IMG/VR virus record: IMGVR_UViG_3300042261_002269
Span: 1 to 64,000 of that record
DNA: 64,000 nt
Direction: 5' to 3' (one strand)
From: a virus
Shown: positions 1-64,000 of the stretch, one piece after another
How positions within the stretch are numbered: the first letter of the stretch is position 1
How the letters are laid out: each line of letters starts with the position of its first letter
Made by a program: the position numbers and the translations under genes
Notes under the pieces: generated by a model
The model's input: only the letters and a program-made list of their open reading frames with translations
The model's database searches: none
What the model was told of the DNA's origin: nothing

Positions 1-3000
1 GCCCAAGTGTTAGTCCAAGCAAATCACCTTCTGTCAGTCCAAGTTTAAGTCCAAGTTTAAGTCCAAGTATCAGTCCAAGTTTAAGCCCAAGTGCTAGTGT
101 CAGTCCTTCTGTAAGCCCAAGTGTTAGTCCAAGCAAATCACCTTCTGTCAGTCCAAGTTTAAGTCCAAGTTTAAGTCCAAGTATCAGTCCAAGTTTAAGC
201 CCAAGTGCTAGTGTCAGTCCTTCTGTAAGCCCAAGTGTTAGCCCTAGCAAATCACCTTCATTAAGTCCGAGTATCAGTCCAAGTATCAGTCCCAGCATTA
301 GTCCAAGTTTAAGCCCAAGTGCTAGTGTCAGTCCTTCTGTAAGCCCAAGTGTTAGCCCTAGCAAATCACCTTCATTAAGTCCGAGTATCAGTCCAAGTAT
401 CAGTCCCAGCATTAGTCCAAGTTTAAGCCCAAGTGCTAGTGTCAGTCCTTCTGTAAGCCCAAGTGTTAGCCCTAGCAAATCACCTTCATTAAGTCCGAGT
501 ATCAGTCCAAGTATCAGTCCAAGTATCAGTCCAAGTTTAAGCCCAAGTGCTAGTGTCAGTCCTTCTGTAAGCCCAAGTGTTAGCCCTAGCAAATCACCTT
601 CATTAAGTCCGAGTATCAGTCCTTCTGTCAGTCCCAGCATTAGTCCAAGTTTAAGCCCAAGTGCTAGTGTCAGTCCTTCTGTCAGTCCAAGTAAATCGCC
701 ATCACTAAGTCCGAGTATCAGTCCTTCTGTAAGTCCTTCTGTCAGTCCAAGCATTTCTCCAAGTTTGAGTCCGTCAGCTAGTGTTTCACCAAGTGTCAGT
801 CCTAGCATTAGTCCAAGTCTAAGTCCTTCTGTAAGTCCTTCTGCAAGTCCCAGTATTAGCCCAAGTTTAAGCCCCAGTTTAAGCCCATCAGCCAGTATCA
901 GTCCCAGTATTTCTCCAAGTATCAGTCCTTCTATCAGTCCGAGTATTTCTCCAAGTAAATCGCCTTCATTAAGTCCCAGTTTAAGTCCCAGTTTAAGTCC
1001 ATCAGCCAGTATTAGCCCTAGTATTTCTCCAAGTATTAGCCCTAGTTTAAGCCCTAGTGCTAGTATCAGTCCTTCTCAAAGTCCTAGTGTTTCTCCAAGT
1101 AAATCGCCATCTGTTAGTCCATCTGTCAGTCCTTCTGTAAGTCCCAGTATCAGTCCATCTGTTAGTCCATCTGTAAGTCCCAGTATTTCTCCAAGTTTAA
1201 GTCCAAGTGCTAGCGTCAGTCCTTCTGTAAGTCCCAGTATTAGTCCATCGATAAGCCCAAGTGTTAGTCCCAGTATCAGCCCAAGTTTAAGCCCAAGTGC
1301 CAGTGTTAGTCCAAGTTTAAGTCCGAGCTTGAGTCCTTCTGTTAGTCCAAGTGTCAGTCCAAGTAAATCGCCATCATTAAGCCCCAGTATTTCTCCAAGT
1401 TTGAGCCCAAGTGCTAGCATCAGTCCTTCTGTCAGCCCCAGTATTTCTCCAAGTTTGAGCCCAAGTGCTAGCATTAGTCCTTCTGTCAGTCCCAGTGTCA
1501 GTCCAAGTAAATCACCTTCATTAAGTCCTAGTGTTAGTCCTAGTATTAGTCCTTCTGTTAGTCCAAGTCTAAGTCCTAGTGCTAGTGTTTCTCCAAGTGT
1601 CAGCCCAAGTATTAGTCCATCGATAAGCCCGAGTGTTAGTCCAAGTATCTCTCCAAGTATCAGTCCCAGTATCAGTCCGAGTTTGAGCCCAAGTGCTAGT
1701 GTTAGTCCTTCTGTTAGTCCTAGTCTAAGTCCTAGCTTAAGTCCTAGCATTTCTCCAAGTATCAGTCCCAGTATAAGTCCAAGTGTTTCTCCAAGCATTA
1801 GTCCATCATTAAGTCCCAGTGTTTCTCCAAGTTTAAGTCCAAGTGCCAGCATCAGTCCAAGCATTAGTCCTAGTTTAAGTCCCAGTGTTTCTCCAAGTTT
1901 AAGTCCAAGTGCCAGCATCAGTCCAAGCATTAGTCCTAGTTTAAGCCCCAGTGTTTCTCCAAGTAAATCACCTTCATTAAGTCCTAGTATTAGTCCTAGT
2001 ATTAGTCCTTCTGTTAGTCCAAGTCTAAGTCCTAGTGCTAGTGTTTCTCCAAGTGTCAGTCCAAGTATAAGCCCCAGTATCAGTCCTAGTTTAAGCCCCA
2101 GTGTTTCTCCAAGCAAATCACCTTCATTAAGTCCTAGTATTAGTCCTAGTATTAGTCCTTCTGTTAGTCCAAGTCTAAGTCCTAGTGCTAGTGTTTCTCC
2201 AAGTGTCAGTCCAAGTATTAGCCCATCGATAAGTCCAAGTATTAGTCCAAGTCTAAGTCCTAGTGTTTCTCCAAGTATTAGTCCCAGCTTAAGTCCTAGT
2301 GCTAGTGTTTCTCCAAGTGTCAGTCCAAGTATTAGCCCATCGATAAGTCCAAGTATTAGTCCCAGTATCAGCCCAAGTTTAAGCCCAAGTGCCAGTATCA
2401 GTCCGAGTGTCAGTCCAAGTATTAGCCCATCTGTAAGTCCGAGTATCTCTCCAAGTATCAGTCCGAGCTTAAGTCCTAGTGCTAGCATTAGTCCAAGTGT
2501 TAGTCCTAGTATTTCTCCAAGTATCAGTCCAAGTGTTAGCCCTAGCATTTCTCCAAGTATCAGTCCAAGTGTTAGTCCAAGTATTAGCCCCAGTGTTTCT
2601 CCAAGTATCAGCCCAAGCATTTCTCCGAGTATTAGCCCAAGTTTAAGCCCAAGTGCCAGTGTCAGTCCAAGTATCAGTCCTAGTTTGAGCCCCAGTGTCT
2701 CTCCAAGTATCAGCCCAAGTATTTCTCCAAGTATTAGCCCAAGTATTTCTCCAAGTGTCAGTCCTTCTGTAAGCCCCAGTATTAGTCCAAGTATTAGCCC
2801 TTCATTAAGCCCAAGCCTAAGTCCTAGTGCCAGTGTTAGTCCTTCTGTCAGTCCTAGTTTGAGCCCCAGTGTTTCTCCAAGTATTAGTCCAAGCATTAGT
2901 CCTAGTTTAAGTCCAAGTGCCAGTATTAGTCCAAGTATCAGTCCGAGTATTTCTCCAAGTGTTAGCCCAAGTATTAGTCCAAGTATCAGTCCGAGTGTTT

Positions 3001-6000
3001 CTCCAAGTGTCAGCCCAAGTATTTCTCCAAGTGTCAGTCCAAGTGTCAGTCCAAGTCTAAGTCCTAGCGTTTCTCCAAGTATTAGTCCAAGTATTTCTCC
3101 AAGTGTCAGTCCAAGTCTAAGTCCTAGTGCTAGTATTAGTCCAAGTATCAGTCCTTCAATTTCTCCAAGTATTAGTCCGAGTGTTTCTCCAAGTGTTAGC
3201 CCCAGTATTTCTCCGAGCATTAGTCCAAGTCTAAGTCCTAGTGCTAGTGTCAGTCCAAGTGTGAGTCCAAGTGTTAGTCCAAGTGTTTCTCCGAGTATTA
3301 GTCCAAGCATTAGTCCTTCAATTTCTCCAAGTATTAGCCCTAGTTTAAGCCCAAGTGCAAGTGTTAGCCCAAGTGTTAGCCCAAGTATTAGTCCAAGTGT
3401 CAGTCCGAGTATTTCTCCAAGTGTTAGCCCAAGTATTAGTCCAAGTGTCAGTCCAAGTCTAAGTCCTAGCGTTTCTCCAAGTGCAAGTCCAAGTGTTTCT
3501 CCAAGTATCAGTCCGAGCTTAAGCCCGAGTGCCAGTGTCAGTCCGAGCTTAAGTCCTAGTGCTAGTGTCAGTCCAAGTCTAAGTCCTAGCGTTTCTCCAA
3601 GTGCAAGTCCAAGTGTTTCTCCAAGTATCAGTCCGAGCTTAAGCCCGAGTGCCAGTGTCAGTCCGAGCTTAAGTCCTAGTGCTAGTGTCAGTCCAAGTAT
3701 CAGTCCTAGCGTTTCTCCAAGTGTTAGCCCAAGTGTTTCTCCAAGTGCAAGTCCGAGCTTAAGCCCGAGTGCCAGTGTCAGTCCAAGTATTAGCCCTTCA
3801 ATTTCTCCAAGTGTTAGCCCAAGTGTTTCTCCAAGTGCAAGTCCAAGTGTTTCTCCAAGTGCAAGTCCAAGCTTAAGCCCAAGTGCCAGTATTTCTCCAA
3901 GTATCAGTCCGAGTATTTCTCCAAGTATCAGTCCGAGTATTTCTCCAAGTATTAGTCCAAGCTTGAGCCCAAGTATCTCTCCCAGTTTAAGTCCAAGTGC
4001 CAGTATTAGTCCAAGTATCAGTCCGAGTATCAGTCCAAGTATTAGTCCGAGCGTTTCTCCAAGTGTTAGCCCAAGTGTTTCTCCAAGTGCAAGTCCGAGC
4101 TTAAGCCCGAGTGCCAGTGTCAGCCCAAGTATCAGTCCTAGCATTAGTCCTTCTGTAAGTCCGAGTCTGAGTCCGAGTCTGAGTCCGAGTCTGAGTCCAA
4201 GTATTTCTCCAAGCCTAAGTCCTAGTGCAAGTGTTAGCCCCTCTGTAAGCCCTTCGGTTTCTCCGAGCATCAGTCCGAGCATTTCTCCAAGCGTAAGTCC
4301 CAGTGCTAGTGTTAGTCCGAGTTTAAGTCCCAGTGCTAGTATTTCTCCAAGTATTAGTCCAAGTATTTCTCCGAGTGTCAGTCCAAGTATTTCTCCGAGT
4401 GTCAGTCCATCAGTAAGTCCGAGTATTTCTCCAAGTATTAGCCCAAGTATTTCTCCAAGTGTCAGTCCATCAGTAAGTCCGAGTATTTCTCCAAGTGTCA
4501 GTCCATCAGTAAGTCCCAGCATTAGTCCAAGCTTAAGCCCAAGTGCTAGTGTCAGTCCATCAGTAAGTCCGAGTATTTCTCCAAGTGTCAGTCCGTCAGT
4601 AAGTCCCAGCATTAGTCCAAGCTTAAGCCCAAGTGCTAGTGTCAGTCCATCAGTAAGTCCGAGTACTTCGCCAAGTGTTAGTCCTTCTGTAAGTCCTAGC
4701 ATTAGTCCTTCTGTAAGTCCAAGTATTTCTCCAAGTGTTAGTCCTTCTGTAAGCCCAAGTATTTCTCCAAGTGTTAGTCCTTCTGTAAGTCCAAGTATTT
4801 CTCCAAGTGTTAGTCCTTCTGTAAGTCCTTCTGTAAGCCCTTCTGTAAGTCCAAGTATTTCTCCAAGCTTAAGTCCAAGTATTTCTCCGAGCTTAAGCCC
4901 AAGTGCTAGCGTTAGTCCATCTGTAAGCCCAAGCTTAAGCCCAAGTGTTTCTCCAAGTATTAGTCCTTCTATCAGTCCAAGCTTAAGTCCATCAGTAAGC
5001 CCAAGTGTTTCTCCAAGTATTAGTCCTTCTATCAGTCCAAGCTTAAGCCCAAGCTTAAGCCCAAGTGTTTCTCCAAGTATTAGTCCTTCTATCAGTCCAA
5101 GCTTAAGTCCATCAGTAAGCCCAAGTGTTTCTCCGAGTATTAGTCCTTCTATCAGTCCAAGCCTAAGTCCAAGTGCTAGCGTTAGTCCAAGCTTAAGTCC
5201 GAGTGCTAGTGTTAGCCCTTCTGTTAGTCCCAGCAAATCACCGTCATTAAGTCCCAGTTTAAGTCCTAGTGTTAGCCCAAGTATCAGTCCAAGTATCAGT
5301 CCGAGTTTAAGCCCCAGTTTAAGCCCGAGTGCCAGTATTAGTCCAAGTATCAGTCCAAGTATCTCTCCCAGTTTAAGCCCAAGTGCAAGTGTCAGCCCAA
5401 GCTTCAGTGCAAGTATTAGTCCAAGCTTAAGCCCAAGTGCAAGCATTAGTCCTAGTACTAGTCCGAGTTTAAGTGCAAGTATTAGTCCAAGCTTAAGCCC
5501 ATCAGCTAGCGTAAGTCCGAGTATCAGCCCAAGTGCAAGTCCATCGGCAGGGCCAGCATTTGGAGAAGGTGGCGTTAAAGTCGGTGGTGTTGCAGAAGTT
5601 TTATTTAAGAACTTCAAACATATTGTTTCAGGACAAGTAGTAATTGGCGGTTCTAGCGAATGTCAAGCATATTATTGCGGCAAATTCGTTGTAGGATCGA
5701 TTGTATATTCAAAGAGCGATGCTGAGCGTGGCGGATTTGAAAAGATCGTCATCAAAAAAGTCACAATTATTTTTGATAATGTAGATGGAAGAAATTGCAC
5801 CGCATTTTACACAGATACATTAAATGCAATGTGGAATGAAGATGAACTAATTACTTACGAACAAGCAGCAATATTGGTCAACAACTATCTAACCTATTCA
5901 ATAATAAACGGTAACATTAATTATGTGAGTTTAGGCGAAGTAATGATTAGTGGCTCCAGTCAATTCCAGTTGCGTGTTACAAACAAATTCCCTGCAAGAT

Positions 6001-6173
6001 CCATCGCTTATTCAAAGGCAGATGCTGAACGTGGCGGATTTGAAAAAGTTTGCATCAAAAAAGTACAAAATGTGAAAGGCACTGTGATTTATACAGATAC
6101 ATTGAACGTAAGATGGAAAGAAAGTGAACTAGTCACTTATGCAGAAGCAGCAGTTCTAGTAGCTAACTCCTAG
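1..6173 (+). CDS. Giant Ser-Pro-Ser-x repeat fibre/adhesin-like protein (5' partial)
   Basis: The reading frame is open from base 3, so the gene begins before the window; the TTG at 765 is internal. About 1,845 visible residues are SPSx repeats (x mostly V, I, L or A, rarely K), recurrently interrupted by an SAS(V/I)S step that shifts the 4-residue phase by two. From about 5540 the protein changes to a non-repetitive end holding two related domains (about 5551-5885 and 5929-6170). Both carry a YSK(S/A)DAERGGFEK motif, then YTDTLN and a Trp-Glu-(L)-xTY stretch ending in AAxLV. Such low-complexity Ser/Pro stalks suit a long fibre or surface adhesin with a C-terminal binding module, but the family is not one I can name. 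The stop TAG lies inside a CTAG shared with the convergent gene's stop. Confidence 0.75.
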   Translation, partial: PSVSPSKSPSVSPSLSPSLSPSISPSLSPSASVSPSVSPSVSPSKSPSVSPSLSPSLSPSISPSLSPSASVSPSVSPSVSPSKSPSLSPSISPSISPSISPSLSPSASVSPSVSPSVSPSKSPSLSPSISPSISPSISPSLSPSASVSPSVSPSVSPSKSPSLSPSISPSISPSISPSLSPSASVSPSVSPSVSPSKSPSLSPSISPSVSPSISPSLSPSASVSPSVSPSKSPSLSPSISPSVSPSVSPSISPSLSPSASVSPSVSPSISPSLSPSVSPSASPSISPSLSPSLSPSASISPSISPSISPSISPSISPSKSPSLSPSLSPSLSPSASISPSISPSISPSLSPSASISPSQSPSVSPSKSPSVSPSVSPSVSPSISPSVSPSVSPSISPSLSPSASVSPSVSPSISPSISPSVSPSISPSLSPSASVSPSLSPSLSPSVSPSVSPSKSPSLSPSISPSLSPSASISPSVSPSISPSLSPSASISPSVSPSVSPSKSPSLSPSVSPSISPSVSPSLSPSASVSPSVSPSISPSISPSVSPSISPSISPSISPSLSPSASVSPSVSPSLSPSLSPSISPSISPSISPSVSPSISPSLSPSVSPSLSPSASISPSISPSLSPSVSPSLSPSASISPSISPSLSPSVSPSKSPSLSPSISPSISPSVSPSLSPSASVSPSVSPSISPSISPSLSPSVSPSKSPSLSPSISPSISPSVSPSLSPSASVSPSVSPSISPSISPSISPSLSPSVSPSISPSLSPSASVSPSVSPSISPSISPSISPSISPSLSPSASISPSVSPSISPSVSPSISPSISPSLSPSASISPSVSPSISPSISPSVSPSISPSISPSVSPSISPSVSPSISPSISPSISPSLSPSASVSPSISPSLSPSVSPSISPSISPSISPSISPSVSPSVSPSISPSISPSLSPSLSPSASVSPSVSPSLSPSVSPSISPSISPSLSPSASISPSISPSISPSVSPSISPSISPSVSPSVSPSISPSVSPSVSPSLSPSVSPSISPSISPSVSPSLSPSASISPSISPSISPSISPSVSPSVSPSISPSISPSLSPSASVSPSVSPSVSPSVSPSISPSISPSISPSISPSLSPSASVSPSVSPSISPSVSPSISPSVSPSISPSVSPSLSPSVSPSASPSVSPSISPSLSPSASVSPSLSPSASVSPSLSPSVSPSASPSVSPSISPSLSPSASVSPSLSPSASVSPSISPSVSPSVSPSVSPSASPSLSPSASVSPSISPSISPSVSPSVSPSASPSVSPSASPSLSPSASISPSISPSISPSISPSISPSISPSLSPSISPSLSPSASISPSISPSISPSISPSVSPSVSPSVSPSASPSLSPSASVSPSISPSISPSVSPSLSPSLSPSLSPSISPSLSPSASVSPSVSPSVSPSISPSISPSVSPSASVSPSLSPSASISPSISPSISPSVSPSISPSVSPSVSPSISPSISPSISPSVSPSVSPSISPSVSPSVSPSISPSLSPSASVSPSVSPSISPSVSPSVSPSISPSLSPSASVSPSVSPSTSPSVSPSVSPSISPSVSPSISPSVSPSVSPSISPSVSPSVSPSISPSVSPSVSPSVSPSVSPSISPSLSPSISPSLSPSASVSPSVSPSLSPSVSPSISPSISPSLSPSVSPSVSPSISPSISPSLSPSLSPSVSPSISPSISPSLSPSVSPSVSPSISPSISPSLSPSASVSPSLSPSASVSPSVSPSKSPSLSPSLSPSVSPSISPSISPSLSPSLSPSASISPSISPSISPSLSPSASVSPSFSASISPSLSPSASISPSTSPSLSASISPSLSPSASVSPSISPSASPSAGPAFGEGGVKVGGVAEVLFKNFKHIVSGQVVIGGSSECQAYYCGKFVVGSIVYSKSDAERGGFEKIVIKKVTIIFDNVDGRNCTAFYTDTLNAMWNEDELITYEQAAILVNNYLTYSIINGNINYVSLGEVMISGSSQFQLRVTNKFPARSIAYSKADAERGGFEKVCIKKVQNVKGTVIYTDTLNVRWKESELVTYAEAAVLVANS
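9..692 (+). repeat. 114-bp higher-order tandem repeat in the SPS gene
   Basis: The start of a Val-Ser-Pro-Ser-Lys segment (gtta...agcaaatca) recurs at 9, 123, 237, 351, 465 and 579, always 114 bp apart (38 codons: nine SPSx units plus one two-residue step). Copies are nearly identical in DNA, with blocks 237-578 the most uniform. The last unit decays near 690. This suggests recent amplification by recombination or slippage. Confidence 0.85.
3481..3720 (+). repeat. 120-bp tandem duplication in the SPS gene
   Basis: Bases 3481-3600 and 3601-3720 are almost identical; the first 60 bp of each copy match exactly, and the second halves differ by a few bases near 3577 and 3697. The repeat is 40 codons long, so the frame is kept. 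Confidence 0.85.
4921..5160 (+). repeat. 60-bp tandem repeat, four copies, in the SPS gene
   Basis: Four successive 60-base blocks (4921, 4981, 5041, 5101) share the same last 40 bases apart from one substitution near 5135. Their first 20 bases alternate between two versions, so the real unit may be a 120-bp pair. Each block encodes five SPSx units. Confidence 0.85.
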
Positions 6174-6544
6174 TCTTTTCGACAATTAGCACACAATGTC
6201 ATAATCCAGTATTTACCTTTATTTGGCCTGCTTTCTACAGACTGGTTTGATCCACAAAATTCACAGGTTTGCACAGACAATCTTTCTGCTTTATCGATTA
6301 ATTCATCGATTGTTTTATTGGAATTTGCTACATAAAAGCGAAGCTCTCCAAATTTTTGTTTAACCTGTAATACGGTAAATTCTTTTGGCGGATTGGCGGC
6401 TTGAATATCCAAACAAAGCTGTCGAATTAAATTATACCATCCATCATCACACTCAAATTCGAAAGACAAAAATTCATTAGGATGGTAACCTGGGAAAAAA
6501 GCAGGAAATTCTTGAGCTAATTTTGATTGAAGTTTGGTATTCAT
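6170..6544 (-). CDS. Small zinc-ribbon phage protein, unknown function
   Basis: This 124-residue protein has a conserved-looking middle (FECDDGWYNLIRQLC, then QVKQKFGELRFYV) and a C-terminal zinc-ribbon pattern CEFCG...CANC. I recognise the general layout from hypothetical proteins of many tailed phages, but it has no established function. The ATG at 6544 has no clear Shine-Dalgarno; an AT-rich TATTTATAGTAT lies directly before it. Its stop overlaps the stop of the SPS gene in a shared CTAG, so the two genes converge with no room for a terminator. Confidence 0.7.
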   Translation of the reverse strand: MNTKLQSKLAQEFPAFFPGYHPNEFLSFEFECDDGWYNLIRQLCLDIQAANPPKEFTVLQVKQKFGELRFYVANSNKTIDELIDKAERLSVQTCEFCGSNQSVESRPNKGKYWIMTLCANCRKD

Positions 6545-6548
6545 ATAC

Positions 6549-6556
6549 TATAAATA
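6549..6556 (+). promoter_or_regulatory. T4-type late promoter octamer TATAAATA
   Basis: This is an exact match to the T4 late promoter -10 octamer, with 16 bases between its end and the ATG at 6573. The same octamer sits 16 bases before the gene starting at 14685 on the other strand. Confidence 0.5.
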
Positions 6557-6572
6557 AGTAAAAGAGGGAAAA

Positions 6573-7016
6573 ATGAAAAAAATATTTTTAGCAATGATGT
6601 TGTGTTTTGTTGTTGGTTGTGACTTTATTTCTCCAGGGGTTGCCATAATTTCAGCAGGAGTTATGTGGTATAAAGAACGAGAAGCTCGAAAATATTACAA
6701 TACAGAACTAGGAGTAATGCACACAGCCACCAAAAATGTATTAGAAGAACTGAAACTTCCGATTGTAGATGAGCAAGTAGGGGAAGGAACAGTTTTTATT
6801 AAAGCAGATGCAGGAGATCGTTTCAAAATTACCCTAGATGGAGTACGAGAAAACATCACCAAAGTTTCTATTGTTATTAATTTATCTGGTGACAGGGCTT
6901 ATGCAGAAATGATTTATCGGCATTTGGATGCTCAACAAGGCGTAAAAACATTTTATACAGGCAAAGAAATAGAAGCCGCTTTAAAGAATCGACCTAGACT
7001 TTTGCAAAAGAAATAA
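6573..7016 (+). CDS. Lipoprotein, DUF3568-like
   Basis: The protein has 147 residues. The N-terminus (MKKIFLAMMLCFVVGC) is a lipoprotein signal with a lipobox ending in VVGC, so Cys16 would be lipidated and the protein exported from the host cytoplasm. The remainder (a helix around YKEREARKYY, then alternating beta strands) resembles small DUF3568-type lipoproteins; that assignment is from memory of the pattern. A GAGGG Shine-Dalgarno and a late-promoter-like octamer precede the ATG. It could modify the host envelope (for example superinfection exclusion), but nothing here proves that. Confidence 0.65.
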   Translation: MKKIFLAMMLCFVVGCDFISPGVAIISAGVMWYKEREARKYYNTELGVMHTATKNVLEELKLPIVDEQVGEGTVFIKADAGDRFKITLDGVRENITKVSIVINLSGDRAYAEMIYRHLDAQQGVKTFYTGKEIEAALKNRPRLLQKK

Positions 7017-7045
7017 CTATATTATTCGTAAAAGGAATTACAATT

Positions 7046-8101
7046 ATGCCAAAAAGAGTCTTATTGACAGGTCATGGTGGTTTCGTAGGTAGTCATTGTC
7101 TTGAATATTTTCTGGAAAAAACGGATTGGGAAATAATTTGTATTGATTCTTTTCGACACAAAGGCACGGTACGAAGAGTCGTAGAAACCGTTGCAAACAA
7201 CCCTCGTGTCAAGACTTACGTTCATGATCTGACTGTTCCCATTGACCCACAACTTGAAAATTTACTCTTTGAAAGATGGTTGGATAATGGAATTATCAGA
7301 GAAAAGCCCATTCATTATATCATTAATATGGCATCTGAGAGTGCTGTCGAGAGATCGGTAACTGATCCTATCAGTTGCATGAATAATAATTGGCATTTGG
7401 GCGTGAATATGTTGGAATTTGCCAGAAAAAGTAAGGGTTTAGAGTTATTTGTGCAAATTTCGACGGATGAGGTTTATGGAGAAGCTCCAAAAGATAGTGC
7501 CCACAAGGAATGGTCTCCTATAGTGCCCAGCAATCCCTATGCCGCAAGCAAGGCCGCACAAGAGGCAATAGCAATTAGTTATTTTCGATCATTTAATTTG
7601 CCAATTGTGATTACAAATTGCATGAATTTGATTGGCGAGAGGCAGGATGTGGAGAAATTTCTGCCAAAAATTGTCAAAATGGTCGCTATGGATCAGGAAA
7701 TGCCGATTTATGGGGATTCTATTTCTAATATTGGCACTAGAATCTATTTACATTGCAAGTGTCTAGCAGATGCGTTAATTTTCATTTCTAAACGCAAGCC
7801 GACTTGTTATTTAGACGCAATTAAACAAGGTCAAGCAAATATTCGTCCAGACAGATACAACATTTGCGGGGATCAAGAGATTAATAATCTTGAACTGGCC
7901 CAGATGGTGGCAAAGATTATGGGGAAACCGTTGAAGTATCGGTTAATTCCTAGTGAATCTGCTCGACCTGGGTATGATCGTCGTTATGCTTTAGATGGGA
8001 GCAAACTACGGAATTTGGGGTGGACTGCTCCGATGAATTTGGAAGAAAGTCTTGAGAAAATTGTGGCTTGGACTTTAGCGAATCCACATTGGTTAGTGTG
8101 A
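7046..8101 (+). CDS. NAD-dependent sugar-nucleotide epimerase/dehydratase (RmlB/GalE type)
   Basis: A 351-residue extended short-chain dehydrogenase. The N-terminal Rossmann motif GHGGFVG (9-15), the STDEVYGE block (139-146) and the catalytic YxxxK (Tyr165, Lys169, in NPYAASKAAQE) are all present. The STDEVYG block is typical of dTDP-glucose 4,6-dehydratase relatives, although the exact sugar nucleotide cannot be read from sequence. The length is normal for the family. AAAGGA before the ATG supports the start. With the glycosyltransferases further downstream it may supply an activated sugar for virion or host-surface glycans; that link is inference. Confidence 0.85.
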   Translation: MPKRVLLTGHGGFVGSHCLEYFLEKTDWEIICIDSFRHKGTVRRVVETVANNPRVKTYVHDLTVPIDPQLENLLFERWLDNGIIREKPIHYIINMASESAVERSVTDPISCMNNNWHLGVNMLEFARKSKGLELFVQISTDEVYGEAPKDSAHKEWSPIVPSNPYAASKAAQEAIAISYFRSFNLPIVITNCMNLIGERQDVEKFLPKIVKMVAMDQEMPIYGDSISNIGTRIYLHCKCLADALIFISKRKPTCYLDAIKQGQANIRPDRYNICGDQEINNLELAQMVAKIMGKPLKYRLIPSESARPGYDRRYALDGSKLRNLGWTAPMNLEESLEKIVAWTLANPHWLV

Positions 8102-8198
8102 TATCTGCTGTACCAGATAATTTTATATTGATAAAGGTTGGCAGGATATAATTTGCAGAAATAGGGAATCCATATTTAGAGAGAATTTTATTGATCAT

Positions 8199-9119
8199 AT
8201 GCGAAGTTATTTAATAATAGTTAATATAACAATATTTGTATTACTCTTAATTTTAGCAGGAAAACGAAATAATTTAATAGAAAGTGGCGGATTTTCTTTG
8301 TTATTAGAAGAAAAAGAAGCAATTCCATATAGAATAAACAATCCGTCACCTAGTATTTTGAACTATCATCAATTAATCGTTCAATTAAATGAATGGCACA
8401 AAGAATGTCCCGAAAATACCGAAATAGGTACATACGGTAAGTCTTCTGGCAATAGAGATTTGGTGTATTTTAGGATTAATCCAAGCAAAAGAATGCAGCC
8501 AGTAATATTAGCGACAGGAACCATTCATGGCAATGAATTATATTCGACAGCTATGATAATGGATTACATAGGTCGTTTGTTAGTGGAATATCAATCTAGA
8601 CCAGAGATAAAAGAGCTATTGGACAATCGGGATTTATATTTTATACCAGTGGTGAGTCCAGATAGTTATCAAGAAAGTCGGTATGTAGATGGAGTAGATC
8701 CAAACCGAGATTTTTCTGAATACCGTTATCCAGAAAGAGATTCATGTATTCCAATAGAACGACTGAAGGAATTTTTTCTAAAAATCAAGCCAGCAGCAGC
8801 CATATCGGGGCATAGTAATGGTCAAGTATTTTTATACCCATATGGAGACACATCAGACAGAACTCCAGACGATGCTAAATACCGCAAAATATTAAGCAAG
8901 ATGACTGAATTAAGTGGCTACAAGAAACTACAATTACGGAACAATTATGGATATCCAATATTTGGCACGGAAGCTGATTGGTATTATCGTCACGGTTGTT
9001 TTTCGTTAGTAATAGAATTTGGAGAAGAGCAGAAGACTCCTAATGATATTGAAATACTTTCTGAATTAAACAAGACATATGAATCATTTGTTTATTTTTT
9101 AAGTGAAAGCGTTAAATAA
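8199..9119 (+). CDS. M14 family zinc carboxypeptidase, membrane-anchored
   Basis: The protein has 306 residues. Residues 3-20 form a hydrophobic N-terminal segment (signal anchor). The M14 signature is complete: HxxE ligands His110 and Glu113 (TIHGNEL), the NR pair of DPNRDF at 169-170, third zinc ligand His205 in SGHSNGQ, and the general-base Glu273 in VIEFGEE. The enzyme should remove C-terminal residues or cut cell-wall peptides outside the cytoplasm. There is no strong Shine-Dalgarno. Its stop overlaps that of the convergent 68-residue gene. It could act in lysis, in entry or on host surface proteins. Confidence 0.85.
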   Translation: MRSYLIIVNITIFVLLLILAGKRNNLIESGGFSLLLEEKEAIPYRINNPSPSILNYHQLIVQLNEWHKECPENTEIGTYGKSSGNRDLVYFRINPSKRMQPVILATGTIHGNELYSTAMIMDYIGRLLVEYQSRPEIKELLDNRDLYFIPVVSPDSYQESRYVDGVDPNRDFSEYRYPERDSCIPIERLKEFFLKIKPAAAISGHSNGQVFLYPYGDTSDRTPDDAKYRKILSKMTELSGYKKLQLRNNYGYPIFGTEADWYYRHGCFSLVIEFGEEQKTPNDIEILSELNKTYESFVYFLSESVK

Positions 9120-9318
9120 GAGGCTGCAACTCTTGAATAGCTGCTTCTAGTACATCAATAGTTTCTTGCGGGGAAGTTTTGGTTACTAAATCGAATTGAT
9201 CATGATTTTGTAAAATATCTCTGTTTTCATCTTCAGAGTAAATAATAATTCCAGCAAAAGTAGAGCGGTTTACCAATTCATCGATAAGTTGTTGATTGGT
9301 ACAAAATTCCAATTCCAT
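9112..9318 (-). CDS. Small acidic protein, unknown
   Basis: A 68-residue protein with no family I recognise. It lies 3 bases downstream of the histidine phosphatase gene, with AAGGA seven bases before its ATG, which supports translation as the second gene of a two-gene minus-strand operon. Its end overlaps the end of the M14 gene. It is predicted soluble and rich in Glu, Asp and Gln. Confidence 0.5.
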   Translation of the reverse strand: MELEFCTNQQLIDELVNRSTFAGIIIYSEDENRDILQNHDQFDLVTKTSPQETIDVLEAAIQELQPLI

Positions 9319-9321
9319 AAA

Positions 9322-10023
9322 TTATCCTTGATACATGAGATCTTGGTTGTTAATATAAGTAAGACTGGCTGGAGCAATATCAGAAACCACTTTTTCTTTA
9401 CAAAGAGCCAATCGAATAGCATTAACAATAAAACCGTAATGAGTAATAACTATAACTTTTGATTGAAAATTTTGCAAGGCCAGTTTTGTTCTTTCCAGAA
9501 AATCCTCATTAGATTCATAATTTATAATAAAGTCATCATTAGATTCCCAGGAAAATTGGGGAAATTTAAGTTTATGATTTTGCAATCGATATTGTTTTTT
9601 TTGATTTAAAAACCAAGGTAATTCCATAAGGGAAGCTTGAGTCTTAAAATCTATGTGCAATTTTTCATAAATAATTAGAGAGGTTTGAAGACACCTCAAT
9701 AAAGGACTGGTAATGCCAGTAAAATCTTTGAAATCAAAATTCTTCAAGGTTTTGCAGAGTTCATTGACTTTTTGAATGCCGACTGGAGAAAGGGGAGCAT
9801 CAGGCTCATTAGAATCAGTCACATGACCATGACGAATTAGAACACATTCAATGTTATAGAAATGTTCTTCAGGCAAATCGCTTTCAAATTCTTTGGTACT
9901 TGAATCGAAGACGCCACTGGTAATATGCGATTCTTTTTCATGATGAGTAAGCTGTTGATAAGCGAGCATGTGACTGTCAGCGATCACGACACGGCCATGG
10001 ACATAAAGTGCAGCTTTACGCAT
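9322..10023 (-). CDS. Histidine phosphatase superfamily protein (phosphoglycerate mutase-like)
   Basis: The protein has 233 residues. The phosphohistidine motif is LIRHGH (Arg64, His65, Gly66); Arg110 (SPLLRC), Glu134 (MELPW) and His195 (VITHYGF) supply the other active-site positions of this family. It is probably a small-molecule phosphatase, possibly on a sugar phosphate, given the epimerase two genes away. The first 55 residues are an extra N-terminal segment not typical of the core fold. GAGG seven bases before the ATG supports the start. Confidence 0.75.
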   Translation of the reverse strand: MRKAALYVHGRVVIADSHMLAYQQLTHHEKESHITSGVFDSSTKEFESDLPEEHFYNIECVLIRHGHVTDSNEPDAPLSPVGIQKVNELCKTLKNFDFKDFTGITSPLLRCLQTSLIIYEKLHIDFKTQASLMELPWFLNQKKQYRLQNHKLKFPQFSWESNDDFIINYESNEDFLERTKLALQNFQSKVIVITHYGFIVNAIRLALCKEKVVSDIAPASLTYINNQDLMYQG

Positions 10024-10106
10024 TTTATAACCTCGCTTCTATAATATATAACAGTGCCGATCATTTTTCAATGTAACAAATAGAAAAATGTTAAGCAAGA
10101 TTGAAA

Positions 10107-11555
10107 TTATAGTTTGCTGAGGAAATTTCGATATTCAATTTCTTTACGACGACTTTTAGCTCTTTCATCATCTAATTCCCCATTAAAGGGATCAATAAGA
10201 TCAGCAAAATCGTCATGAACTTTATCTTTGCCCTGATCACTGAAAGAGACTTTAACTCTAGGTGATCGACAATGTGCAATAAAGCCTTGAACTAATTTAG
10301 GATCGACATTTCCAATTTTAAGAGCCCAATCTTGTAGCTTTCTGGTAGAAATATCGCTTTGATTGTAACAATTGGTAAGATCATCAAGATTGTTCTGATC
10401 CAAAGACTTCAAATTAAGCAATTTAATGAGTACCAGAATTTTATTTAAATTGTCAAGATCTAATCCCCGTAAATGATCAGGATTATTGAGCCGTAAAGCA
10501 TAAGCCAAAGGCATATCTGCATCTTCAATTTCAGAAAGTTCCTTAGGCAATTTAGAATCAAAGAATTTTCCAGGGAAAAGGCTGTCAGTAATACCTAGAT
10601 CAGAAGCTAGACTGAGGTATTTTCGGGTGTCGCCTTTAAAGCCCTTTCTGAACTCTTTCATCATGTATTTCTTGTCTACTTTCTTAAGATTTTTAGAAGC
10701 ATTTTTGATGGATTCTTTTTCATCGTCTGTTAATTTTTTGGGATCACCATCAGCATGCATGAAACGAATCATGCGAATCACTCTGGAAGGATGTTCGTCA
10801 AGTGCTTTCATTCCGCCGATAGGTGTGACTTTTTTATTTTTAAGATCATGAATTCCACTATGAAAATCAACTAGTTCTTTATTGGGACCATTGTCATTGC
10901 TTAGCAGAATGTACATAGAATTGATGGTGAAGTCTCGTCCTGAAGCATCGTCTTTGTGTGTTCCTGGTTCTGGATCATCACTATCGTGCTCGATGCCACG
11001 AGGAGTTTTTCGGAAAACTTCTAATTCAAATTCATCTTCATTTACTTGTACGCCAAAAGCGAAGGGTCTTCCATTTTTATTTGTTTTAGTAATCCAGAAA
11101 TTCTTTCCTTTTGCTGCTTTTGGCTCTTCGTCCTTAAGATAATTAAAATCATTTTGTTTCAGAATGTGATACACTTCATCAGGCGAGGCATTGGTAACAA
11201 GTTCGATATTTCTTGGTTTTTCACCTTTAAGATGAGAGCGAACGGCTCCACCAGCAAGGTAAAGTTTTTTACTGCCAATTTTAACAGGCTTATCGTTGCC
11301 GTTTTTATCATCACGAGACCAGCCCCAATTTGCTCCATCTTTAAAGGCTCTGATGATTGGAGCTAAATTTTTGTTTTTTCCATAAGATTCACTTTTAGGA
11401 TCATCACTAACTTCAAAGGGGAGATAGTCATTATTATCTCCTAGAGTAATTTTGGCTCCTAATCCTAGATCGTTTTCAGATTTTTTGCCGTTAGTCTCAG
11501 AAGCTTCATTGAGTTGATCTTTAGAGCGTTTATAATCACTAAACTTTTTGAACAT
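10107..11555 (-). CDS. CCA-adding/poly(A) polymerase family nucleotidyltransferase with altered DxD motif
   Basis: The protein has 482 residues from the ATG at 11555 (GGAGAAAATT before it; an in-frame TTG lies 12 bases upstream). Class II tRNA nucleotidyltransferase features appear in order: AGGAVRSHL (101-109), RNIEL (115-119), FELEVFRK (176-183), GRDFTINSM (206-214), VDFHSGIHDLKNK (229-241) and HPSRVIRMIRF. The usual catalytic Asp-x-Asp of motif A reads Asn116-Ile-Glu118, so metal binding may be changed or lost. The first 20 residues (aromatic motif FKKFSDY, then QLNE followed by Ala) look like a capsid-targeting peptide with a prohead-protease-type site. It may be packaged, or be an inactive relative; activity cannot be decided here. 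Confidence 0.7.
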   Translation of the reverse strand: MFKKFSDYKRSKDQLNEASETNGKKSENDLGLGAKITLGDNNDYLPFEVSDDPKSESYGKNKNLAPIIRAFKDGANWGWSRDDKNGNDKPVKIGSKKLYLAGGAVRSHLKGEKPRNIELVTNASPDEVYHILKQNDFNYLKDEEPKAAKGKNFWITKTNKNGRPFAFGVQVNEDEFELEVFRKTPRGIEHDSDDPEPGTHKDDASGRDFTINSMYILLSNDNGPNKELVDFHSGIHDLKNKKVTPIGGMKALDEHPSRVIRMIRFMHADGDPKKLTDDEKESIKNASKNLKKVDKKYMMKEFRKGFKGDTRKYLSLASDLGITDSLFPGKFFDSKLPKELSEIEDADMPLAYALRLNNPDHLRGLDLDNLNKILVLIKLLNLKSLDQNNLDDLTNCYNQSDISTRKLQDWALKIGNVDPKLVQGFIAHCRSPRVKVSFSDQGKDKVHDDFADLIDPFNGELDDERAKSRRKEIEYRNFLSKL

Positions 11556-11580
11556 AATTTTCTCCAATTTAATCCTTAGT

Positions 11581-11588
11581 TATTTATG
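11581..11588 (-). promoter_or_regulatory. Late-promoter-like octamer CATAAATA
   Basis: On the minus strand this reads CATAAATA, 25 bases before the ATG at 11555. It fits the NATAAATA pattern seen at other gene starts in this window. Confidence 0.35.
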
Positions 11589-11602
11589 CAAATCAAGTGA
11601 AA

Positions 11603-11923
11603 TTATGAAATAATTGGGGGTTGTAAATTAAGTTTGCTAAGTAGCCAAGCAGCCAAAAGCACCCAGATAATTTGCATAATTAAACTGATTATGTTATTCC
11701 AACGATCTCTGTTTTTGTTGTTGTCTGACTCAAGAATAATAATTCTCTTTTCAAGAGCTTTCATATCTTCGTGCAATTCATGAGTGGTTTCTTCAATAAC
11801 CAACAATTTCGCTAAAATGTTTTGTTTATTTTGAGAAATATCAGCAAGAATTTCTTCTAACTGCCTATTTTTATCTTGTAGCACTTTAATGCGCTCATCA
11901 GTTCTAATGTTACATTCATCCAT
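11603..11923 (-). CDS. Coiled-coil protein with C-terminal membrane helix (XhlA-like)
   Basis: A 106-residue protein: residues about 8-70 are a heptad-rich coiled coil, and residues about 80-100 (IISLIMQIIWVLLAAWLLSKL) form one membrane helix. This layout matches XhlA-type haemolysin/holin-associated proteins of phages, which help lysis, but the sequence alone does not settle it. GAGG precedes the ATG. No endolysin gene is adjacent, which weakens the lysis reading. Confidence 0.5.
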   Translation of the reverse strand: MDECNIRTDERIKVLQDKNRQLEEILADISQNKQNILAKLLVIEETTHELHEDMKALEKRIIILESDNNKNRDRWNNIISLIMQIIWVLLAAWLLSKLNLQPPIIS

Positions 11924-11961
11924 ATTTTGCCTCGTAGATAATATATTTAATGTAGCAAGAT

Positions 11962-11969
11962 CATAAATA
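11962..11969 (+). promoter_or_regulatory. Late-promoter-like octamer CATAAATA
   Basis: The octamer lies 18 bases before the ATG at 11988 and heads the plus-strand packaging/tail block. Confidence 0.4.
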
Positions 11970-11987
11970 GATTATTGGGAGATATTA

Positions 11988-12476
11988 ATGTCAAAAAAAG
12001 AAGTATTAACAGAGGAAATTTCTGTAAATTCAAGTCCAATAGAAAATCTTCCTGATTTTGATATCGGGCAATTAATTCCTAAAGTAGAACCACCAACAGC
12101 TATTATGGATCAGGAAAAGGAATGCATTATAAGTGATGATACTCTTGTAAATGTATACAATGAAGTTCTAAATAATTGCAGACAAGATCGAGTAAATGCA
12201 GATGATCTTCTGTCAAATATCGCAGAAATGGTTATTAATGACGGAGATGCAAGTTCTGCTAGCAAAGAAGCAATGGTGAATTTGCTGAAAATTAAAAGCG
12301 ATATCGCTGATAAAATGACAAAAATAGCAGAATTGATGACTCGATTAAAGCTAAAAGATCGAGATACATTTCCTCGTTATTTAGCACAACAACATAATAC
12401 CAAAGTTGTAATCGAAGGCAGCAAACGTGAAATGATTAAGTCCATTAGCAAATTAGCACAGAAAGGTAAAACATGA
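11988..12476 (+). CDS. Putative small terminase subunit (gp16-like)
   Basis: A 162-residue protein with an acidic N-terminus, a helical centre (VNADDLLSNIAEMV, then KEAMVNLLKIKSDIADKMTK) and an end reading NTKVVIEGSKREMIKSISK. The order matches T4-type gp16: an RxN segment, a helix pair ending in a long coiled coil, and a C-terminal N-x-x-(V)-x-G-(S/T)-x-x-x-hydrophobic tail. In T4 this protein regulates the packaging ATPase. Here it sits far from the large terminase (57331). Its last bases overlap the next gene by 4 nt (ATGA). Confidence 0.5.
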   Translation: MSKKEVLTEEISVNSSPIENLPDFDIGQLIPKVEPPTAIMDQEKECIISDDTLVNVYNEVLNNCRQDRVNADDLLSNIAEMVINDGDASSASKEAMVNLLKIKSDIADKMTKIAELMTRLKLKDRDTFPRYLAQQHNTKVVIEGSKREMIKSISKLAQKGKT

Positions 12477-13759
12477 GTAATCGAATTAATACCGATCAAT
12501 GGTTGTTTGAACAAGACATCCCTCCAATGGGGGGACAACCTGATGTACCAGCGGGCGGTCCTCCCATGGGCCAGCCAGGGATAAATCAGAATCCGATGGG
12601 ACAGTCCGAAATGGGACCTATAGATATGTCGGTAGATCCACAAGGACAGGAAGATATAAGTCAAGATCCTCAAGTTCCAGATATGCCTGAGGAGAAAGAA
12701 CGACCAAACGATTTTGAGACATGGAAGATGAAATTTGTCAAGGAATCCATCAAAGGTGATCCTAACAAATTAATCAATGCAATTTTACATATACGAGATA
12801 ATGAATTAGAACCATATCCTCGAAAATTTGTAGAAGATAATCTGGACATTTGTTTCTTGCGTCAAAATGCAAATATTTTTGAAGCCTCTTCTGAAATTCG
12901 CAAGTTGATCAAGAAAGATTTCGATAGGACTAATCCCGCAACCTCTGTAGTAAATCATATTACAGCAGTTTTGGAACGTAGTCCATTGCTTAATGAAATA
13001 TACATTAAATTCATTGGACTAGGTGGAGCAAAGGGCGATTGTCATCGAAAATTCATTGCTGCCTTAACCGGTTCAGTGCAAGTAGGAAGCGGTGGTCAGA
13101 ATGAGGATCTAGTGTTTGAAGAGACAGATTATTCAATTCGGATGTCTACTCGATTTAATACCAAATGGGGGGATGTCAATCTTGGCCGTTGGTATTTAAC
13201 AGAAGATGATCCTGAGAAGTTTTTAAAGAATGCCGAATTGGAACGTTTAGAAGGAGGAAGTCCTGAAGAACGAGACGTATTACGTCGTCGTATTGTTATT
13301 GAATCAATAGCCGAACATTTTATGGAACGAGCATTCATTATCAATGTTGTAAGTCCTGATGGAACAATACATCATTTGGGCTGGGATTTAGGCAATTCTT
13401 TAAAGGCAGCATTTTTGGATGGTAAATTAGTAGTCCGAACAAGCGACAATGACGAAAGAGAAGCATTTGTTAATGAAGAAGGCTCGATAATTCCGATTCC
13501 AAATATGGATATTTATTATGTGAAGGAGTCAGATAGTTTAAGTAAATCAGGAAAAACGGAATTGGAAGAGCTAGAATTTATAAGCCATCGAGATGGAGTG
13601 CTTTATTTATCTGCTCCATTATCTTTGGTGAAAGAAGCTGCCGTTTCATTACAAGGGATTGTATTCAAAGAAACATTATGGCAAGGCAATCCCAGTGATT
13701 TACTTAGAGTGCAAAGATGTGTTCCTAGTACTTCAGAAATTATATTGAGAAATTGCTAG
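12473..13759 (+). CDS. Putative virion structural protein with Gly/Pro/Met-rich N-terminus
   Basis: The protein has 428 residues. Residues about 16-75 are a Gly/Pro/Met/Gln-rich linker (PPMGG, GGPPMGQ). The rest is an alpha/beta globular part I do not recognise. Its place between the small terminase candidate and the tail genes, and its ATGA coupling to the former, suggest a head, neck or connector role. A similar Gly/Pro/Met-rich stretch ends the portal protein. Confidence 0.6.
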   Translation: MSNRINTDQWLFEQDIPPMGGQPDVPAGGPPMGQPGINQNPMGQSEMGPIDMSVDPQGQEDISQDPQVPDMPEEKERPNDFETWKMKFVKESIKGDPNKLINAILHIRDNELEPYPRKFVEDNLDICFLRQNANIFEASSEIRKLIKKDFDRTNPATSVVNHITAVLERSPLLNEIYIKFIGLGGAKGDCHRKFIAALTGSVQVGSGGQNEDLVFEETDYSIRMSTRFNTKWGDVNLGRWYLTEDDPEKFLKNAELERLEGGSPEERDVLRRRIVIESIAEHFMERAFIINVVSPDGTIHHLGWDLGNSLKAAFLDGKLVVRTSDNDEREAFVNEEGSIIPIPNMDIYYVKESDSLSKSGKTELEELEFISHRDGVLYLSAPLSLVKEAAVSLQGIVFKETLWQGNPSDLLRVQRCVPSTSEIILRNC

Positions 13760-13766
13760 GAGAATT

Positions 13767-13922
13767 ATGTTTAAAACATTTAGCGAGTATTTAGCGGAGC
13801 GAAATTTTAAAGAGGGAGTGCGAGGTATAATTGGAGTAATTAAGAATTCTAAATTAAATCCCAAGAAATGTGTTCCCAAAAAGAAGTTCAAAAAAACCGG
13901 AGAGAATAATGAGAAAAAATAG
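13767..13922 (+). CDS. Short basic protein with capsid-targeting-like N-terminus
   Basis: A 51-residue frame starting at an ATG preceded by AGGAG, seven bases after the previous stop. It begins MFKTFSEYLAERN, the aromatic motif shared by other genes here, and ends in a Lys-rich tail (KKCVPKKKFKK). It overlaps the next start by 14 bases. A short basic protein with a T4-internal-protein-like leader would suit a DNA-associated internal head protein; this is inference. Confidence 0.55.
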   Translation: MFKTFSEYLAERNFKEGVRGIIGVIKNSKLNPKKCVPKKKFKKTGENNEKK

Positions 13923-14406
13923 TTTTGGTTCATTTGTAGACAAGAAAAAGCGTGAGGCAATTCATCAACTAGGTCTTTTGAAGAATGTGTTAGATGAAGG
14001 CGGCTTTAAGACTGAAAATTTCTTGCATGATAGCGATAGTGATCCTTATATATTTTGTTATTCTCCAATGAATGCAGGTGATTTTCGGGGAGTTCGCATT
14101 TACAAAATAGGCGATCAAATTGCCTTCAGAGTGCAAAAGGAAAGCAAGACCCATCCTTATGGTGCGGCCTATCCGCTTCCTGTTCAAGAAATGTTTGATA
14201 GCTATTTAAGCGATAATATAAGTCGAAAAAAGGCTGGAGAAAAAGTTATTAAAGCAATGTGTCTGGAAATGCGAAAGTTTTTTGAGGATAGCCATAAAGC
14301 AGAAAGAGATGAACGTAGGCACATATTAGACAAAGATTCAGCAGGAAACGTTTTAATTAGAAGTACAGGAACAGATTATAGTTCTTTAATTCATTCACGC
14401 AATTAG
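13909..14406 (+). CDS. Hypothetical protein, 165 aa
   Basis: I chose the ATG at 13909 (GGAGAG upstream) over the GTG at 13870, which would overlap the previous gene more deeply. The centre (DPYIFCYSPMNAGDFRGVRIYKIGDQIAFRVQ) looks like a small beta-sheet domain followed by two helices with many charged residues. I recognise no family. Its end overlaps the convergent gene 14395-14685 by 12 bases. Confidence 0.6.
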   Translation: MRKNSFGSFVDKKKREAIHQLGLLKNVLDEGGFKTENFLHDSDSDPYIFCYSPMNAGDFRGVRIYKIGDQIAFRVQKESKTHPYGAAYPLPVQEMFDSYLSDNISRKKAGEKVIKAMCLEMRKFFEDSHKAERDERRHILDKDSAGNVLIRSTGTDYSSLIHSRN

Positions 14407-14685
14407 TCCAAGGGTCTTCATGGCTCCTAGAATTTTGGCAAGATCTATTGTGTAATGATTGTCTGCCTGTCTATTAACATATCCTGCTTCTTTAGCTGCT
14501 TTTGCTTCTTCTAAAGAAACATGAAATTGACTGGCCACGGCTTCTAATCCAGTGAATCGCATGCTTTGCATTATTTTGAGACCTGAAAGGCCATATGTTT
14601 GTTTGATTTTCTGTAAAAAAGATACAACAGGAGATGTTCCCATGGTTTCGTTTTGAGAATTTAGCCATTCAGTATAAGTCTTCAT
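14395..14685 (-). CDS. Small protein with capsid-targeting-like leader
   Basis: A 96-residue protein beginning MKTYTEWLNSQNE, close in form to the leader of T4 internal head proteins (MKTYQEF...). The remainder holds a possible helix-turn-helix-like section (FTGLEAVASQFHVSLEEAKAAKEAG). A TATAAATA octamer lies 16 bases upstream of the ATG and AGGAG about 8 bases upstream. No function is assignable. Confidence 0.6.
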   Translation of the reverse strand: MKTYTEWLNSQNETMGTSPVVSFLQKIKQTYGLSGLKIMQSMRFTGLEAVASQFHVSLEEAKAAKEAGYVNRQADNHYTIDLAKILGAMKTLGLIA

Positions 14686-14701
14686 AATAATGCTCCTGAT
14701 A

Positions 14702-14709
14702 TATTTATA
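14702..14709 (-). promoter_or_regulatory. T4-type late promoter octamer TATAAATA
   Basis: An exact TATAAATA on the minus strand, 16 bases before the ATG at 14685. The spacing is identical to the copy at 6549-6556. Confidence 0.5.
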
Positions 14710-14741
14710 CAGATTTTTGTAATTTAAACTAAATAATATTG

Positions 14742-15335
14742 ATGCCTGGTTTATTTGAAGATTTTAATCCTATACAAAGGATAGCCGCCAATCAATATGG
14801 GGCAAGTGTAAAAGAAATAGGTCGTGGTTCGTTGATTTCTTTTCATTATCCTCGTAGTTGGGCGATTATTCCTAATATAATTCATGACCCTTATCCAGTA
14901 ATTTTAATTACAAATATTTGGTCTAAGTATGTTTGTGGAGTAAACTTACATTATCTTAGATACCAAGAGATTCAAAGTTTATTGACTTATTGGGGAGGCA
15001 ACTCAGGATTTAGCTGGGCTGCAATTAAAAAAAGCAGATTGTATATGCCTTTGCGATATGCAATCAGGATGTATGTAAGAGGGGGTATTGTCACCCCAAA
15101 GAAGTTAGACTCGCCTTTTTTATTACAGGTTTTAAAAAGTGTTCGTACTTTTTCACCTGGAGAATTAGAACAAATCAAATTAACAATACAAAAACAAATA
15201 CAACAAAGGCTGCAAGCTAAAGCAAACGAAATGACATCATATGAAGATTGGCGTGCAAAATTGAGCAAATCTCAACAACGTCAATTTGGACAAAAAGTTG
15301 GAAGTATGCAACAATTAGCTGCGGACATGAGATAA
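14742..15335 (+). CDS. Putative virion protein with NLHYL motif
   Basis: A 197-residue protein from the ATG at 14742 (the TTG just before it is not needed). The segment PVILITNIWSKYVCGVNLHY, followed by LRYQEI, recalls the Gly-x-Asn-(L/M)-His-Tyr-Leu motif of small head or tail proteins in T4-like phages, whose role I cannot name with certainty. The C-terminus is helical and Gln-rich (residues 140-195) and contains SYEDWRAKL. It directly precedes the tape measure gene. Confidence 0.55.
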   Translation: MPGLFEDFNPIQRIAANQYGASVKEIGRGSLISFHYPRSWAIIPNIIHDPYPVILITNIWSKYVCGVNLHYLRYQEIQSLLTYWGGNSGFSWAAIKKSRLYMPLRYAIRMYVRGGIVTPKKLDSPFLLQVLKSVRTFSPGELEQIKLTIQKQIQQRLQAKANEMTSYEDWRAKLSKSQQRQFGQKVGSMQQLAADMR

Positions 15336-15338
15336 ATA
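15331..15338 (+). promoter_or_regulatory. Late-promoter-like octamer GATAAATA
   Basis: It overlaps the stop of the preceding gene and lies 33 bases before the ATG of the tape measure gene at 15372. Confidence 0.3.
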
Positions 15339-15371
15339 TATAATCTGCACTAGATTATATCGGCGGTAAGA

Positions 15372-18300
15372 ATGTTTCAAACAGTAAAAGATTTATTTAA
15401 CAGGGAATATAATGTAACTATCCAAGATATTGCTGATAATCTAGTTGTCCCTGTAAGAATAGTAGAAACAAGAGATTCTCAAAAGTCAGATGAAAAATTA
15501 GAGAAAATCGTCAAAATATTAGAAGTAGTAAGTCGTAGATTGGGTGAAGATCTAAATGCAGATCGAGCAGCAGCAGAAAGAGAATCTAGAAACGCTATAG
15601 GTGCAGCAAGTGAAAAAGCCAGAGATGCCGCAAACAAAATTATCAAAAAAGGAACAGCAAAACCTTCAGGTGGTGAAGGTGGCATGGACCTATCTAAATT
15701 AGCAGGAAGTAGTAAATGGGCTAAATTTGGAGCCATTACCAAAACAACATTATTAGCAATGACCAACTTTGTTAAAGATGTGTCCAATCAATTAGATATT
15801 GGCATTGGAAGTATCGCTCCTGCTTGGAAAGAAGCAAATTTTTATCGTGAAAGAATCCGAGAAATCGTATTCGAAACAAGAGGTTATGGCAAAGAAAACC
15901 GTAAAATGGAAGATTCTTATTTTGCTGGATTAGATTCAGCCATTTCGGCATCAGGGGTTGTAGCAGAAAAATTCTACATAGAACAAACAAAAAATATAGA
16001 ACGAGGCTTGGATTTAACATCCCAACAAGACAAAGCTTATGTGGATCAGTTTAAAATTGTAGAAAATGGCACGAAAAGAAATCTAACATTACAAGAAAAA
16101 CAGATGAAATTGTCTGACATGGGGCTACGAAGAACCACGAAGATGACCACTACGGCTTTAAACACTGCCAAAATGTTAAACATGAATTTGGGTTCAACCA
16201 GTGAAATGTTTATGGATTGGCATATGCACTTAGGCTTAGCCACATTAGACCTCGTTTCAATGGGTCATCATATGCAATTTATTGCTAGATCCACAGGAGT
16301 AACAGGCGAAAGACTAGAAAGAGCTATTAAATCTTCTGAAAGTTTAGCGAAAAGCTTCCAGAAAGCTGGTTCTTATTCCGCAGATACCCATAAAAACATA
16401 CAAAGTATGATGGTATCGATGGAAAAATATGGAGTTGGAGAAGAAGGAGCTAATTTACTCAGTGCATTATCTAGCAGAAAAGCTTTTTACAATGCATCTC
16501 CAGAAACATTTAGATTCATGTCCAGAGTGGCCGCAGGATCTGGCGATCCCAGAATGTATGAAAAGATGATTAGCGGCAGTGCTTTAAAAGATGCTGGTTC
16601 AGTGAGAAACTTTAATCAAGGCATGCAAGTTGCAGGCAGACAATCTTTGAGTGGTTTTGCAGATTTACTAGGTCCTATTGATAAATTGGACATGACAAAA
16701 TTGAATGAAAAGCTAGATGAATTAAGAAAAGCTGGCAAAGATTTTGAAGCAGGCACAATTGCTAAAGCTTTTGAAGATATGATGGGCATACCCATTGGTG
16801 TTTATGAGAATATGATGAAAGCTTCCAAGGAGATGGAGGAATTGTCGAAACCAATTCATGAAAGAGTTGGTAATTTACAAACTCAAATAGATAAAGAAAT
16901 AGCAGCGGGTCGTGGAAAGGCTAATGCTACTAATGAATTAAGAAAGAAACTTAGAAACGAAGAAAACAGACAATACTTTGAAGCATATAAGACTCTTGCC
17001 AACAATGAATTATCAGATGAAGTTAAAAAAGCACAATTAGAGAATGTTTTAGGAAAAGATAAAGCAGCACGATTTCAAGATCCTCAAAATGCAGCAATTG
17101 CTGCACAATCAGCAATTGACAAATTAAAAGAACAAGCAACAGAAGCTAAAGTTGATTTTGCGAAAGAACTACAATCACAAGGGTATTCTGGCGAACAAGA
17201 ACTTAGAGATGCATTAGCTTCTAAAGATTCTGCAAAAATGACAGACGCTCTGACAGTTATGTCAAATATACAAGAGAAGTCTAATGTCAAAGAAAAATCC
17301 ATGCAAGATAATATCTCAGACATAAGAGAACAGTTAAGAGAGTGGCATAATTTCTTTACAGGAGGAATGTTTGAGGCTTTGAAAAAGGTTGGTGGGGACG
17401 ACACCTATTTAGGCAAAATGATTGGTGCTGCTGTTATGCCTCTTTATATAATCAGCAATACATTGGCATATATGTTAGAGGCATTTCTCCTTTTCAAAGC
17501 AGGAAAATGGGCACTAGACATTGGTCGCAGCATCTACACTGCGTGGAAGGGTGGTACGACTGTAGCTAATGCAGCCAGTGGAGTTGCTGATGCCGCCAAA
17601 GTTGCTGATACTGCTGTTGATATTGCTAAAGCCACTTCTGCTGCTGAAAAAGCTGCTGCCGCTGCAAAAGCTGCTGATGCTGCTGTTGATGCTGCTGCTG
17701 CCAGTGGAGATATGGCTGCTCTTGCTAAAGCTACTAATGCCGCTGTTAAACTTGCTGATGAGGCCAAAATCGCCGCTGCTGCCGCCGAAGAAGCTACTGC
17801 GGTTGTTAATGCGACAAAAATGGCTGGTAAAGCTACTTCATTGCTAGGTAAAGCAGGAGGTTTGTTAAAAATGACAGGCAAAATAGCCGGATGGCTAGCA
17901 CCTTTGATTGGTGGTGCCGTAGGCTATATGGAAGCTGAAAAAGAAGGTCGAGGCAAAGTTGAAGGAACAATTCTCGGAGCATTAACAGGAGGTGCTGGAA
18001 AAGGCTCTATGTTTAGTTCGTGGTTGGGCATAGAAAAAGGAAGCACAGCAGATGAAGCAATGGGAATTGCAGGGGCTGCTGGAACAGGAGCTATGACTGG
18101 AGCCGCTATTGGTTCGTTTATTCTTCCTGGCATAGGAACTGCTGTAGGAGCAGGAGTAGGTGCAGTTGTTGGGGCTGGTGCTGAACTTTATAAATTGGCC
18201 ACAGATGAAGAATCTACAATTGGCGGTGCATTGCGTAGTTTTGGCAGTTCAGTAAAAGATGCAACCTCAGAAATAGCTTCTGGATCATGGATATTAGTTA

Positions 18301-19433
18301 ATCAAGGAGCCAGTTATTTAGCAGATAAAATTTCTGAAGGCGTTTCATGGCTTTCCAAATCAGCAGGAGAATTAGCTGCTTCTGTCTTTACTGGTGCTAA
18401 AAACTTTGGTGTTGCAATTAGTGATGGAATTAGCAATTTTTACAATGGCATTGTTGAATCTCTCACAAATTTCATTGTTAAATCTGTTGGTTATTTCAAA
18501 TCATTTGGCAAGAAATTCACTTCGCTATGGGACAGCATTCATGATTGGTTTGCCAATTCAAGACTTGGCAAATGGTTAGGAATGAAGCCTAGCGAGAAAC
18601 CTCAGGCTGAACAACAAGCAAACATTAAAGAACAAAATAACATCAAAGAAATCAATGAATCATTAAAGCCTGGAACCAAACCTGGAAGCTTTTATGTTCA
18701 TGATGTTCATGTCGAAAAAATATTAGAACAAATGCTGTTTGTTATGTTGGCCGAAAAAGCTCTAAAAGCAGATCGTGGTGGTTTGTTAGAAAAAAGCGGC
18801 TCACTAATTGGCACTGTAGCAGAAGTAAACAAATTTATTCTTACTGAAACATTTAAAGGCATGACTGGATTAGGAATAATTGATGCGTTATCAGGAGGCA
18901 GTATCTTTGGTACAAATCAATTAAGGGACGTAGTTAATGCAAATGCCGATGTACTTAAAGAAAAAGAAGGCGTTGCCGAGAATAGAAACATTGTAACTGA
19001 TTTGAACCGTGTTTCTCCAAATGCTCCTATAACCACAGGACAAATACGAGCAAACAACATAGATTACACAGATGAAGTAAAGAACACTGTCAATCCAGTA
19101 TTGATCGATAAATCTACAGCAGAACAACGTTTAGAACAAAGAAAAATTGAAGAGAGTAAATCCCAAAATAGTGGCTTATTTAATAGCACAATCGAAGATT
19201 ATTTAACTAATATACAAGCAAGAAGTTTGTCTATGATATTAGATGAATTAAAAAATATTAGCAGTCTAATAGCATCAAATAATAATTCTGAAGTTATTCA
19301 CCCATCAAGACAGAAGAGAGGATTTGGAAAACAATCGAAGATTTCGAGCAAGGCAATGGGAACATTAAATGGAAGAATGGACTTGCCATTGTCAGACATT
19401 AACAGCTATACCGCTGATCAATATAGCAAGTAA
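15372..19433 (+). CDS. Tape measure protein
   Basis: The 1,353-residue length and composition fit a tail tape measure: long helical stretches, an Ala-rich helix (about residues 730-823), a membrane-like segment near 688-710 and a Gly/Ala-rich hydrophobic region near 896-940 (GAAIGSFILPGIGTAVGAGV). These hydrophobic parts are common in tape measures that help DNA cross the inner membrane. It stands immediately upstream of the baseplate genes, as expected. No lytic domain (SLT, NlpC/P60, peptidase) is visible. A GGTAAG precedes the ATG. Confidence 0.8.
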   Translation: MFQTVKDLFNREYNVTIQDIADNLVVPVRIVETRDSQKSDEKLEKIVKILEVVSRRLGEDLNADRAAAERESRNAIGAASEKARDAANKIIKKGTAKPSGGEGGMDLSKLAGSSKWAKFGAITKTTLLAMTNFVKDVSNQLDIGIGSIAPAWKEANFYRERIREIVFETRGYGKENRKMEDSYFAGLDSAISASGVVAEKFYIEQTKNIERGLDLTSQQDKAYVDQFKIVENGTKRNLTLQEKQMKLSDMGLRRTTKMTTTALNTAKMLNMNLGSTSEMFMDWHMHLGLATLDLVSMGHHMQFIARSTGVTGERLERAIKSSESLAKSFQKAGSYSADTHKNIQSMMVSMEKYGVGEEGANLLSALSSRKAFYNASPETFRFMSRVAAGSGDPRMYEKMISGSALKDAGSVRNFNQGMQVAGRQSLSGFADLLGPIDKLDMTKLNEKLDELRKAGKDFEAGTIAKAFEDMMGIPIGVYENMMKASKEMEELSKPIHERVGNLQTQIDKEIAAGRGKANATNELRKKLRNEENRQYFEAYKTLANNELSDEVKKAQLENVLGKDKAARFQDPQNAAIAAQSAIDKLKEQATEAKVDFAKELQSQGYSGEQELRDALASKDSAKMTDALTVMSNIQEKSNVKEKSMQDNISDIREQLREWHNFFTGGMFEALKKVGGDDTYLGKMIGAAVMPLYIISNTLAYMLEAFLLFKAGKWALDIGRSIYTAWKGGTTVANAASGVADAAKVADTAVDIAKATSAAEKAAAAAKAADAAVDAAAASGDMAALAKATNAAVKLADEAKIAAAAAEEATAVVNATKMAGKATSLLGKAGGLLKMTGKIAGWLAPLIGGAVGYMEAEKEGRGKVEGTILGALTGGAGKGSMFSSWLGIEKGSTADEAMGIAGAAGTGAMTGAAIGSFILPGIGTAVGAGVGAVVGAGAELYKLATDEESTIGGALRSFGSSVKDATSEIASGSWILVNQGASYLADKISEGVSWLSKSAGELAASVFTGAKNFGVAISDGISNFYNGIVESLTNFIVKSVGYFKSFGKKFTSLWDSIHDWFANSRLGKWLGMKPSEKPQAEQQANIKEQNNIKEINESLKPGTKPGSFYVHDVHVEKILEQMLFVMLAEKALKADRGGLLEKSGSLIGTVAEVNKFILTETFKGMTGLGIIDALSGGSIFGTNQLRDVVNANADVLKEKEGVAENRNIVTDLNRVSPNAPITTGQIRANNIDYTDEVKNTVNPVLIDKSTAEQRLEQRKIEESKSQNSGLFNSTIEDYLTNIQARSLSMILDELKNISSLIASNNNSEVIHPSRQKRGFGKQSKISSKAMGTLNGRMDLPLSDINSYTADQYSK

Positions 19434-19444
19434 TGGTGTAAAAT

Positions 19445-20095
19445 ATGAGTATTAGAAAAGCAACATTAACTAAAAATGGTGGCAAAGACATATTGCGATT
19501 AATCAATCCAGATATTTGTTATATTGCTATACCGATATACTCAGGCGTACATTATGTAAAAATGGTGGCTTTACCGAATGTTTCAGAAGGTAAAACCGCA
19601 CAATACAATCAAGAATTAATACTTGGAAGAAGCTTTCCAATGTATACTTATTCTTATTCTGGAGATCGAACCATCGATATACAATTGCATTTTTTCATAA
19701 CGCAAGAGCCTTGCTTTAGTTATGACACAAGAGTTTTGCCTGGACAATCTCCGCTTTCTAATAGTTTTGGAGGTGGAGGATGCAATCAATGTGCTGATTG
19801 TAATCTTCAGAATTTGCGTGCATTACAGAGTGCTTTATATCCTAGAGAAGGAAATTCAACTTACGGAGCCCCTTTTCAGCCACCCCCTGTTTGTACTATA
19901 TGTATTGGGGGTTTATTAGGAGTTGCTCCAATATGTGCCATATTAACAAGTTGTAGGGTTAGTTTCCCGAATGATGTTCCTTGGGACGAATCTAACTTTT
20001 GTCCTTATCGTTTTGACGTAGATACCAGTTGGCTTGCCGTTTATGACTCAACAAACTTGCCATATCAATCAAGAATTTATTATTATGCTAGGTAA
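19445..20095 (+). CDS. Tail-tube/baseplate junction protein with Cys-rich insert
   Basis: A 216-residue protein. The segment ELILGRSFPMYTYSYSGDRT, continuing IDIQLHFF, matches the common pattern in small tail proteins that sit between tape measure and LysM/gp53 genes (R-S-x-P...Y...SG.R...L..F). Between those core strands is a Cys-rich insert with CNQCADC and, later, CTIC, which might bind metal. It starts 11 bases after the tape measure stop and ends 2 bases before the next ATG. Confidence 0.55.
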   Translation: MSIRKATLTKNGGKDILRLINPDICYIAIPIYSGVHYVKMVALPNVSEGKTAQYNQELILGRSFPMYTYSYSGDRTIDIQLHFFITQEPCFSYDTRVLPGQSPLSNSFGGGGCNQCADCNLQNLRALQSALYPREGNSTYGAPFQPPPVCTICIGGLLGVAPICAILTSCRVSFPNDVPWDESNFCPYRFDVDTSWLAVYDSTNLPYQSRIYYYAR

Positions 20096-20097
20096 AA

Positions 20098-20418
20098 ATG
20101 ACACAGTTAATTCAAAAAACACAAATTGAAACTCGAAATGTTGTTTCTGCTAATAGTCGATACATACAACAAAACATAGTTTACTATGGAGAAAATAAGT
20201 TTTTGACCTTTGATTTGTATATCCGAAAAAGATATAGACCAACTGGCAAAGAAAAAGTAATGGTTATTACTAAAGGAGCAGAATATCGACCGGATTTAGT
20301 TGCTTTTGATGTTTATGGCAGTTCTAATTATTGGTGGTCAATTTTAGAAGCAAACAACATGAGCGACATATATCAGTTTGTATCAGGAAAGACTATAATT
20401 TTGCCTATTTTAATGTGA
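20098..20418 (+). CDS. Baseplate wedge protein, gp53/LysM-like
   Basis: A 106-residue protein. The C-terminal half, with PDLVAFDVYGSSNYWWSILE followed by NNMSDIYQFVSGKTIILP, is typical of gp53-like and LysM-like tail proteins (Trp-Trp, Ala/Glu-Asn-Asn, then Gly-x-x-(hydrophobic)-x-x-P). In T4-like tails this protein joins wedges around the hub; LysM-like versions bind the tape measure/hub region. Confidence 0.7.
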   Translation: MTQLIQKTQIETRNVVSANSRYIQQNIVYYGENKFLTFDLYIRKRYRPTGKEKVMVITKGAEYRPDLVAFDVYGSSNYWWSILEANNMSDIYQFVSGKTIILPILM

Positions 20419-20424
20419 GGATTG

Positions 20425-22056
20425 ATGCCCGACCAAAATGACCCGCAAAGTTCAAGTGCTATTGGAATTCTTGATTGTCTAGCAGCAGATTCTCTGCCAA
20501 GAATTTATTATTCACAAAATGACAATGTTCCAATTGCTATGACTGAACGAGGCGAAATTATCAGTCCGTGGGTTAAATTAAGCTTTCGAGGAAGCAATGC
20601 CAATGCTGCTTCTAATGGACAAGGTGGATCAATTATTACTGTATCTAATGACTCATCTCCAGATACACTACCATATAAAAATAGTGCATGTATTACTTCT
20701 TTTGAACATGGTGCCGAAGCTGGTCATCAAGTGCGTATTTCAATACAAGATCAAGAAGGAGGCACTTTAGCTACGTTTCTTGATCATTTAGTAAAAGATT
20801 GGTCTTGTACAGATTTCAGCTTTGCAAATTTAGATTGTGATGTGCAATATGGCTGGATTAGATCTAATTGCTCCAATGCAGGAAGAATCTTGCATAAAAG
20901 TCCGTGTATGACTTTGAAACTAATGGATGTTCAATCACAAATCAACAAAGGTATTTTCACCACTCAATTGACATTGACTGATCCAATGCATATTGGACAA
21001 CAAGGAAGCACCAATATATCTTATGGCAATATGCGAATAGCTCAAGCTATAAGACTATTGTGGACTAATTCTTTTTCTCCCAATGTAAAATCTGTAGGTT
21101 TTTACAAAATGGGACCACATGGAAAATTAGGCTGTGGATTCTTTGAAGAATCAAATCCAGATGGAAAAGTAGGGAATTGGAGTTGTTATGGATTTGATAA
21201 GTATAGTACTTGTGATTATTGGCTGAGCACAAATTTAAGTGAAAATAAAAAACCATGGAAAGGTTTTTATAATGCCGAAACAGAAGAAGTAGAGTACTGG
21301 GAACAGCAAGGTACAGACAAAGATCCAATAGGATTTAGATGCATTGGAAAATATTATGTTAATGCTGGAAACATAGGTCCTGTGCTTGAGTTTAACCCTA
21401 ATTTCAAATGGAATTTTGCACAAATGCAGACGGTTGGCGGTGCAATTAGTAATAGTGCAGTAGGTCCTTTTTCTGATTTGGCAGAAAAAACTAAAGGCGG
21501 AAGTGCAACAACCCCTGGAATCAATTCTGCCGGTTTAACACGGTCGTCCAATCTCGGTGCTGGTATTCCAGTAATGTATAATGATAATGATAATTTCAGA
21601 AATTATTATGGAAAATGGGGAATGCAAGAAGCACAGAAGCAACAAAGTGTTTCTGTTTATAGAAAACTTCCAATTTATGCCATAGAGGCAGATTTGGTCA
21701 TTGTTGGCAATCCAGATTTGGCTCCAATAGTTCATATTTTAAATGCAACTTGTGTTTGGATAGTTTTTATAAATCCATTCTTCTTAGCTCCTTTTTCAAA
21801 TCCAAGCGGACTTGATTGGACAGTTTCCTATCCAGCAGAGAACTTGGCTTTAACTCATAAAATATGGCAAATTAAAGAAGTAAATCACAAAATTGATTCT
21901 GGAAAGTATACTACTACTTTAAAGCTGAGTTTGGTTTGGAATGATAGACCGGCTTTCAATAGCGACGGAACACCTACAGATTGGATTAATTTAGAACAAA
22001 ATTTAATTGATGGCGGGTGGAAACCAATAAGCTGCCAGGATGGAGTACGTATATGA
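20425..22056 (+). CDS. Baseplate hub protein (gp27/gpD-like)
   Basis: A 543-residue protein; the ATG at 20425 has GAGG upstream. The N-terminal region (ACITSFEHGAEAGHQVRISI, then QDQEGGTLATFLDHLV) and the position between a gp53/LysM-like gene and the spike gene suit the hub that holds the spike. The family assignment rests mostly on context and this pattern. It contains Cys-rich patches (CSNAGRILHKSPC). The stop overlaps the spike ATG (ATGA). Confidence 0.6.
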   Translation: MPDQNDPQSSSAIGILDCLAADSLPRIYYSQNDNVPIAMTERGEIISPWVKLSFRGSNANAASNGQGGSIITVSNDSSPDTLPYKNSACITSFEHGAEAGHQVRISIQDQEGGTLATFLDHLVKDWSCTDFSFANLDCDVQYGWIRSNCSNAGRILHKSPCMTLKLMDVQSQINKGIFTTQLTLTDPMHIGQQGSTNISYGNMRIAQAIRLLWTNSFSPNVKSVGFYKMGPHGKLGCGFFEESNPDGKVGNWSCYGFDKYSTCDYWLSTNLSENKKPWKGFYNAETEEVEYWEQQGTDKDPIGFRCIGKYYVNAGNIGPVLEFNPNFKWNFAQMQTVGGAISNSAVGPFSDLAEKTKGGSATTPGINSAGLTRSSNLGAGIPVMYNDNDNFRNYYGKWGMQEAQKQQSVSVYRKLPIYAIEADLVIVGNPDLAPIVHILNATCVWIVFINPFFLAPFSNPSGLDWTVSYPAENLALTHKIWQIKEVNHKIDSGKYTTTLKLSLVWNDRPAFNSDGTPTDWINLEQNLIDGGWKPISCQDGVRI

Positions 22057-24371
22057 AAAACCCCACAGAACTTGATAATGTATCTGTCAGCGACATTTTG
22101 ATTAGCGTTGAAGAACGAATAGGCTTGTTAGAGCAAGCCCTTAATAATATCGGGCAAGAAGCTGCCAATAGCGATATTTTGCGAAATAAAAGTATTAAAC
22201 GCAACATATCTTTAAATTCAATTTCCACCGCATTGGTTGTGGATACAATTGATCCTTGGAAAGAAAATCGTGTAAGATTTTTTCACCCTGTTTTACATGA
22301 TCCTACAGTTTTGTTGGACTCACTGCCTTTTGCCAATCCAATTAATCCAATGGGCGGTTTTGATGATTGTGGATTAAATTGGGTTCCTCCTGCTGGTTCA
22401 ACCATCATGGTGGTATTCAAAAATGGATCATTAGGCTCTCCTTATTATTTAGGAACTGTCTGGCATCGAGATCGAGGAGCTTTTGCTACAGAATTTCCTT
22501 ATCCAATTCCAGAATGGGCTATTTATGAAGGGCATCGTAAAGGTTATTTCCATGGGCCAGGAAAGGATGCCAATAATGAGTCTCAAGTACTTCCTCCTTG
22601 GAATACAGAAAATTATAACGATCTTGATTTAGATCAAAACAACCAATTTGTCAAACAAAGCACAAATGCAGTCACTTTTCCTCATATCTATGGCTTTAAA
22701 ACTCCTGAAAAACATATGATTAAGATGGTGGACGGAGATGCCAGATGCAATCGGAGATGGAAACGATTTGAAATTATGTCCAGTGGCGGTAATTGGATGA
22801 TGTTTAAAGATGATCATTTACATTATGGTGGTCAATGGGCACATCCAAGTTGTCCTCCAGATCCGGCCTTGGGTTCAGATAAACTTGCCACAGTAAATTT
22901 TTGTAATCCTGTTCCATTTTATACCGACATAAAAGGAATCCCATTTGAAAAAACAGATTGTAATGGCTGTGTCCAAACCAATCCGTTAGCCACAAATGTC
23001 AATGATAGCTCAGCATTCCAGCATAGTTCTACCCCTGGCGACCCTCCTGATCCTCCTCACAAATATCATCGCAATCAGGGCGGTTCCAATATCACATTTA
23101 AGCACAAAAATGAATGTCGTCCTTATAAAGGCCCTGGCACACCCCAAAATAACCGTTGTGATCTTCCACAAACAGGAATTCAGTTCCTGTCAATTAGCGG
23201 ACATACTTTTGTAATGGATGATTCAGTGGAAGAACCAAGTGGAAAACCAGAATGGGAACGTTCTTTGGAACCATTTGATTTTGGCTGCAATGACAAGTAT
23301 TTAGGCTTGATGTATATGAAGTCAGCAACTGGTCATGCATTGACCATGTGCGACATGGAAGAAACCAGTAAGGTGCGAGGCTATCGTAACTTTGTCGAAT
23401 TACGAAGTGCCAATGGTAGTTTTATACAACTAAATGATGAAACAATTAAGGGACAGCAGTCGGATTCCCAAGGCTGTGAAGGACAAGATCAGAAATGTCC
23501 ACCAGATCATGCTGGTCCTCGTCGTGGAGTGCATATTCATTCTACCAGCAATCATAAGATCAAGTTAATCGATCATATGAATATGCAATGTAGTCCTTGT
23601 CGAAAAGAGGGAGGAGAAGCTAAAGCGAAGGCAACTAATGCATACATGTTGTTTCAATCTGGTTATGGATTGGAAATGCGATTTGATGACGCTCCTTCTC
23701 AGGAAAAAACCGAATCTCAATCAATTCAAATTCTCCATCCTCAATGTGCTGGAGGGAGTGCAGATCCAAATTGTAATTCTTCTGGAGCCAAGGGAAGTTG
23801 TGGGCCGCATATATTAAGATTTCAAGGTCGCCCCTTAGGAACTCCAGGAATGGTTTTTCTTAGGGCTGGCGGATATCATGTCAGACAAACTTATGATGCT
23901 GATGTGGTTATTGTAGGAGATAAAGAAAAGAATCCATCTGATAAATTTACATATGTATCGAAGAAGCATTTGCGTATTTCAGAGGATATAGATTATCGAT
24001 ATACAGGTCAATCTCATGTGCTTTTTGCTGAAGAAAACATTATTTTAGGTGCTGGCCGTGATTGTCCTCCACCAACTGGAGGGAAGTGTAAGAGTCCATG
24101 TCTATATAATGTGGTAGTTTCTCGTTGTCCGACGTTATGTCCATTAACAGGAATCATACATTGGACAGATCAATCAGTAAGTGAACGAGTTTTCGCATCA
24201 GCCAAGCATGAATGTCAAGCTGGTTGTGGCGGCAGTTGTGGAGATTATAACAATGCCATGGCAAATGCGGGAGGGAAGGGTTGTGTTGAAAATAGTGGTG
24301 TTGGACAAGAGGTACAAGCTGGACAAGAAGCGGCTCTGAAAGCATTGGATGAATTTCTCCCAACTAGTTAA
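22053..24371 (+). CDS. Tail spike/puncturing device with gp5/VgrG OB fold, Cys-rich
   Basis: A 772-residue protein; the ATG at 22053 overlaps the previous stop and has GGATGGAG upstream. A short coiled coil (about 10-40) is followed by an OB-fold segment (about 57-145): RVRFFHPVLHD, then LPFANP, then WVPPAGSTIMVVFKNG and PYYLGTVW. This matches gp5/VgrG spike proteins. The rest is long, carries more than 25 Cys residues in pairs (CNGC, CSPC, CKSPC, CQAGCGGSC) and His residues, and shows no clear lysozyme. It is probably the membrane-piercing spike with metal or disulfide stabilisation (inferred). Confidence 0.8.
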   Translation: MKNPTELDNVSVSDILISVEERIGLLEQALNNIGQEAANSDILRNKSIKRNISLNSISTALVVDTIDPWKENRVRFFHPVLHDPTVLLDSLPFANPINPMGGFDDCGLNWVPPAGSTIMVVFKNGSLGSPYYLGTVWHRDRGAFATEFPYPIPEWAIYEGHRKGYFHGPGKDANNESQVLPPWNTENYNDLDLDQNNQFVKQSTNAVTFPHIYGFKTPEKHMIKMVDGDARCNRRWKRFEIMSSGGNWMMFKDDHLHYGGQWAHPSCPPDPALGSDKLATVNFCNPVPFYTDIKGIPFEKTDCNGCVQTNPLATNVNDSSAFQHSSTPGDPPDPPHKYHRNQGGSNITFKHKNECRPYKGPGTPQNNRCDLPQTGIQFLSISGHTFVMDDSVEEPSGKPEWERSLEPFDFGCNDKYLGLMYMKSATGHALTMCDMEETSKVRGYRNFVELRSANGSFIQLNDETIKGQQSDSQGCEGQDQKCPPDHAGPRRGVHIHSTSNHKIKLIDHMNMQCSPCRKEGGEAKAKATNAYMLFQSGYGLEMRFDDAPSQEKTESQSIQILHPQCAGGSADPNCNSSGAKGSCGPHILRFQGRPLGTPGMVFLRAGGYHVRQTYDADVVIVGDKEKNPSDKFTYVSKKHLRISEDIDYRYTGQSHVLFAEENIILGAGRDCPPPTGGKCKSPCLYNVVVSRCPTLCPLTGIIHWTDQSVSERVFASAKHECQAGCGGSCGDYNNAMANAGGKGCVENSGVGQEVQAGQEAALKALDEFLPTS

Positions 24372-24377
24372 GAGGTA

Positions 24378-24800
24378 ATGATGAATGAATTTTTAGGTCT
24401 GCAATATCCTTTAAGAAAAACCCCAAGAGGTTTGATGGCTCAAAAAACAGGAGTTGATCAAATCAAAGCAGATATCGTTCAATTATTGCTAACAAATCCA
24501 GGGGAAAGGATAATGATGCCTAACTATGGTACTGATTTAAAAAGACTGCAATTTCAACCAAATGATGCTATTTTAGAAAAAGAAGCAGAAGATATGGTGA
24601 GACAAGCCATTGCAACTTGGGAGCCAAGAATTGAAATTTTAAAAATCAATGTTACATCCCAAATTGATGAAAGCAATTTAAATCCAAACGACCCTGGTTA
24701 TGACAAAGATGAAATATTGCATATAAAAATTGAATTTATAGATCCTCAAAATATTTCTAAAGTCGAACAACTACAATTAGAGTATACAATAGGCAGGTAA
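24378..24800 (+). CDS. Baseplate wedge protein gp25/gpW family
   Basis: A 140-residue protein with the gp25 signature: a helix, then LLLTNPGERIMMPNYGTDLK, and a C-terminal beta part ending in an EYTIGR strand. In T4 gp25 starts sheath assembly; in P2 the homologue is gpW. The length is normal. AGAGGT precedes the ATG pair at 24378/24381. Three bases separate it from the gp6/J gene. Confidence 0.9.
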   Translation: MMNEFLGLQYPLRKTPRGLMAQKTGVDQIKADIVQLLLTNPGERIMMPNYGTDLKRLQFQPNDAILEKEAEDMVRQAIATWEPRIEILKINVTSQIDESNLNPNDPGYDKDEILHIKIEFIDPQNISKVEQLQLEYTIGR

Positions 24801-24803
24801 TTT

Positions 24804-26360
24804 ATGGCATATGAAAGTTGTCCTTTTGACGTAACTCCTTATGACGAAGCCAATTTGGTCAAATCTCCCAAATTGATAAATTTGAATTATACGAATCAAG
24901 ACTTTTGGTCAATGAAGTCACGTTTAATTGGTTATATCAAGGAACAGTTTGGAGATTCATTTAATGATTTTGTAGAATCTGATTTAGCCTTAATGTTAAT
25001 TGAAAATTGGGCATTTATAGCAGATACATTGTCGTTTAAGATGGATCAGATTGCCAATGAGGTATTTATTGATACAGTCGGAGAGGTAGATAACGCATTT
25101 CGATTGAGCAAATTGGTCGGATTTAATCCTCAGCCTCCAATTGCCGCCAGATCTTTGTGGTCGGCAAATATAGCGACCTCTTTAGAAACGGACATGGTTA
25201 TACCCACGCCACAAGCTATTGAAGTCACTACAGAATATGGGCCTAAAACCATTGAATTGTTTGCCGCAGATCCTTCCAATGCTCCGATTTATAATGAATC
25301 AATTATTATTCCAGCGGGCAGTTTTATTACAACTAGTGTTGTAGGTCTAGAAGGAAGAACATATGTTCAACAGACTTTCGGAAACGGATCACTAAATCAA
25401 TATGTACAACTGGTAAATTCTCCAGTAATTTCCAACTCCATACGAGTACAGGTAAATGGCTTAGAGTGGGATAAGGTAGATTATTTTACAGATTCTCAGC
25501 CCAGAAAAGAGTTTAGGGTTGAATATGATCCAAATTATGCAGCTTACGTTATATTTGGCAATAATCGTGCTGGCTTAATTCCTCCTGATGGAGCAGAAAT
25601 ATCTATTACTTATCGAGTTGGCGGTGGAGTCGCAGGAAATATTGTTACTGGAAGTGTCGAAATTCAAAGGAATTTTGCTGTTCCAGGTTTGGGATATCGT
25701 CTTCCTGTGGCTTTTCGCAACTATACTCGTGGTGAATATGGTTATGCTGGCGATACAATTACAGATATTAAGCGAAAATTACCAGCTTGGTTAAGGCTAC
25801 AAAATCGTATTGTGACTGGAACAGATTATGAAACTTTTGCCAGTCAATTTATTACCGATTATCATGGGCAAGTCGGCAAGGCGAATGCTGTATTGAGACA
25901 ATTTGGATGTGCAGCAAATGTAATCGACCTATATATATTAGCATTAGATGGCGACAATGGTTTAATTTCTGCTTCTAATGAGCTTAAAGTAGATTTAAGA
26001 GATGCTGTCAATAATATAAAAATGATATCTGATCTAATATGTATAAAAGATGGCGTGGTAATAGAAACAGATGTTACTATAGATGTCACTATAGACAAGT
26101 TTTATCGTAAATTTGAGGATGAGCTTAGAGGGAAAATAGACACTAGAATCAGTAATTTCTTTTCTCTAAGTAATTGGGATTATGGTAAAACTTTAAAAGC
26201 AGTTGATTTGATCAAAGAGATTTCAGATATTAAAGAAATTAGGACCGTAGATGTCGATTTCCAGACGATCAATGAGAACAATTCCGGCACAATCGTAACG
26301 GCTCGTTTCTTTGAAATAATAAGACCTTCTACTATTTTAACTAATTTTGTGTATGAATAA
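24804..26360 (+). CDS. Baseplate wedge protein, gp6/J-like
   Basis: A 518-residue protein of the baseplate J/gp6 family: N-terminal helices (DLALMLIENWAFIADTLSFK, then IANEVFIDT), a long beta-rich centre with GSFITTSVVG and GGGVAGNIVTGSVE, then RLQNRIVTGTDYETFA and a C-terminal ferredoxin-like part (VTIDVTIDKFYRKFEDELR). It forms the ring of wedges around the hub. Its stop overlaps the next start by one base (TAATG). Confidence 0.85.
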   Translation: MAYESCPFDVTPYDEANLVKSPKLINLNYTNQDFWSMKSRLIGYIKEQFGDSFNDFVESDLALMLIENWAFIADTLSFKMDQIANEVFIDTVGEVDNAFRLSKLVGFNPQPPIAARSLWSANIATSLETDMVIPTPQAIEVTTEYGPKTIELFAADPSNAPIYNESIIIPAGSFITTSVVGLEGRTYVQQTFGNGSLNQYVQLVNSPVISNSIRVQVNGLEWDKVDYFTDSQPRKEFRVEYDPNYAAYVIFGNNRAGLIPPDGAEISITYRVGGGVAGNIVTGSVEIQRNFAVPGLGYRLPVAFRNYTRGEYGYAGDTITDIKRKLPAWLRLQNRIVTGTDYETFASQFITDYHGQVGKANAVLRQFGCAANVIDLYILALDGDNGLISASNELKVDLRDAVNNIKMISDLICIKDGVVIETDVTIDVTIDKFYRKFEDELRGKIDTRISNFFSLSNWDYGKTLKAVDLIKEISDIKEIRTVDVDFQTINENNSGTIVTARFFEIIRPSTILTNFVYE

Positions 26361-29300
26361 TGGCAATAAAATATTTTAATCAAAGTCCAAGATCAACGGA
26401 CACAATCATAATAAACATAGAAACGCCTGATGTTGATGGTTGTTTCTTAAGCGATCCTTACAAGATTGACAAAATTATCATTTATTATGTCGAGAGAGAT
26501 TTTTCTTCGCCTAATTTCGGAGAATATTCTAAAGTAGTTGACGATGAACAACTAGCAACTGCCGTAAGTCTTCTTAAAACACAAGCATGTAACAATCCAA
26601 CCAATGAGCAATATGCACTCTTACTACAAGAAGCAGAATCTGCTTTAGTTTCAAAAAGGGTATCTACCACCTATTATTTTAAAGATCGTAAACCAGTAAA
26701 GGTTATCGGGAGTGAAGGCGAACCCGCTTGGCTATCTACAGATGAGAGCAATTCGTCATTGGTTCATGTAACAGAAGATGACAATGGCGAAACTCAATAT
26801 GGTCATTTTACATATGAATGGCGTCCAGAAGGCAGTGTTCGTGGTGGAGATTACTTTGTTTGTTGGAGTTGGATGCCAAATCAGTATGGCAGCAAATTAT
26901 CTGCAAACCTTGTTTTTACATTAGAAGATGATCCTCGTATTACAACTGCCATTCCCACACACATTACTCCCGAAGAGAAATATGAAGTATTACTTGAAAG
27001 ATACTTGCCAGAGATGTACAAATCTACAGTAAGCGATGTGGATTTAACGCCTGATGTGACATTTAAGTTAAATAAAGCTGTTGCTTCTGGATTTACTTTC
27101 CTGGAAGATTTTGCGAATCAAATCATTGATTTATTTGACGCAAATGCCTTGCACGAGTCATTATTGGTATATTTGTCGAATTTATTTAATTTGAAATTAA
27201 GATCTAGCGATCCAACTCTTTGGAGAAGGCAGATCAAAGAAGCAATACCTTTATTTAAAAAGAAAGGTACATTAGATGGACTCAGACAAGCATTTGCCCA
27301 ATCAGGAATGATATTGAGTCAATATACACAATATTGGCAAGTTACTTCGTCGTATACTTGGGCCGAATCTTTTTATGTAGATCCAGAAAATCCAGTATTT
27401 GAATTAGAGAAAGACAACATTGTCGCCCCCATTGACGACGACAACTTTGGCTTGTGGATTCGTTATTCTGGAGACAGTGAATACACATCGGTCGATGAAA
27501 ACAACGTCAGTTTTGAAATTGGAAACGATTTTAAACTAAGAATGACCTGGACAGGAGAGCAATTATCCTCTGGCGATATCATCAAAGTGTTGTATCAATA
27601 CAAAGCTATTCCTAATCCAACTGAGCAGCAAATAGAAGATTATATTAGATCTTTGCCAATTCAAGATAATAGAGATGAAGCAGTACAGGAATTTCCTCCT
27701 AAAAATTGGAACGTCAAATTAATTGAAGAAGGAGATCCGCTTTTTGATATTATAGTTCCTGTACGACATCCTCATCATGATCCAGTTATTTTTGGGTATT
27801 TAAGAACCGAATTTCCTTATGGAGAAAACATTTACAACATGGACGAATACAATGGATCTCTTCGTCCTTCTTATGATGCGTGTTTTATTGACAAAACCTT
27901 TATAGATCCTTGTGGATATTGTTTAAGTAGTAGTTATTCTGTAGATGTAGGCATCGAAGAGCTATCAAATGATAGAATTTTAGAATGTTATGATATACTA
28001 GAAGAACACATGCCATTTCACTCAAACCTTTACACAGTAAATGTTTATGGAGAGTTTAATGACTTTTGTACCTCTCCTGAAGAACAAATTGATTTTTTAG
28101 TGACTTTTAGTTTAAAACAGAATGTGATTTCTGGTCAGAACAATCTTTTGTTTAATAGAGTGATGGAAAGCGGACTGCAAACTTGGGCAATTAATCGTGA
28201 TCAGTTAGCAGAACAAACAGATATTGTGACGAGCGAAACAGGTTTAGCCTATAACAATCATGTGATGTTTGTTGTTGTTGATGATATTTTAGAATATTTG
28301 GGGGTTATGAATGGGAGCAACATTTTAGAAGTATTGGCTCCATCTCCCAATGCGGGAACGTATATTTTATCAGATATATCTTCTAACACGGCCAAAGTTA
28401 CAACTGACGTAAATGAACCCGTCGATTCTAATCCATTTACTTTTAATTTATCTAATATTGTTTATAGCAATCGTTTTACTTCTATTACACAGGACGATTA
28501 CTTTGAATTTTCCGATGTTAACGTAAATTTCACAGAAACTTCTATTAAAACTCAATGGAGCGTGGCAGAAGAGGGCGAAGGCACTCCATGGAAGGTGTTG
28601 ATTTCTGCATATTCTGCAACTCCTTACGAAATCAAAAACATAATTAACAATTGTTTGATATTGGAAGACAATGGGACTTTGCCGACAAACAGTGTTAATT
28701 CTGATATATCTTATGTGTTAATTTCAGATGAGGATGTTGATATATTGATGAGTTCTACTGGTTTATTGCGATGTACAAGGCGTGGCTATGTAGATTTGAA
28801 CGATTCTGAATTAATTAACAGAGAGCAGTTTATACATTCCGGTGATTATTTACAATATGACGACATAGAGTATAGAATCACAGATTTTGATGATGCGTGT
28901 TTTTGGATTGCAGATTGGACATTAGGAGATGTGGTTGGAGTGGCAGTCAATACACGAAGAAGGTTATTAGAAGACAAAATGGGTTATTTTGGATATTATG
29001 GGTTGAATTTGCAAACAACTACAGATTTCGAAGACACCTTAGACATTATCAATGGCACATATCCTCCAAATTCACCTAAAGACTCTAATAATGTTGTGTA
29101 TTTAAAGGGTAAAGATAATTTCAAGGAAAGTTATTTATTTAAAATTGACGGTCAGTATTTTAAGATATTAGAATGGACTTCTAATACGGTTAGTTTATCG
29201 GGATTGGACCAGCAATGGACGACATTAGGATTTGGAGGCACTTTGGTTAATTACGATTTAGTACATTTTACAAAAAATGAAGTAAATGTACAATTTGTTG

Positions 29301-29494
29301 TTTTTGATGAGTTAGATCACAACAGTCGTGATATTATAATAAGTGAGATAGAAAATACAGTTGATGGATCTATAGCTATTGAGGCTTTATCAAAGAGTAC
29401 AGGGACAGGCATACAGGAAGCGGTTGGTCAGGACGAAGGAATAATTCTTATAATTGAAACATTGGACGGAAAAACGTTAAAAGGAGCATTATGA
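26360..29494 (+). CDS. Large baseplate wedge protein with P2 gpI-like domain
   Basis: A 1,044-residue protein. Residues about 205-315 match the gpI-type tail domain: LLERYLPEMYK, then NLFNLKL, a Trp, and IPLFKKKGTLDGLRQAF. The downstream order gp25, gp6/J, gpI is the standard wedge order. The long C-terminal region (about 330-1040) is beta-rich and could be the arm that reaches the fibres, comparable in position to T4 gp7. The last four bases overlap the next gene (ATGA). Confidence 0.8.
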   Translation: MAIKYFNQSPRSTDTIIINIETPDVDGCFLSDPYKIDKIIIYYVERDFSSPNFGEYSKVVDDEQLATAVSLLKTQACNNPTNEQYALLLQEAESALVSKRVSTTYYFKDRKPVKVIGSEGEPAWLSTDESNSSLVHVTEDDNGETQYGHFTYEWRPEGSVRGGDYFVCWSWMPNQYGSKLSANLVFTLEDDPRITTAIPTHITPEEKYEVLLERYLPEMYKSTVSDVDLTPDVTFKLNKAVASGFTFLEDFANQIIDLFDANALHESLLVYLSNLFNLKLRSSDPTLWRRQIKEAIPLFKKKGTLDGLRQAFAQSGMILSQYTQYWQVTSSYTWAESFYVDPENPVFELEKDNIVAPIDDDNFGLWIRYSGDSEYTSVDENNVSFEIGNDFKLRMTWTGEQLSSGDIIKVLYQYKAIPNPTEQQIEDYIRSLPIQDNRDEAVQEFPPKNWNVKLIEEGDPLFDIIVPVRHPHHDPVIFGYLRTEFPYGENIYNMDEYNGSLRPSYDACFIDKTFIDPCGYCLSSSYSVDVGIEELSNDRILECYDILEEHMPFHSNLYTVNVYGEFNDFCTSPEEQIDFLVTFSLKQNVISGQNNLLFNRVMESGLQTWAINRDQLAEQTDIVTSETGLAYNNHVMFVVVDDILEYLGVMNGSNILEVLAPSPNAGTYILSDISSNTAKVTTDVNEPVDSNPFTFNLSNIVYSNRFTSITQDDYFEFSDVNVNFTETSIKTQWSVAEEGEGTPWKVLISAYSATPYEIKNIINNCLILEDNGTLPTNSVNSDISYVLISDEDVDILMSSTGLLRCTRRGYVDLNDSELINREQFIHSGDYLQYDDIEYRITDFDDACFWIADWTLGDVVGVAVNTRRRLLEDKMGYFGYYGLNLQTTTDFEDTLDIINGTYPPNSPKDSNNVVYLKGKDNFKESYLFKIDGQYFKILEWTSNTVSLSGLDQQWTTLGFGGTLVNYDLVHFTKNEVNVQFVVFDELDHNSRDIIISEIENTVDGSIAIEALSKSTGTGIQEAVGQDEGIILIIETLDGKTLKGAL

Positions 29495-29964
29495 TTGACA
29501 AACTTCAATCAATGGGTTGTGTAGAAATTATTAAAAGTTATAAAGATGGCACACAAGACATCACGAATATTAAAAATACAATTCTTTATGCGGGGCGTTG
29601 TGCTTTAACCAATTCTTTGGCTAATAATTATGGTGATTCTTATCAATATTATATTACTCAAATGATTTTTGGCGATGATGGCACAACTCCTGATGGCGTA
29701 AAGAGATACGTAGACGCAGGAAGAAATGGTCTTTTTGGAACCACACTTGTCAGAAAGCCTGTATTAGCGAATATTGACAATTCTGTTCCAACTCAAGCCA
29801 TTTTCACATCAGTTATTCGGTTTGACGAATTAATTGGCGTCACAATTAATGAGATGGCTTTACAAATGGCAAATGGGAGCTTGTATAGTATGACAACATT
29901 CCCAGATTTGACCAAAACAGAAGATTTGCAATTAACTCTAAATTGGAGAATATCGTTTATCTAA
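29491..29964 (+). CDS. Baseplate/tail protein
   Basis: A 157-residue protein translationally coupled to the large wedge gene (ATGA). Beta-rich; it contains a motif YYITQMIFGDDGTTPDGV and ends NWRISFI. This layout is shared with small baseplate or fibre-attachment proteins of many myoviruses, but I cannot name a T4 equivalent. A protein of broadly similar type may be encoded on the minus strand at 50588-51118. Confidence 0.55.
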   Translation: MIDKLQSMGCVEIIKSYKDGTQDITNIKNTILYAGRCALTNSLANNYGDSYQYYITQMIFGDDGTTPDGVKRYVDAGRNGLFGTTLVRKPVLANIDNSVPTQAIFTSVIRFDELIGVTINEMALQMANGSLYSMTTFPDLTKTEDLQLTLNWRISFI

Positions 29965-29979
29965 ATTTATTGAATTTTT

Positions 29980-29987
29980 GATAAATA
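29980..29987 (+). promoter_or_regulatory. Late-promoter-like octamer GATAAATA
   Basis: The octamer ends 15 bases before the TTG start at 30003; a strong GGAGGT lies in between. Confidence 0.4.
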
Positions 29988-30002
29988 GTATGGAGGTATA
30001 TT

Positions 30003-30779
30003 TTGCCTAGAATAGAACTTATTCCAGAAGTTTTTTATCAGCCTAATGATCCTATTCATTGGGAATATGACAATCTGCCTTTAAAAAATATTATTCGTAG
30101 GCAAAATCTCATTAATCTTGCTTTGGACAATGTGATTACAGACATGAGGGAAGCGATTGGAACACAAGGAAGTGTGGCGAATCGTCTCAGTCAATCAATT
30201 AATCCAGATGGAAGCTTAAAAGTAGAAGCTATTGATGAAGTGCTACACAGTATCGAACAGCATTCAGACAGCGATAATTACGTTAGGATGAGTGTTGCAC
30301 AATCGGACAAATTAGATTTAATCGCTGACGAAGCAACCAATTTGGTTATTACATTTAGCGATAACACTTCAGAAGTGACGTTAGATAGCGGAGAAGTAAT
30401 ATTTGAATCTTCAAATACAATTACAACTGCGTTTACTTCTCCCAATAGAATAAAATTCAACTTGAATTTTCCCACCGAATCGGCCCATCGTCATTATTGT
30501 GGAGTTACTCCATATCATGCAAATGACATAACGCCTGATTACATTAATTACACAACACCTTCGCCAATAACATCTTACATGGATGGTTCTTTGAAAGTTT
30601 ATGTCAATGGCATGAGAATTTTCGAAGATGACGATGTTTATGTACCTTCAGCCAATTTGACAAATGCATGGACTTTATTGCATTTTACTGCTGATTCTAC
30701 TAATGGCACGCTTCAATTATCAGAAGCATTAAATAGTTCTGATATCATCAAAATAGATTTTGATGTATCGTTAGTTTAG
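30003..30779 (+). CDS. Tail fibre/baseplate protein with TTG start
   Basis: A 258-residue protein starting at TTG; GGAGGT six bases upstream makes this the likely true start, and no nearby in-frame ATG offers an alternative. The N-terminus (PLKNIIRRQNLINLALDNV) resembles the trimer-forming segment of fibre proteins in uncultured myoviruses. The C-terminal half is beta-rich with DGSLKVYVNGMRI. Probable fibre or fibre connector. Confidence 0.65.
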   Translation: MPRIELIPEVFYQPNDPIHWEYDNLPLKNIIRRQNLINLALDNVITDMREAIGTQGSVANRLSQSINPDGSLKVEAIDEVLHSIEQHSDSDNYVRMSVAQSDKLDLIADEATNLVITFSDNTSEVTLDSGEVIFESSNTITTAFTSPNRIKFNLNFPTESAHRHYCGVTPYHANDITPDYINYTTPSPITSYMDGSLKVYVNGMRIFEDDDVYVPSANLTNAWTLLHFTADSTNGTLQLSEALNSSDIIKIDFDVSLV

Positions 30780-30790
30780 GGATAGACAGA

Positions 30791-31324
30791 ATGAATATTA
30801 CTTATGTTATTTTATGTCCTGATCGGAATATACAATCATTAAAAATCACCGTAAATTCAATTCGCAACAATTGCTGCAACAACAACATTGTTGCGGTTGC
30901 TGCCGAAAGTGTTACCACCAAGGAGTTAAAAGAATTTAAAGAGATTTGTGATTGTGTCAAGGCAGGAAATACAATTACCAGCTTGATTAATGCTGGGTTT
31001 AAAAAGGTCAAACAAGATTGGGTATTTCTAATTTTTGCAGGAAGTCGAGTAACCAAATACCTAGAAAGAAAACTAGAGCTATTTGCCAAATCTGAAAAGG
31101 ACGTATTGTATCCAATTTTAAACCATTACTTAGGATTTATTGAAGGTTCGTTTAATGGGGTATTGATTCACAAATCTTTTTTTGTTCAAGCTGGGGATTT
31201 TCCAACAATTACTGCACAAAAACAACAATTTAACGATTTTGAATTTGCTAAATTTATGTGGTCATTATCTGCAATAGAGCAGGGGGTTGTTTTTAAAGGC
31301 ATTGTAGGAATGAAAATCGTCTAA
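30791..31324 (+). CDS. Small GT-A type glycosyltransferase-like protein
   Basis: A 177-residue protein. The start (MNITYVILCPDRNIQSLKITVNSI) is the first strand and helix of a family 2-type GT-A fold, and DWVFLIFAGSRV occupies the place of the usual DxD-containing strand, but the acidic pair is absent (Phe-Ala-Gly-Ser). It is shorter than typical GT2 enzymes. It may be a reduced or inactive glycosyltransferase, or one modifying the neighbouring fibres. Confidence 0.5.
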   Translation: MNITYVILCPDRNIQSLKITVNSIRNNCCNNNIVAVAAESVTTKELKEFKEICDCVKAGNTITSLINAGFKKVKQDWVFLIFAGSRVTKYLERKLELFAKSEKDVLYPILNHYLGFIEGSFNGVLIHKSFFVQAGDFPTITAQKQQFNDFEFAKFMWSLSAIEQGVVFKGIVGMKIV

Positions 31325-31370
31325 AATAGTGACACAAACACTCCATTAAAATATTAAAGGAGATGTTTTT

Positions 31371-32060
31371 ATGTCAACAGAGCAATTATTGTCTAAAGTA
31401 GATGAGATTTTAAGCAAAAATACCTTACCTAATCGCCATACCTATTATCAGTTAGAAAAGTTTGTTATTGGAAAAGAACCTACTGCTCAATCTCAATTGT
31501 GGCAAATTGTTAGAGAATTAGAAGCCAGACGGGAAACTGTAGATGCATATCAAAAGGATTTGCACAATGCAGAGGACAATCTGGAATTATTCGACATCAA
31601 TATTGAAAGGCTTGATCGAGAAATTCGCAGTTTAGTTAATAACAATAACGAAAATACTGATTTAGATATCAAAGAGAGAGAAATAAATATAAGAAGGACA
31701 CAAAGGGAAAAAGAATCTTTGATTTGTACAGCGAGAAAGGTTAAGCAAAAATGTGAAAGTGTATTGGAAGAGATGGTTTTTTTAGCAAATGCTTATGATG
31801 CAATAGTTTCTCAATATGGGGAAATGAAGCCCCTTGATGACGAACAAGCACAAAAGGAGATGTGGAACGAGAAGTTATTAGAGGAATTTAATTTAAGGAT
31901 TATTTTACAGAAACCATTTGATATAGAATTGGTCCGCACAATCATGTGTTTGCATGATGAGGCACCTGTAAAACAAAATATGTCCAAGATATTACAAAGT
32001 TTACAACAAAAGTTAAGCGTTCAACCAAAAGCAACTCCTAAAGCAAATATTGGTAGGTAA
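31371..32060 (+). CDS. Coiled-coil protein, likely virion-associated
   Basis: A 229-residue protein. Residues about 50-150 are a long charged coiled coil (ELFDINIERLDREIRSL, then IRRTQREKESL). It has a soluble helical C-terminus. AAAGGAG precedes the ATG, and it ends 2 bases before the first PKD fibre, so it is probably co-transcribed with the fibres. Function unknown; a fibre chaperone or structural spacer would fit. Confidence 0.6.
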   Translation: MSTEQLLSKVDEILSKNTLPNRHTYYQLEKFVIGKEPTAQSQLWQIVRELEARRETVDAYQKDLHNAEDNLELFDINIERLDREIRSLVNNNNENTDLDIKEREINIRRTQREKESLICTARKVKQKCESVLEEMVFLANAYDAIVSQYGEMKPLDDEQAQKEMWNEKLLEEFNLRIILQKPFDIELVRTIMCLHDEAPVKQNMSKILQSLQQKLSVQPKATPKANIGR

Positions 32061-32062
32061 CA

Positions 32063-33088
32063 ATGGCAAGTCGAACATCAACATCAGATGCAAATTATGT
32101 GGCAGGAAATCTATCTGTTTTCCCAACAGAATTAGATACTAAAGAAACTTTATACGAAGTTTCCAATAATGCTGTTGTTCCTTTAAAACAAACCTTAACA
32201 CATTCTGGCAAGGTTATAATCGTAGAAGACACATCGTTATTTCCAGATAATGGCATCGTAAGGATTGGATCTGCTCCTGGAGAACCTGGGCCATATGAGA
32301 TGATATATTATAGCTACAAAACCGGCAATACCTTTCGAGATTTAATTAGAGGTTTTGCAGGATCTAAACATGGCTTTTGGACAGCCAGTAATTCATATGT
32401 CAGTAATTCTGTTGATGCGGAACATCACAATGCCATCAAAGATGCCATCATAAATATTCAGACTGATTTAGGGATCAAAGAGAATGCTGCTGATGCTTCC
32501 TTAAATGGCATTTTAACGGCTCAGGAGGTAAGATTCTTAGCACCTAAACCATTATTTCGTGCATTTCCTCTGAATGGTCCTCCTGCTTTAAAAGTACGTT
32601 TTCAGAATCTTAGCAGCGGACATGTGATTCGTTATTTATGGGATTTTGGAGATGGAGGAACATCTGTAGAAAAAAATCCAATACACACCTATGTTACAGA
32701 AGGTTATTATACCGTAAGATTAAACGTCATAACTTCTGCTGGAGCACAAGGAGTAGTAACTAAAAGCGATTATATTAAAGTAAGTGCAGATGAGATCCTT
32801 CCTTTTTTCTATGTAGAATCTATTGACAATGCCTATTCAGAGGAGACTGCGACTTCTGAAAATTTAACGCCAAAGGAATTTATATTTGTTGATCAAACCG
32901 ATGGCGATATTGTTCAAAGACATTGGGTTTTTGGTGATGGAGAGACTTATACACAAGAAGATCCAGATATTCACACAGTAAGTCATATTTATCAATCGCC
33001 AGGAGAATATACAGTAACGGAACTTATACAGTTCAGCAATAATAGAATTAAGAAATTTGAACTTTCAGAAACATTGGTGGTACTCTAA
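32063..33088 (+). CDS. PKD-domain tail fibre protein 1
   Basis: A 341-residue protein. The N-terminal module (about 1-145) ends in VDAEHHNAIKDAIINIQTDL and is shared with the next two genes. Two PKD domains follow, marked by YLWDFGDGG...HTYVTEGYYTVRLNV and HWVFGDGETY...SHIYQSPGEYTV. PKD domains are Ig-like beta sandwiches used in surface binding. It is the first member of a three-gene paralogous fibre set. Confidence 0.75.
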   Translation: MASRTSTSDANYVAGNLSVFPTELDTKETLYEVSNNAVVPLKQTLTHSGKVIIVEDTSLFPDNGIVRIGSAPGEPGPYEMIYYSYKTGNTFRDLIRGFAGSKHGFWTASNSYVSNSVDAEHHNAIKDAIINIQTDLGIKENAADASLNGILTAQEVRFLAPKPLFRAFPLNGPPALKVRFQNLSSGHVIRYLWDFGDGGTSVEKNPIHTYVTEGYYTVRLNVITSAGAQGVVTKSDYIKVSADEILPFFYVESIDNAYSEETATSENLTPKEFIFVDQTDGDIVQRHWVFGDGETYTQEDPDIHTVSHIYQSPGEYTVTELIQFSNNRIKKFELSETLVVL

Positions 33089-33097
33089 GGAGAAAAT

Positions 33098-35368
33098 ATG
33101 ACTTCAAATTATCCGATATCATTTGATACAGACACAAATCTTTTCTTGGTCCAGAATGGATTAAGATTGACTCTGTCTGAAGATTACAACCCTGGAGACA
33201 CATCCATTTTGGTAGAAGGGGATGTTTTCACAATTGCTTCTGTACCGCCAACCGGCATTATTACATTGACAGATCAATGTAGCGATAAAAAATTAAGAGC
33301 AATTTCTTTTTATTATAGCGGCTTTGATTCAACATCTAATATCTTTTCTGGCCTGGAAATCCTCTCAGGATTTGAAGATAATATAAAATACAAAAGAATT
33401 ACTGATGTTACGATAAGTGTTATGGCAGAACATCATAATTGTATCAAAGATGCTCTCATCAACATACAGGAATTTTGCGGAGTAGAAGGTGTTACTGACA
33501 CTATGCCTTTTGGAGATACGTTAGAAGGTAGAGTTAATTTTCTCAGAAATTTAGTTTTACAACCAAAAGCTTGGTTTACATCTGACAAACGCTTCGGAAA
33601 CATACCGCTTGAAGTAGAATTTGAGGATTTAAGCTTTCGTTTAGGTACTGATGGAAATTCTGGCGTAATTAGCTTGGTCTGGGATTTTGGAGATCATACC
33701 TATTCCAGCATCTCCTACAGTGAAATCAGTGCTACAGATGAGGTTCCTGGTGGGGCTATAGATGTTGTTATTAGAGATACTGATGGCGGAAAAATCAAAA
33801 AGACCTATTATCAACCAGGAATTTATGACGTAAAACTAACCGTCAGTAACAATTTTGGATCAGATATATGTGAATTTCCAGCATATATCAACGCAAGACA
33901 AAAAGCTCCTCAAGAGGCAGTAATAAACTTTATTCAATACACATACCAAAGTGTAACCCCTGGAGCCCCTCCCAATGGGCCGTATCAAATCGTTCCAAGA
34001 ATTAAATCTCCAATAAATACGATTATTAACATTGAAATCCCAGATGGAACTTTTATTTATGATGGCTCCACTTACTCTAAATCAGGTGAATTATTGAATG
34101 ATTTAGGTTCTCCAATTGATCCAATTGTAACTTATACTTGGTCATTAGGAGATGATCTTACTCATGTTAGCGATTCGACAGCAAAAGCAGCATATAGTGT
34201 TGGAGGGATTTACGACTTAAAATTAAGAGTGGATACTGATAGCGGGGCATATAGAATCACTACCTACGAAAATGCAATAGACATCATAGAAAATCAAAAT
34301 CTTTGGTTTTGGACCATTACTAATAATCAAGCTAGATCTTATGAGTATGGCTTGTTGAGCGAAACATTTAAATTGGCATCTAGCAACACACTTGTCGTGC
34401 AGCGGAACAGTTCGTTTTTACAAGGTGAGCCAGAATATTTAAAGCAAAAACACGAATTTGAAAGAAATACAGGATTTGCTCCCAGAAGTACTGTTTCATC
34501 AGGCAAGGGAGGTAGTAGTCTCATATATTATGCAAGCGGCAGGACAGCAGTCGAGCCTCCAAGTGCAGAAAAAATTTATGTAACAGAGTACAATGCTTTT
34601 ACTGATATTTACATCGCTCGTAATTCTATCACTAGACCATGGAACTGGGTTAATTTTAACTCCTCCAATTATTCTTATTTTGTATTTGGAGCAATTAATG
34701 GCGAAAGAGAACCTGACCAATCTTTAACAAATGTCAAGAAACAGAAATATGATATTGGCAGTTACACATGCGATGAAGTAGATTTAACTGCGGAAAATTA
34801 CTTAAATGGAGCAGATGAGTTAAACAGTAATGTTGCTGTTTATGACAGCGAAGGAAACTCATCTTATGGGCATTTTAGCGTATATCGTAGTACTTGGAAA
34901 AACAATGTGGGATATTTACTGCGTAATGATAGTGTAGGATCATTCTTTAGATTAAGAAGCTTTTATCGTACAGAGGGTACTTTAAGTGATCCATTTTTAA
35001 ACATCAGAAAATTGCAAGATATGCAAGGGATTGTCAGAACAGAAGGTCAGTTAGTTAGTTTAAGCACAGGTGTTTTCTTCCTAAACAACACAGGATCGGT
35101 TGCTAGATACGAACCTATAACAATGGTATGGGCAGCAGGAGGTCCTGGCGTCAATTCATTGGCATATCGTAGTTTGCAAGATTCAACTGTTGCAGGATTT
35201 GACGAAGAAAGCAATCCGTTGTTAGCATCATCAGATGGTGATAGACGAGCTTATTTAAGTTTCGACTATAGCTCAAATGTCTTTATCAAGTTTAATGAAA
35301 TTGATTTAACTTTTTCTTCAATTGGCAGCAGACCTACTGGTGAACAGTGGTTGATGACTATATATTAG
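33098..35368 (+). CDS. PKD-domain tail fibre protein 2
   Basis: A 756-residue protein. It shares the N-terminal module ending MAEHHNCIKDALINIQEFCG, then has PKD domains with LVWDFGDHTY...YYQPGIYDVKLTVSN and YTWSLGDDLTH...YSVGGIYDLKLRV, followed by a long unrecognised C-terminal part (about residues 400-756), likely the receptor-binding end. AAGGAG precedes the ATG. Confidence 0.75.
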   Translation: MTSNYPISFDTDTNLFLVQNGLRLTLSEDYNPGDTSILVEGDVFTIASVPPTGIITLTDQCSDKKLRAISFYYSGFDSTSNIFSGLEILSGFEDNIKYKRITDVTISVMAEHHNCIKDALINIQEFCGVEGVTDTMPFGDTLEGRVNFLRNLVLQPKAWFTSDKRFGNIPLEVEFEDLSFRLGTDGNSGVISLVWDFGDHTYSSISYSEISATDEVPGGAIDVVIRDTDGGKIKKTYYQPGIYDVKLTVSNNFGSDICEFPAYINARQKAPQEAVINFIQYTYQSVTPGAPPNGPYQIVPRIKSPINTIINIEIPDGTFIYDGSTYSKSGELLNDLGSPIDPIVTYTWSLGDDLTHVSDSTAKAAYSVGGIYDLKLRVDTDSGAYRITTYENAIDIIENQNLWFWTITNNQARSYEYGLLSETFKLASSNTLVVQRNSSFLQGEPEYLKQKHEFERNTGFAPRSTVSSGKGGSSLIYYASGRTAVEPPSAEKIYVTEYNAFTDIYIARNSITRPWNWVNFNSSNYSYFVFGAINGEREPDQSLTNVKKQKYDIGSYTCDEVDLTAENYLNGADELNSNVAVYDSEGNSSYGHFSVYRSTWKNNVGYLLRNDSVGSFFRLRSFYRTEGTLSDPFLNIRKLQDMQGIVRTEGQLVSLSTGVFFLNNTGSVARYEPITMVWAAGGPGVNSLAYRSLQDSTVAGFDEESNPLLASSDGDRRAYLSFDYSSNVFIKFNEIDLTFSSIGSRPTGEQWLMTIY

Positions 35369-35380
35369 TAGGTGAAAAAA

Positions 35381-37237
35381 ATGGCATTTATTCCAGTACC
35401 AAGATATCCTCAAGCAATTGATTCAGATTACACTTTGTATTTGGTTCATAACACAACCGAAGCACAAATTGCTGTAGATAATTCTGCTTGGTCACAAGAA
35501 ATCGAAATAGTTCCTGTGGCTGCTGATGAAAACGAAATATGGCCCGACAACGGTTTTGCCAATATTGATGGCGAATTGTTGTATTATGATGCAGTTGGCA
35601 AAGATGTTAACGGAAAAGTCTACAAACTAAGAAGATGTTCTAGACAGTTAAGCGGAACCACAAAATTCAACAACAAAGGTACATGGATCAGAGGTTTTGT
35701 GGTAGCAGAACATCACAATCAATTAGTAAATGCCATTATCAAAACAGAGAATTTTATTGGCTATAATTACGACACAAGACAAGAAACTTTAGATTGGAGA
35801 ATTCGTAATTTAGCCTCACTACAATCAATTTATGATGATTATAACTGTCCTGATGTAATTTTTGATTTTAATTTAGTAGAAAACGACCCTGAAACAGGCA
35901 TCCTTTATAGTTATTCGGTAAAAATTACTGATCCAGGTAATGTTGAGTCATTCAGATTGGATTTTGGAGATGGACAATATACTACGACAGAATTAGAGGG
36001 TTTTCACAGATATGCCGTCAATACTAAAATTGACCCTGTAATCACAATTTCAAATGGATTGTGTGAAACTGTACAAACAGCCATTGAAAGAACAGATCCA
36101 AATCAGCCCGAAACAGAAACCCGACCTATTTTTGACGTTCCGGTTCCAGAAATTCCTGATATTCCAGATTTTACATTTGTTCCATGTAGTGTTCCAGAAG
36201 CAGATATTAGCTTGCCTCCTTTGGTTTTTCCCTGTATTTCCCTTGCAGGACAATTAGTAAACATTCCTTCTATTATTTCAGGCCCATATATCAATATGGT
36301 TAGTCATGTGGTGATTGAAGGACCAAATGAGCCTGTACAAATACTGCACAGTCAGGTGACTATTACTGGAGATGGCATTAACATTCCATCAATAATTTTC
36401 GTAGATATGCCGAATACAATTGTCATAGATCCACCAATTCCTCCGACAATTGTTCTTGTTCCTCCTGCATCTGTACTTTCTTTAGAGCTTGATGCCTCAA
36501 ATTTACCTCGACTAGAAGTAGATTGGGGAGCCCCTCCGCCAATGGAAGTTGCTCTTACATTAGCTAAAAATGTAAGCAATCCTCAACGTCTTGTAGCAGA
36601 TCCAGAAATTGTTAAAGAATTTGGGACAGAATTTGCAGATTTGTTTGAGGCATCAGATTCATTAAAAGTAGAATATGAGAGTGTAGGAATTCCTGAAGAG
36701 ATCAGAATTATTCCTCCTGAATTTCCTTCTATTAAAATAGAAAGCAATCTGCCTCAGAAGATTAAAATTGATTCTTCAGATGTTCAAATGCCTGACAAAA
36801 TTAAGATTTATGGTCCAGATAGCCCTATTCCCAATTCAATTCGCTTAGAAGGATATGAAATACCAGATACAATTGATTTGGTTTATAGTGGGAGTGCTAT
36901 ACCTATTGATACTTCTCAAGTTCCTAAAGAAATTAAACTTGTTATGGAAAAGGACATTCCTAATCACATTGTGGTAGAGATGCCTGTTCCTATTCCAAGT
37001 ACCATTAGCATTGAGCACACAATTCCAGAGAAAATTATATTAGAAGGACCACAATCGATTCCTTTATCATTGCCAGATAACTTCGCTTTACCTGTTGTTT
37101 TTCCTGACAAGATGCCAGAAGTTGAATTGGTATGGCGAGGCAGTCCTATAGAAGTCAAAATTACCATGGATGAAATACTAAGCAAAGACGCAGCAGGACA
37201 AAAATGCGTGGTAATTTCTCCGTGTCCTACAGGTTAA
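35381..37237 (+). CDS. Tail fibre protein 3 with PKD-like domain and Pro/Ile repeat end
   Basis: A 618-residue protein from the ATG at 35381 (AGGTG upstream; a GTG 9 bases earlier is in frame). It shares the N-terminal module (VVAEHHNQLVNAIIKTENF) and has one degenerate PKD-like unit (FRLDFGDGQYTT). The rest, from about residue 250, is built of short irregular strands each marked by Pro and Ile (for example IPSIISGP, PEKIILEGP, PNSIRLEG), which looks like a repetitive beta structure. Third of three paralogues. Confidence 0.7.
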   Translation: MAFIPVPRYPQAIDSDYTLYLVHNTTEAQIAVDNSAWSQEIEIVPVAADENEIWPDNGFANIDGELLYYDAVGKDVNGKVYKLRRCSRQLSGTTKFNNKGTWIRGFVVAEHHNQLVNAIIKTENFIGYNYDTRQETLDWRIRNLASLQSIYDDYNCPDVIFDFNLVENDPETGILYSYSVKITDPGNVESFRLDFGDGQYTTTELEGFHRYAVNTKIDPVITISNGLCETVQTAIERTDPNQPETETRPIFDVPVPEIPDIPDFTFVPCSVPEADISLPPLVFPCISLAGQLVNIPSIISGPYINMVSHVVIEGPNEPVQILHSQVTITGDGINIPSIIFVDMPNTIVIDPPIPPTIVLVPPASVLSLELDASNLPRLEVDWGAPPPMEVALTLAKNVSNPQRLVADPEIVKEFGTEFADLFEASDSLKVEYESVGIPEEIRIIPPEFPSIKIESNLPQKIKIDSSDVQMPDKIKIYGPDSPIPNSIRLEGYEIPDTIDLVYSGSAIPIDTSQVPKEIKLVMEKDIPNHIVVEMPVPIPSTISIEHTIPEKIILEGPQSIPLSLPDNFALPVVFPDKMPEVELVWRGSPIEVKITMDEILSKDAAGQKCVVISPCPTG

Positions 37238-37239
37238 AT

Positions 37240-38085
37240 ATGTACATAAAAAAAGACCGTTTTACCAAAAATGAATATATTTTTGCTGGAGATATTTGGG
37301 TCCGCAATTTCTTAAAGCCCAGTACAACTTCAGTAATTTTAAATAATTTGTATCGTCAAGATGATTATCATATTGTGATGTTGAATGAAATTAAAAACGC
37401 TAATTTTTCAGACATCTTAAAAGAAAAAATCAATTTCAGTAAAATCGTAATCGTCTCTGATGGTTTTGCTTTTGCCTCTAGACACAAATTGATTGCTCAA
37501 TTTCCTAAAGATGTGGCAGTTTTTGCAGTTAACAAGGTGCTTAAGGAGTGGAAATTACATACAGATCCTACTAATCCAAGATCTATTAATGCTTATATTG
37601 TGAACAATCCATATCCTGAATGTGCTTCTTATTTGCCAATAGAAACAAAATATTATCCAGCTTGTGTAGCATCTAGAAGGACGAACTATAATTTCTTACA
37701 AAAATATCAAGGCACTATTTACACTTACAACCCAACTTGTGACTATGAATTTGGAAACAATACTGATGAGGGACACGTTGACGATTATCGCAATCCAATT
37801 TGTGCCGCAATTGATTTGAGCTATCGTTTTGGCGTTGAAAAATTAATGTTGCTTTGTTGCGATGATTCGTTTAAAATCAAAAAGGATGCATCGGTTCTTT
37901 TAGAGAATGGGTTATACACATATCCGCAGCATTTAAGAGCCCAAGAAATTGTGGATGCAAAGTTGTATTGGCTAACACAACAAGAAAATAAAAGCATAAA
38001 AATTTGTGATTTTTCTGAAGGAGCAAAATATAATAACGCTTTGTGTATACATAATAATGAAGAGGCAATAGAATTTTTTAAATAA
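37240..38085 (+). CDS. DUF115/motility-accessory-factor-like protein
   Basis: A 281-residue protein; the ATG at 37240 has AGGTT upstream and avoids the long overlap of the ATG at 37204. The sequence KIVIVSDGFAFASRHKLI, then NNPYPECASYLP and LMLLCCDDSF, resembles DUF115/6-hydroxymethylpterin-pyrophosphokinase-like proteins that act in surface glycosylation. The assignment is tentative. It directly follows the fibre genes, which suits a role in fibre modification. Confidence 0.45.
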   Translation: MYIKKDRFTKNEYIFAGDIWVRNFLKPSTTSVILNNLYRQDDYHIVMLNEIKNANFSDILKEKINFSKIVIVSDGFAFASRHKLIAQFPKDVAVFAVNKVLKEWKLHTDPTNPRSINAYIVNNPYPECASYLPIETKYYPACVASRRTNYNFLQKYQGTIYTYNPTCDYEFGNNTDEGHVDDYRNPICAAIDLSYRFGVEKLMLLCCDDSFKIKKDASVLLENGLYTYPQHLRAQEIVDAKLYWLTQQENKSIKICDFSEGAKYNNALCIHNNEEAIEFFK

Positions 38086-38090
38086 TAATT

Positions 38091-38393
38091 ATGAACAGAC
38101 CATTATCACTAAAAGATTTTAAAAATTGGTTGGCTGGCCAACAAGGCATGTCCAACTTCTTCAATATTGAAAAAGACGCTTTAGACGAAGTAATTGGAAA
38201 ACCAGTTAAGTCTAAAGTTAGTCAAAAAAAGATGCTAGAAAAAATAGAAACAACTGATGATGCAGAAGCTTTAATTGAGGAGTTCATCAAAAATGGTGGA
38301 ACTGTACTTTCAATTGAAGGAAAAATGGTTAACATCGAAGTAGAATCAGGGGAGTTCTCCTTGCCTCGTTTTTGTGTTAAAATCAAGTCATAA
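38091..38393 (+). CDS. Small protein with aromatic leader and SLPRF end
   Basis: A 100-residue protein; the early segment LKDFKNWLAGQQG carries the aromatic leader motif, and the C-terminus reads SLPRFCVKIKS. The latter is echoed by the protein at 38677-38892 (SLPRFAAMVKS). Five bases separate it from the previous stop and there is no clear Shine-Dalgarno, so translation may be coupled. Function unknown. Confidence 0.55.
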   Translation: MNRPLSLKDFKNWLAGQQGMSNFFNIEKDALDEVIGKPVKSKVSQKKMLEKIETTDDAEALIEEFIKNGGTVLSIEGKMVNIEVESGEFSLPRFCVKIKS

Positions 38394-38434
38394 TTTGATG
38401 TTATCCATACTCACTAACTGAATAGGTAAAAAAT

Positions 38435-38677
38435 ATGGGTATTTTTCAAAAATGGCTTGAGTTCAAAGAAACAAAAACATTCAGTTACATTCCTGACAAA
38501 AATCTTTCAGAATTGAACAAATTAAGAAGAGAAATCAATGCATTGAAAATAAGACTTCGTGATTTACCCTCCAATAGAGGGGAATTTTACGAATTGCTTA
38601 TTCAGCTTAAATTTTTAATAGAAAAATTCAGAACTTGCGTGCAAGATGCACATTCACAATATGATGATGTGGCATAA
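38435..38677 (+). CDS. Small helical protein with aromatic leader
   Basis: An 80-residue protein beginning MGIFQKWLEFKETK, then a helical stretch (LSELNKLRREINALKIRL). An AGGTAA precedes the ATG. Its TAA overlaps the next ATG by one base. Function unknown. Confidence 0.5.
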   Translation: MGIFQKWLEFKETKTFSYIPDKNLSELNKLRREINALKIRLRDLPSNRGEFYELLIQLKFLIEKFRTCVQDAHSQYDDVA

Positions 38678-38892
38678 TGATGTACAAATTGCAACAATAC
38701 GAAGCTATCAAAGCATTAGATGCATTATGTGACAAAAACAATCTAAAGCTAGAAAACATCATAGAAATGCCAATAGAGAATTTAATTACAGCCATTGAGT
38801 CTTTGAATTTGTTGCCTACCAAAGCATGGTCTCTGCCTCGTTTTGCAGCAATGGTTAAATCAATGGCTTTTATTGAGCTAGGAAGACATTAA
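38677..38892 (+). CDS. Small protein with SLPRF C-terminal motif
   Basis: A 71-residue helical protein translationally coupled to the previous gene (TAATG; a second ATG follows at once). It ends with WSLPRFAAMVKSMAF, similar to the end of the 38091 product. Its end overlaps the convergent glycosyltransferase gene by 15 bases. Function unknown. Confidence 0.5.
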   Translation: MMYKLQQYEAIKALDALCDKNNLKLENIIEMPIENLITAIESLNLLPTKAWSLPRFAAMVKSMAFIELGRH

Positions 38893-39747
38893 GTTCATTA
38901 AGTCATCATCAGGATTGATAGCAGATCTAATTCCGATGCACATATCGATAATTGTCTTAAATGCTGCATACCAATTATCTCTTTGTTTTAGTCTTATTAT
39001 AACGGCACTATGATACCAATTTCCAACATCCCAGCGAGGATCATGCTCAAAGTTCAAAATTCCATAAGTAAGCTTATTTAAAGCTCCTGCAAGATGCAAT
39101 ACTGCCGTATCTACACTAATAACCATGTCCATAGCATTAATTAACTTGGCAGTATCGTAGAAATCTTCTAGTTCAGTCCCGAACAATTCAAAATCATCAC
39201 AGTCGTTTAATAATTGAGGGATTAGAATTTGTTTTTGAAGAGAATAAAAACGAATATAAGGACATGCTAGCATTCTAAAATAATTTAAAGGACAATTTTT
39301 TTGATTGTCTGCTCCGCTTTCCCAACAAATTCCTATATTTTTAACATTGTCAATCTTATCAATTTCATGTTTTTCTGGCACAACAAGATACGGAAATTTT
39401 ATTCCATCATGAAGTTGTTGAAGGGCAAAAGGCAAACTGAAGGATAAAATATGGAAGTCATGGGGTGGTAATTCTAAAGTTTCCTTATCAATAAGCTCCA
39501 CGTTCAAACAAGCAAACAATCTATGCAATTCTTTGGGACAGGCAAACAATATTTTACAGCCTTTAGACTGAAGAATTGGAATATATCGAGAAAATTGTAT
39601 GATATCTCCAAATCCTTGCTCTCCATAGACAATTACTGTTTTCCCATTTAAAGATCCTTGATCTGGAGTCCATCGTTTGCTATTTCGGTATGCAAACTTA
39701 TAAAATTCCATTTTTTCGTTGTTTAAACGATCTAAGCATTCATTCAT
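38878..39747 (-). CDS. GT9-type glycosyltransferase
   Basis: A 289-residue protein. It has the family 9 (ADP-heptose transferase-like, GT-B) marks: YGEQGFGDIIQFSRYIPIL near the N-terminus, a second-domain start NIGICWESG, and MDMVISVDTAVLHLAGAL near the C-terminus, the nucleotide-sugar site. It is shorter than bacterial heptosyltransferases. The ATG overlaps the stop of the upstream minus-strand gene (ATGA), and GAGG precedes it. Likely transfers a sugar to phage or host surface molecules. Confidence 0.7.
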   Translation of the reverse strand: MNECLDRLNNEKMEFYKFAYRNSKRWTPDQGSLNGKTVIVYGEQGFGDIIQFSRYIPILQSKGCKILFACPKELHRLFACLNVELIDKETLELPPHDFHILSFSLPFALQQLHDGIKFPYLVVPEKHEIDKIDNVKNIGICWESGADNQKNCPLNYFRMLACPYIRFYSLQKQILIPQLLNDCDDFELFGTELEDFYDTAKLINAMDMVISVDTAVLHLAGALNKLTYGILNFEHDPRWDVGNWYHSAVIIRLKQRDNWYAAFKTIIDMCIGIRSAINPDDDLMNLMSS

Positions 39748-40106
39748 TGTTTTCCTCTTCTAATCATAGTTTTCACAACTTTACATGAACTTACATCAGC
39801 TATAGGAGCTTTTGCATATGCTTGCATATGCAACAAAGGCACAACGCCGGAAGGGATATTATCATAACCACGACTTTCTAATCTAGATTTTAACTCTTGA
39901 TAGTCTTTTGCCGATTCAATCATAGGGAAATAGAGCAGTTTATGTTCGTTAATGATTTTAGCAATTTTGTTTGACCATGTAGCGTTAAGATTTAGACTTT
40001 CCAAATCTGTCAATTCGCTATTAACAGATTGGGTTCCCTGTAGCACTGTGATCAATTTGATTCCCTTCTTCTTCCTGCTCGCCAAATATAAATAGAGTCT
40101 CAGCAT
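39744..40106 (-). CDS. Hypothetical protein coupled to GT9 gene
   Basis: A 120-residue frame; AAGG lies eight bases before the ATG at 40106. A TTG at 40055 with GGGA upstream is a possible later start that would shorten it to 103 residues and reduce overlap with 40021-40224. The ATGA overlap with the glycosyltransferase supports it being real. The segment YDNIPSGVVPLLHMQAYAKAP is unfamiliar. Function unknown. Confidence 0.5.
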   Translation of the reverse strand: MLRLYLYLASRKKKGIKLITVLQGTQSVNSELTDLESLNLNATWSNKIAKIINEHKLLYFPMIESAKDYQELKSRLESRGYDNIPSGVVPLLHMQAYAKAPIADVSSCKVVKTMIRRGKQ

Positions 40107-40224
40107 TGATTATTCCTTCCATAATTACTTCAATAAGTATTCTGGCATAGACATCATCCCCAAATTGTTGAAAAAAATCGTGAAATGCATGTAAACCAGA
40201 TTGGATTTTTTCTGTATCGTCCAT
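40021..40224 (-). CDS. Small acidic hypothetical protein
   Basis: A 67-residue frame from the ATG at 40224 (IQSGLHAFHDFFQQFGDDVY), Asp/Glu-rich. No strong Shine-Dalgarno. It is the first gene of a minus-strand run of three (40224 to 38878). Its start lies only 11 bases from the plus-strand ATG at 40236, so the two promoters must overlap. It overlaps the next gene by 86 bases, which makes one of the two starts doubtful. Confidence 0.4.
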   Translation of the reverse strand: MDDTEKIQSGLHAFHDFFQQFGDDVYARILIEVIMEGIINAETLFIFGEQEEEGNQIDHSATGNPIC

Positions 40225-40235
40225 TATTATAATAT

Positions 40236-40832
40236 ATGCTACCATTCGAACAATATTCAAAAATTATCAATAATTATTGCATTCTTTACTCAGGATATTC
40301 TGATGAATATCTTGTTTTGCTTAAGTTTTTAACATCAGCAATTGAAAAACAATACTTTCCAATTAAATTAACTATTGCTTGTAAGGACGATAAAGTTCAT
40401 TTAGCGGGCAAGAATGCTGTTGGACTGTCTCAACTTAACAAACGCCTTTATTCTTACGTTTACACTTTATCTTATGACGGAATTCGCCATCCTATTGAGC
40501 ATTTAATTGAAGATTCTAAAATCAGGTTTAATTTTATCGATTCAACAAAATCTTTATTGACCAATAGGGCTGTTATTATTACTCAAGGCAACCATCCAAC
40601 TAAAAGCTTGACTTCTTTACAAATTGAAAAATTACGGCAGAAATTATTAGACAAAGGATTCTCTGTAGAAATTAATGGAAACGTGGAATTCGCAGGATGT
40701 GTAGCTGGAGTAGAAAGTCCTGATTTATTTAATGCTGCTATTAATGAAACAATGACATTTTTAGTGCCTACAGGAATTGGTACACGATTGTATAAAAAAT
40801 TATTTTTAAAAGGAGAGGTATGGGATATATAA
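40236..40832 (+). CDS. Hypothetical protein, 198 aa
   Basis: A 198-residue alpha/beta protein with no family I recognise. It has a second-half segment RAVIITQGNHPTKSLTSLQI, then VAGVESPDLFNAAINE and VPTGIGTRLYKKL, which might be a nucleotide- or sugar-binding half-domain. It lies between glycosyltransferase genes. No Shine-Dalgarno is visible; TATTATAATAT directly precedes the ATG. Confidence 0.5.
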   Translation: MLPFEQYSKIINNYCILYSGYSDEYLVLLKFLTSAIEKQYFPIKLTIACKDDKVHLAGKNAVGLSQLNKRLYSYVYTLSYDGIRHPIEHLIEDSKIRFNFIDSTKSLLTNRAVIITQGNHPTKSLTSLQIEKLRQKLLDKGFSVEINGNVEFAGCVAGVESPDLFNAAINETMTFLVPTGIGTRLYKKLFLKGEVWDI

Positions 40833-40873
40833 ATTTTGACGGACGAAAAAATTAGAGAAAACAGGAGAATTCC

Positions 40874-41464
40874 ATGTCAGTATTTAGAGTAAAATTACAG
40901 AATGTAAAGCAGGGTCTATTGGATCTTGATCCGACCACAGACACATCAACCACGTATGGTGCATTGGGCACGCCTTTCACTGCATCAAAGCAGCGTCAGA
41001 TTTTCGTAGCTGGCCCGAATCGCAGTTATCGTCTTTTGGTTGATGGTGCTACATTTACGGACTGCAACTATTGGAAACGATTTGCATATCCACAGGTAGC
41101 ACAAGAAGCAGCTTTCATCGAAGTAGTTACGGATGATGGCAGTGTATACAGTGATATTCCAGAAGAGAATACTTTCGCTGCTGGTGCAACTGAGACATTG
41201 ACGACAGATTACGCTGACACAGTAGTTGATTTCGTAACGACCTACGGTGGTCCCGCTCGATTCTTACAGGTCCAGAACTTGGATGCTACTCAAACGGTTT
41301 CGGGTGAATTGAATGCAGATACGGATGTTACATTTACATTGAAAGCTGGCGAGACTCAGATTTTCAATCAGGGCGACTTAGCAATTACTTATTTGCGACT
41401 AAAGTCAACCGCAGCTTCAGACGCAAGTTGGATTGCAGCCATTCGCTCAGTCCCAACTAGCTGA
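40874..41464 (+). CDS. Putative abundant virion structural protein
   Basis: A 196-residue beta-rich protein (VQNLDATQTVSGELNADTDV, then FTLKAGETQIFNQGDLAI) with no membrane segment or enzyme motif. ACAGGAG precedes the ATG. Its codons are noticeably more GC-rich than its neighbours, and a strong UUCG terminator follows 34 bases after the stop; both suggest high expression. The fold pattern would suit a capsid decoration or minor capsid protein. No precise family is recognised. Confidence 0.6.
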   Translation: MSVFRVKLQNVKQGLLDLDPTTDTSTTYGALGTPFTASKQRQIFVAGPNRSYRLLVDGATFTDCNYWKRFAYPQVAQEAAFIEVVTDDGSVYSDIPEENTFAAGATETLTTDYADTVVDFVTTYGGPARFLQVQNLDATQTVSGELNADTDVTFTLKAGETQIFNQGDLAITYLRLKSTAASDASWIAAIRSVPTS

Positions 41465-41483
41465 TAACATGGTTAGATCGATA

Positions 41484-41529
41484 CCAGATTAGTCTGGAAA
41501 AAAGGGTCACTTCGGTGGCCCTTTTTTTA
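41484..41529 (+). terminator. Rho-independent terminator with UUCG tetraloop
   Basis: The stem AGGGTCAC / GTGGCCCT (41503-41510 and 41515-41522, one U-G pair) closes a TTCG loop at 41511-41514 and is followed by seven T residues (41522-41528). A smaller hairpin, CCAGA-TTAG-TCTGG, precedes it at 41484-41497. Confidence 0.9.
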
Positions 41530-41549
41530 TTTAATTACTTTATTATTGA

Positions 41550-42509
41550 ATGCCCATAATCACTCAACCAAATCGCCATCCTAAGAAAAAACAATTAAAT
41601 ATCAAAGAATTCCAAGAGATTAAGAATAAACTTTTAATTATACGTAATGTGGGGGGTTTGGGGGATATTTTAATGCACAGGATGTTATTTGAGGATTTTA
41701 AGAAATTATGTCCTGAAATTGAAATTCATTTTGCATGTCCCAAATATTACCATTCGGCTGTTGAAGATCATCCTTTTGTCGATAAGATTTTAACCATAGA
41801 AGAGATTGATCGCAGAAAGTATTTAATGTCATACAACACTTCTACCATTTGCGGTCGTTATGAAATGAAATATGCTCCATTTTGCGACAAGCATCGCAGT
41901 GATATTTGGGCAGAACATTGCGGGTTGACATTAACTGAACACAATATGCACATTCATCTTTCAGAAGTTGAGAAAATAGAAGGGAAGTACATATTAGAAA
42001 AAAAAAGAGATCGTCCAGGAAAAATTGTTATTTTGTCGCCCATATCCGCAATGTTAAATAAAAATTTGACTGAAGAGCAGATCATGGGGTTAGTTTATAA
42101 TTTGCGTCAAAAGGGATATTGTGTAATCGGACTACATAATACTGTAATTCCATGTATGTTGGCAAATGACATACCAACAATTTTCGACATTAATTTGCGA
42201 CAGTGGTTAGCAGTAATTCATGAAAGCGATTATGTGATTAGTGTAGACACTGCTACATTTCATGCTGCTGGAGGCATGAAAAAACCATTGGTGGGCATAT
42301 TTACTTTTGTAGACGGAATTACTTATGGAAAATATTTTGATTTCTTTTTAGTACAAAAACACAGAAATCTTGACACAAACTGGGAATGTGGCCCATGTTA
42401 TGAATGGGGAAAATGCGTCAAGACGCTAAATACTCCTAAGCCTTGTGTAACAAATATTACAGTGGAGATGATATTAGAAAAAACAGAAGAGATGTTTAAA
42501 AGGTGGTGA
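41550..42509 (+). CDS. GT9-type glycosyltransferase
   Basis: A 319-residue protein with the family 9 marks: LIIRNVGGLGDILMHRMLF at the N-terminus and ESDYVISVDTATFHAAGGM near residue 230, then a C-terminal Cys cluster (WECGPCYEWGKC). It is the second GT9-type gene here, flanking the abundant structural gene together with the one at 38878. It starts just after the terminator, so it needs its own promoter; no Shine-Dalgarno is visible. Confidence 0.75.
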   Translation: MPIITQPNRHPKKKQLNIKEFQEIKNKLLIIRNVGGLGDILMHRMLFEDFKKLCPEIEIHFACPKYYHSAVEDHPFVDKILTIEEIDRRKYLMSYNTSTICGRYEMKYAPFCDKHRSDIWAEHCGLTLTEHNMHIHLSEVEKIEGKYILEKKRDRPGKIVILSPISAMLNKNLTEEQIMGLVYNLRQKGYCVIGLHNTVIPCMLANDIPTIFDINLRQWLAVIHESDYVISVDTATFHAAGGMKKPLVGIFTFVDGITYGKYFDFFLVQKHRNLDTNWECGPCYEWGKCVKTLNTPKPCVTNITVEMILEKTEEMFKRW

Positions 42510-42510
42510 T

Positions 42511-42732
42511 ATGCCGCAACTTATTCAAAAAGGTCCAACAAAAATCAAAATTGTACCTAGAGATGGGGAATTAGAAATAACTTTAAACATTAATATAACC
42601 GTTGACGGACAGATAAATGCATCTTCAAATGAAGCAGATGTTACTACATTAAAAGAAGAAAAACATATAGAAAGAACAGATCATGTCATACCTGATTTTA
42701 CATCAGGTATGAAGTTGAATTTTGGCAAATAA
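42511..42732 (+). CDS. Small beta-rich hypothetical protein
   Basis: A 73-residue protein starting one base after the glycosyltransferase stop, with AAGGTGGTG before its ATG. It has alternating strands (TKIKIVPRDGELEITLNINI). Function unknown; it precedes the actin-like gene by 13 bases, so they are probably co-transcribed. Confidence 0.5.
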   Translation: MPQLIQKGPTKIKIVPRDGELEITLNINITVDGQINASSNEADVTTLKEEKHIERTDHVIPDFTSGMKLNFGK

Positions 42733-42745
42733 TTTGGAGGATTTT

Positions 42746-43762
42746 ATGAGTTGTGGATTTGACGCAGGTACTTATAATATCGTTACTTGCAAACGAAACG
42801 AAAAAGGCGATTTAGTTTATAAAAGAGAAGTCAATGCATTCTTAGAAATGCCTCTGGAGAACGAATTTGTTTTCAATATGATGAAAAAATCTGGCGTTCC
42901 TCTTATTTTACGAGAAGATGCCAAAATCGCTTATGCATTAGGCGAAGCTGCTGTAAACATTGCTTACACCATGAGTCAGATTTCGCTTCGTAGACCTATG
43001 CAAGATGGCTGTGTCAATCCCAAGGAAAAAGACGCATTTCAGATCATGAACATTATGATGCACAGCTTATTGGACAATATTGATCATGATAAGGAAATTA
43101 TGTATTACAGTGTGCCTGCTAATGCAGTTAATCAAGAAACGGATGCAGATTATCACCGTAAAATACTCGATGCTATTTTTAAAGCTTATAAGTCCGAACA
43201 AGGCTACACAGTCGATGCTCGTCCAATTAATGAAGGAATGGCAGTTGTGTATTCTGAACTCGCCAACAAATATTGGACAGGTCTTGGCGTAAGTTGCGGT
43301 AGTGGCATGGTCAATGTAGCATTTGCTTTGTATGGCGTAGAAGTATTCAGTTTTTCTCTTGTAAACTCAGGAGATTGGATTGATAAACAAGCTGCCAAGG
43401 CTACTGGAGAAAGTATTGCCTTTATTAACAAAGAAAAACACAAAATTAATTTGACCAAACCACCAACAACATTAGTAGAAAGAGCAATTCGTACTCAATA
43501 TGAATTGATGATTGAGAGAACAGTAGCTGGAATTAAAAAAGGTTTGATGGAAAATGAGGAAAAGATAAGAAGATTAGACAATCCAATTGATGTTATTGTG
43601 GCCGGTGGAAGTGCAAGTCCTCCTGGTTTTGATGCATTATTTAAGAATCTGTTACTTAATGCACAAATTCCAGTTAATTTCGGAGAAATTATCAGGCCAG
43701 ATGATCCTTTGTATTGTGTAAGCCGTGGATGTTTAATTGCCGCAGAGAATGCAACTAAGTAA
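42746..43762 (+). CDS. Actin-like ATPase (ParM/MreB/Hsp70 superfamily)
   Basis: A 338-residue protein; the ATG at 42746 has TTGGAGG before it (a TTG start 24 bases earlier is less likely). The actin-fold nucleotide motifs appear in order: phosphate-1 DAGTYN (6-11), connect-like INEGMAVVYS (161-170), phosphate-2 SCGSGMVNV (183-191) and adenosine motif VIVAGGSASPPG (283-294). The length is close to ParM-type filament proteins. It might form a cytoskeletal filament that positions phage DNA, or be a non-polymerising ATPase. It lies next to the 73-residue gene, a possible partner. Confidence 0.75.
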   Translation: MSCGFDAGTYNIVTCKRNEKGDLVYKREVNAFLEMPLENEFVFNMMKKSGVPLILREDAKIAYALGEAAVNIAYTMSQISLRRPMQDGCVNPKEKDAFQIMNIMMHSLLDNIDHDKEIMYYSVPANAVNQETDADYHRKILDAIFKAYKSEQGYTVDARPINEGMAVVYSELANKYWTGLGVSCGSGMVNVAFALYGVEVFSFSLVNSGDWIDKQAAKATGESIAFINKEKHKINLTKPPTTLVERAIRTQYELMIERTVAGIKKGLMENEEKIRRLDNPIDVIVAGGSASPPGFDALFKNLLLNAQIPVNFGEIIRPDDPLYCVSRGCLIAAENATK

Positions 43763-43778
43763 CAAGAAAGGGGAAGAA

Positions 43779-44264
43779 ATGACAGAATGTATTCATAAGT
43801 TCGTAAATGATTTAGGGGTAGCTGCCTATGTTCTAATGCATGGTTATATTGTAATTGGCAAAAGAGGCAGATCGATTTATTTTGAATGTTCAGACGAGCA
43901 AGAAGCTAAAGAATTTGATCGTTTGGTGCTGGAATACCAACCACCAAACGAGTTTTACACCTTCGATTCTTGTTTGATGTTTTTGAAAAAAATCAACGAA
44001 TTTGATCCAGGAATTACTGATGAGAGGCGTTGCAAAACTGTTGCCGACTTAGGTGTTGCCGCCTATCTTTTAATGAAAGAATATTCAGATAAAGCTCTTG
44101 GAGTAAAAGTTATTGGTAAAAAAGGAAAATATGTTCATTTTGAATATCCAGAAGGCAAAGGAGCAGAGTTTGACCGTATTTGCTACCAATATTTACCAAG
44201 CCCTTTTCAAACCTACGATTCTAATTTAATGGCATTAAAGAAAATTGGTGAATATATGCCTTAG
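43779..44264 (+). CDS. Tandem-duplicated small-domain protein (DUF5659-like)
   Basis: A 161-residue protein; AAGGGG precedes the ATG at 43779. Two copies of one domain of about 70 residues lie end to end: DLGVAAYVLMHGYIVIGKRG...FYTFDSCLMFLKKI and DLGVAAYLLMKEYSDKALGVKVIGKKG...FQTYDSNLMALKKI. The pattern (variable residue, membrane-free helix, then IGK(R/K)G and a Phe-Glu strand) resembles DUF5659. Function unknown. Confidence 0.65.
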   Translation: MTECIHKFVNDLGVAAYVLMHGYIVIGKRGRSIYFECSDEQEAKEFDRLVLEYQPPNEFYTFDSCLMFLKKINEFDPGITDERRCKTVADLGVAAYLLMKEYSDKALGVKVIGKKGKYVHFEYPEGKGAEFDRICYQYLPSPFQTYDSNLMALKKIGEYMP

Positions 44265-44311
44265 AAATGAAATAATCTTGGACTATATATTTTAAATCAC
44301 CAAGAGGAAAT

Positions 44312-46609
44312 ATGTATAGTTTTTCAGAATACAGAAGAAATCAAATTGTCGATTCCATTCCAAAACTTTCGCTAAAAGAAAGCATAGAACAGTATTGTGA
44401 AGTATTAAGATTAACTGTTTTAGAAGTTGTTAAATTACCAGAATCAATGTTTGATGGTATTGTTTCTGAAGCACATTACTTAAATTTTCGAAAACAAGAT
44501 TATGAATTTAACAAATATTGGATAAACAATTTTATTCAGGAATACAAAGATGAGCTAATTAAAGAAGCTACGGCAGGCGTGGATTTAAAAGATATCTCAG
44601 ATCTAATTGATAAATTAGAATCAGATGTCAAACAAATCATCAGTTTATCTAGAAGTGATACGCCTGTAAGCAGTGACATAAGTAGCGATAAGTCCGCAAG
44701 TGTTCCAGGGCCTCAACCTATCCGTGGAAGCAAATTGCCATCTGGCAGCACAAGCCAGGGAGCCGCAGATGTTTCCTCAGAACCTGCAACAGAACCGGCA
44801 GCAGAGCCAACAGTTGCACCAACAGCAAAACCAGCAGTCAAGCCAACTGAAGGGCCTTCAAAACGATATCCTAGATGGTCAGATTTTAAAGGTCAATCTA
44901 GACCAAAAGCAGGAGATTTCCAGCCAGCAAAATATGGAGATAAATTACCTTCTGACGGCATCAGAGGCGGTTTGAGTCGCATGTTTCGTAGAGCCACCAG
45001 ACCCATTCGTCGTATATGGCATGGCGATCCGACTAGAGAACAAGCTGAAATTCTTGAAAATGTATTTTCAGAGAACACTTCTAATATCAGTGATATTTTT
45101 GCTGTCTTTAAGAAGCAATTAATTGATTTGATTAAATCTAAAATTGCACAAACAGAAGTTGGTCCTAAATCTGATTCAGCACCTTTGGCTCAGAATATGA
45201 AAATAGTTGGAGACGAACAAGAGGTAAGCGACGACAATGCCATGAGTAACACTCAAGGCCGAAAGGTATCGACTTTGCCAGACAACAGGACTTTCCAAAA
45301 TAGAGCCGAAGACATATTAAAAGGAATCAAGGTTCTTGGATTTAAGGTTCCTGAATATGATGCCAAGGTAAGTCGATATCCAGTGATTAAGCCAGAAGAT
45401 ATTGTTCCAAATAGCAAAAACTTTTCTTTCAGACAGATCAATGCTATTTGCAAGAGAATACTCAAGTTGTTTTTGAAGTTAAATATATTGCATGACGAAA
45501 ACGGCAAAATTAAAGAACATTTTCAAATTTTGTTTTATAAGGGCAAATTGAAAAATAAGGTCATAAGATTTTTGTCTCCTGCCATTTCTAAAGCAGAATA
45601 TGTATTAGAAATTATTCATGCTATTAATGTTGAGTTAGACATGCAATATGCAGAGGCAATCAATAAAAAGTACCTTTATCATTTATTAGAGGCTATTGGT
45701 AAACGATTCGGAAATATTGAAATTCCCGATTTAGATTTTGTGCCAGAAACACCAGAATCGGCAGAATCGGCAGAATCAGATGCCGAAATCAATAATGCTT
45801 TATCAAAAGATGCCAAAAAAGAAACTAAGCCTAAAGATATGAAAGCCAGAGTCAAAGACATTAAGACCAAAAATTCTTCAGAAGGCATGTCTATTGAAGA
45901 ATATGAGAAAGAGGTGCTTAAAAAATTCAAAGAACTTTCAAAAGGTTCAAGTGCTAACAGTTTAGATTTATTAGTTGATAGCTTTAAAATAAACCAAATG
46001 TATTTTGAAAAACTCTTAAATACATTTGCTCAATTCTCAACTGAATCTGAAATGAGAGAAGTTTTAAAGAAGCATTACGAAGAAAAAGACGTTGAAAAGA
46101 TAACCAATAAATTCATTAAACAATTAGCTAAGAAATTAGAAACGCCAGAAGCTAAGGCAGAACCGCCAAAGGCAGAAGAACCACCGGCCAAAGCAGCAGA
46201 GCCAAAGGTAGAAGAACCACCGGCCAAAGCAGCAGAGCCAAAGGTAGAAGAACCACCGGCCAAAGCAGCAGAGCCAAAGGTAGAAGAACCACCGGCCAAA
46301 GCAGAGCCAAAGGCAGAAGAGCCACCAGCTAAGGCAGAGCCGCCAAAGGCAGAAGAGCCACCAAAGGCAGAAGAGCCACCAAAGGCAGAGCCACCAGCTA
46401 AGGCTAAAACTAGCATAACACCAAAAAGCGAAGAGAAGCCTAAGGTAAATCCGCCAAAAGATACAAAATCAGAAGAGAAGCCTAAGGTAAATCCGCCAAA
46501 AGATACAAAATCAGAAGGCAAACCTAAGGCAACACCTCCAAAGAACGTAGAACCATCAAATGATGATGATAACGATGAAGAAGAGGAAGATACAGGAAGT
46601 CCTTGGTAA
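44312..46609 (+). CDS. Large protein with aromatic leader and Lys/Glu/Pro repeat tail
   Basis: A 765-residue protein. It begins MYSFSEYRRNQIVDS (aromatic leader) with a possible protease-type site at LSLKES. There follow a helical region, a Pro/Ala/Ser-rich linker (150-200), a basic segment (FRRATRPIRRIWHG), helices, and from about residue 610 a repetitive tail of PPAKAEPK/EEPP units ending in an acidic DDDDNDEEEE stretch. I recognise no family. It may be a virion-internal or scaffold-type protein. Its stop abuts the convergent gene's stop. Confidence 0.6.
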   Translation: MYSFSEYRRNQIVDSIPKLSLKESIEQYCEVLRLTVLEVVKLPESMFDGIVSEAHYLNFRKQDYEFNKYWINNFIQEYKDELIKEATAGVDLKDISDLIDKLESDVKQIISLSRSDTPVSSDISSDKSASVPGPQPIRGSKLPSGSTSQGAADVSSEPATEPAAEPTVAPTAKPAVKPTEGPSKRYPRWSDFKGQSRPKAGDFQPAKYGDKLPSDGIRGGLSRMFRRATRPIRRIWHGDPTREQAEILENVFSENTSNISDIFAVFKKQLIDLIKSKIAQTEVGPKSDSAPLAQNMKIVGDEQEVSDDNAMSNTQGRKVSTLPDNRTFQNRAEDILKGIKVLGFKVPEYDAKVSRYPVIKPEDIVPNSKNFSFRQINAICKRILKLFLKLNILHDENGKIKEHFQILFYKGKLKNKVIRFLSPAISKAEYVLEIIHAINVELDMQYAEAINKKYLYHLLEAIGKRFGNIEIPDLDFVPETPESAESAESDAEINNALSKDAKKETKPKDMKARVKDIKTKNSSEGMSIEEYEKEVLKKFKELSKGSSANSLDLLVDSFKINQMYFEKLLNTFAQFSTESEMREVLKKHYEEKDVEKITNKFIKQLAKKLETPEAKAEPPKAEEPPAKAAEPKVEEPPAKAAEPKVEEPPAKAAEPKVEEPPAKAEPKAEEPPAKAEPPKAEEPPKAEEPPKAEPPAKAKTSITPKSEEKPKVNPPKDTKSEEKPKVNPPKDTKSEGKPKATPPKNVEPSNDDDNDEEEEDTGSPW
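46187..46294 (+). repeat. 36-bp in-frame tandem repeat
   Basis: Three copies start at 46187, 46223 and 46259 and encode AKAAEPKVEEPP. The copies are nearly identical in DNA and lie inside the Lys/Glu/Pro tail. Confidence 0.85.
46430..46513 (+). repeat. 42-bp in-frame tandem repeat
   Basis: Two matching copies start at 46430 and 46472, encoding EEKPKVNPPKDTKS; a third, diverged copy follows at 46514. Confidence 0.8.
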
Positions 46610-47011
46610 TTAAACTATAGATTTGGCCTGCTCTGCTAATTTAGACAGACTTTCAATGTCCACAAAGAAGGAATCACTAGATGGTTCCTTTTTTGTTTTA
46701 ATGTCTGGTTCAATCTTTTTGCCAGTAACTTTTTCGAATTCTTGAATCATTTTTAAATGTTCTGGATCATTTTCGTTTATCTCAAATTCTTCATGAATTG
46801 AAATAATATGGTTCATCGAAAAGAAACTAAACATATCTGTATTAAATGGGTGAACTCCCCAAACGCCATCCATATCAATTTCTTTAACTCTGACAACGAA
46901 ATGCTCTCTGCAAATTTTTTCTTCAAAATCTCTATTCATTGCCGAACTAATAATACTACATATTTTACCGATGTAGCGATCCTGCATCTTACTTATAGTT
47001 TTTGAATTCAT
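46610..47011 (-). CDS. Hypothetical protein, 133 aa
   Basis: No family is recognised. The protein has a folded first half (HFVVRVKEIDMDGVWGVHPF) and a charged C-terminal half (EFEKVTGKKIEPDIKTKKEP). No Shine-Dalgarno precedes the ATG at 47011. The gene converges with the 765-residue gene without spacing and diverges from 47029. Confidence 0.5.
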   Translation of the reverse strand: MNSKTISKMQDRYIGKICSIISSAMNRDFEEKICREHFVVRVKEIDMDGVWGVHPFNTDMFSFFSMNHIISIHEEFEINENDPEHLKMIQEFEKVTGKKIEPDIKTKKEPSSDSFFVDIESLSKLAEQAKSIV

Positions 47012-47028
47012 ATTTTAACGGAGTAATC

Positions 47029-47235
47029 ATGCCAGAAATTCGTAGTAAAAACAGTAAAATCAAGAGAGGTTTGTCTCTTACTCCATCTATATTCAAAAGA
47101 CAACCAACCGAGAATGCCACAATTCCAGTTTGGCATCATGATGGAACATTGCGTTATGTGACTAAAGAAGATTTCCTAAATCTGGCAAACCCTAATTTGA
47201 AAGCTTCCGAGACAACAAAAGATCAGCAGTCATAG
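47029..47235 (+). CDS. Small basic hypothetical protein
   Basis: A 68-residue protein from the ATG at 47029 (GGAG upstream): MPEIRSKNSKIKRGLSLTPS, then PVWHHDGTLRYVTKEDFL. Lys/Arg-rich N-terminus. Its end overlaps the primase gene end by 44 bases. Function unknown. Confidence 0.45.
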   Translation: MPEIRSKNSKIKRGLSLTPSIFKRQPTENATIPVWHHDGTLRYVTKEDFLNLANPNLKASETTKDQQS

Positions 47236-48265
47236 TGGTAAAAGGCTTTTCAAATCGATGCACATAAGCATTTAAGGTTTGTATGTTCCTGACTTGTAAT
47301 AATTTGTTCCAATCTTTGTAGACTGTTGGAGGACGAACATAAGACAAATTTTTAAAACCTTGTTCTAGTAATTCTCGACCTATATTTAGCATTGCCTCCC
47401 GACCACCCTCATCAGCATCAAAAGCCAATACAATTGTGTAATCTCTTAGTAAATCAATTTGGGTTTCAGAAAGGTATTTACCACCACATGCACAACCTGT
47501 TAAATTGGCCAAGGATAGAGAAATCGCATCAAATTCCCCTTCCATAATATAAATCTTTGCTCCCTTTTCTGGCCATGCTGTCATATACAAAGCAGAACTT
47601 TGATCTGCTTTTTTGGGTTTAGCATATCTTAGTATGTTGTCTTTTGGAGACATACTGCGTCCATTCCAGAATATTAGCTCTCCATTCTTATCGTACCAAG
47701 GAATAATGATTCGATTGCCATATTCTTTGTTGTTTGTGCAGACATACAATCCAACTGAAGGAATTTTTCTTGCTTTCAAATACTTTGTTGCTCGTATTTT
47801 CCAATAATCATTTGGAAACATAGTTTCAATTAGATAACATGATTCTGGCAATTTAAGTTTATCTTCTTCAGTTTTTACAACTTGCTCTTGTTTTACCGGA
47901 ATATGTTCTTCATAATTACCAAAAAGATCATGGACTTTACGTTCCAAAGATCTTAACGAACTGATTCCAATAATTAGTTCTTCTGCTTCATCGTAAGAGA
48001 TATTGTCAATTTCTGATACAAATGAAATTAAAGATCCCATTTCGTCAGTGAGCCAACAACGATAAACGCCACATTCATAATTGTTTTTCCCGCCACTTGG
48101 ATTAAGCCATAAATGAAATTTTTGATCTTCTTTTCCTAGTTTTTTAATAGCAAAGGGAGAGTGAGTGCAAATCTCATCGCCGTGAGCAGTACGTCTAATT
48201 TTTAGATTTCTCTCTCCAAATCGATCTTTACACCAATCGTAGAATGTGTCAAAATCTATTCCCAT
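47192..48265 (-). CDS. DnaG-type DNA primase with TOPRIM domain
   Basis: A 357-residue protein; GAGGG lies eight bases before the ATG at 48265. The N-terminal part has a variant zinc-binding pattern (CTH at 33-35, later CGVYRC). A central part has GNRIIIPWYDKNGELIFWNGR, typical of DnaG cores, and TOPRIM motifs follow: IYIMEGEFDAISL and IVLAFDADEGGREAML (DxD). It makes RNA primers for replication. The zinc motif spacing departs from the canonical C-x2-H...C-x2-C. No helicase gene is nearby in the window. Confidence 0.8.
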   Translation of the reverse strand: MGIDFDTFYDWCKDRFGERNLKIRRTAHGDEICTHSPFAIKKLGKEDQKFHLWLNPSGGKNNYECGVYRCWLTDEMGSLISFVSEIDNISYDEAEELIIGISSLRSLERKVHDLFGNYEEHIPVKQEQVVKTEEDKLKLPESCYLIETMFPNDYWKIRATKYLKARKIPSVGLYVCTNNKEYGNRIIIPWYDKNGELIFWNGRSMSPKDNILRYAKPKKADQSSALYMTAWPEKGAKIYIMEGEFDAISLSLANLTGCACGGKYLSETQIDLLRDYTIVLAFDADEGGREAMLNIGRELLEQGFKNLSYVRPPTVYKDWNKLLQVRNIQTLNAYVHRFEKPFTTMTADLLLSRKLSN

Positions 48266-48357
48266 AATATTGGCCCTCAAAAGAATTATACCAACAAAAT
48301 ATCAAAAGCTCAAGCGAATTTTTGATTCTAAACTATATTAAAATAAAAGGACTGAAA

Positions 48358-49161
48358 ATGGAAATAAAGCACACTTCAGTAAGTCGTAAAAAATGTTATG
48401 ATTCGTGTCCTGCTCAATACAAATTTAGATATCATTTAAAAGTCCCCGCACCAGAATCGGATAAATTTTATCTCACTTACGGAACGATTATACACAGAAT
48501 AGCAGAACTTTTCGTTCAAAATAAGGCTCAAATTCCAATTGAAAGCATTACCAACGATATTGTTTCTGGCAAAATTGAACTAGAGCATGGAACATTTTGT
48601 CCTGAAATCCCCGCCGAATACAAGAAAAAGATACCAAAACACATAAAATCAATTCATAAACTAACCCAACGCACTGGTACTGATGGTTATACCGAATATG
48701 AGTTTAATTATGATCTTGATCCTCCAAATCAATTAAATGTTGTAGGATTTATAGATCGTCTAATAATTAAAAACAACAAAGCATATATCATTGACTACAA
48801 GACCACCCAGAAAAGTAAATATCGAGTAAATTCTAAGACTGTAGTAAATGATTTGCAATTAAAAGTATACGCAAGAATCGTCCAACAAGAATTTAAACTG
48901 CCAGCAGAAAATATCAAGGCAGCTTTATTCTTTCTGGACGGAGAAGAACTTGTTGCATGTCAGTACAGTCAACAATCATTAATTGACGTAGAAAAGGACA
49001 TGTTGGACAGTTACATATCTATTCGACAGGCCGATCCAGATAAAGTCTGGGGAAAAGTTAGCTGGCAATGTAAAAATTGCGACTATGCTAATATTTGTCC
49101 ATTTTATAAATCTAGCTCAAATTGGGACGGGGATATGAGCCATTTAGAATCTTCCTGGTAA
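48358..49161 (+). CDS. Cas4/AddB-type PD-(D/E)XK nuclease with Fe-S Cys motif
   Basis: A 267-residue protein; AAAGGA before the ATG at 48358. Motifs: GTIIHRIAE (His46), GFIDRLII (Asp133), YIIDYKTT (Asp146, Lys148), QLKVYA, and a C-terminal C-x2-C-x5-C (Cys238, 241, 247), with Cys13/17 near the N-terminus. Together these fit the 4Fe-4S cluster of Cas4/AddB-type exonucleases. It probably acts in recombination or repair of phage DNA. Divergent from the primase. Its end overlaps the protease gene end. Confidence 0.8.
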   Translation: MEIKHTSVSRKKCYDSCPAQYKFRYHLKVPAPESDKFYLTYGTIIHRIAELFVQNKAQIPIESITNDIVSGKIELEHGTFCPEIPAEYKKKIPKHIKSIHKLTQRTGTDGYTEYEFNYDLDPPNQLNVVGFIDRLIIKNNKAYIIDYKTTQKSKYRVNSKTVVNDLQLKVYARIVQQEFKLPAENIKAALFFLDGEELVACQYSQQSLIDVEKDMLDSYISIRQADPDKVWGKVSWQCKNCDYANICPFYKSSSNWDGDMSHLESSW

Positions 49162-50073
49162 TGGAATATAATCTTTTGGATATTCTTTTTGTGGATTATT
49201 TCTGTCAATAATGGGGATGTTTTGTATCCAATCGTGTCCTACATCATTTAACCAGTCATATCCATTCATTTTGTTATATTGTCGAACTGTGCTTAAAGGA
49301 GTAAAAAACCCATTGCCTGTTCCGTCATACTCAGATGTGCCCCAACAAATACCAACATAATAATTATCTGTCATTAAACCGCCACCAGATCTCCCTGGTC
49401 TGGGGCTATTTTCTGTTGTTACCCAATCATACCATCCATCTTCTGTGACTTTTTTGGTGCCAATATATTTAACATCATAATGAGCGACTTCTTCGCCTCC
49501 ATCACAACCAACAGAATGTAATCTATAATTTTCCTCTAATTTAAAATCAGCAGGGGCGATAGGTAAATAATTTGGCTTCCAATCAGGCTGGAATCGTAAT
49601 AAACTACAATCTCTACCTCGACTATTGCTAAAATAGAGAACTTCAGCATTGTATTCTTTTGGCTCATTCAGTTTTTGATCATTATGATACCAAGTAATTA
49701 CTTTACACTTTATAGCTCTTCGTTTGGCCTCTTCGGCTGATACATCACCGCTCCATAAATGCCCGCAAGATTGCAAATATGCATAATTTTCTTTAGAATC
49801 ATAATAGACAATAGTTCCAGATCCTGATGCATTTTTGACTTTAATTTTCATACAAGGAGAAAGCCATTTTCTAAATTTTTCATCTCTTTGTTCTTGAGGG
49901 ACGCCACCTTTAGCAAGATGAGCAAAAGGATCATCTTGCACTAAAGGCATTTTGTCAATTCTATTAATTGTCAAATTGTATTTTGGCTTTTTCTCCAAGT
50001 ATTTGTAAACAAATGACCCGATACTAACGAGAAACAATAACGATATTATTACTGAAATATTATATTTTTGCAT
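49144..50073 (-). CDS. Trypsin-like (S1/HtrA-type) serine protease, membrane-anchored
   Basis: A 309-residue protein. Residues 7-24 form an N-terminal membrane anchor. The catalytic triad is His105 (SCGHLW), Asp155 (GRDCSLLRF) and Ser229 (PGRSGGGLM), in the expected order and spacing. There is no PDZ domain. GGAG precedes the ATG. It would act outside the cytoplasm or at the membrane. Confidence 0.8.
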   Translation of the reverse strand: MQKYNISVIISLLFLVSIGSFVYKYLEKKPKYNLTINRIDKMPLVQDDPFAHLAKGGVPQEQRDEKFRKWLSPCMKIKVKNASGSGTIVYYDSKENYAYLQSCGHLWSGDVSAEEAKRRAIKCKVITWYHNDQKLNEPKEYNAEVLYFSNSRGRDCSLLRFQPDWKPNYLPIAPADFKLEENYRLHSVGCDGGEEVAHYDVKYIGTKKVTEDGWYDWVTTENSPRPGRSGGGLMTDNYYVGICWGTSEYDGTGNGFFTPLSTVRQYNKMNGYDWLNDVGHDWIQNIPIIDRNNPQKEYPKDYIPLPGRF

Positions 50074-50115
50074 ACATGCTCCATCAACGATGTTACTAAT
50101 ATATATTAAAACAAA

Positions 50116-50601
50116 ATGTTAAATCTAACTATTCAACACATTATCCATTTGACAGAGAAACAAAGATATGCCTTACACGAAGGCATAGAACTGGTTACAG
50201 TTGGAGTTTCTGTTCCAGTATGGTTTATGAACAATGTGACTTCTGAACCGGCTAAAGAAATTTTTTGCAATTATTATTTGAAAAATGACAAGCAAGAAGT
50301 GCCGATCAAAATTAGGTCTGATGGGTATGAAATATGCCTCCCTTATCGAGCAGGATCATCTTTGGATATTTCTGATGATGAATGGAGACAATTAAGCAAT
50401 TCTAATATAGATTTATTAGATGATTTGTACTCAAGATGTATTGGCGAAGTCTCTTCTGTAAATTTGTTAAATAACAAAGACGGAGGCTGCAAATACATGG
50501 CATATCGTGAACAAAATGTATTACAAAAAGGAGAGAAAAGAATTCAAGTGACACATTTTGTTAAAATTGCCGATATTGAAGAATTGATTAACAGTCTTTA
50601 A
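50116..50601 (+). CDS. Hypothetical protein, 161 aa
   Basis: No family is recognised. It is a mixed alpha/beta protein (VTVGVSVPVWFMNN, then FCNYYLKNDKQEVPIKIRSD). No Shine-Dalgarno; TAATATATATT precedes the ATG. Its end overlaps the convergent gene by 14 bases. Confidence 0.5.
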   Translation: MLNLTIQHIIHLTEKQRYALHEGIELVTVGVSVPVWFMNNVTSEPAKEIFCNYYLKNDKQEVPIKIRSDGYEICLPYRAGSSLDISDDEWRQLSNSNIDLLDDLYSRCIGEVSSVNLLNNKDGGCKYMAYREQNVLQKGEKRIQVTHFVKIADIEELINSL

Positions 50602-51118
50602 GTTGCATGCCAATTCTTACTGTGATTATTTGTCCTGCGGCCACTGTAAGTGGAGCCGAAAGAACAGCAGTTGCTATCAAATAACCATCATAAGTATTTT
50701 GATCAGTGAGAAATAAATTGTAAACTGTTATCCAATCAGCAGTTGTGGCTTGAAATGACACAATTGGACTGGTTGCCACATAATGATCGGAGACAAAATT
50801 AATAGAGAAATCATTTTCTGAACCGATGGATTGACGTTGGTAGCCTGATCCTATTGGTTCTTTAGGAGAGCCGCCATTATAAATGGTGCTCATATCATCT
50901 CCAACAAGAACTTCAGCCCTATTGTCTAAGCCAAGAAAGTAATTTTCTGGTATAACGCTACTTACTTGACCGCCAACAAATGCTGCTTCTAAAAGGAATC
51001 TTTCCCCGTCATTATGAAACATATTTAATATGTTCTTCTCTTGTCTGATAATTTGATTATTGTCCCAGACAGATACTTCTAAGACTTTCATGATTCCATG
51101 CCATGGCTTTTTATTCAT
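50588..51118 (-). CDS. Putative tail/baseplate-type structural protein
   Basis: A 176-residue beta-rich protein (GMKV-type N-terminus: MKVLEVSVWDNNQIIRQEKN, then ILNMFHNDGERFLL; C-terminus AAGQIITVRIGMQLKDC). The layout matches small phage tail-associated proteins with a final I-T-V-R-I-type strand, and is broadly like the 29491 product (NW.ISF end). It lies outside the main tail block and on the opposite strand, so its role is uncertain. Confidence 0.45.
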   Translation of the reverse strand: MNKKPWHGIMKVLEVSVWDNNQIIRQEKNILNMFHNDGERFLLEAAFVGGQVSSVIPENYFLGLDNRAEVLVGDDMSTIYNGGSPKEPIGSGYQRQSIGSENDFSINFVSDHYVATSPIVSFQATTADWITVYNLFLTDQNTYDGYLIATAVLSAPLTVAAGQIITVRIGMQLKDC

Positions 51119-51157
51119 TTTACACCAGCCTTTTTACTCTTTGTGAATATATAATAC

Positions 51158-51367
51158 ATGCGATTTAAAAATTGGTTACAAATAGAAAATTTATCCGGCC
51201 CAGGAGGCGGGCCGGATAGTGCGTCTTTCGATTTACAAGCCATGCATATGGACGATGCAAATAAAGGAGTTGGAGCATTTCCTACTTTTGACATTCCAAA
51301 AAATAGAAAATTTATGCGACGAGATAAAAGAAAAAATCATTCGTCGTCTTCATCGTCGTCGTCATAA
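51158..51367 (+). CDS. Small protein with aromatic leader
   Basis: A 69-residue frame beginning MRFKNWLQIENLSGPGG, with the aromatic leader motif, and ending in a run of Ser that comes from reading the acidic gene's repeat on the other strand. The last 31 bases overlap the convergent acidic gene. No Shine-Dalgarno. It is probably real up to the overlap, with moderate confidence. Confidence 0.45.
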   Translation: MRFKNWLQIENLSGPGGGPDSASFDLQAMHMDDANKGVGAFPTFDIPKNRKFMRRDKRKNHSSSSSSSS

Positions 51368-51693
51368 TCATAATCGTCATCATCGTCATAATCATCGTCG
51401 TCGTAATCATAATCGTCATCTTCGTCTTCATCTTCATCTTCATCATCAAAACTGCCATTGCTCCAATCATAGTCGTCATCATAATCATCATCGTCATAAT
51501 CATCTTCATCATAGTCGTCGTCATCATAGTCGTCATCGTCATAATCATCTTGGTCATCGTCATCCCAATCGTCTTCATCGTCGTCATCGTCTTCATTCAA
51601 TTCAAATTGAACTGTTGGAATAAAATCGCCTTTTGCTTCTTCTAACCATGCCTCTTCTAGCCATTCTGACCAAGATTCTTCTCGATACCTCAT
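51337..51693 (-). CDS. Asp/Tyr-rich acidic protein
   Basis: A 118-residue protein; AAGGAG before the ATG at 51693 is strong. It has a short folded-looking start (MRYREESWSEWLEEAWLEEA) and then about 85 residues of almost only Asp, Tyr and Glu (blocks of DDDDYDD). Charge is extremely negative. It may mimic DNA, bind cations or act in head assembly; none is proven. The other-strand ORFs in this region are shadows of its GAY/GAD repeat. Confidence 0.65.
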   Translation of the reverse strand: MRYREESWSEWLEEAWLEEAKGDFIPTVQFELNEDDDDDEDDWDDDDQDDYDDDDYDDDDYDEDDYDDDDYDDDYDWSNGSFDDEDEDEDEDDDYDYDDDDYDDDDDYDYDDDDEDDE

Positions 51694-51790
51694 ATTTTGC
51701 TCCTTGTGATGAATAAATGAAACAGCGTTGAGAGTATATTAGAATCAAAAAAATATTTTTTTGCAAGATCTCTTTAAATTTTTTAAAAAT

Positions 51791-52069
51791 TTAACAACGT
51801 TTTGACGTTTGTGGAGATGTTTTAGGACAAGGAGTGCGTGTAATCTTCATGACTATATGTCCATTGTCATCATTTTCCCAGGTAAAATTGGTCACTAATT
51901 TGCCATGAACCTGTTCCCATTGCCAGCGTGGGGAGTCTGTCAAGGCAAGACTAGGATTATTACATCCTAAGCTTTTACCGCCACAAGAACAACCTGAATT
52001 GTTTTCTGGTTTCCATTTTTTATTATATTCTGGCGACCAACGCCCTGGACCATTACAGCAAGAACCCAT
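51791..52069 (-). CDS. Small Cys-rich protein
   Basis: A 92-residue protein from the ATG at 52069 (GAGGTG before it): MGSCCNGPGRWSPEYNKKW, with a GCSCGGKSLGCNN cluster and a CPKTSPQTSKRC end. Seven or more Cys suggest metal binding or disulfides. Family unknown. It follows the metalloprotease gene by 8 bases and is probably in its operon. Confidence 0.55.
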   Translation of the reverse strand: MGSCCNGPGRWSPEYNKKWKPENNSGCSCGGKSLGCNNPSLALTDSPRWQWEQVHGKLVTNFTWENDDNGHIVMKITRTPCPKTSPQTSKRC

Positions 52070-52077
52070 ATTACACC

Positions 52078-53505
52078 TCAAAAAAAGCAATTTCTAATTA
52101 ATTTGCCGTTTTCAATCTTAAATTGCGAAAAAGGATCATTATTGACCTTATTTCCTTCATGCAAATAACGAACCATTTCTTGCCCACCTTTTACTGCCTC
52201 ACTGGCACTAAATGATGTAAAATCCATGCAATTCCCATGTAAATCATAAAATATCGCCTGATCATTTGGAATTTCAATCGATGTGTTATACAAAGGATTG
52301 TTGGATTGAATTCCAATAAAATGATCTGAAAGCTTTGTTACAAGAGTATTTTTGGAGTATTTGATCTTTGTGTAATCATTGCACTTTGGCATCGCAGATA
52401 ATATTTTGATTTGATCAGAAATTAATTTTCTATTCAAAAAAATCTGTTTTAATAATTGTTGATTTGCTCCAGAAAATTTAGTTTGATCCACCCAAAGTAT
52501 TGTTTTGGCTAAAGATTCGTAATATCTAACATTCAACGGAGCCTTTCTAATGGCCCAAATAACTAAAACAGCCAAAGTATCACGAGCATATGCTAATGCA
52601 TTTACAGGATTCTTGTCTTCTGTTAATTTCTTTTCATAAAGAGCTACCAAAATATCATAAAAAGTACCCGCCAAAATCTTGCCAAAACTATGGCATTCTG
52701 AGGACAACTGATCATCAGGAGCTTCTACAGGTAACTCTGAAGGAGGAACATAATTGTAATTATTAATTGCGTTTCTCAAACAATTGACATTGTGTCTATT
52801 GCCGGTAAGTTGATTGATCACACGGCCAGTATCTTCTGCCAATCCTGAAATTAAATTAGGCTTTCTTAAATCCCCATTGACTTGATTTATTGCGTAAGCC
52901 ATTACTTCTGAATAACTTAGAGCATTTAGCATAGAAAAGAAATCGGCAATTCCTTCATGAGCCCCAGCAACTTCAATTAAAGCGGCGTTAAATCCAGCAG
53001 GACGATATATGTCAAAAATCGCATGTCCTAATTCGTGTGAAACCACATCAGCAGAATCTGCTAGAAATAATGTGGATGAAAGTGATGGATGGGAAAAATA
53101 AAAAAATTGAAGGGAAATTCTATTGTAAAAAGCATTTAAATTTTGTCCAGCCAAGGGATTGACCATCAAGTTCTGTACTACAGCCCAACGATTTATTTCT
53201 TGCAAGGAATATTTAGGCAAAAAATTCAATACATTACACATGGTAACGTAACAATTAGCAGAAACTGCTTCTAAAGTCCCTCGATTATATCCTCCCCCTT
53301 TATAATTTTTAACTACAAAAGGAGGGCCTACTGCTTTAATAGAAGGATCAATTGGCTTAACCAGATTAGGAGTGAACATATCACTCAACAAATACTGAAT
53401 TGGCTGTGGAGTAGGTGGCGGCACAGGTGTAGAAGGTGGACGTTTAACAGTCCTGATAATCCTACTAGATCGAAAAGCATTGAAAATATTTTTTAAAATA
53501 CTCAT
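52078..53505 (-). CDS. Gluzincin metalloprotease (HELGH, thermolysin/M36-like)
   Basis: A 475-residue protein; the ATG at 53505 has AGGGG upstream. HELGH (His157, Glu158, His161) plus the downstream third ligand Glu184 in AHEGIADFF mark a gluzincin-type zinc protease, close to M4/M36. The N-terminus is basic with a Pro-rich stretch (PSTPVPPPTPQP) and no clear signal peptide. It may be virion-associated or released at lysis. Regions after residue 330 are unrecognised. Confidence 0.75.
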   Translation of the reverse strand: MSILKNIFNAFRSSRIIRTVKRPPSTPVPPPTPQPIQYLLSDMFTPNLVKPIDPSIKAVGPPFVVKNYKGGGYNRGTLEAVSANCYVTMCNVLNFLPKYSLQEINRWAVVQNLMVNPLAGQNLNAFYNRISLQFFYFSHPSLSSTLFLADSADVVSHELGHAIFDIYRPAGFNAALIEVAGAHEGIADFFSMLNALSYSEVMAYAINQVNGDLRKPNLISGLAEDTGRVINQLTGNRHNVNCLRNAINNYNYVPPSELPVEAPDDQLSSECHSFGKILAGTFYDILVALYEKKLTEDKNPVNALAYARDTLAVLVIWAIRKAPLNVRYYESLAKTILWVDQTKFSGANQQLLKQIFLNRKLISDQIKILSAMPKCNDYTKIKYSKNTLVTKLSDHFIGIQSNNPLYNTSIEIPNDQAIFYDLHGNCMDFTSFSASEAVKGGQEMVRYLHEGNKVNNDPFSQFKIENGKLIRNCFF

Positions 53506-53527
53506 AATTACCCCTACATTATATATT

Positions 53528-54106
53528 ATGTCAAATGAATCCCCAAAAGAAAAAGCGATAAAAGAAATTCGAACCATTGAGGCTACTAAAAAAAATTTAA
53601 TGGGAGTAGCTGGAAAACTAGGTATTATTGTTACAACTTTTGGTCATCCAATTATTCGTCAAGGTAGCGGTTTGTACAACCCTAGTTTTTTAGAAGATTA
53701 TTATGAAGATGACAGCGACAATGAATATGAAATAACAGCCAGTGGACAACAAGGTCCATTGATGGGCAGCGACAAAATCCAGGATATGGGAGATGATTTT
53801 TCCACAATTGAAGGTTATGTTTTTGATGGTTTAAGTAGAGCCATGCATCTTGAAATTAAATATTTTCAAACAAATCAACGAATTGAGGTTCATTATAAGG
53901 GATTTTTGGTTTATAAAGAGTTGGCAGGGGAGCTACAATGCTATAATCCTCAGAAAGTTTGGGAAGATTTGATTGCCAAATTGTACGAACAAGCAAAAAA
54001 AGCTGCTAAAAAGAGAAAAATTGAAGAAAATCAAGAATTAAAGAGAAAAATTGAAAAAAACAAAATATCTTATTGGAGAGTCCTTAAAGAACGTTGGGGA
54101 TTATAA
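53528..54106 (+). CDS. Hypothetical protein, 192 aa
   Basis: From the ATG at 53528, 22 bases from the divergent metalloprotease start. The centre (FGHPIIRQGSGLYNPSFLED) is followed by an acidic patch (YYEDDSDNEYE) and a beta segment (AMHLEIKYFQTNQRIEVHYK), and it ends with a basic coiled coil (KKAAKKRKIEENQELKRKI). No family recognised. No clear Shine-Dalgarno. Confidence 0.55.
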   Translation: MSNESPKEKAIKEIRTIEATKKNLMGVAGKLGIIVTTFGHPIIRQGSGLYNPSFLEDYYEDDSDNEYEITASGQQGPLMGSDKIQDMGDDFSTIEGYVFDGLSRAMHLEIKYFQTNQRIEVHYKGFLVYKELAGELQCYNPQKVWEDLIAKLYEQAKKAAKKRKIEENQELKRKIEKNKISYWRVLKERWGL

Positions 54107-54169
54107 AATAGATTTCTAAAAAAATAGCTTCCTATAGTAAATATATTATTCGACATAGAGGGAAAATTT

Positions 54170-54694
54170 ATGACACAAGAATCCAAAATCGCTGTTCAGA
54201 AAATTAGTTTAGAAGATGGTCGTCTTGCAGAGCGTCATTCGTATGTTGACGAAAACGGCAACGAAGTGATTGAGCTATTTGCTGAAGAAGTAAAGCCACT
54301 TCACATAGAACAACGTATAATTCGTGAATACAAAAATGTAGTAGCGAAAGAAACTCGTCAAACATTCCAAAATGGAGAAGTCGTTCAGCAAGAAGTTCTT
54401 TCTACTGAACCTGATGTGCCATTGCAAATAAGAGAACGAATTGCTGTAAAAGCACCAGAAGTCCCTGAAAACTCTTTTGCTACAAAAGCAGATTTGGACG
54501 AAATGGTTAGTAGATTAACTTATCAAATGCAAATTAAAGATCCGCCTGTTTCCAATATTCCTCTTACTGCCCAAGCATTGGTAGAAAAGAATGTTGAAGA
54601 AAAAAACCAAAACAAACTAGTAATCAATTTGGTTTTGGCAGCAATCTTATTGGTTAATGTTGCGTTTATTGGATATGTATATTTCTTAATGTAA
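54170..54694 (+). CDS. Tail-anchored membrane protein
   Basis: A 174-residue protein: a soluble charged N-terminus (KISLEDGRLAERHSYVDENG) and a C-terminal membrane helix (about 152-173, INLVLAAILLVNVAFIGYVY) that ends at residue 174. AGAGGG precedes the ATG. The single C-terminal anchor would place the bulk in the cytoplasm. Family unknown. Confidence 0.6.
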   Translation: MTQESKIAVQKISLEDGRLAERHSYVDENGNEVIELFAEEVKPLHIEQRIIREYKNVVAKETRQTFQNGEVVQQEVLSTEPDVPLQIRERIAVKAPEVPENSFATKADLDEMVSRLTYQMQIKDPPVSNIPLTAQALVEKNVEEKNQNKLVINLVLAAILLVNVAFIGYVYFLM

Positions 54695-54726
54695 TCTAGG
54701 ATGATCCGTGAGCGATTATAAGGATT

Positions 54727-54755
54727 GGGAAAGTTGTAAGCTTTACAACTTTCCC
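54727..54755. other. Perfect 13-bp hairpin
   Basis: Arms 54727-54739 (GGGAAAGTTGTAA) and 54743-54755 pair perfectly around GCT. No U-run follows on either strand, so it is not a typical intrinsic terminator. It lies 33 bases after a plus-strand stop. Confidence 0.6.
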
Positions 54756-54851
54756 TCCTACAAAATTCATATAACTTCATCTAAAACAATAAAAAAAATT
54801 GTTCCCAAAAAACCAGAATTAGAAACAATCTTTAATAATTTTCTTCCATTA

Positions 54852-54887
54852 ATAAAAAAAACCGCAGGGCAATTAACCCTGCGGTTT
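54852..54887 (-). terminator. Rho-independent terminator for the minus-strand genes
   Basis: Arms 54859-54869 (AAACCGCAGGG) and 54877-54887 pair perfectly around a 7-base loop. On the minus strand the hairpin is followed by a run of T (complement of the A run at 54854-54861), just after the stop at 54905. Confidence 0.85.
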
Positions 54888-54904
54888 ACGAAGGTGAAGT
54901 GAGG

Positions 54905-55258
54905 TTAACTTACTTCTGAAAAAATACTCACTGCCGGAAACCTCTTCAACGTAGTACTCTTCGGATTCTTTTTAGATGTTGCTTGCGATTTCATCAAGCG
55001 ACTATAATCTCCCCACTTAGCAATTTTGCTTTTTCGATAACTGCGAATGGTTTTTAACGCCTGTTTCAAATTACGCACATGTGATCCTTCACGAAATTCC
55101 AAACCAGTAATCATAGTCGGAGTTTCTTCAGTAATTAATACCGTTCGTCGCACAGGATGACTGTGCGAACCTTTGTAATAAAATCTTGCAACAGGCTTTG
55201 AACTCTTTGCCAAATCCTTTACGAAATTCTCAAGCTTAATTCTTTCTTTGTAATTCAT
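54905..55258 (-). CDS. Small basic phage protein, unknown
   Basis: A 117-residue protein; AAAGGA before the ATG at 55258. A beta section (RRTVLITEETPTMITGLEFR) is followed by a basic helix (RSYRKSKIAKWGDYSRLMKS). The first part recalls small WYL-like or DNA-binding phage proteins, but I would not name it. It overlaps the end of the M28 gene by 23 bases and ends at a terminator. Confidence 0.55.
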   Translation of the reverse strand: MNYKERIKLENFVKDLAKSSKPVARFYYKGSHSHPVRRTVLITEETPTMITGLEFREGSHVRNLKQALKTIRSYRKSKIAKWGDYSRLMKSQATSKKNPKSTTLKRFPAVSIFSEVS

Positions 55259-56333
55259 CGTCTTTCCTTTCAGTGGCATGATCGATAACTTTTTCAAACG
55301 GAGTAACACCATGATCCAAAAACGCTTCGGATCTAACCTGAATATCACTCACCTTAATGTTCGTGCCATTCTGACAAACTTCCCAAAGTAATTCAAGACC
55401 AAATTGAGTAATTTTTTCCATATTCTTATAATTTAACGTATCAGGTTTGTCTGCCGGTGTGTGGTATTTACCATGAAGTCCTGTATGTATCATTATAACA
55501 GGCACTCCAGCCCTTCGAAATGATGCATGGTCAGAACCGTTTGATCCATCAGTGGTAATTTTTGCAGCAAATGGATATTTGTCCTTAAAGCTATTGATCA
55601 ATCCGCTTATTGGACTGTCTATCGAAGATGCCTGTTCAAAATTGCCATGCCCAATCATGTCTAAATTTTCCATGAAAATATGCTGTTTAATGGAAGGATT
55701 TTTTAATGGAAATTTTGGATTTTCAACATAAAATTCACTTCCTAATAAACCTTGCTCTTCTCCAGCATAAAACTGAAATACAATTGTTCTTTTATTTTGT
55801 CCTTGCAATTTAGATAATGCTTTAGCCATTGCCAAAACTGCGGCTGTGCCAGATGCATTGTCATCTGCACCAGGATTGATTTTGCCAGCCTTCTTTCCTA
55901 AATGATCATAATGTGCTCCTACTACCACTATCTCATCGCCTTTCTCGCTGCCTTCCATCCATGCATATACATTTTCGCCCTTAGCCGAAATTAATTTAAA
56001 CACATCGGTTTTTGCTGGCAATTTGCAGTCTGTTAATTCTTTAAGCAGAAAATCTCTGGCCTTTTCCATTCCAGGCGAACCTGTCTTCCTGCCTTCAAGC
56101 TCATCGCTCGAAAGATACTCGACCATACTTTTCAACCCATCTGCCTTAATAGAATCTATAGCATTTTGCAAGGTATAAGTGGGCTTAGGAGGAACAATTG
56201 GGTCTATTTGAGTAATCGAATTGTTAGTTGGCTTGTTCTCTATATTTACTTTATTTTTTCGTTTGTCATATGCCCAAACGACAACTAATATGTCAACAAT
56301 AATAATCCCAACAATTAGCAGTTCTTTTTTCAT
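55236..56333 (-). CDS. M28 family zinc aminopeptidase, membrane-anchored
   Basis: A 365-residue protein. Residues 4-20 form a membrane anchor. The two-zinc site is complete: His141 (GAHYDH), Asp157 (GADDNASG), Glu192/Glu193 (AGEEQG), Asp225 (ENLDMIG) and His291 (HGKYHTPADKP). This is a typical M28 aminopeptidase, acting outside the cytoplasm. Divergent from the terminase genes. Confidence 0.85.
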   Translation of the reverse strand: MKKELLIVGIIIVDILVVVWAYDKRKNKVNIENKPTNNSITQIDPIVPPKPTYTLQNAIDSIKADGLKSMVEYLSSDELEGRKTGSPGMEKARDFLLKELTDCKLPAKTDVFKLISAKGENVYAWMEGSEKGDEIVVVGAHYDHLGKKAGKINPGADDNASGTAAVLAMAKALSKLQGQNKRTIVFQFYAGEEQGLLGSEFYVENPKFPLKNPSIKQHIFMENLDMIGHGNFEQASSIDSPISGLINSFKDKYPFAAKITTDGSNGSDHASFRRAGVPVIMIHTGLHGKYHTPADKPDTLNYKNMEKITQFGLELLWEVCQNGTNIKVSDIQVRSEAFLDHGVTPFEKVIDHATERKDDELQRKN

Positions 56334-56358
56334 ATTTCCTCTTTTTCTGATTAAAACA

Positions 56359-56374
56359 CTATAATGTATTATAG
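56359..56374. promoter_or_regulatory. Bidirectional -10-like inverted repeat
   Basis: CTATAATGTATTATAG is almost a palindrome and gives TATAAT on both strands (56360-56365 and the reverse of 56368-56373), between the divergent M28 and terminase-copy genes. Confidence 0.4.
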
Positions 56375-56401
56375 CTATTGAAACAAATATTCAGGAGAAA
56401 A

Positions 56402-57283
56402 ATGTCTTTTAAACGAGTAGATCCAAATTGGAAAGAAAAATACCCATTTCTGGGAAGCTTTTATAGAAATGAATATGACCCAAAATATTATGAATTTGAT
56501 AAGTACGAACTCCAAATAGATCCTCTAGAAACTAAAGAAGAAATTGAAGCATACAGCACAAGAATCCAAAAACAAGAAATCCTAAAATGTGCTGCATTCT
56601 TCCCCTATTTTTGCCACAAATATGTAAAAATCAGACGCCCTGAACAAGATTTGGTTCCATTTATCCTGCATAACTGTCAACGAAGTTGTGTTAAAGCATA
56701 TGAAAATAATAACTTTAGTATTTTCTCAAAATTCCGTCAAGGCGGATTCAGTACTCTCAATGCAATATACAGCCTTTGGCGATTTTCGTTTAAACCAGAT
56801 GAAACGATTAGCATTATGGTGAGACATGAAAGAGAATGCCTTGATATAGAAAACATCATAAAATATGCATTGGAAGCACTTCCCGCTTGGATGAAACCAG
56901 AAATGTATGTCCGTCCAAAAAATTTCTGCAATATTAATACTGATAGTAGATTATTTATTCTTAATTCTCATACATTAAGCCCAGGATGTTCTATCGATTA
57001 TTTATTTATGGAAGAAGTTGCATTCATTTCGAAAATGGATGAATGTTGGAAATCTTTGCTTCCAATCATTAGTAAAAATGGACATTGTGCTTGCTTCTCC
57101 ACTCCAAACGGCAAAAACAACTGGTTCCATAATGTGTTTACAAACGCTAAGAGACATGGATTCAAAAAATTCAAATTAGATTATCGTGATGATCCAAACA
57201 ACAAAGATCGGGTAAAACAACTCAAAGCAGGATTAGGACAAAAAGGCTGGCAACAAGAATACCTCTGTAAGTTCCTAGATTAA
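56402..57283 (+). CDS. ATPase-only paralogue of the large terminase
   Basis: A 293-residue protein; GGAG before the ATG at 56402. It aligns without gaps to residues 1-240 of the full terminase just downstream; by hand count 118 of 240 positions are identical (about 49%). The deviant Walker A (SKFRQGGFST, Lys110) and the coupling motif (CFSTPNG) are kept, but Walker B reads LFMEE (Glu204 instead of Asp), and the whole nuclease domain is missing. It ends cleanly at a stop with a normal C-terminus for the ATPase domain. Either a retired duplicate or a regulator of the motor. Confidence 0.75.
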   Translation: MSFKRVDPNWKEKYPFLGSFYRNEYDPKYYEFDKYELQIDPLETKEEIEAYSTRIQKQEILKCAAFFPYFCHKYVKIRRPEQDLVPFILHNCQRSCVKAYENNNFSIFSKFRQGGFSTLNAIYSLWRFSFKPDETISIMVRHERECLDIENIIKYALEALPAWMKPEMYVRPKNFCNINTDSRLFILNSHTLSPGCSIDYLFMEEVAFISKMDECWKSLLPIISKNGHCACFSTPNGKNNWFHNVFTNAKRHGFKKFKLDYRDDPNNKDRVKQLKAGLGQKGWQQEYLCKFLD

Positions 57284-57330
57284 AACTTAGCCTAATAGCA
57301 CTAAATACCTTATCACATTAAGGAGATTTT

Positions 57331-59145
57331 GTGCCTTTTAAAGAAATAGATCCTAATTGGAAGAAAAAATATACCAATTTAAAAGATTTCTATCTCAATG
57401 AATATGATCCAAAATATTATGAATTCAATAAGTATGAATTAGAGATAGATCCTTTAGAAAGCTTCGAAGAAATTGAAGCCTATGATGCAGAAACTAGACA
57501 GAGGGAACTGCTCAAATGTGCTATGTCCTTCCCCTATTTCTGCCATAAGTATATTAAGATCGCTCATCCTAAACGTGGTCTAATTCCTTTTATCCCTTAT
57601 AAGTATCAACGTCGCTGCTGTCAAGAATATGAAAATCAAAGATTCAACATTCTTTCAAAATTCCGTCAAGGAGGTTTGACCACCGTTACTGTTATTTGGG
57701 CTATTTGGCGATGCTTATTTAAATTAGATGAAACCATTATGGTTCTATCTAAGTCTGATCGTGAAGCTATTGCCGCTGGAGAAGTTGCTAAACGTGCTTT
57801 AATCGAGTTGCCAAGCTGGATGAAGCCCGAAATGGAGAAAAATAATGACCACCAAAAAATCTTCTCCGATACTGGCTGTAAATTATTCTTCTACACCCCC
57901 GAAGCTGCTCGTGGACGTTCTATCACTTATCTTATTCTAGACGAAGCTGCATACGTTCCACAAATGGAAAAACATTGGAAAGCTATGTTCCCCACCATTA
58001 GTACTGGTGGTCACTGCATTTGTATCTCCACGGTAAATGGCGTGGGTAATTGGTACTATGACACATTCATGGGAGCGAAAAAAGGCGAAAATGACTTCTT
58101 CGTAATTGAATTGGATTACTGGGAACATCCAGATTACGACGATGAGGAATGGGTCAAGCAAACTCGTGCCCAATTAGGCGAAAAAGGCTGGCTACAAGAA
58201 GTTATGCGTGACTTCTTGGGGGCTGGCGATTCTTATATTCCTCCAGATATTATCAATGATCTAGATATAATTACACGAGAAATTGAACCCACTAAAATGC
58301 TATTTCCTCAATGGAATAATCGTGGAGAAATAAAAGAGCAACGTATTACAGATGTGGAAAACTGGATTCGTGGTGCCTTGTATATTTGGCGAGAACCTAT
58401 TGAGGGACGAGATTATATTATTGGCGTAGATGCTGCTGAAGGCATGGGCGAGGAAGGAGATAATAGCTGTTTTGAAGTAATTGATGCTGTGACCTGTGAA
58501 CAAGTAGCAGAATTTTATAGCAATATCTGTCCACCTCACCATTTTGCTCAAATTCTTGCTATGGTTGGACAAACTTATAATAACGCTATCATCGTTGTGG
58601 AAAGTCAAAGTGCTGGCTTAACAGTTCTAGAAAAACTACAACACGATTTCTATTATGACAACCTGTTTGAAAGTTCTCAAGGTAGAAACTCTAAGCCAGG
58701 AATTAAAACCACTAGCAGCAATCGTTCTACTTTCTTAGAAACTATGCAAACTAGATTGGTCAACCAAAGCATTGCTATTCGTAGCAGGCGGTTTGTTAAA
58801 GAATTGAAAGGTTTTATCTGGAATTCCCAAACAAAACGAGCAGAAGCAACTAAAGGTTTTCATGATGACGCTATTATGGCATTGTGCTTAGCATTATATG
58901 CTAGAGATGTTGCCATGCGACAATCTCCCGTTTTAGGAGATACAAATCAATATACCGAAGTATTTAAAGCAGAAATCTATGAAGAAATCAAACAAGAATT
59001 AGCCAAAAATATCAATGATTTTTCAGAAGGTGAGGAATTACAGCTTTTTGAAAATATCAATCGTTCTGATGATGATGATTTGTTATTTGGATCTGGCTAT
59101 AAAAGAAGAGCAAATGATAATCTCTTGAGGGAGTTCGGGTGGTGA
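57331..59145 (+). CDS. Large terminase subunit (gp17-like)
   Basis: A 604-residue protein; GTG start with AAGGAG upstream. ATPase domain: deviant Walker A with early Lys (SKFRQGGLTT, 109-118), Walker B YLILDEAA (Asp204, Glu205) and coupling CISTVNG. RNase H-like nuclease: VDAAEG (Asp367), IIVVESQSAG (Glu424) and GFHDDAIMALCLALY near 530. It is the motor that cuts and packages DNA into the portal. A copy of its first 240 residues precedes it. Confidence 0.95.
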   Translation: MPFKEIDPNWKKKYTNLKDFYLNEYDPKYYEFNKYELEIDPLESFEEIEAYDAETRQRELLKCAMSFPYFCHKYIKIAHPKRGLIPFIPYKYQRRCCQEYENQRFNILSKFRQGGLTTVTVIWAIWRCLFKLDETIMVLSKSDREAIAAGEVAKRALIELPSWMKPEMEKNNDHQKIFSDTGCKLFFYTPEAARGRSITYLILDEAAYVPQMEKHWKAMFPTISTGGHCICISTVNGVGNWYYDTFMGAKKGENDFFVIELDYWEHPDYDDEEWVKQTRAQLGEKGWLQEVMRDFLGAGDSYIPPDIINDLDIITREIEPTKMLFPQWNNRGEIKEQRITDVENWIRGALYIWREPIEGRDYIIGVDAAEGMGEEGDNSCFEVIDAVTCEQVAEFYSNICPPHHFAQILAMVGQTYNNAIIVVESQSAGLTVLEKLQHDFYYDNLFESSQGRNSKPGIKTTSSNRSTFLETMQTRLVNQSIAIRSRRFVKELKGFIWNSQTKRAEATKGFHDDAIMALCLALYARDVAMRQSPVLGDTNQYTEVFKAEIYEEIKQELAKNINDFSEGEELQLFENINRSDDDDLLFGSGYKRRANDNLLREFGW

Positions 59146-59165
59146 TTGCCACAAAAGGATAAATT

Positions 59166-59528
59166 ATGAATTTTACAGAAATCAAACGTGCCAAAAGTCT
59201 TCTCACACAAGCATTAGGAGCAACTTCCTATCTGCCACAATGTCCTGCCACAATGGAAGCTAAGAAAAACATCAAAAGAGCTTTGCAAAATATTGAAGAA
59301 ATAGAACAAAGCCAATACCAAAAAAGAAAAGCCAATCAAACTCAACATGAAAGTTGGTGGAAAAATATTGAAGCAGGAGTAGCCAATATGCCTGTTACTA
59401 GTATTGCTGAAGCTAAAAAATCACTAGAGAAATTGAATGCTATGATTTCAACAGAACAACAAAAGATTAAAGATTTAGAGAAACAATCTAACGAAACAGA
59501 AACTGATAACCAACTTCTAAACGACTAA
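59166..59528 (+). CDS. Small helical protein between terminase and portal
   Basis: A 120-residue protein; AAAAGGA before the ATG. It is almost all helix (IKRAKSLLTQAL, then coiled coil AKKSLEKLNAMISTEQQKIK). Position between terminase and portal suggests a packaging or head role, but no family is recognised. Its stop region overlaps the convergent gene by 12 bases. Confidence 0.55.
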   Translation: MNFTEIKRAKSLLTQALGATSYLPQCPATMEAKKNIKRALQNIEEIEQSQYQKRKANQTQHESWWKNIEAGVANMPVTSIAEAKKSLEKLNAMISTEQQKIKDLEKQSNETETDNQLLND

Positions 59529-59876
59529 CCATTCACCGCCTGTTCTATTATGCCAAATCTTCATACCCGTAATTCTATATCGATAAGATAAAGCACTGAT
59601 GGACATACTAGGATCATACTTTTTACTATAATAAATAAAATTACAATGTTTGATTAATGAAAAACATGTTAGGTCTTGATTATGAAAAATAGTCGTTCCC
59701 CAAACCGCTTTTTTATCATTTTTGCGATGCGGATTATTAAATAGTATCTGGAAGTCATCATAATGATGAAGACCTTTAGTTTCAAAGTGATCAAAATGAG
59801 GGTTTTTCATTAACTCATTTATTAATTGCTCATGACCTGAACAAAGGTGAGTCATGATTATTGTTGTGTTTTTCAT
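59517..59876 (-). CDS. Small hypothetical protein (possibly sulfotransferase-like)
   Basis: A 119-residue protein from the ATG at 59876. The start TIIMTHLCSGHEQLINELMK, then NPHFDHF, resembles the (T/S)-x-x-S-G-(x)-x-x-L...L..(H/N)P part of sulfotransferase P-loop regions, but the protein is too short for the full fold. No Shine-Dalgarno; TTATAGTATATTT precedes the ATG. Low confidence in function. Confidence 0.45.
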   Translation of the reverse strand: MKNTTIIMTHLCSGHEQLINELMKNPHFDHFETKGLHHYDDFQILFNNPHRKNDKKAVWGTTIFHNQDLTCFSLIKHCNFIYYSKKYDPSMSISALSYRYRITGMKIWHNRTGGEWLVV

Positions 59877-59897
59877 AAATATACTATAATACAGTAT
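59861..59897 (+). promoter_or_regulatory. Promoter region upstream of portal gene
   Basis: TTGTTG (59861-59866), an 18-base spacer and TATAAT (59885-59890) resemble a sigma70-type promoter; a CATAAATA late octamer (59874-59881) overlaps it. ATACT/AGTAT arms at 59881-59885 and 59893-59897 form an inverted repeat. The portal ATG is at 59913. Confidence 0.4.
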
Positions 59898-59912
59898 CGT
59901 CAAGGAGTTAAT

Positions 59913-62528
59913 ATGGCAGCTTGGTACGATTTTTTCAAACTTTTTCAATATGCTTTCGCCCAAGATCCTCTTAGCAAACAAAACAAAAAAGATCCAGTCG
60001 GTGCCGGTACATCACAAACAGATGCCATTCCTGATATTCGTGCTGGTCAAGATGGTTCTTGGGGCGGTGGTAAAGGAGCCATACGACTAAGAGATACTAA
60101 TGACTTTGTTGATTTATCTACTGTTACCAATCGTGTTAATCGCTATAAAGAATATGAACGATTAAGAAATATGCCAGAAATTGAAATGGCTATGACCGTA
60201 TTTGCTGACGAAGCTTGTCTTGCAGGACGAACTAAAGTTGCTACCCCACATGGGTTTAAAACCATACGCCATCTTAAAGAAAAATACACAGATCCTACCG
60301 AACGTTTCCTAGTATATGCCTATGATTTTGATAAAAGAGATTATACCCTTGCATGGGCCTATAACCCTCGTTTAACTAAAATCGCCAAAACAATAAGAGT
60401 CTTATTTGATAATGGACAGGAATTGATTTGTACTCCAGATCATCGTGTATTAACCAGAGATGGTAGTTGGATTGAAGCAGGAAGTTTAGAATATGGTGCT
60501 GAATTAATGCCTTTTTATCACCTTCCTGCCAATCAAGACCTTACAGGACTAAAAACCAACCAGTTTCCTAGAATTTGGACCCATGATAAAGGCTGGATTC
60601 ATGAACGACAATTCATTGATGAATGGAGAACTGGAAAAACTAATGAAGAATTAAAAATCGTCAATCACTATTGTCAAATGATTGCCGAAGGCTTATCTGT
60701 TCGCCAAATTCAAAAGATGACAGGCAATGATCTGCATACCATTCAAGATCGCATCGAAAGAGCAGGCTTTTCCAACAAAGAAATGAAATGGCTTGGTGCT
60801 AAAAGCGACAGACGACATGTTATTGCTGTCTTAGAAGGAAAAGAAAGAGAAGTCTTTGATCTGTCTGTTGAAAAACACCAAAATTTCTGCACTGATTGGG
60901 GCGTAGTTCATAATTGCCAACGTGATGATGACGGAAGAGTATTTACCATTAATCTAAAAAATGAAGGCATTAAAAAAGAATTAGAATATTTGTTTTTCCA
61001 TCGTAATATGCTCAACTTTGACCAAAAGAAAATATGGAATATTACCAAACGTACTTTTATCAATGGCGATTTCTTTTGGGAAATTATAATTGACATAGAA
61101 AATCCCAAGTATGGAGTTATTGGCTTGGTGCCCCTTCCTCCAGATAGCATGTATCGTATTGAAACTACTAAAGGCAAATTAGTCGAATTTCAGCAATCTA
61201 AAGAAGGTCCAGATTATCAAAGTCTGGCACGAGTAGAAATCACTCAAGCTACAGATGCTGATTTACAACAAGCTACTGCTATCCGATTCGCTCCAGAACA
61301 AATTGTACATATTCGTATTGGAGATGATCGTAGCACTTTCTATCCGTATGGCGTAAGTTTAATTGAACCAGCTAGAGGTCCAGCCCATCAATTAAGATTA
61401 ATGGAAGATTCTATGGTGGTCTATAGACTTTCCAGAAGCCCAGAACGTCGTGTGTTTTATATTGACGTTCAGCAAATGCCTCCCTTTAAAGCAGAAGCAT
61501 TTATGGAAAGAATGAAGGACCAATTCAAGAAAAAGAAAGTGCCTAATCGCAGTCAAATTCCAGGTGCTTCATCTGTAGAAGAACGATGGCACGCTCCTGC
61601 GGTAGATGAGGATTACTGGATTCCTATTCGTCCAAATTCCAATACGAAAGTAGAAACATTGCCTGGAGCTAGTAATTTAGGCGAAGTAGATGATACAATT
61701 TATTTCCGCAATAAACTATTTACTTCTTTAAATTTCCCCAGAAACTATTTCAACAATGAAGACACACAAAGCACCAGAATCGCTCTGTCGGCACAAGACA
61801 TCAAATTTGCCAGAATGATTGAACGACTACAATCTCATATTGAAGATGCATTATGGGAAATTTGTGATCGACATTTGAAATTATTGGGCTATCCAGAAGA
61901 ATCTTACGAAGATTTACAAGTTAAAATGACGCCTCCTTCTGATTGGAGAGAACTCACCAGAGCCGAAGTCGTTACCAACCGTTTAACTAATGCTTCTAAT
62001 CTGAAAAGCTCTCAATTAATGAGCGATTATGACATTATGATCAAATTGTTAAAGTACTCAGAAGAAGAAGCAGAGAAAATGCTGGCCAGACTTAAGATTC
62101 AGAAACTGGAAGATCTCAAACTGCAAATCATTGCTCAGAATCCAACCCTGTTGGGCGTAGGATTGCCAGGATCTGATGAAACCGAAGTCGGAACAGAACC
62201 GACCGGACCCAGTCCTATGTTAGGCGGATCTATGGGAGCACCTCCAGGTGGACCTATGGGCGGGCCTATGGCAGCAGGACCTCCAATGGGGCCAGATATG
62301 GGCGGGGCACCTCCAGGTGGACCAGAAATGGGTGGAGCACCTCCAGGAGGGCCACCTCCGATGGGCATGAGGAAATATATGGACGATGAAGAGGAAGAGG
62401 ACGGCAGCAATGATATGTCTACAATTCCTGATGTTAATGAGGATGATGTCAAAAAATATGATCTAGAAATTAAAGATTATGCTCAAGAAATGGACGAAGA
62501 AGAGATTGATGTATCAGAAGAAGATTAA
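59913..62528 (+). CDS. Portal protein (gp20-like) containing an intein
   Basis: 871 residues as encoded, 638 after removal of a 233-residue intein; AAGGAG before the ATG at 59913. The extein has the gp20 portal pattern (YERLRNMPEIEMAMTVFADE joined to CQRDDDGRVFTINLKN, later FEIIIDI-type strand and helices up to 620). The C-terminus is Gly/Pro/Met-rich (GGAPPGGPEMGG repeats) and ends acidic. It forms the vertex ring through which the terminase packs DNA. Its last 4 bases overlap the convergent gene's stop (TTAA). Confidence 0.9.
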   Translation: MAAWYDFFKLFQYAFAQDPLSKQNKKDPVGAGTSQTDAIPDIRAGQDGSWGGGKGAIRLRDTNDFVDLSTVTNRVNRYKEYERLRNMPEIEMAMTVFADEACLAGRTKVATPHGFKTIRHLKEKYTDPTERFLVYAYDFDKRDYTLAWAYNPRLTKIAKTIRVLFDNGQELICTPDHRVLTRDGSWIEAGSLEYGAELMPFYHLPANQDLTGLKTNQFPRIWTHDKGWIHERQFIDEWRTGKTNEELKIVNHYCQMIAEGLSVRQIQKMTGNDLHTIQDRIERAGFSNKEMKWLGAKSDRRHVIAVLEGKEREVFDLSVEKHQNFCTDWGVVHNCQRDDDGRVFTINLKNEGIKKELEYLFFHRNMLNFDQKKIWNITKRTFINGDFFWEIIIDIENPKYGVIGLVPLPPDSMYRIETTKGKLVEFQQSKEGPDYQSLARVEITQATDADLQQATAIRFAPEQIVHIRIGDDRSTFYPYGVSLIEPARGPAHQLRLMEDSMVVYRLSRSPERRVFYIDVQQMPPFKAEAFMERMKDQFKKKKVPNRSQIPGASSVEERWHAPAVDEDYWIPIRPNSNTKVETLPGASNLGEVDDTIYFRNKLFTSLNFPRNYFNNEDTQSTRIALSAQDIKFARMIERLQSHIEDALWEICDRHLKLLGYPEESYEDLQVKMTPPSDWRELTRAEVVTNRLTNASNLKSSQLMSDYDIMIKLLKYSEEEAEKMLARLKIQKLEDLKLQIIAQNPTLLGVGLPGSDETEVGTEPTGPSPMLGGSMGAPPGGPMGGPMAAGPPMGPDMGGAPPGGPEMGGAPPGGPPPMGMRKYMDDEEEEDGSNDMSTIPDVNEDDVKKYDLEIKDYAQEMDEEEIDVSEED
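60216..60914 (+). other. Intein in portal protein, with helix-turn-helix-like insert, no LAGLIDADG
   Basis: A 233-residue intein. Block A: Cys1-LAGRTKVATPHG. Block B: LICTPDHRVLTRDGSW with Thr73/His76. Block F: REVFDLSVEKHQNFC. Block G: VVHN, then Cys+1 of the extein. All class 1 splicing residues are present, so it is predicted active. The linker (about 105-200) has no LAGLIDADG motifs; it carries a helix-turn-helix-like stretch (EGLSVRQIQKMTGNDLHTIQ), possibly the remnant of a homing endonuclease's DNA-binding part. Confidence 0.85.
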
Positions 62529-63277
62529 AAATTCTCAAATCGTTCTGTGTATTTTCTTTGACGATATGAACCGCCCCAGTAATGTTTGATATCTGGGGCT
62601 TTTACTAATTTTGCCTTATTTTGCCTTGCTATTAAATACCATCCACGAAGTCCAGTGTCCCAATTGGTACGATTCCAAATATTATAAGGTTCTTCGTATG
62701 GACCACAAACTTTATTAAATTCTTTAAGGTTTCTAATTTCACGATTCGGTTGAGCATGAAAACTAGTTGAAATTTTATCAATTCTCCAAATCGATCCAAA
62801 AGGATGAATTGCATTATGAAAAGTAGTATGTGTTCCAGCCATCCAATAGCCTCTAAGTATTGCATCTTCTAAATTCTTCAGCCAAAGATCGCCTGTCATA
62901 TTACAATCAGGCTCAATTAACGTAATAGTATGAAACTTATTCGCTTTGCACCATTCTAAAGCCCAATCAATGACATTTCCGTGATAAAGACGACGTTCTG
63001 TTTGAATAATAGCACCTCCAGTGCTTTCAATATAACTTCGTTGACTTTCAATAAAGTTTCTTTCGTCTTCACATTGAGGTTTCCAGCAAGATGCGGGATG
63101 ACATTCATAAGTACACCATCTTTCATATGAATCATCCCAAGAAGGATTGTTATCAATCATTAATAGCGGCTTATTGTAACAATATTTTTGTAAATCAGCA
63201 AAACATGGTTCAATCCAACCATAAGTGTGAAAAGAAATCACACAAATAATATTTTTAACTCTTTCTAATTTTAACAT
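62525..63277 (-). CDS. Glycosyltransferase-like protein (GT-A fold)
   Basis: A 250-residue protein. The start (NIICVISFHTYGWIEPCFAD), an early LLMIDNNPS (strand with Asp), and ITLIEPDCNMTGD (a DxD-like acidic loop near 135) followed by a C-terminal NRTNWDTGLRGWYLI agree with family 2-type GT-A transferases. Four early Cys are unusual. Its ATG overlaps the stop of the upstream minus gene by one base. Confidence 0.65.
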   Translation of the reverse strand: MLKLERVKNIICVISFHTYGWIEPCFADLQKYCYNKPLLMIDNNPSWDDSYERWCTYECHPASCWKPQCEDERNFIESQRSYIESTGGAIIQTERRLYHGNVIDWALEWCKANKFHTITLIEPDCNMTGDLWLKNLEDAILRGYWMAGTHTTFHNAIHPFGSIWRIDKISTSFHAQPNREIRNLKEFNKVCGPYEEPYNIWNRTNWDTGLRGWYLIARQNKAKLVKAPDIKHYWGGSYRQRKYTERFENF

Positions 63278-63630
63278 TAGTCCATTGGATTATGACCAGT
63301 ATCCGCAGTAGGTGGCTTTACTTCATCCCGTTCTCTTGGATGTCTTATATCTTGATTGTGAGGAGTATTTTTCTGTACTTTGCTTAATAAGAGCGAAACT
63401 TCTTCGTCTCCTCGTTGAGCGATTCCATTTAAAAATTCAATGGTTTCTGTGGGGTATTTGCTCATAACAACTTTAAAAAGTTCATCCCGAATATGATCGT
63501 GATCATCTGCATAATCGGTAGCTCCCATATCATCAGAATTTTCCAAGTCCTTATCTGAAAATTGAAATTTATCTTCTAGCCCACTTTCTATTAAGTTGCG
63601 TTTTTTGAGCCATTGTTGAAATAATGACAT
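63277..63630 (-). CDS. Small protein with aromatic leader
   Basis: A 117-residue protein; AAGGGG before the ATG. It starts MSLFQQWLKKRNLIESG, the aromatic leader with a protease-like LIE site, then acidic helices and a Pro/His/Arg-rich end. It is coupled to the following glycosyltransferase (TAATG). Function unknown. Confidence 0.55.
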   Translation of the reverse strand: MSLFQQWLKKRNLIESGLEDKFQFSDKDLENSDDMGATDYADDHDHIRDELFKVVMSKYPTETIEFLNGIAQRGDEEVSLLLSKVQKNTPHNQDIRHPRERDEVKPPTADTGHNPMD

Positions 63631-63814
63631 CTGAATCCCCTTTAAAGTTGTTTCTATATATCTAATATTAGCGAATAGATAAACTATTTAGTAAGATTTT
63701 GTTTAAAATTACAACCAGCAGAGTATATAAAAATAACAAAAGCTGTAGTGCTAAGCAACAACATATTAAGGTTAGATGCCTACAAAGCAATAAACAATCG
63801 AGGAGTTATATATT
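63631..63814. other. Divergent intergenic leader, 184 bp
   Basis: No ORF. AT-rich; a small AATAG/CTATT hairpin near 63674-63690 and a TATATAAAAATA element near 63723-63735 could be promoter parts. GAGGAG near 63800 serves the downstream ATG. I see no further feature. Confidence 0.4.
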
Positions 63815-64000
63815 ATGAGACGAAAACTCATTCAACAAGACGCCTTCGATAGAATTAAGCAAAATTCTGTTACTGTGGCAGAACGTGAATTAGTCGAGGC
63901 TGCACCAATTCTAGCAAAAACCCTGGAAACAAGCGATTTGGAGCTTCATTGCTTCACAGAAAACGCTGTTGTTTACAAGACAAAGGACGACAACTTTGTA
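63815..64000 (+). CDS. Head-gene cluster protein (3' partial)
   Basis: The first 62 residues, open at the window end; GAGGAG before the ATG. Begins MRRKLIQQDAFDRIKQNSVT, then AERELVEAAPILAKTL. It follows the portal region where T4-like phages place prohead core, protease and capsid genes; the family is not recognised from this fragment. Confidence 0.6.
   Translation, partial: MRRKLIQQDAFDRIKQNSVTVAERELVEAAPILAKTLETSDLELHCFTENAVVYKTKDDNFV

Follow-up and report, generated by a model that had tools for sequence, protein, structure and literature searches.

Actin homologues of phages are known mainly from scattered phages and prophages and are of the ParM/AlpC sort, and the literature on jumbo phages centres on the tubulin PhuZ. 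PF25216 is a haloarchaeal actin family, that of volactin (VolA, HVO_2015) of Haloferax, which assembles in vivo into dynamic filaments resembling those of ParM (PMC10869688). Filaments are also made in vivo by Mad28, the second actin of deep-branching magnetotactic bacteria, in which the DxGxG of the phosphate-2 motif has become SxGxG, and in vitro this protein polymerises with ATP-gamma-S (PMC10653835).

No phage actin homologue figures in the ‘actin’ passages of three overviews of jumbo or huge phages, which describe tubulins (PMC7162821, PMC7824862, PMC13282480), within an open-licence literature outside which earlier notice is possible; volactin is not mentioned in the Mad28 papers (PMC10653835 included), nor are phages in the Mad28 papers other than PMC10653835 or in the volactin paper (PMC10869688). 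What is new in the locus described in the following is that phages have a branch of the volactin family to themselves, accompanied by a small gene of its own; this kind of actin has so far been known mainly from archaea and, apparently, from magnetotactic bacteria.

The phage locus

The window, the whole stretch of 64,000 nucleotides that was analysed, belongs to a virus record of 190,199 bases with three tRNA genes. The phage is contractile-tailed and has genes for a tail sheath, a baseplate wedge protein (24804-26360), a portal, the large terminase subunit and a DNA primase. The features around the actin gene are:

40874-41464, plus strand: conserved 196-residue protein of unknown function, anchor of the presence test (61 anchored loci)
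41497-41528, plus strand: strong hairpin resembling an intrinsic terminator (14-pair stem, 4-nt loop, T run)
41550-42509, plus strand: GT9-like (heptosyltransferase-like) glycosyltransferase, first gene of a putative operon (PF01075, E 6.6e-5, just over the cut-off; TIGR02193 weak; syntenic in relatives)
42511-42732, plus strand: 73-residue protein, co-conserved partner candidate (79 of 93 loci, alignments, motif)
42736-42740, plus strand: Shine-Dalgarno GGAGG of the actin gene (sequence)
42746-43762, plus strand: predicted volactin-family actin-like ATPase, 338 residues (PF25216, AlphaFold2, Foldseek, core gene of the phage clade)
43779-44264, plus strand: 161-residue protein in which one domain occurs twice (direct repeat of 56 nt within the gene, spacing 258)

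The actin open reading frame, which the initial annotation had placed at 42746-43762 with 338 residues, is confirmed by its ATG at 42746, its stop codon at 43760-43762 after 338 codons, its match to PF25216 and its Shine-Dalgarno sequence, which is contained in the TTGGAGGATTTT that precedes the ATG; a longer version of the protein starting from the TTG at 42722 is less likely. The reading frame is far beyond chance, because it matches PF25216 with an E value of 3.9e-66, has 67 viral relatives and shows low dN/dS (0.016, 0.030 and 0.064 in the pairs of close relatives that are free of saturation), the gene being under purifying selection.

The description of the surroundings as a late/structural region was only roughly right: the baseplate genes are some 10-20 kb upstream of the actin gene and those for terminase and portal 13-19 kb downstream, but right beside it are genes for the GT9-like glycosyltransferase, for small proteins of unknown kind, for a primase and for an exonuclease. 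The hairpin at 41497-41528 parts the gene at 40874-41464 from those that follow and, since it lies before the GT9-like gene, this gene, the 73-residue gene, the actin gene and the gene at 43779-44264 look like one transcription unit. A homologue of the last is found downstream of the actin gene in nearly all relatives, and no confident family was assigned to its 161-residue product in Pfam, PHROGs or NCBIfam. No centromere-like tandem repeat array occurs within 41400-44400, and scans with Pfam, PHROGs or NCBIfam brought up no magnetosome gene families for the window proteins that they covered.

Also near the actin gene are a second GT9/heptosyltransferase-like gene on the minus strand (38878-39747), within 4 kb of that at 41550-42509 on the plus strand, and a weak MptE-like match at 37204-38085.

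Family membership and predicted fold

The match of the phage protein to the Volactin profile is full length (residues 1-333 against profile positions 1-321 of 321) and reaches 224.2 bits with a Pfam cut-off of 35, whereas the MreB profiles remain below their cut-offs (PF06723, MreB_Mbl, E 4.4e-5, 22.9 bits versus 27; NCBIfam MreB, 19.4 bits versus 293); no ParM-family match was obtained with Pfam or NCBIfam, and no confident family in PHROGs. As a control, the Volactin profile was run on the genomes of E. coli, T. maritima and Haloferax volcanii; all were matched, but a single match exceeded the cut-off and is taken to be that of H. volcanii, the home of volactin. By tblastn the volactins of Natrinema and Haloarcula are 33-36% identical (E 3e-55), and bacterial MreB proteins are found at E 0.01-0.04. 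Volactin and the phage protein are also equal in length and share the serine discussed below; they differ in that the latter is encoded by huge tailed phages, sits on a long stem in the tree and has a phage-specific 73-residue neighbour. A role in cell shape is established for volactin in Haloferax; for the phage protein it would be hypothetical.

Cellular relatives identified by a genome scan, nearly all 29-37% identical to the phage protein, come from Halobacteria, Archaeoglobaceae, Methanosarcinaceae and Thermoplasmata and, on the bacterial side, from metagenome-assembled genomes (MAGs) that represent Omnitrophota, Magnetococcales and a small number of other groups. Omnitrophota and Magnetococcales include magnetotactic bacteria and, because Mad28 has been described from Omnitrophota among others, the proteins from these MAGs, about 29-36% identical to the phage protein and with the same serine, are probably Mad28-like, the named Mad28s themselves being compared by description only. 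The phage protein is not called Mad28 because the window proteins scanned gave no sign of a magnetosome gene cluster such as the one in which Mad28 is encoded. One Omnitrophota MAG contig (L118) carries, as read from its sequence, two tandem volactin/Mad28-like genes (3986-6433) next to ParA-like and coiled-coil genes; the product of the second is extended by a long stretch at its N-terminus.

Two other assignments were rejected, namely (i) membership in the ParM/AlpC group, there being no family match and no centromere-like repeats, and (ii) kinship with the ‘mreB’ of Acinetobacter phage MD-2021a, as the stretch with mreBCD, gatABC and rng looks like a mislabelled bacterial chromosome. The record in question (CAKLQH020000002.1) and a sister record, both under that phage name, also hold cysH in this chromosome-like stretch.

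The AlphaFold2 monomer model of the phage protein, built from an alignment of 104 sequences, has a pLDDT of 91.9 and a pTM of 0.89. When it was compared with the PDB by Foldseek, MreB came first (E 3.9e-15), the MamK and BeeR filaments gave TM scores of 0.70 and 0.71, respectively, and ParM R1 one of 0.51; a library of viral structures contained no close match, only distant Hsp70 and unnamed proteins. PilM and EutJ, the non-polymerising ATPases with which the initial annotation had envisaged that the protein might instead group, come later, EutJ at rank 23 (TM 0.52, rmsd 8.4 A) and PilM not among the top 50 matches. Thus, the model resembles the filament-forming MreB, MamK and BeeR better than EutJ, and the identification of a phage-encoded actin-like protein is supported by the profile match, the predicted fold and these nearest structures. 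Beyond that identification, the protein belongs to the volactin family rather than to MreB, ParM or AlpC, has an altered phosphate-2 motif and is the product of a huge-phage core gene.

Active-site motifs and inteins

In an alignment of 104 phage, archaeal and bacterial relatives, D6, G8, T9, E163, S183, G185, G187, N190, D210, D213, G287, G288 and G328 are invariant, and the following motifs can be placed:

42761-42772, plus strand: phosphate-1 motif D6-A-G-T9 (D6, G8 and T9 invariant in the 104 sequences)
43232-43234, plus strand: connect-1 catalytic-type glutamate E163 (invariant in the 104 sequences)
43292-43315, plus strand: phosphate-2 motif S183-C-G-S-G-M-V-N190, Asp replaced by Ser (S183, G185, G187 and N190 invariant in the 104 sequences)
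43604-43609, plus strand: adenosine motif G287-G288 (invariant)

The nucleotide-binding motifs had all been reported to be present in order, which holds for phosphate-1, connect-1, adenosine and connect-2 (where G328 is present) but not for phosphate-2, in which S183 stands opposite the Asp in a profile alignment with MamK. MreB and MamK, the best matches among solved structures, share the fold and the order of the motifs with the phage protein, which departs from both in this Ser as well as in its scores below the Pfam and NCBIfam cut-offs, and from MamK also in a shorter IIB region in the profile alignment. The reported change of the phosphate-2 Asp in Mad28 is the same (PMC10653835). The Asp to Ser change may result in an altered turnover, and could mean loss of hydrolysis; it does not rule out polymerisation, because Mad28, with the same change, and volactin form filaments.

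At 10 loci on eight distinct contigs (L061, L066/L186, L067/L185, L075, L157, L163, L164 and L214) the actin gene is interrupted by an in-frame intein, in all cases between S183 and C184. These inteins are of 369-371 residues, start with Cys and end with His-Asn, and the two that were scanned gave LAGLIDADG, Hint and intein-splicing domain matches. Inteins tend toward functionally vital sites; therefore, their position is indirect evidence that the phosphate-2 loop is important to the phage. One of the intein-bearing contigs, RXKI01000042.1 (L075), has been binned as a Neisseriaceae MAG; given its intein-bearing actin gene and a gene order like that of the huge phages, it most likely derives from a phage.

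The small upstream gene

The 73-residue gene starts 1 nt past the GT9-like gene and stops 13 nt ahead of the actin gene. Alignment of its products reveals a short beta N-terminus, whose conserved strand pattern ends in an LNIN motif, then a linker that is acidic and variable, and at the C-terminus the motif P-D-F-x(6)-K-x-x-F-G-K, with a spacing of x(n) across the relatives. A motif search found the gene upstream of the actin gene, mostly 1-30 nt away, at 79 of 93 non-identical loci (control stretches, 1 of 490), and no second copy of the C-terminal PDF...FGK motif in the 190-kb contig. Thus, the gene is real and conserved. No DNA-binding family was recognised in the protein by Pfam or PHROGs, and its AlphaFold model is of low confidence (pLDDT 58.6), with a short beta portion and disorder being predicted.

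That this gene might encode a partner had been suggested from its position, a proposal strengthened by the co-conservation and by the conserved C-terminal motif. Because it is co-conserved with the actin and has a unique C-terminal motif, the 73-residue protein is the best adaptor candidate, gene order and co-conservation pointing to a putative contact with the actin; such a function is compatible with the small size and predominant disorder of the protein and with the conserved peptide at its tail.

Distribution and phylogeny

One scan with the actin protein yielded 67 IMG/VR loci, and the contigs that carry relatives include some of 459, 527, 533 and 595 kb. When presence was assessed with the unrelated neighbour gene at 40874-41464 as anchor, counting loci with more than 3.5 kb of downstream sequence, the actin gene was found at 60 of 61 anchored loci, and on the 61st contig about 8 kb further on, hence on 61 of 61 contigs. 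The gene is single copy in every phage record examined, and in the relatives it is flanked by genes in the same order throughout. It is, therefore, a single-copy core gene of a huge-phage clade. No tubulin was found in 14 phage records; for this result and for the copy number it has to be kept in mind that the records may be incomplete.

In the tree, all PF25216 sequences are parted from MreB by a very long branch, and the main phage clade forms one group within the volactin family (support 100/100) on a stem of about 1.9 changes per site, the long branches and the failure of rooting with MreB making its place and the root within the family unsure. Two more viral sequences, from LR745208.1 and one IMG/VR contig, sit beside Magnetococcales, away from the main phage clade, and one origin for all phage copies was rejected by the AU test (p 1.3e-5, to be taken with caution given the long branches).

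LR745208.1 (485 kb), L068 and L135 represent another viral lineage that has an actin of the volactin family; it is separate from the main phage clade and lacks the gene neighbourhood of the latter. L135 comes from a Thermoplasmatales MAG that also holds a second, typical volactin, and may be a viral contig within this bin.

Possible functions

In the favoured explanation, to which a probability of about 0.6 is assigned, the protein is a volactin-family actin that forms nucleotide-dependent filaments and positions phage cargo in the infected cell. As part of a Ser-type phosphate-2 branch of the family, which apparently also holds Mad28, it would bind ATP and, judging from volactin and Mad28, would polymerise to filaments with a slow or partner-controlled turnover. 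The resulting phage-made cytoskeleton would place replicating DNA, capsids or a replication zone, with the 73-residue product as a putative adaptor that would hold one partner through its N-terminal part and the other through its C-terminal PDF...FGK peptide. A role analogous to that of AlpC of prophage CGP3 is proposed (PMC4446434). PhuZ of the nucleus-forming jumbo phages is possibly analogous as well, being a cargo-positioning cytoskeleton of very large phages, from which the present system differs in its actin fold and in the lack of tubulin in the 14 records. Against the formation of filaments counts that EutJ, which is not known as a filament former, shares the fold. It is suggested only tentatively, at somewhat less than even odds, that this huge-phage clade, unlike the PhuZ jumbo phages, organises the cell interior by means of a Ser-type volactin actin and a 73-residue tail-peptide adaptor.

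The protein might act on the host and not on cargo, polymerising at or with the host cytoskeleton and changing cell shape or size, in the way that certain jumbo phages reshape the cells they infect, with the glycosyltransferase-like neighbours as part of the same envelope programme. The control of Haloferax cell shape by volactin (PMC10869688), the co-localisation and cross-interaction of Mad28 with MamK (PMC10653835) and the syntenic GT9-like and weakly MptE-like enzymes would agree with this explanation, which is nevertheless unlikely, given that none of the neighbours was recognised as MreC or RodZ and that the N-terminus of the actin is not obviously amphipathic.

A DNA partition system of the ParMRC/AlpAC type, in which the actin would segregate phage genomes in a plasmid-like or pseudolysogenic state with the 73-residue protein as a DNA-binding adaptor, is brought to mind by the ParM-like dynamics of volactin (PMC10869688) and by the small gene directly upstream, as compared with AlpA, the co-transcribed adaptor of AlpC (PMC4446434). 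Indeed, AlpC-AlpA of the Corynebacterium prophage CGP3 and the plasmid ParM-ParR couple are, like the present pair, phage- or plasmid-encoded with a small adjacent gene. However, the actin has no ParM-family match, the 73-residue protein, with its predicted short beta portion and disorder, matches no DNA-binding family, there are no tandem centromere-like repeats around the operon, and the phage is of another kind; partition is, on this evidence, distinctly improbable. More generally, no direct tie of the actin to DNA emerges, because neither a centromere-like array nor a DNA-binding partner was detected nearby.

Highly doubtful is a non-polymerising regulator or assembly chaperone, EutJ- or Hsp70-like, that opens and closes with nucleotide on one partner, possibly the 73-residue protein: EutJ and viral Hsp70 proteins have the same fold and the loss of the phosphate-2 Asp could mean a switch without turnover, but EutJ ranks behind MreB, MamK and BeeR, PilM is outside the top 50, and volactin (related by sequence) and Mad28 (by its Ser signature) are filament formers.

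If the tentative suggestion of a dedicated Ser-type volactin actin that works through the 73-residue adaptor holds, bacteria would be the site of a separate, widespread viral cytoskeleton, and the actins of archaea, magnetosomes and phages would share one ancestry. As a single-copy core gene of huge phages that come from many metagenome samples, the actin gene would point to a further viral cytoskeleton of wide occurrence. Volactin, the probable Mad28-like proteins and the phage proteins are linked in one branch with Ser at a usually conserved Asp position, so that the control of turnover in these actins becomes a directly testable question.

Other open reading frames of the record

Downstream of the actin gene, 44312-46609 encodes a protein of 765 residues in which repeats of the PAKAEPPKAEEP type form long runs toward the C-terminus. 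At the beginning of the window, two overlapping opposite-strand open reading frames (765-6173, plus strand, 1802 residues; 1076-5617, minus strand, 1513 residues) have a higher GC content (0.44-0.45). Elsewhere in the genome (169016-177625; 5016-13625 of the extracted piece L230) there are five successive minus-strand open reading frames of 565-583 residues, of which the two that were scanned gave no Pfam match, and which are possibly an array of paralogues.
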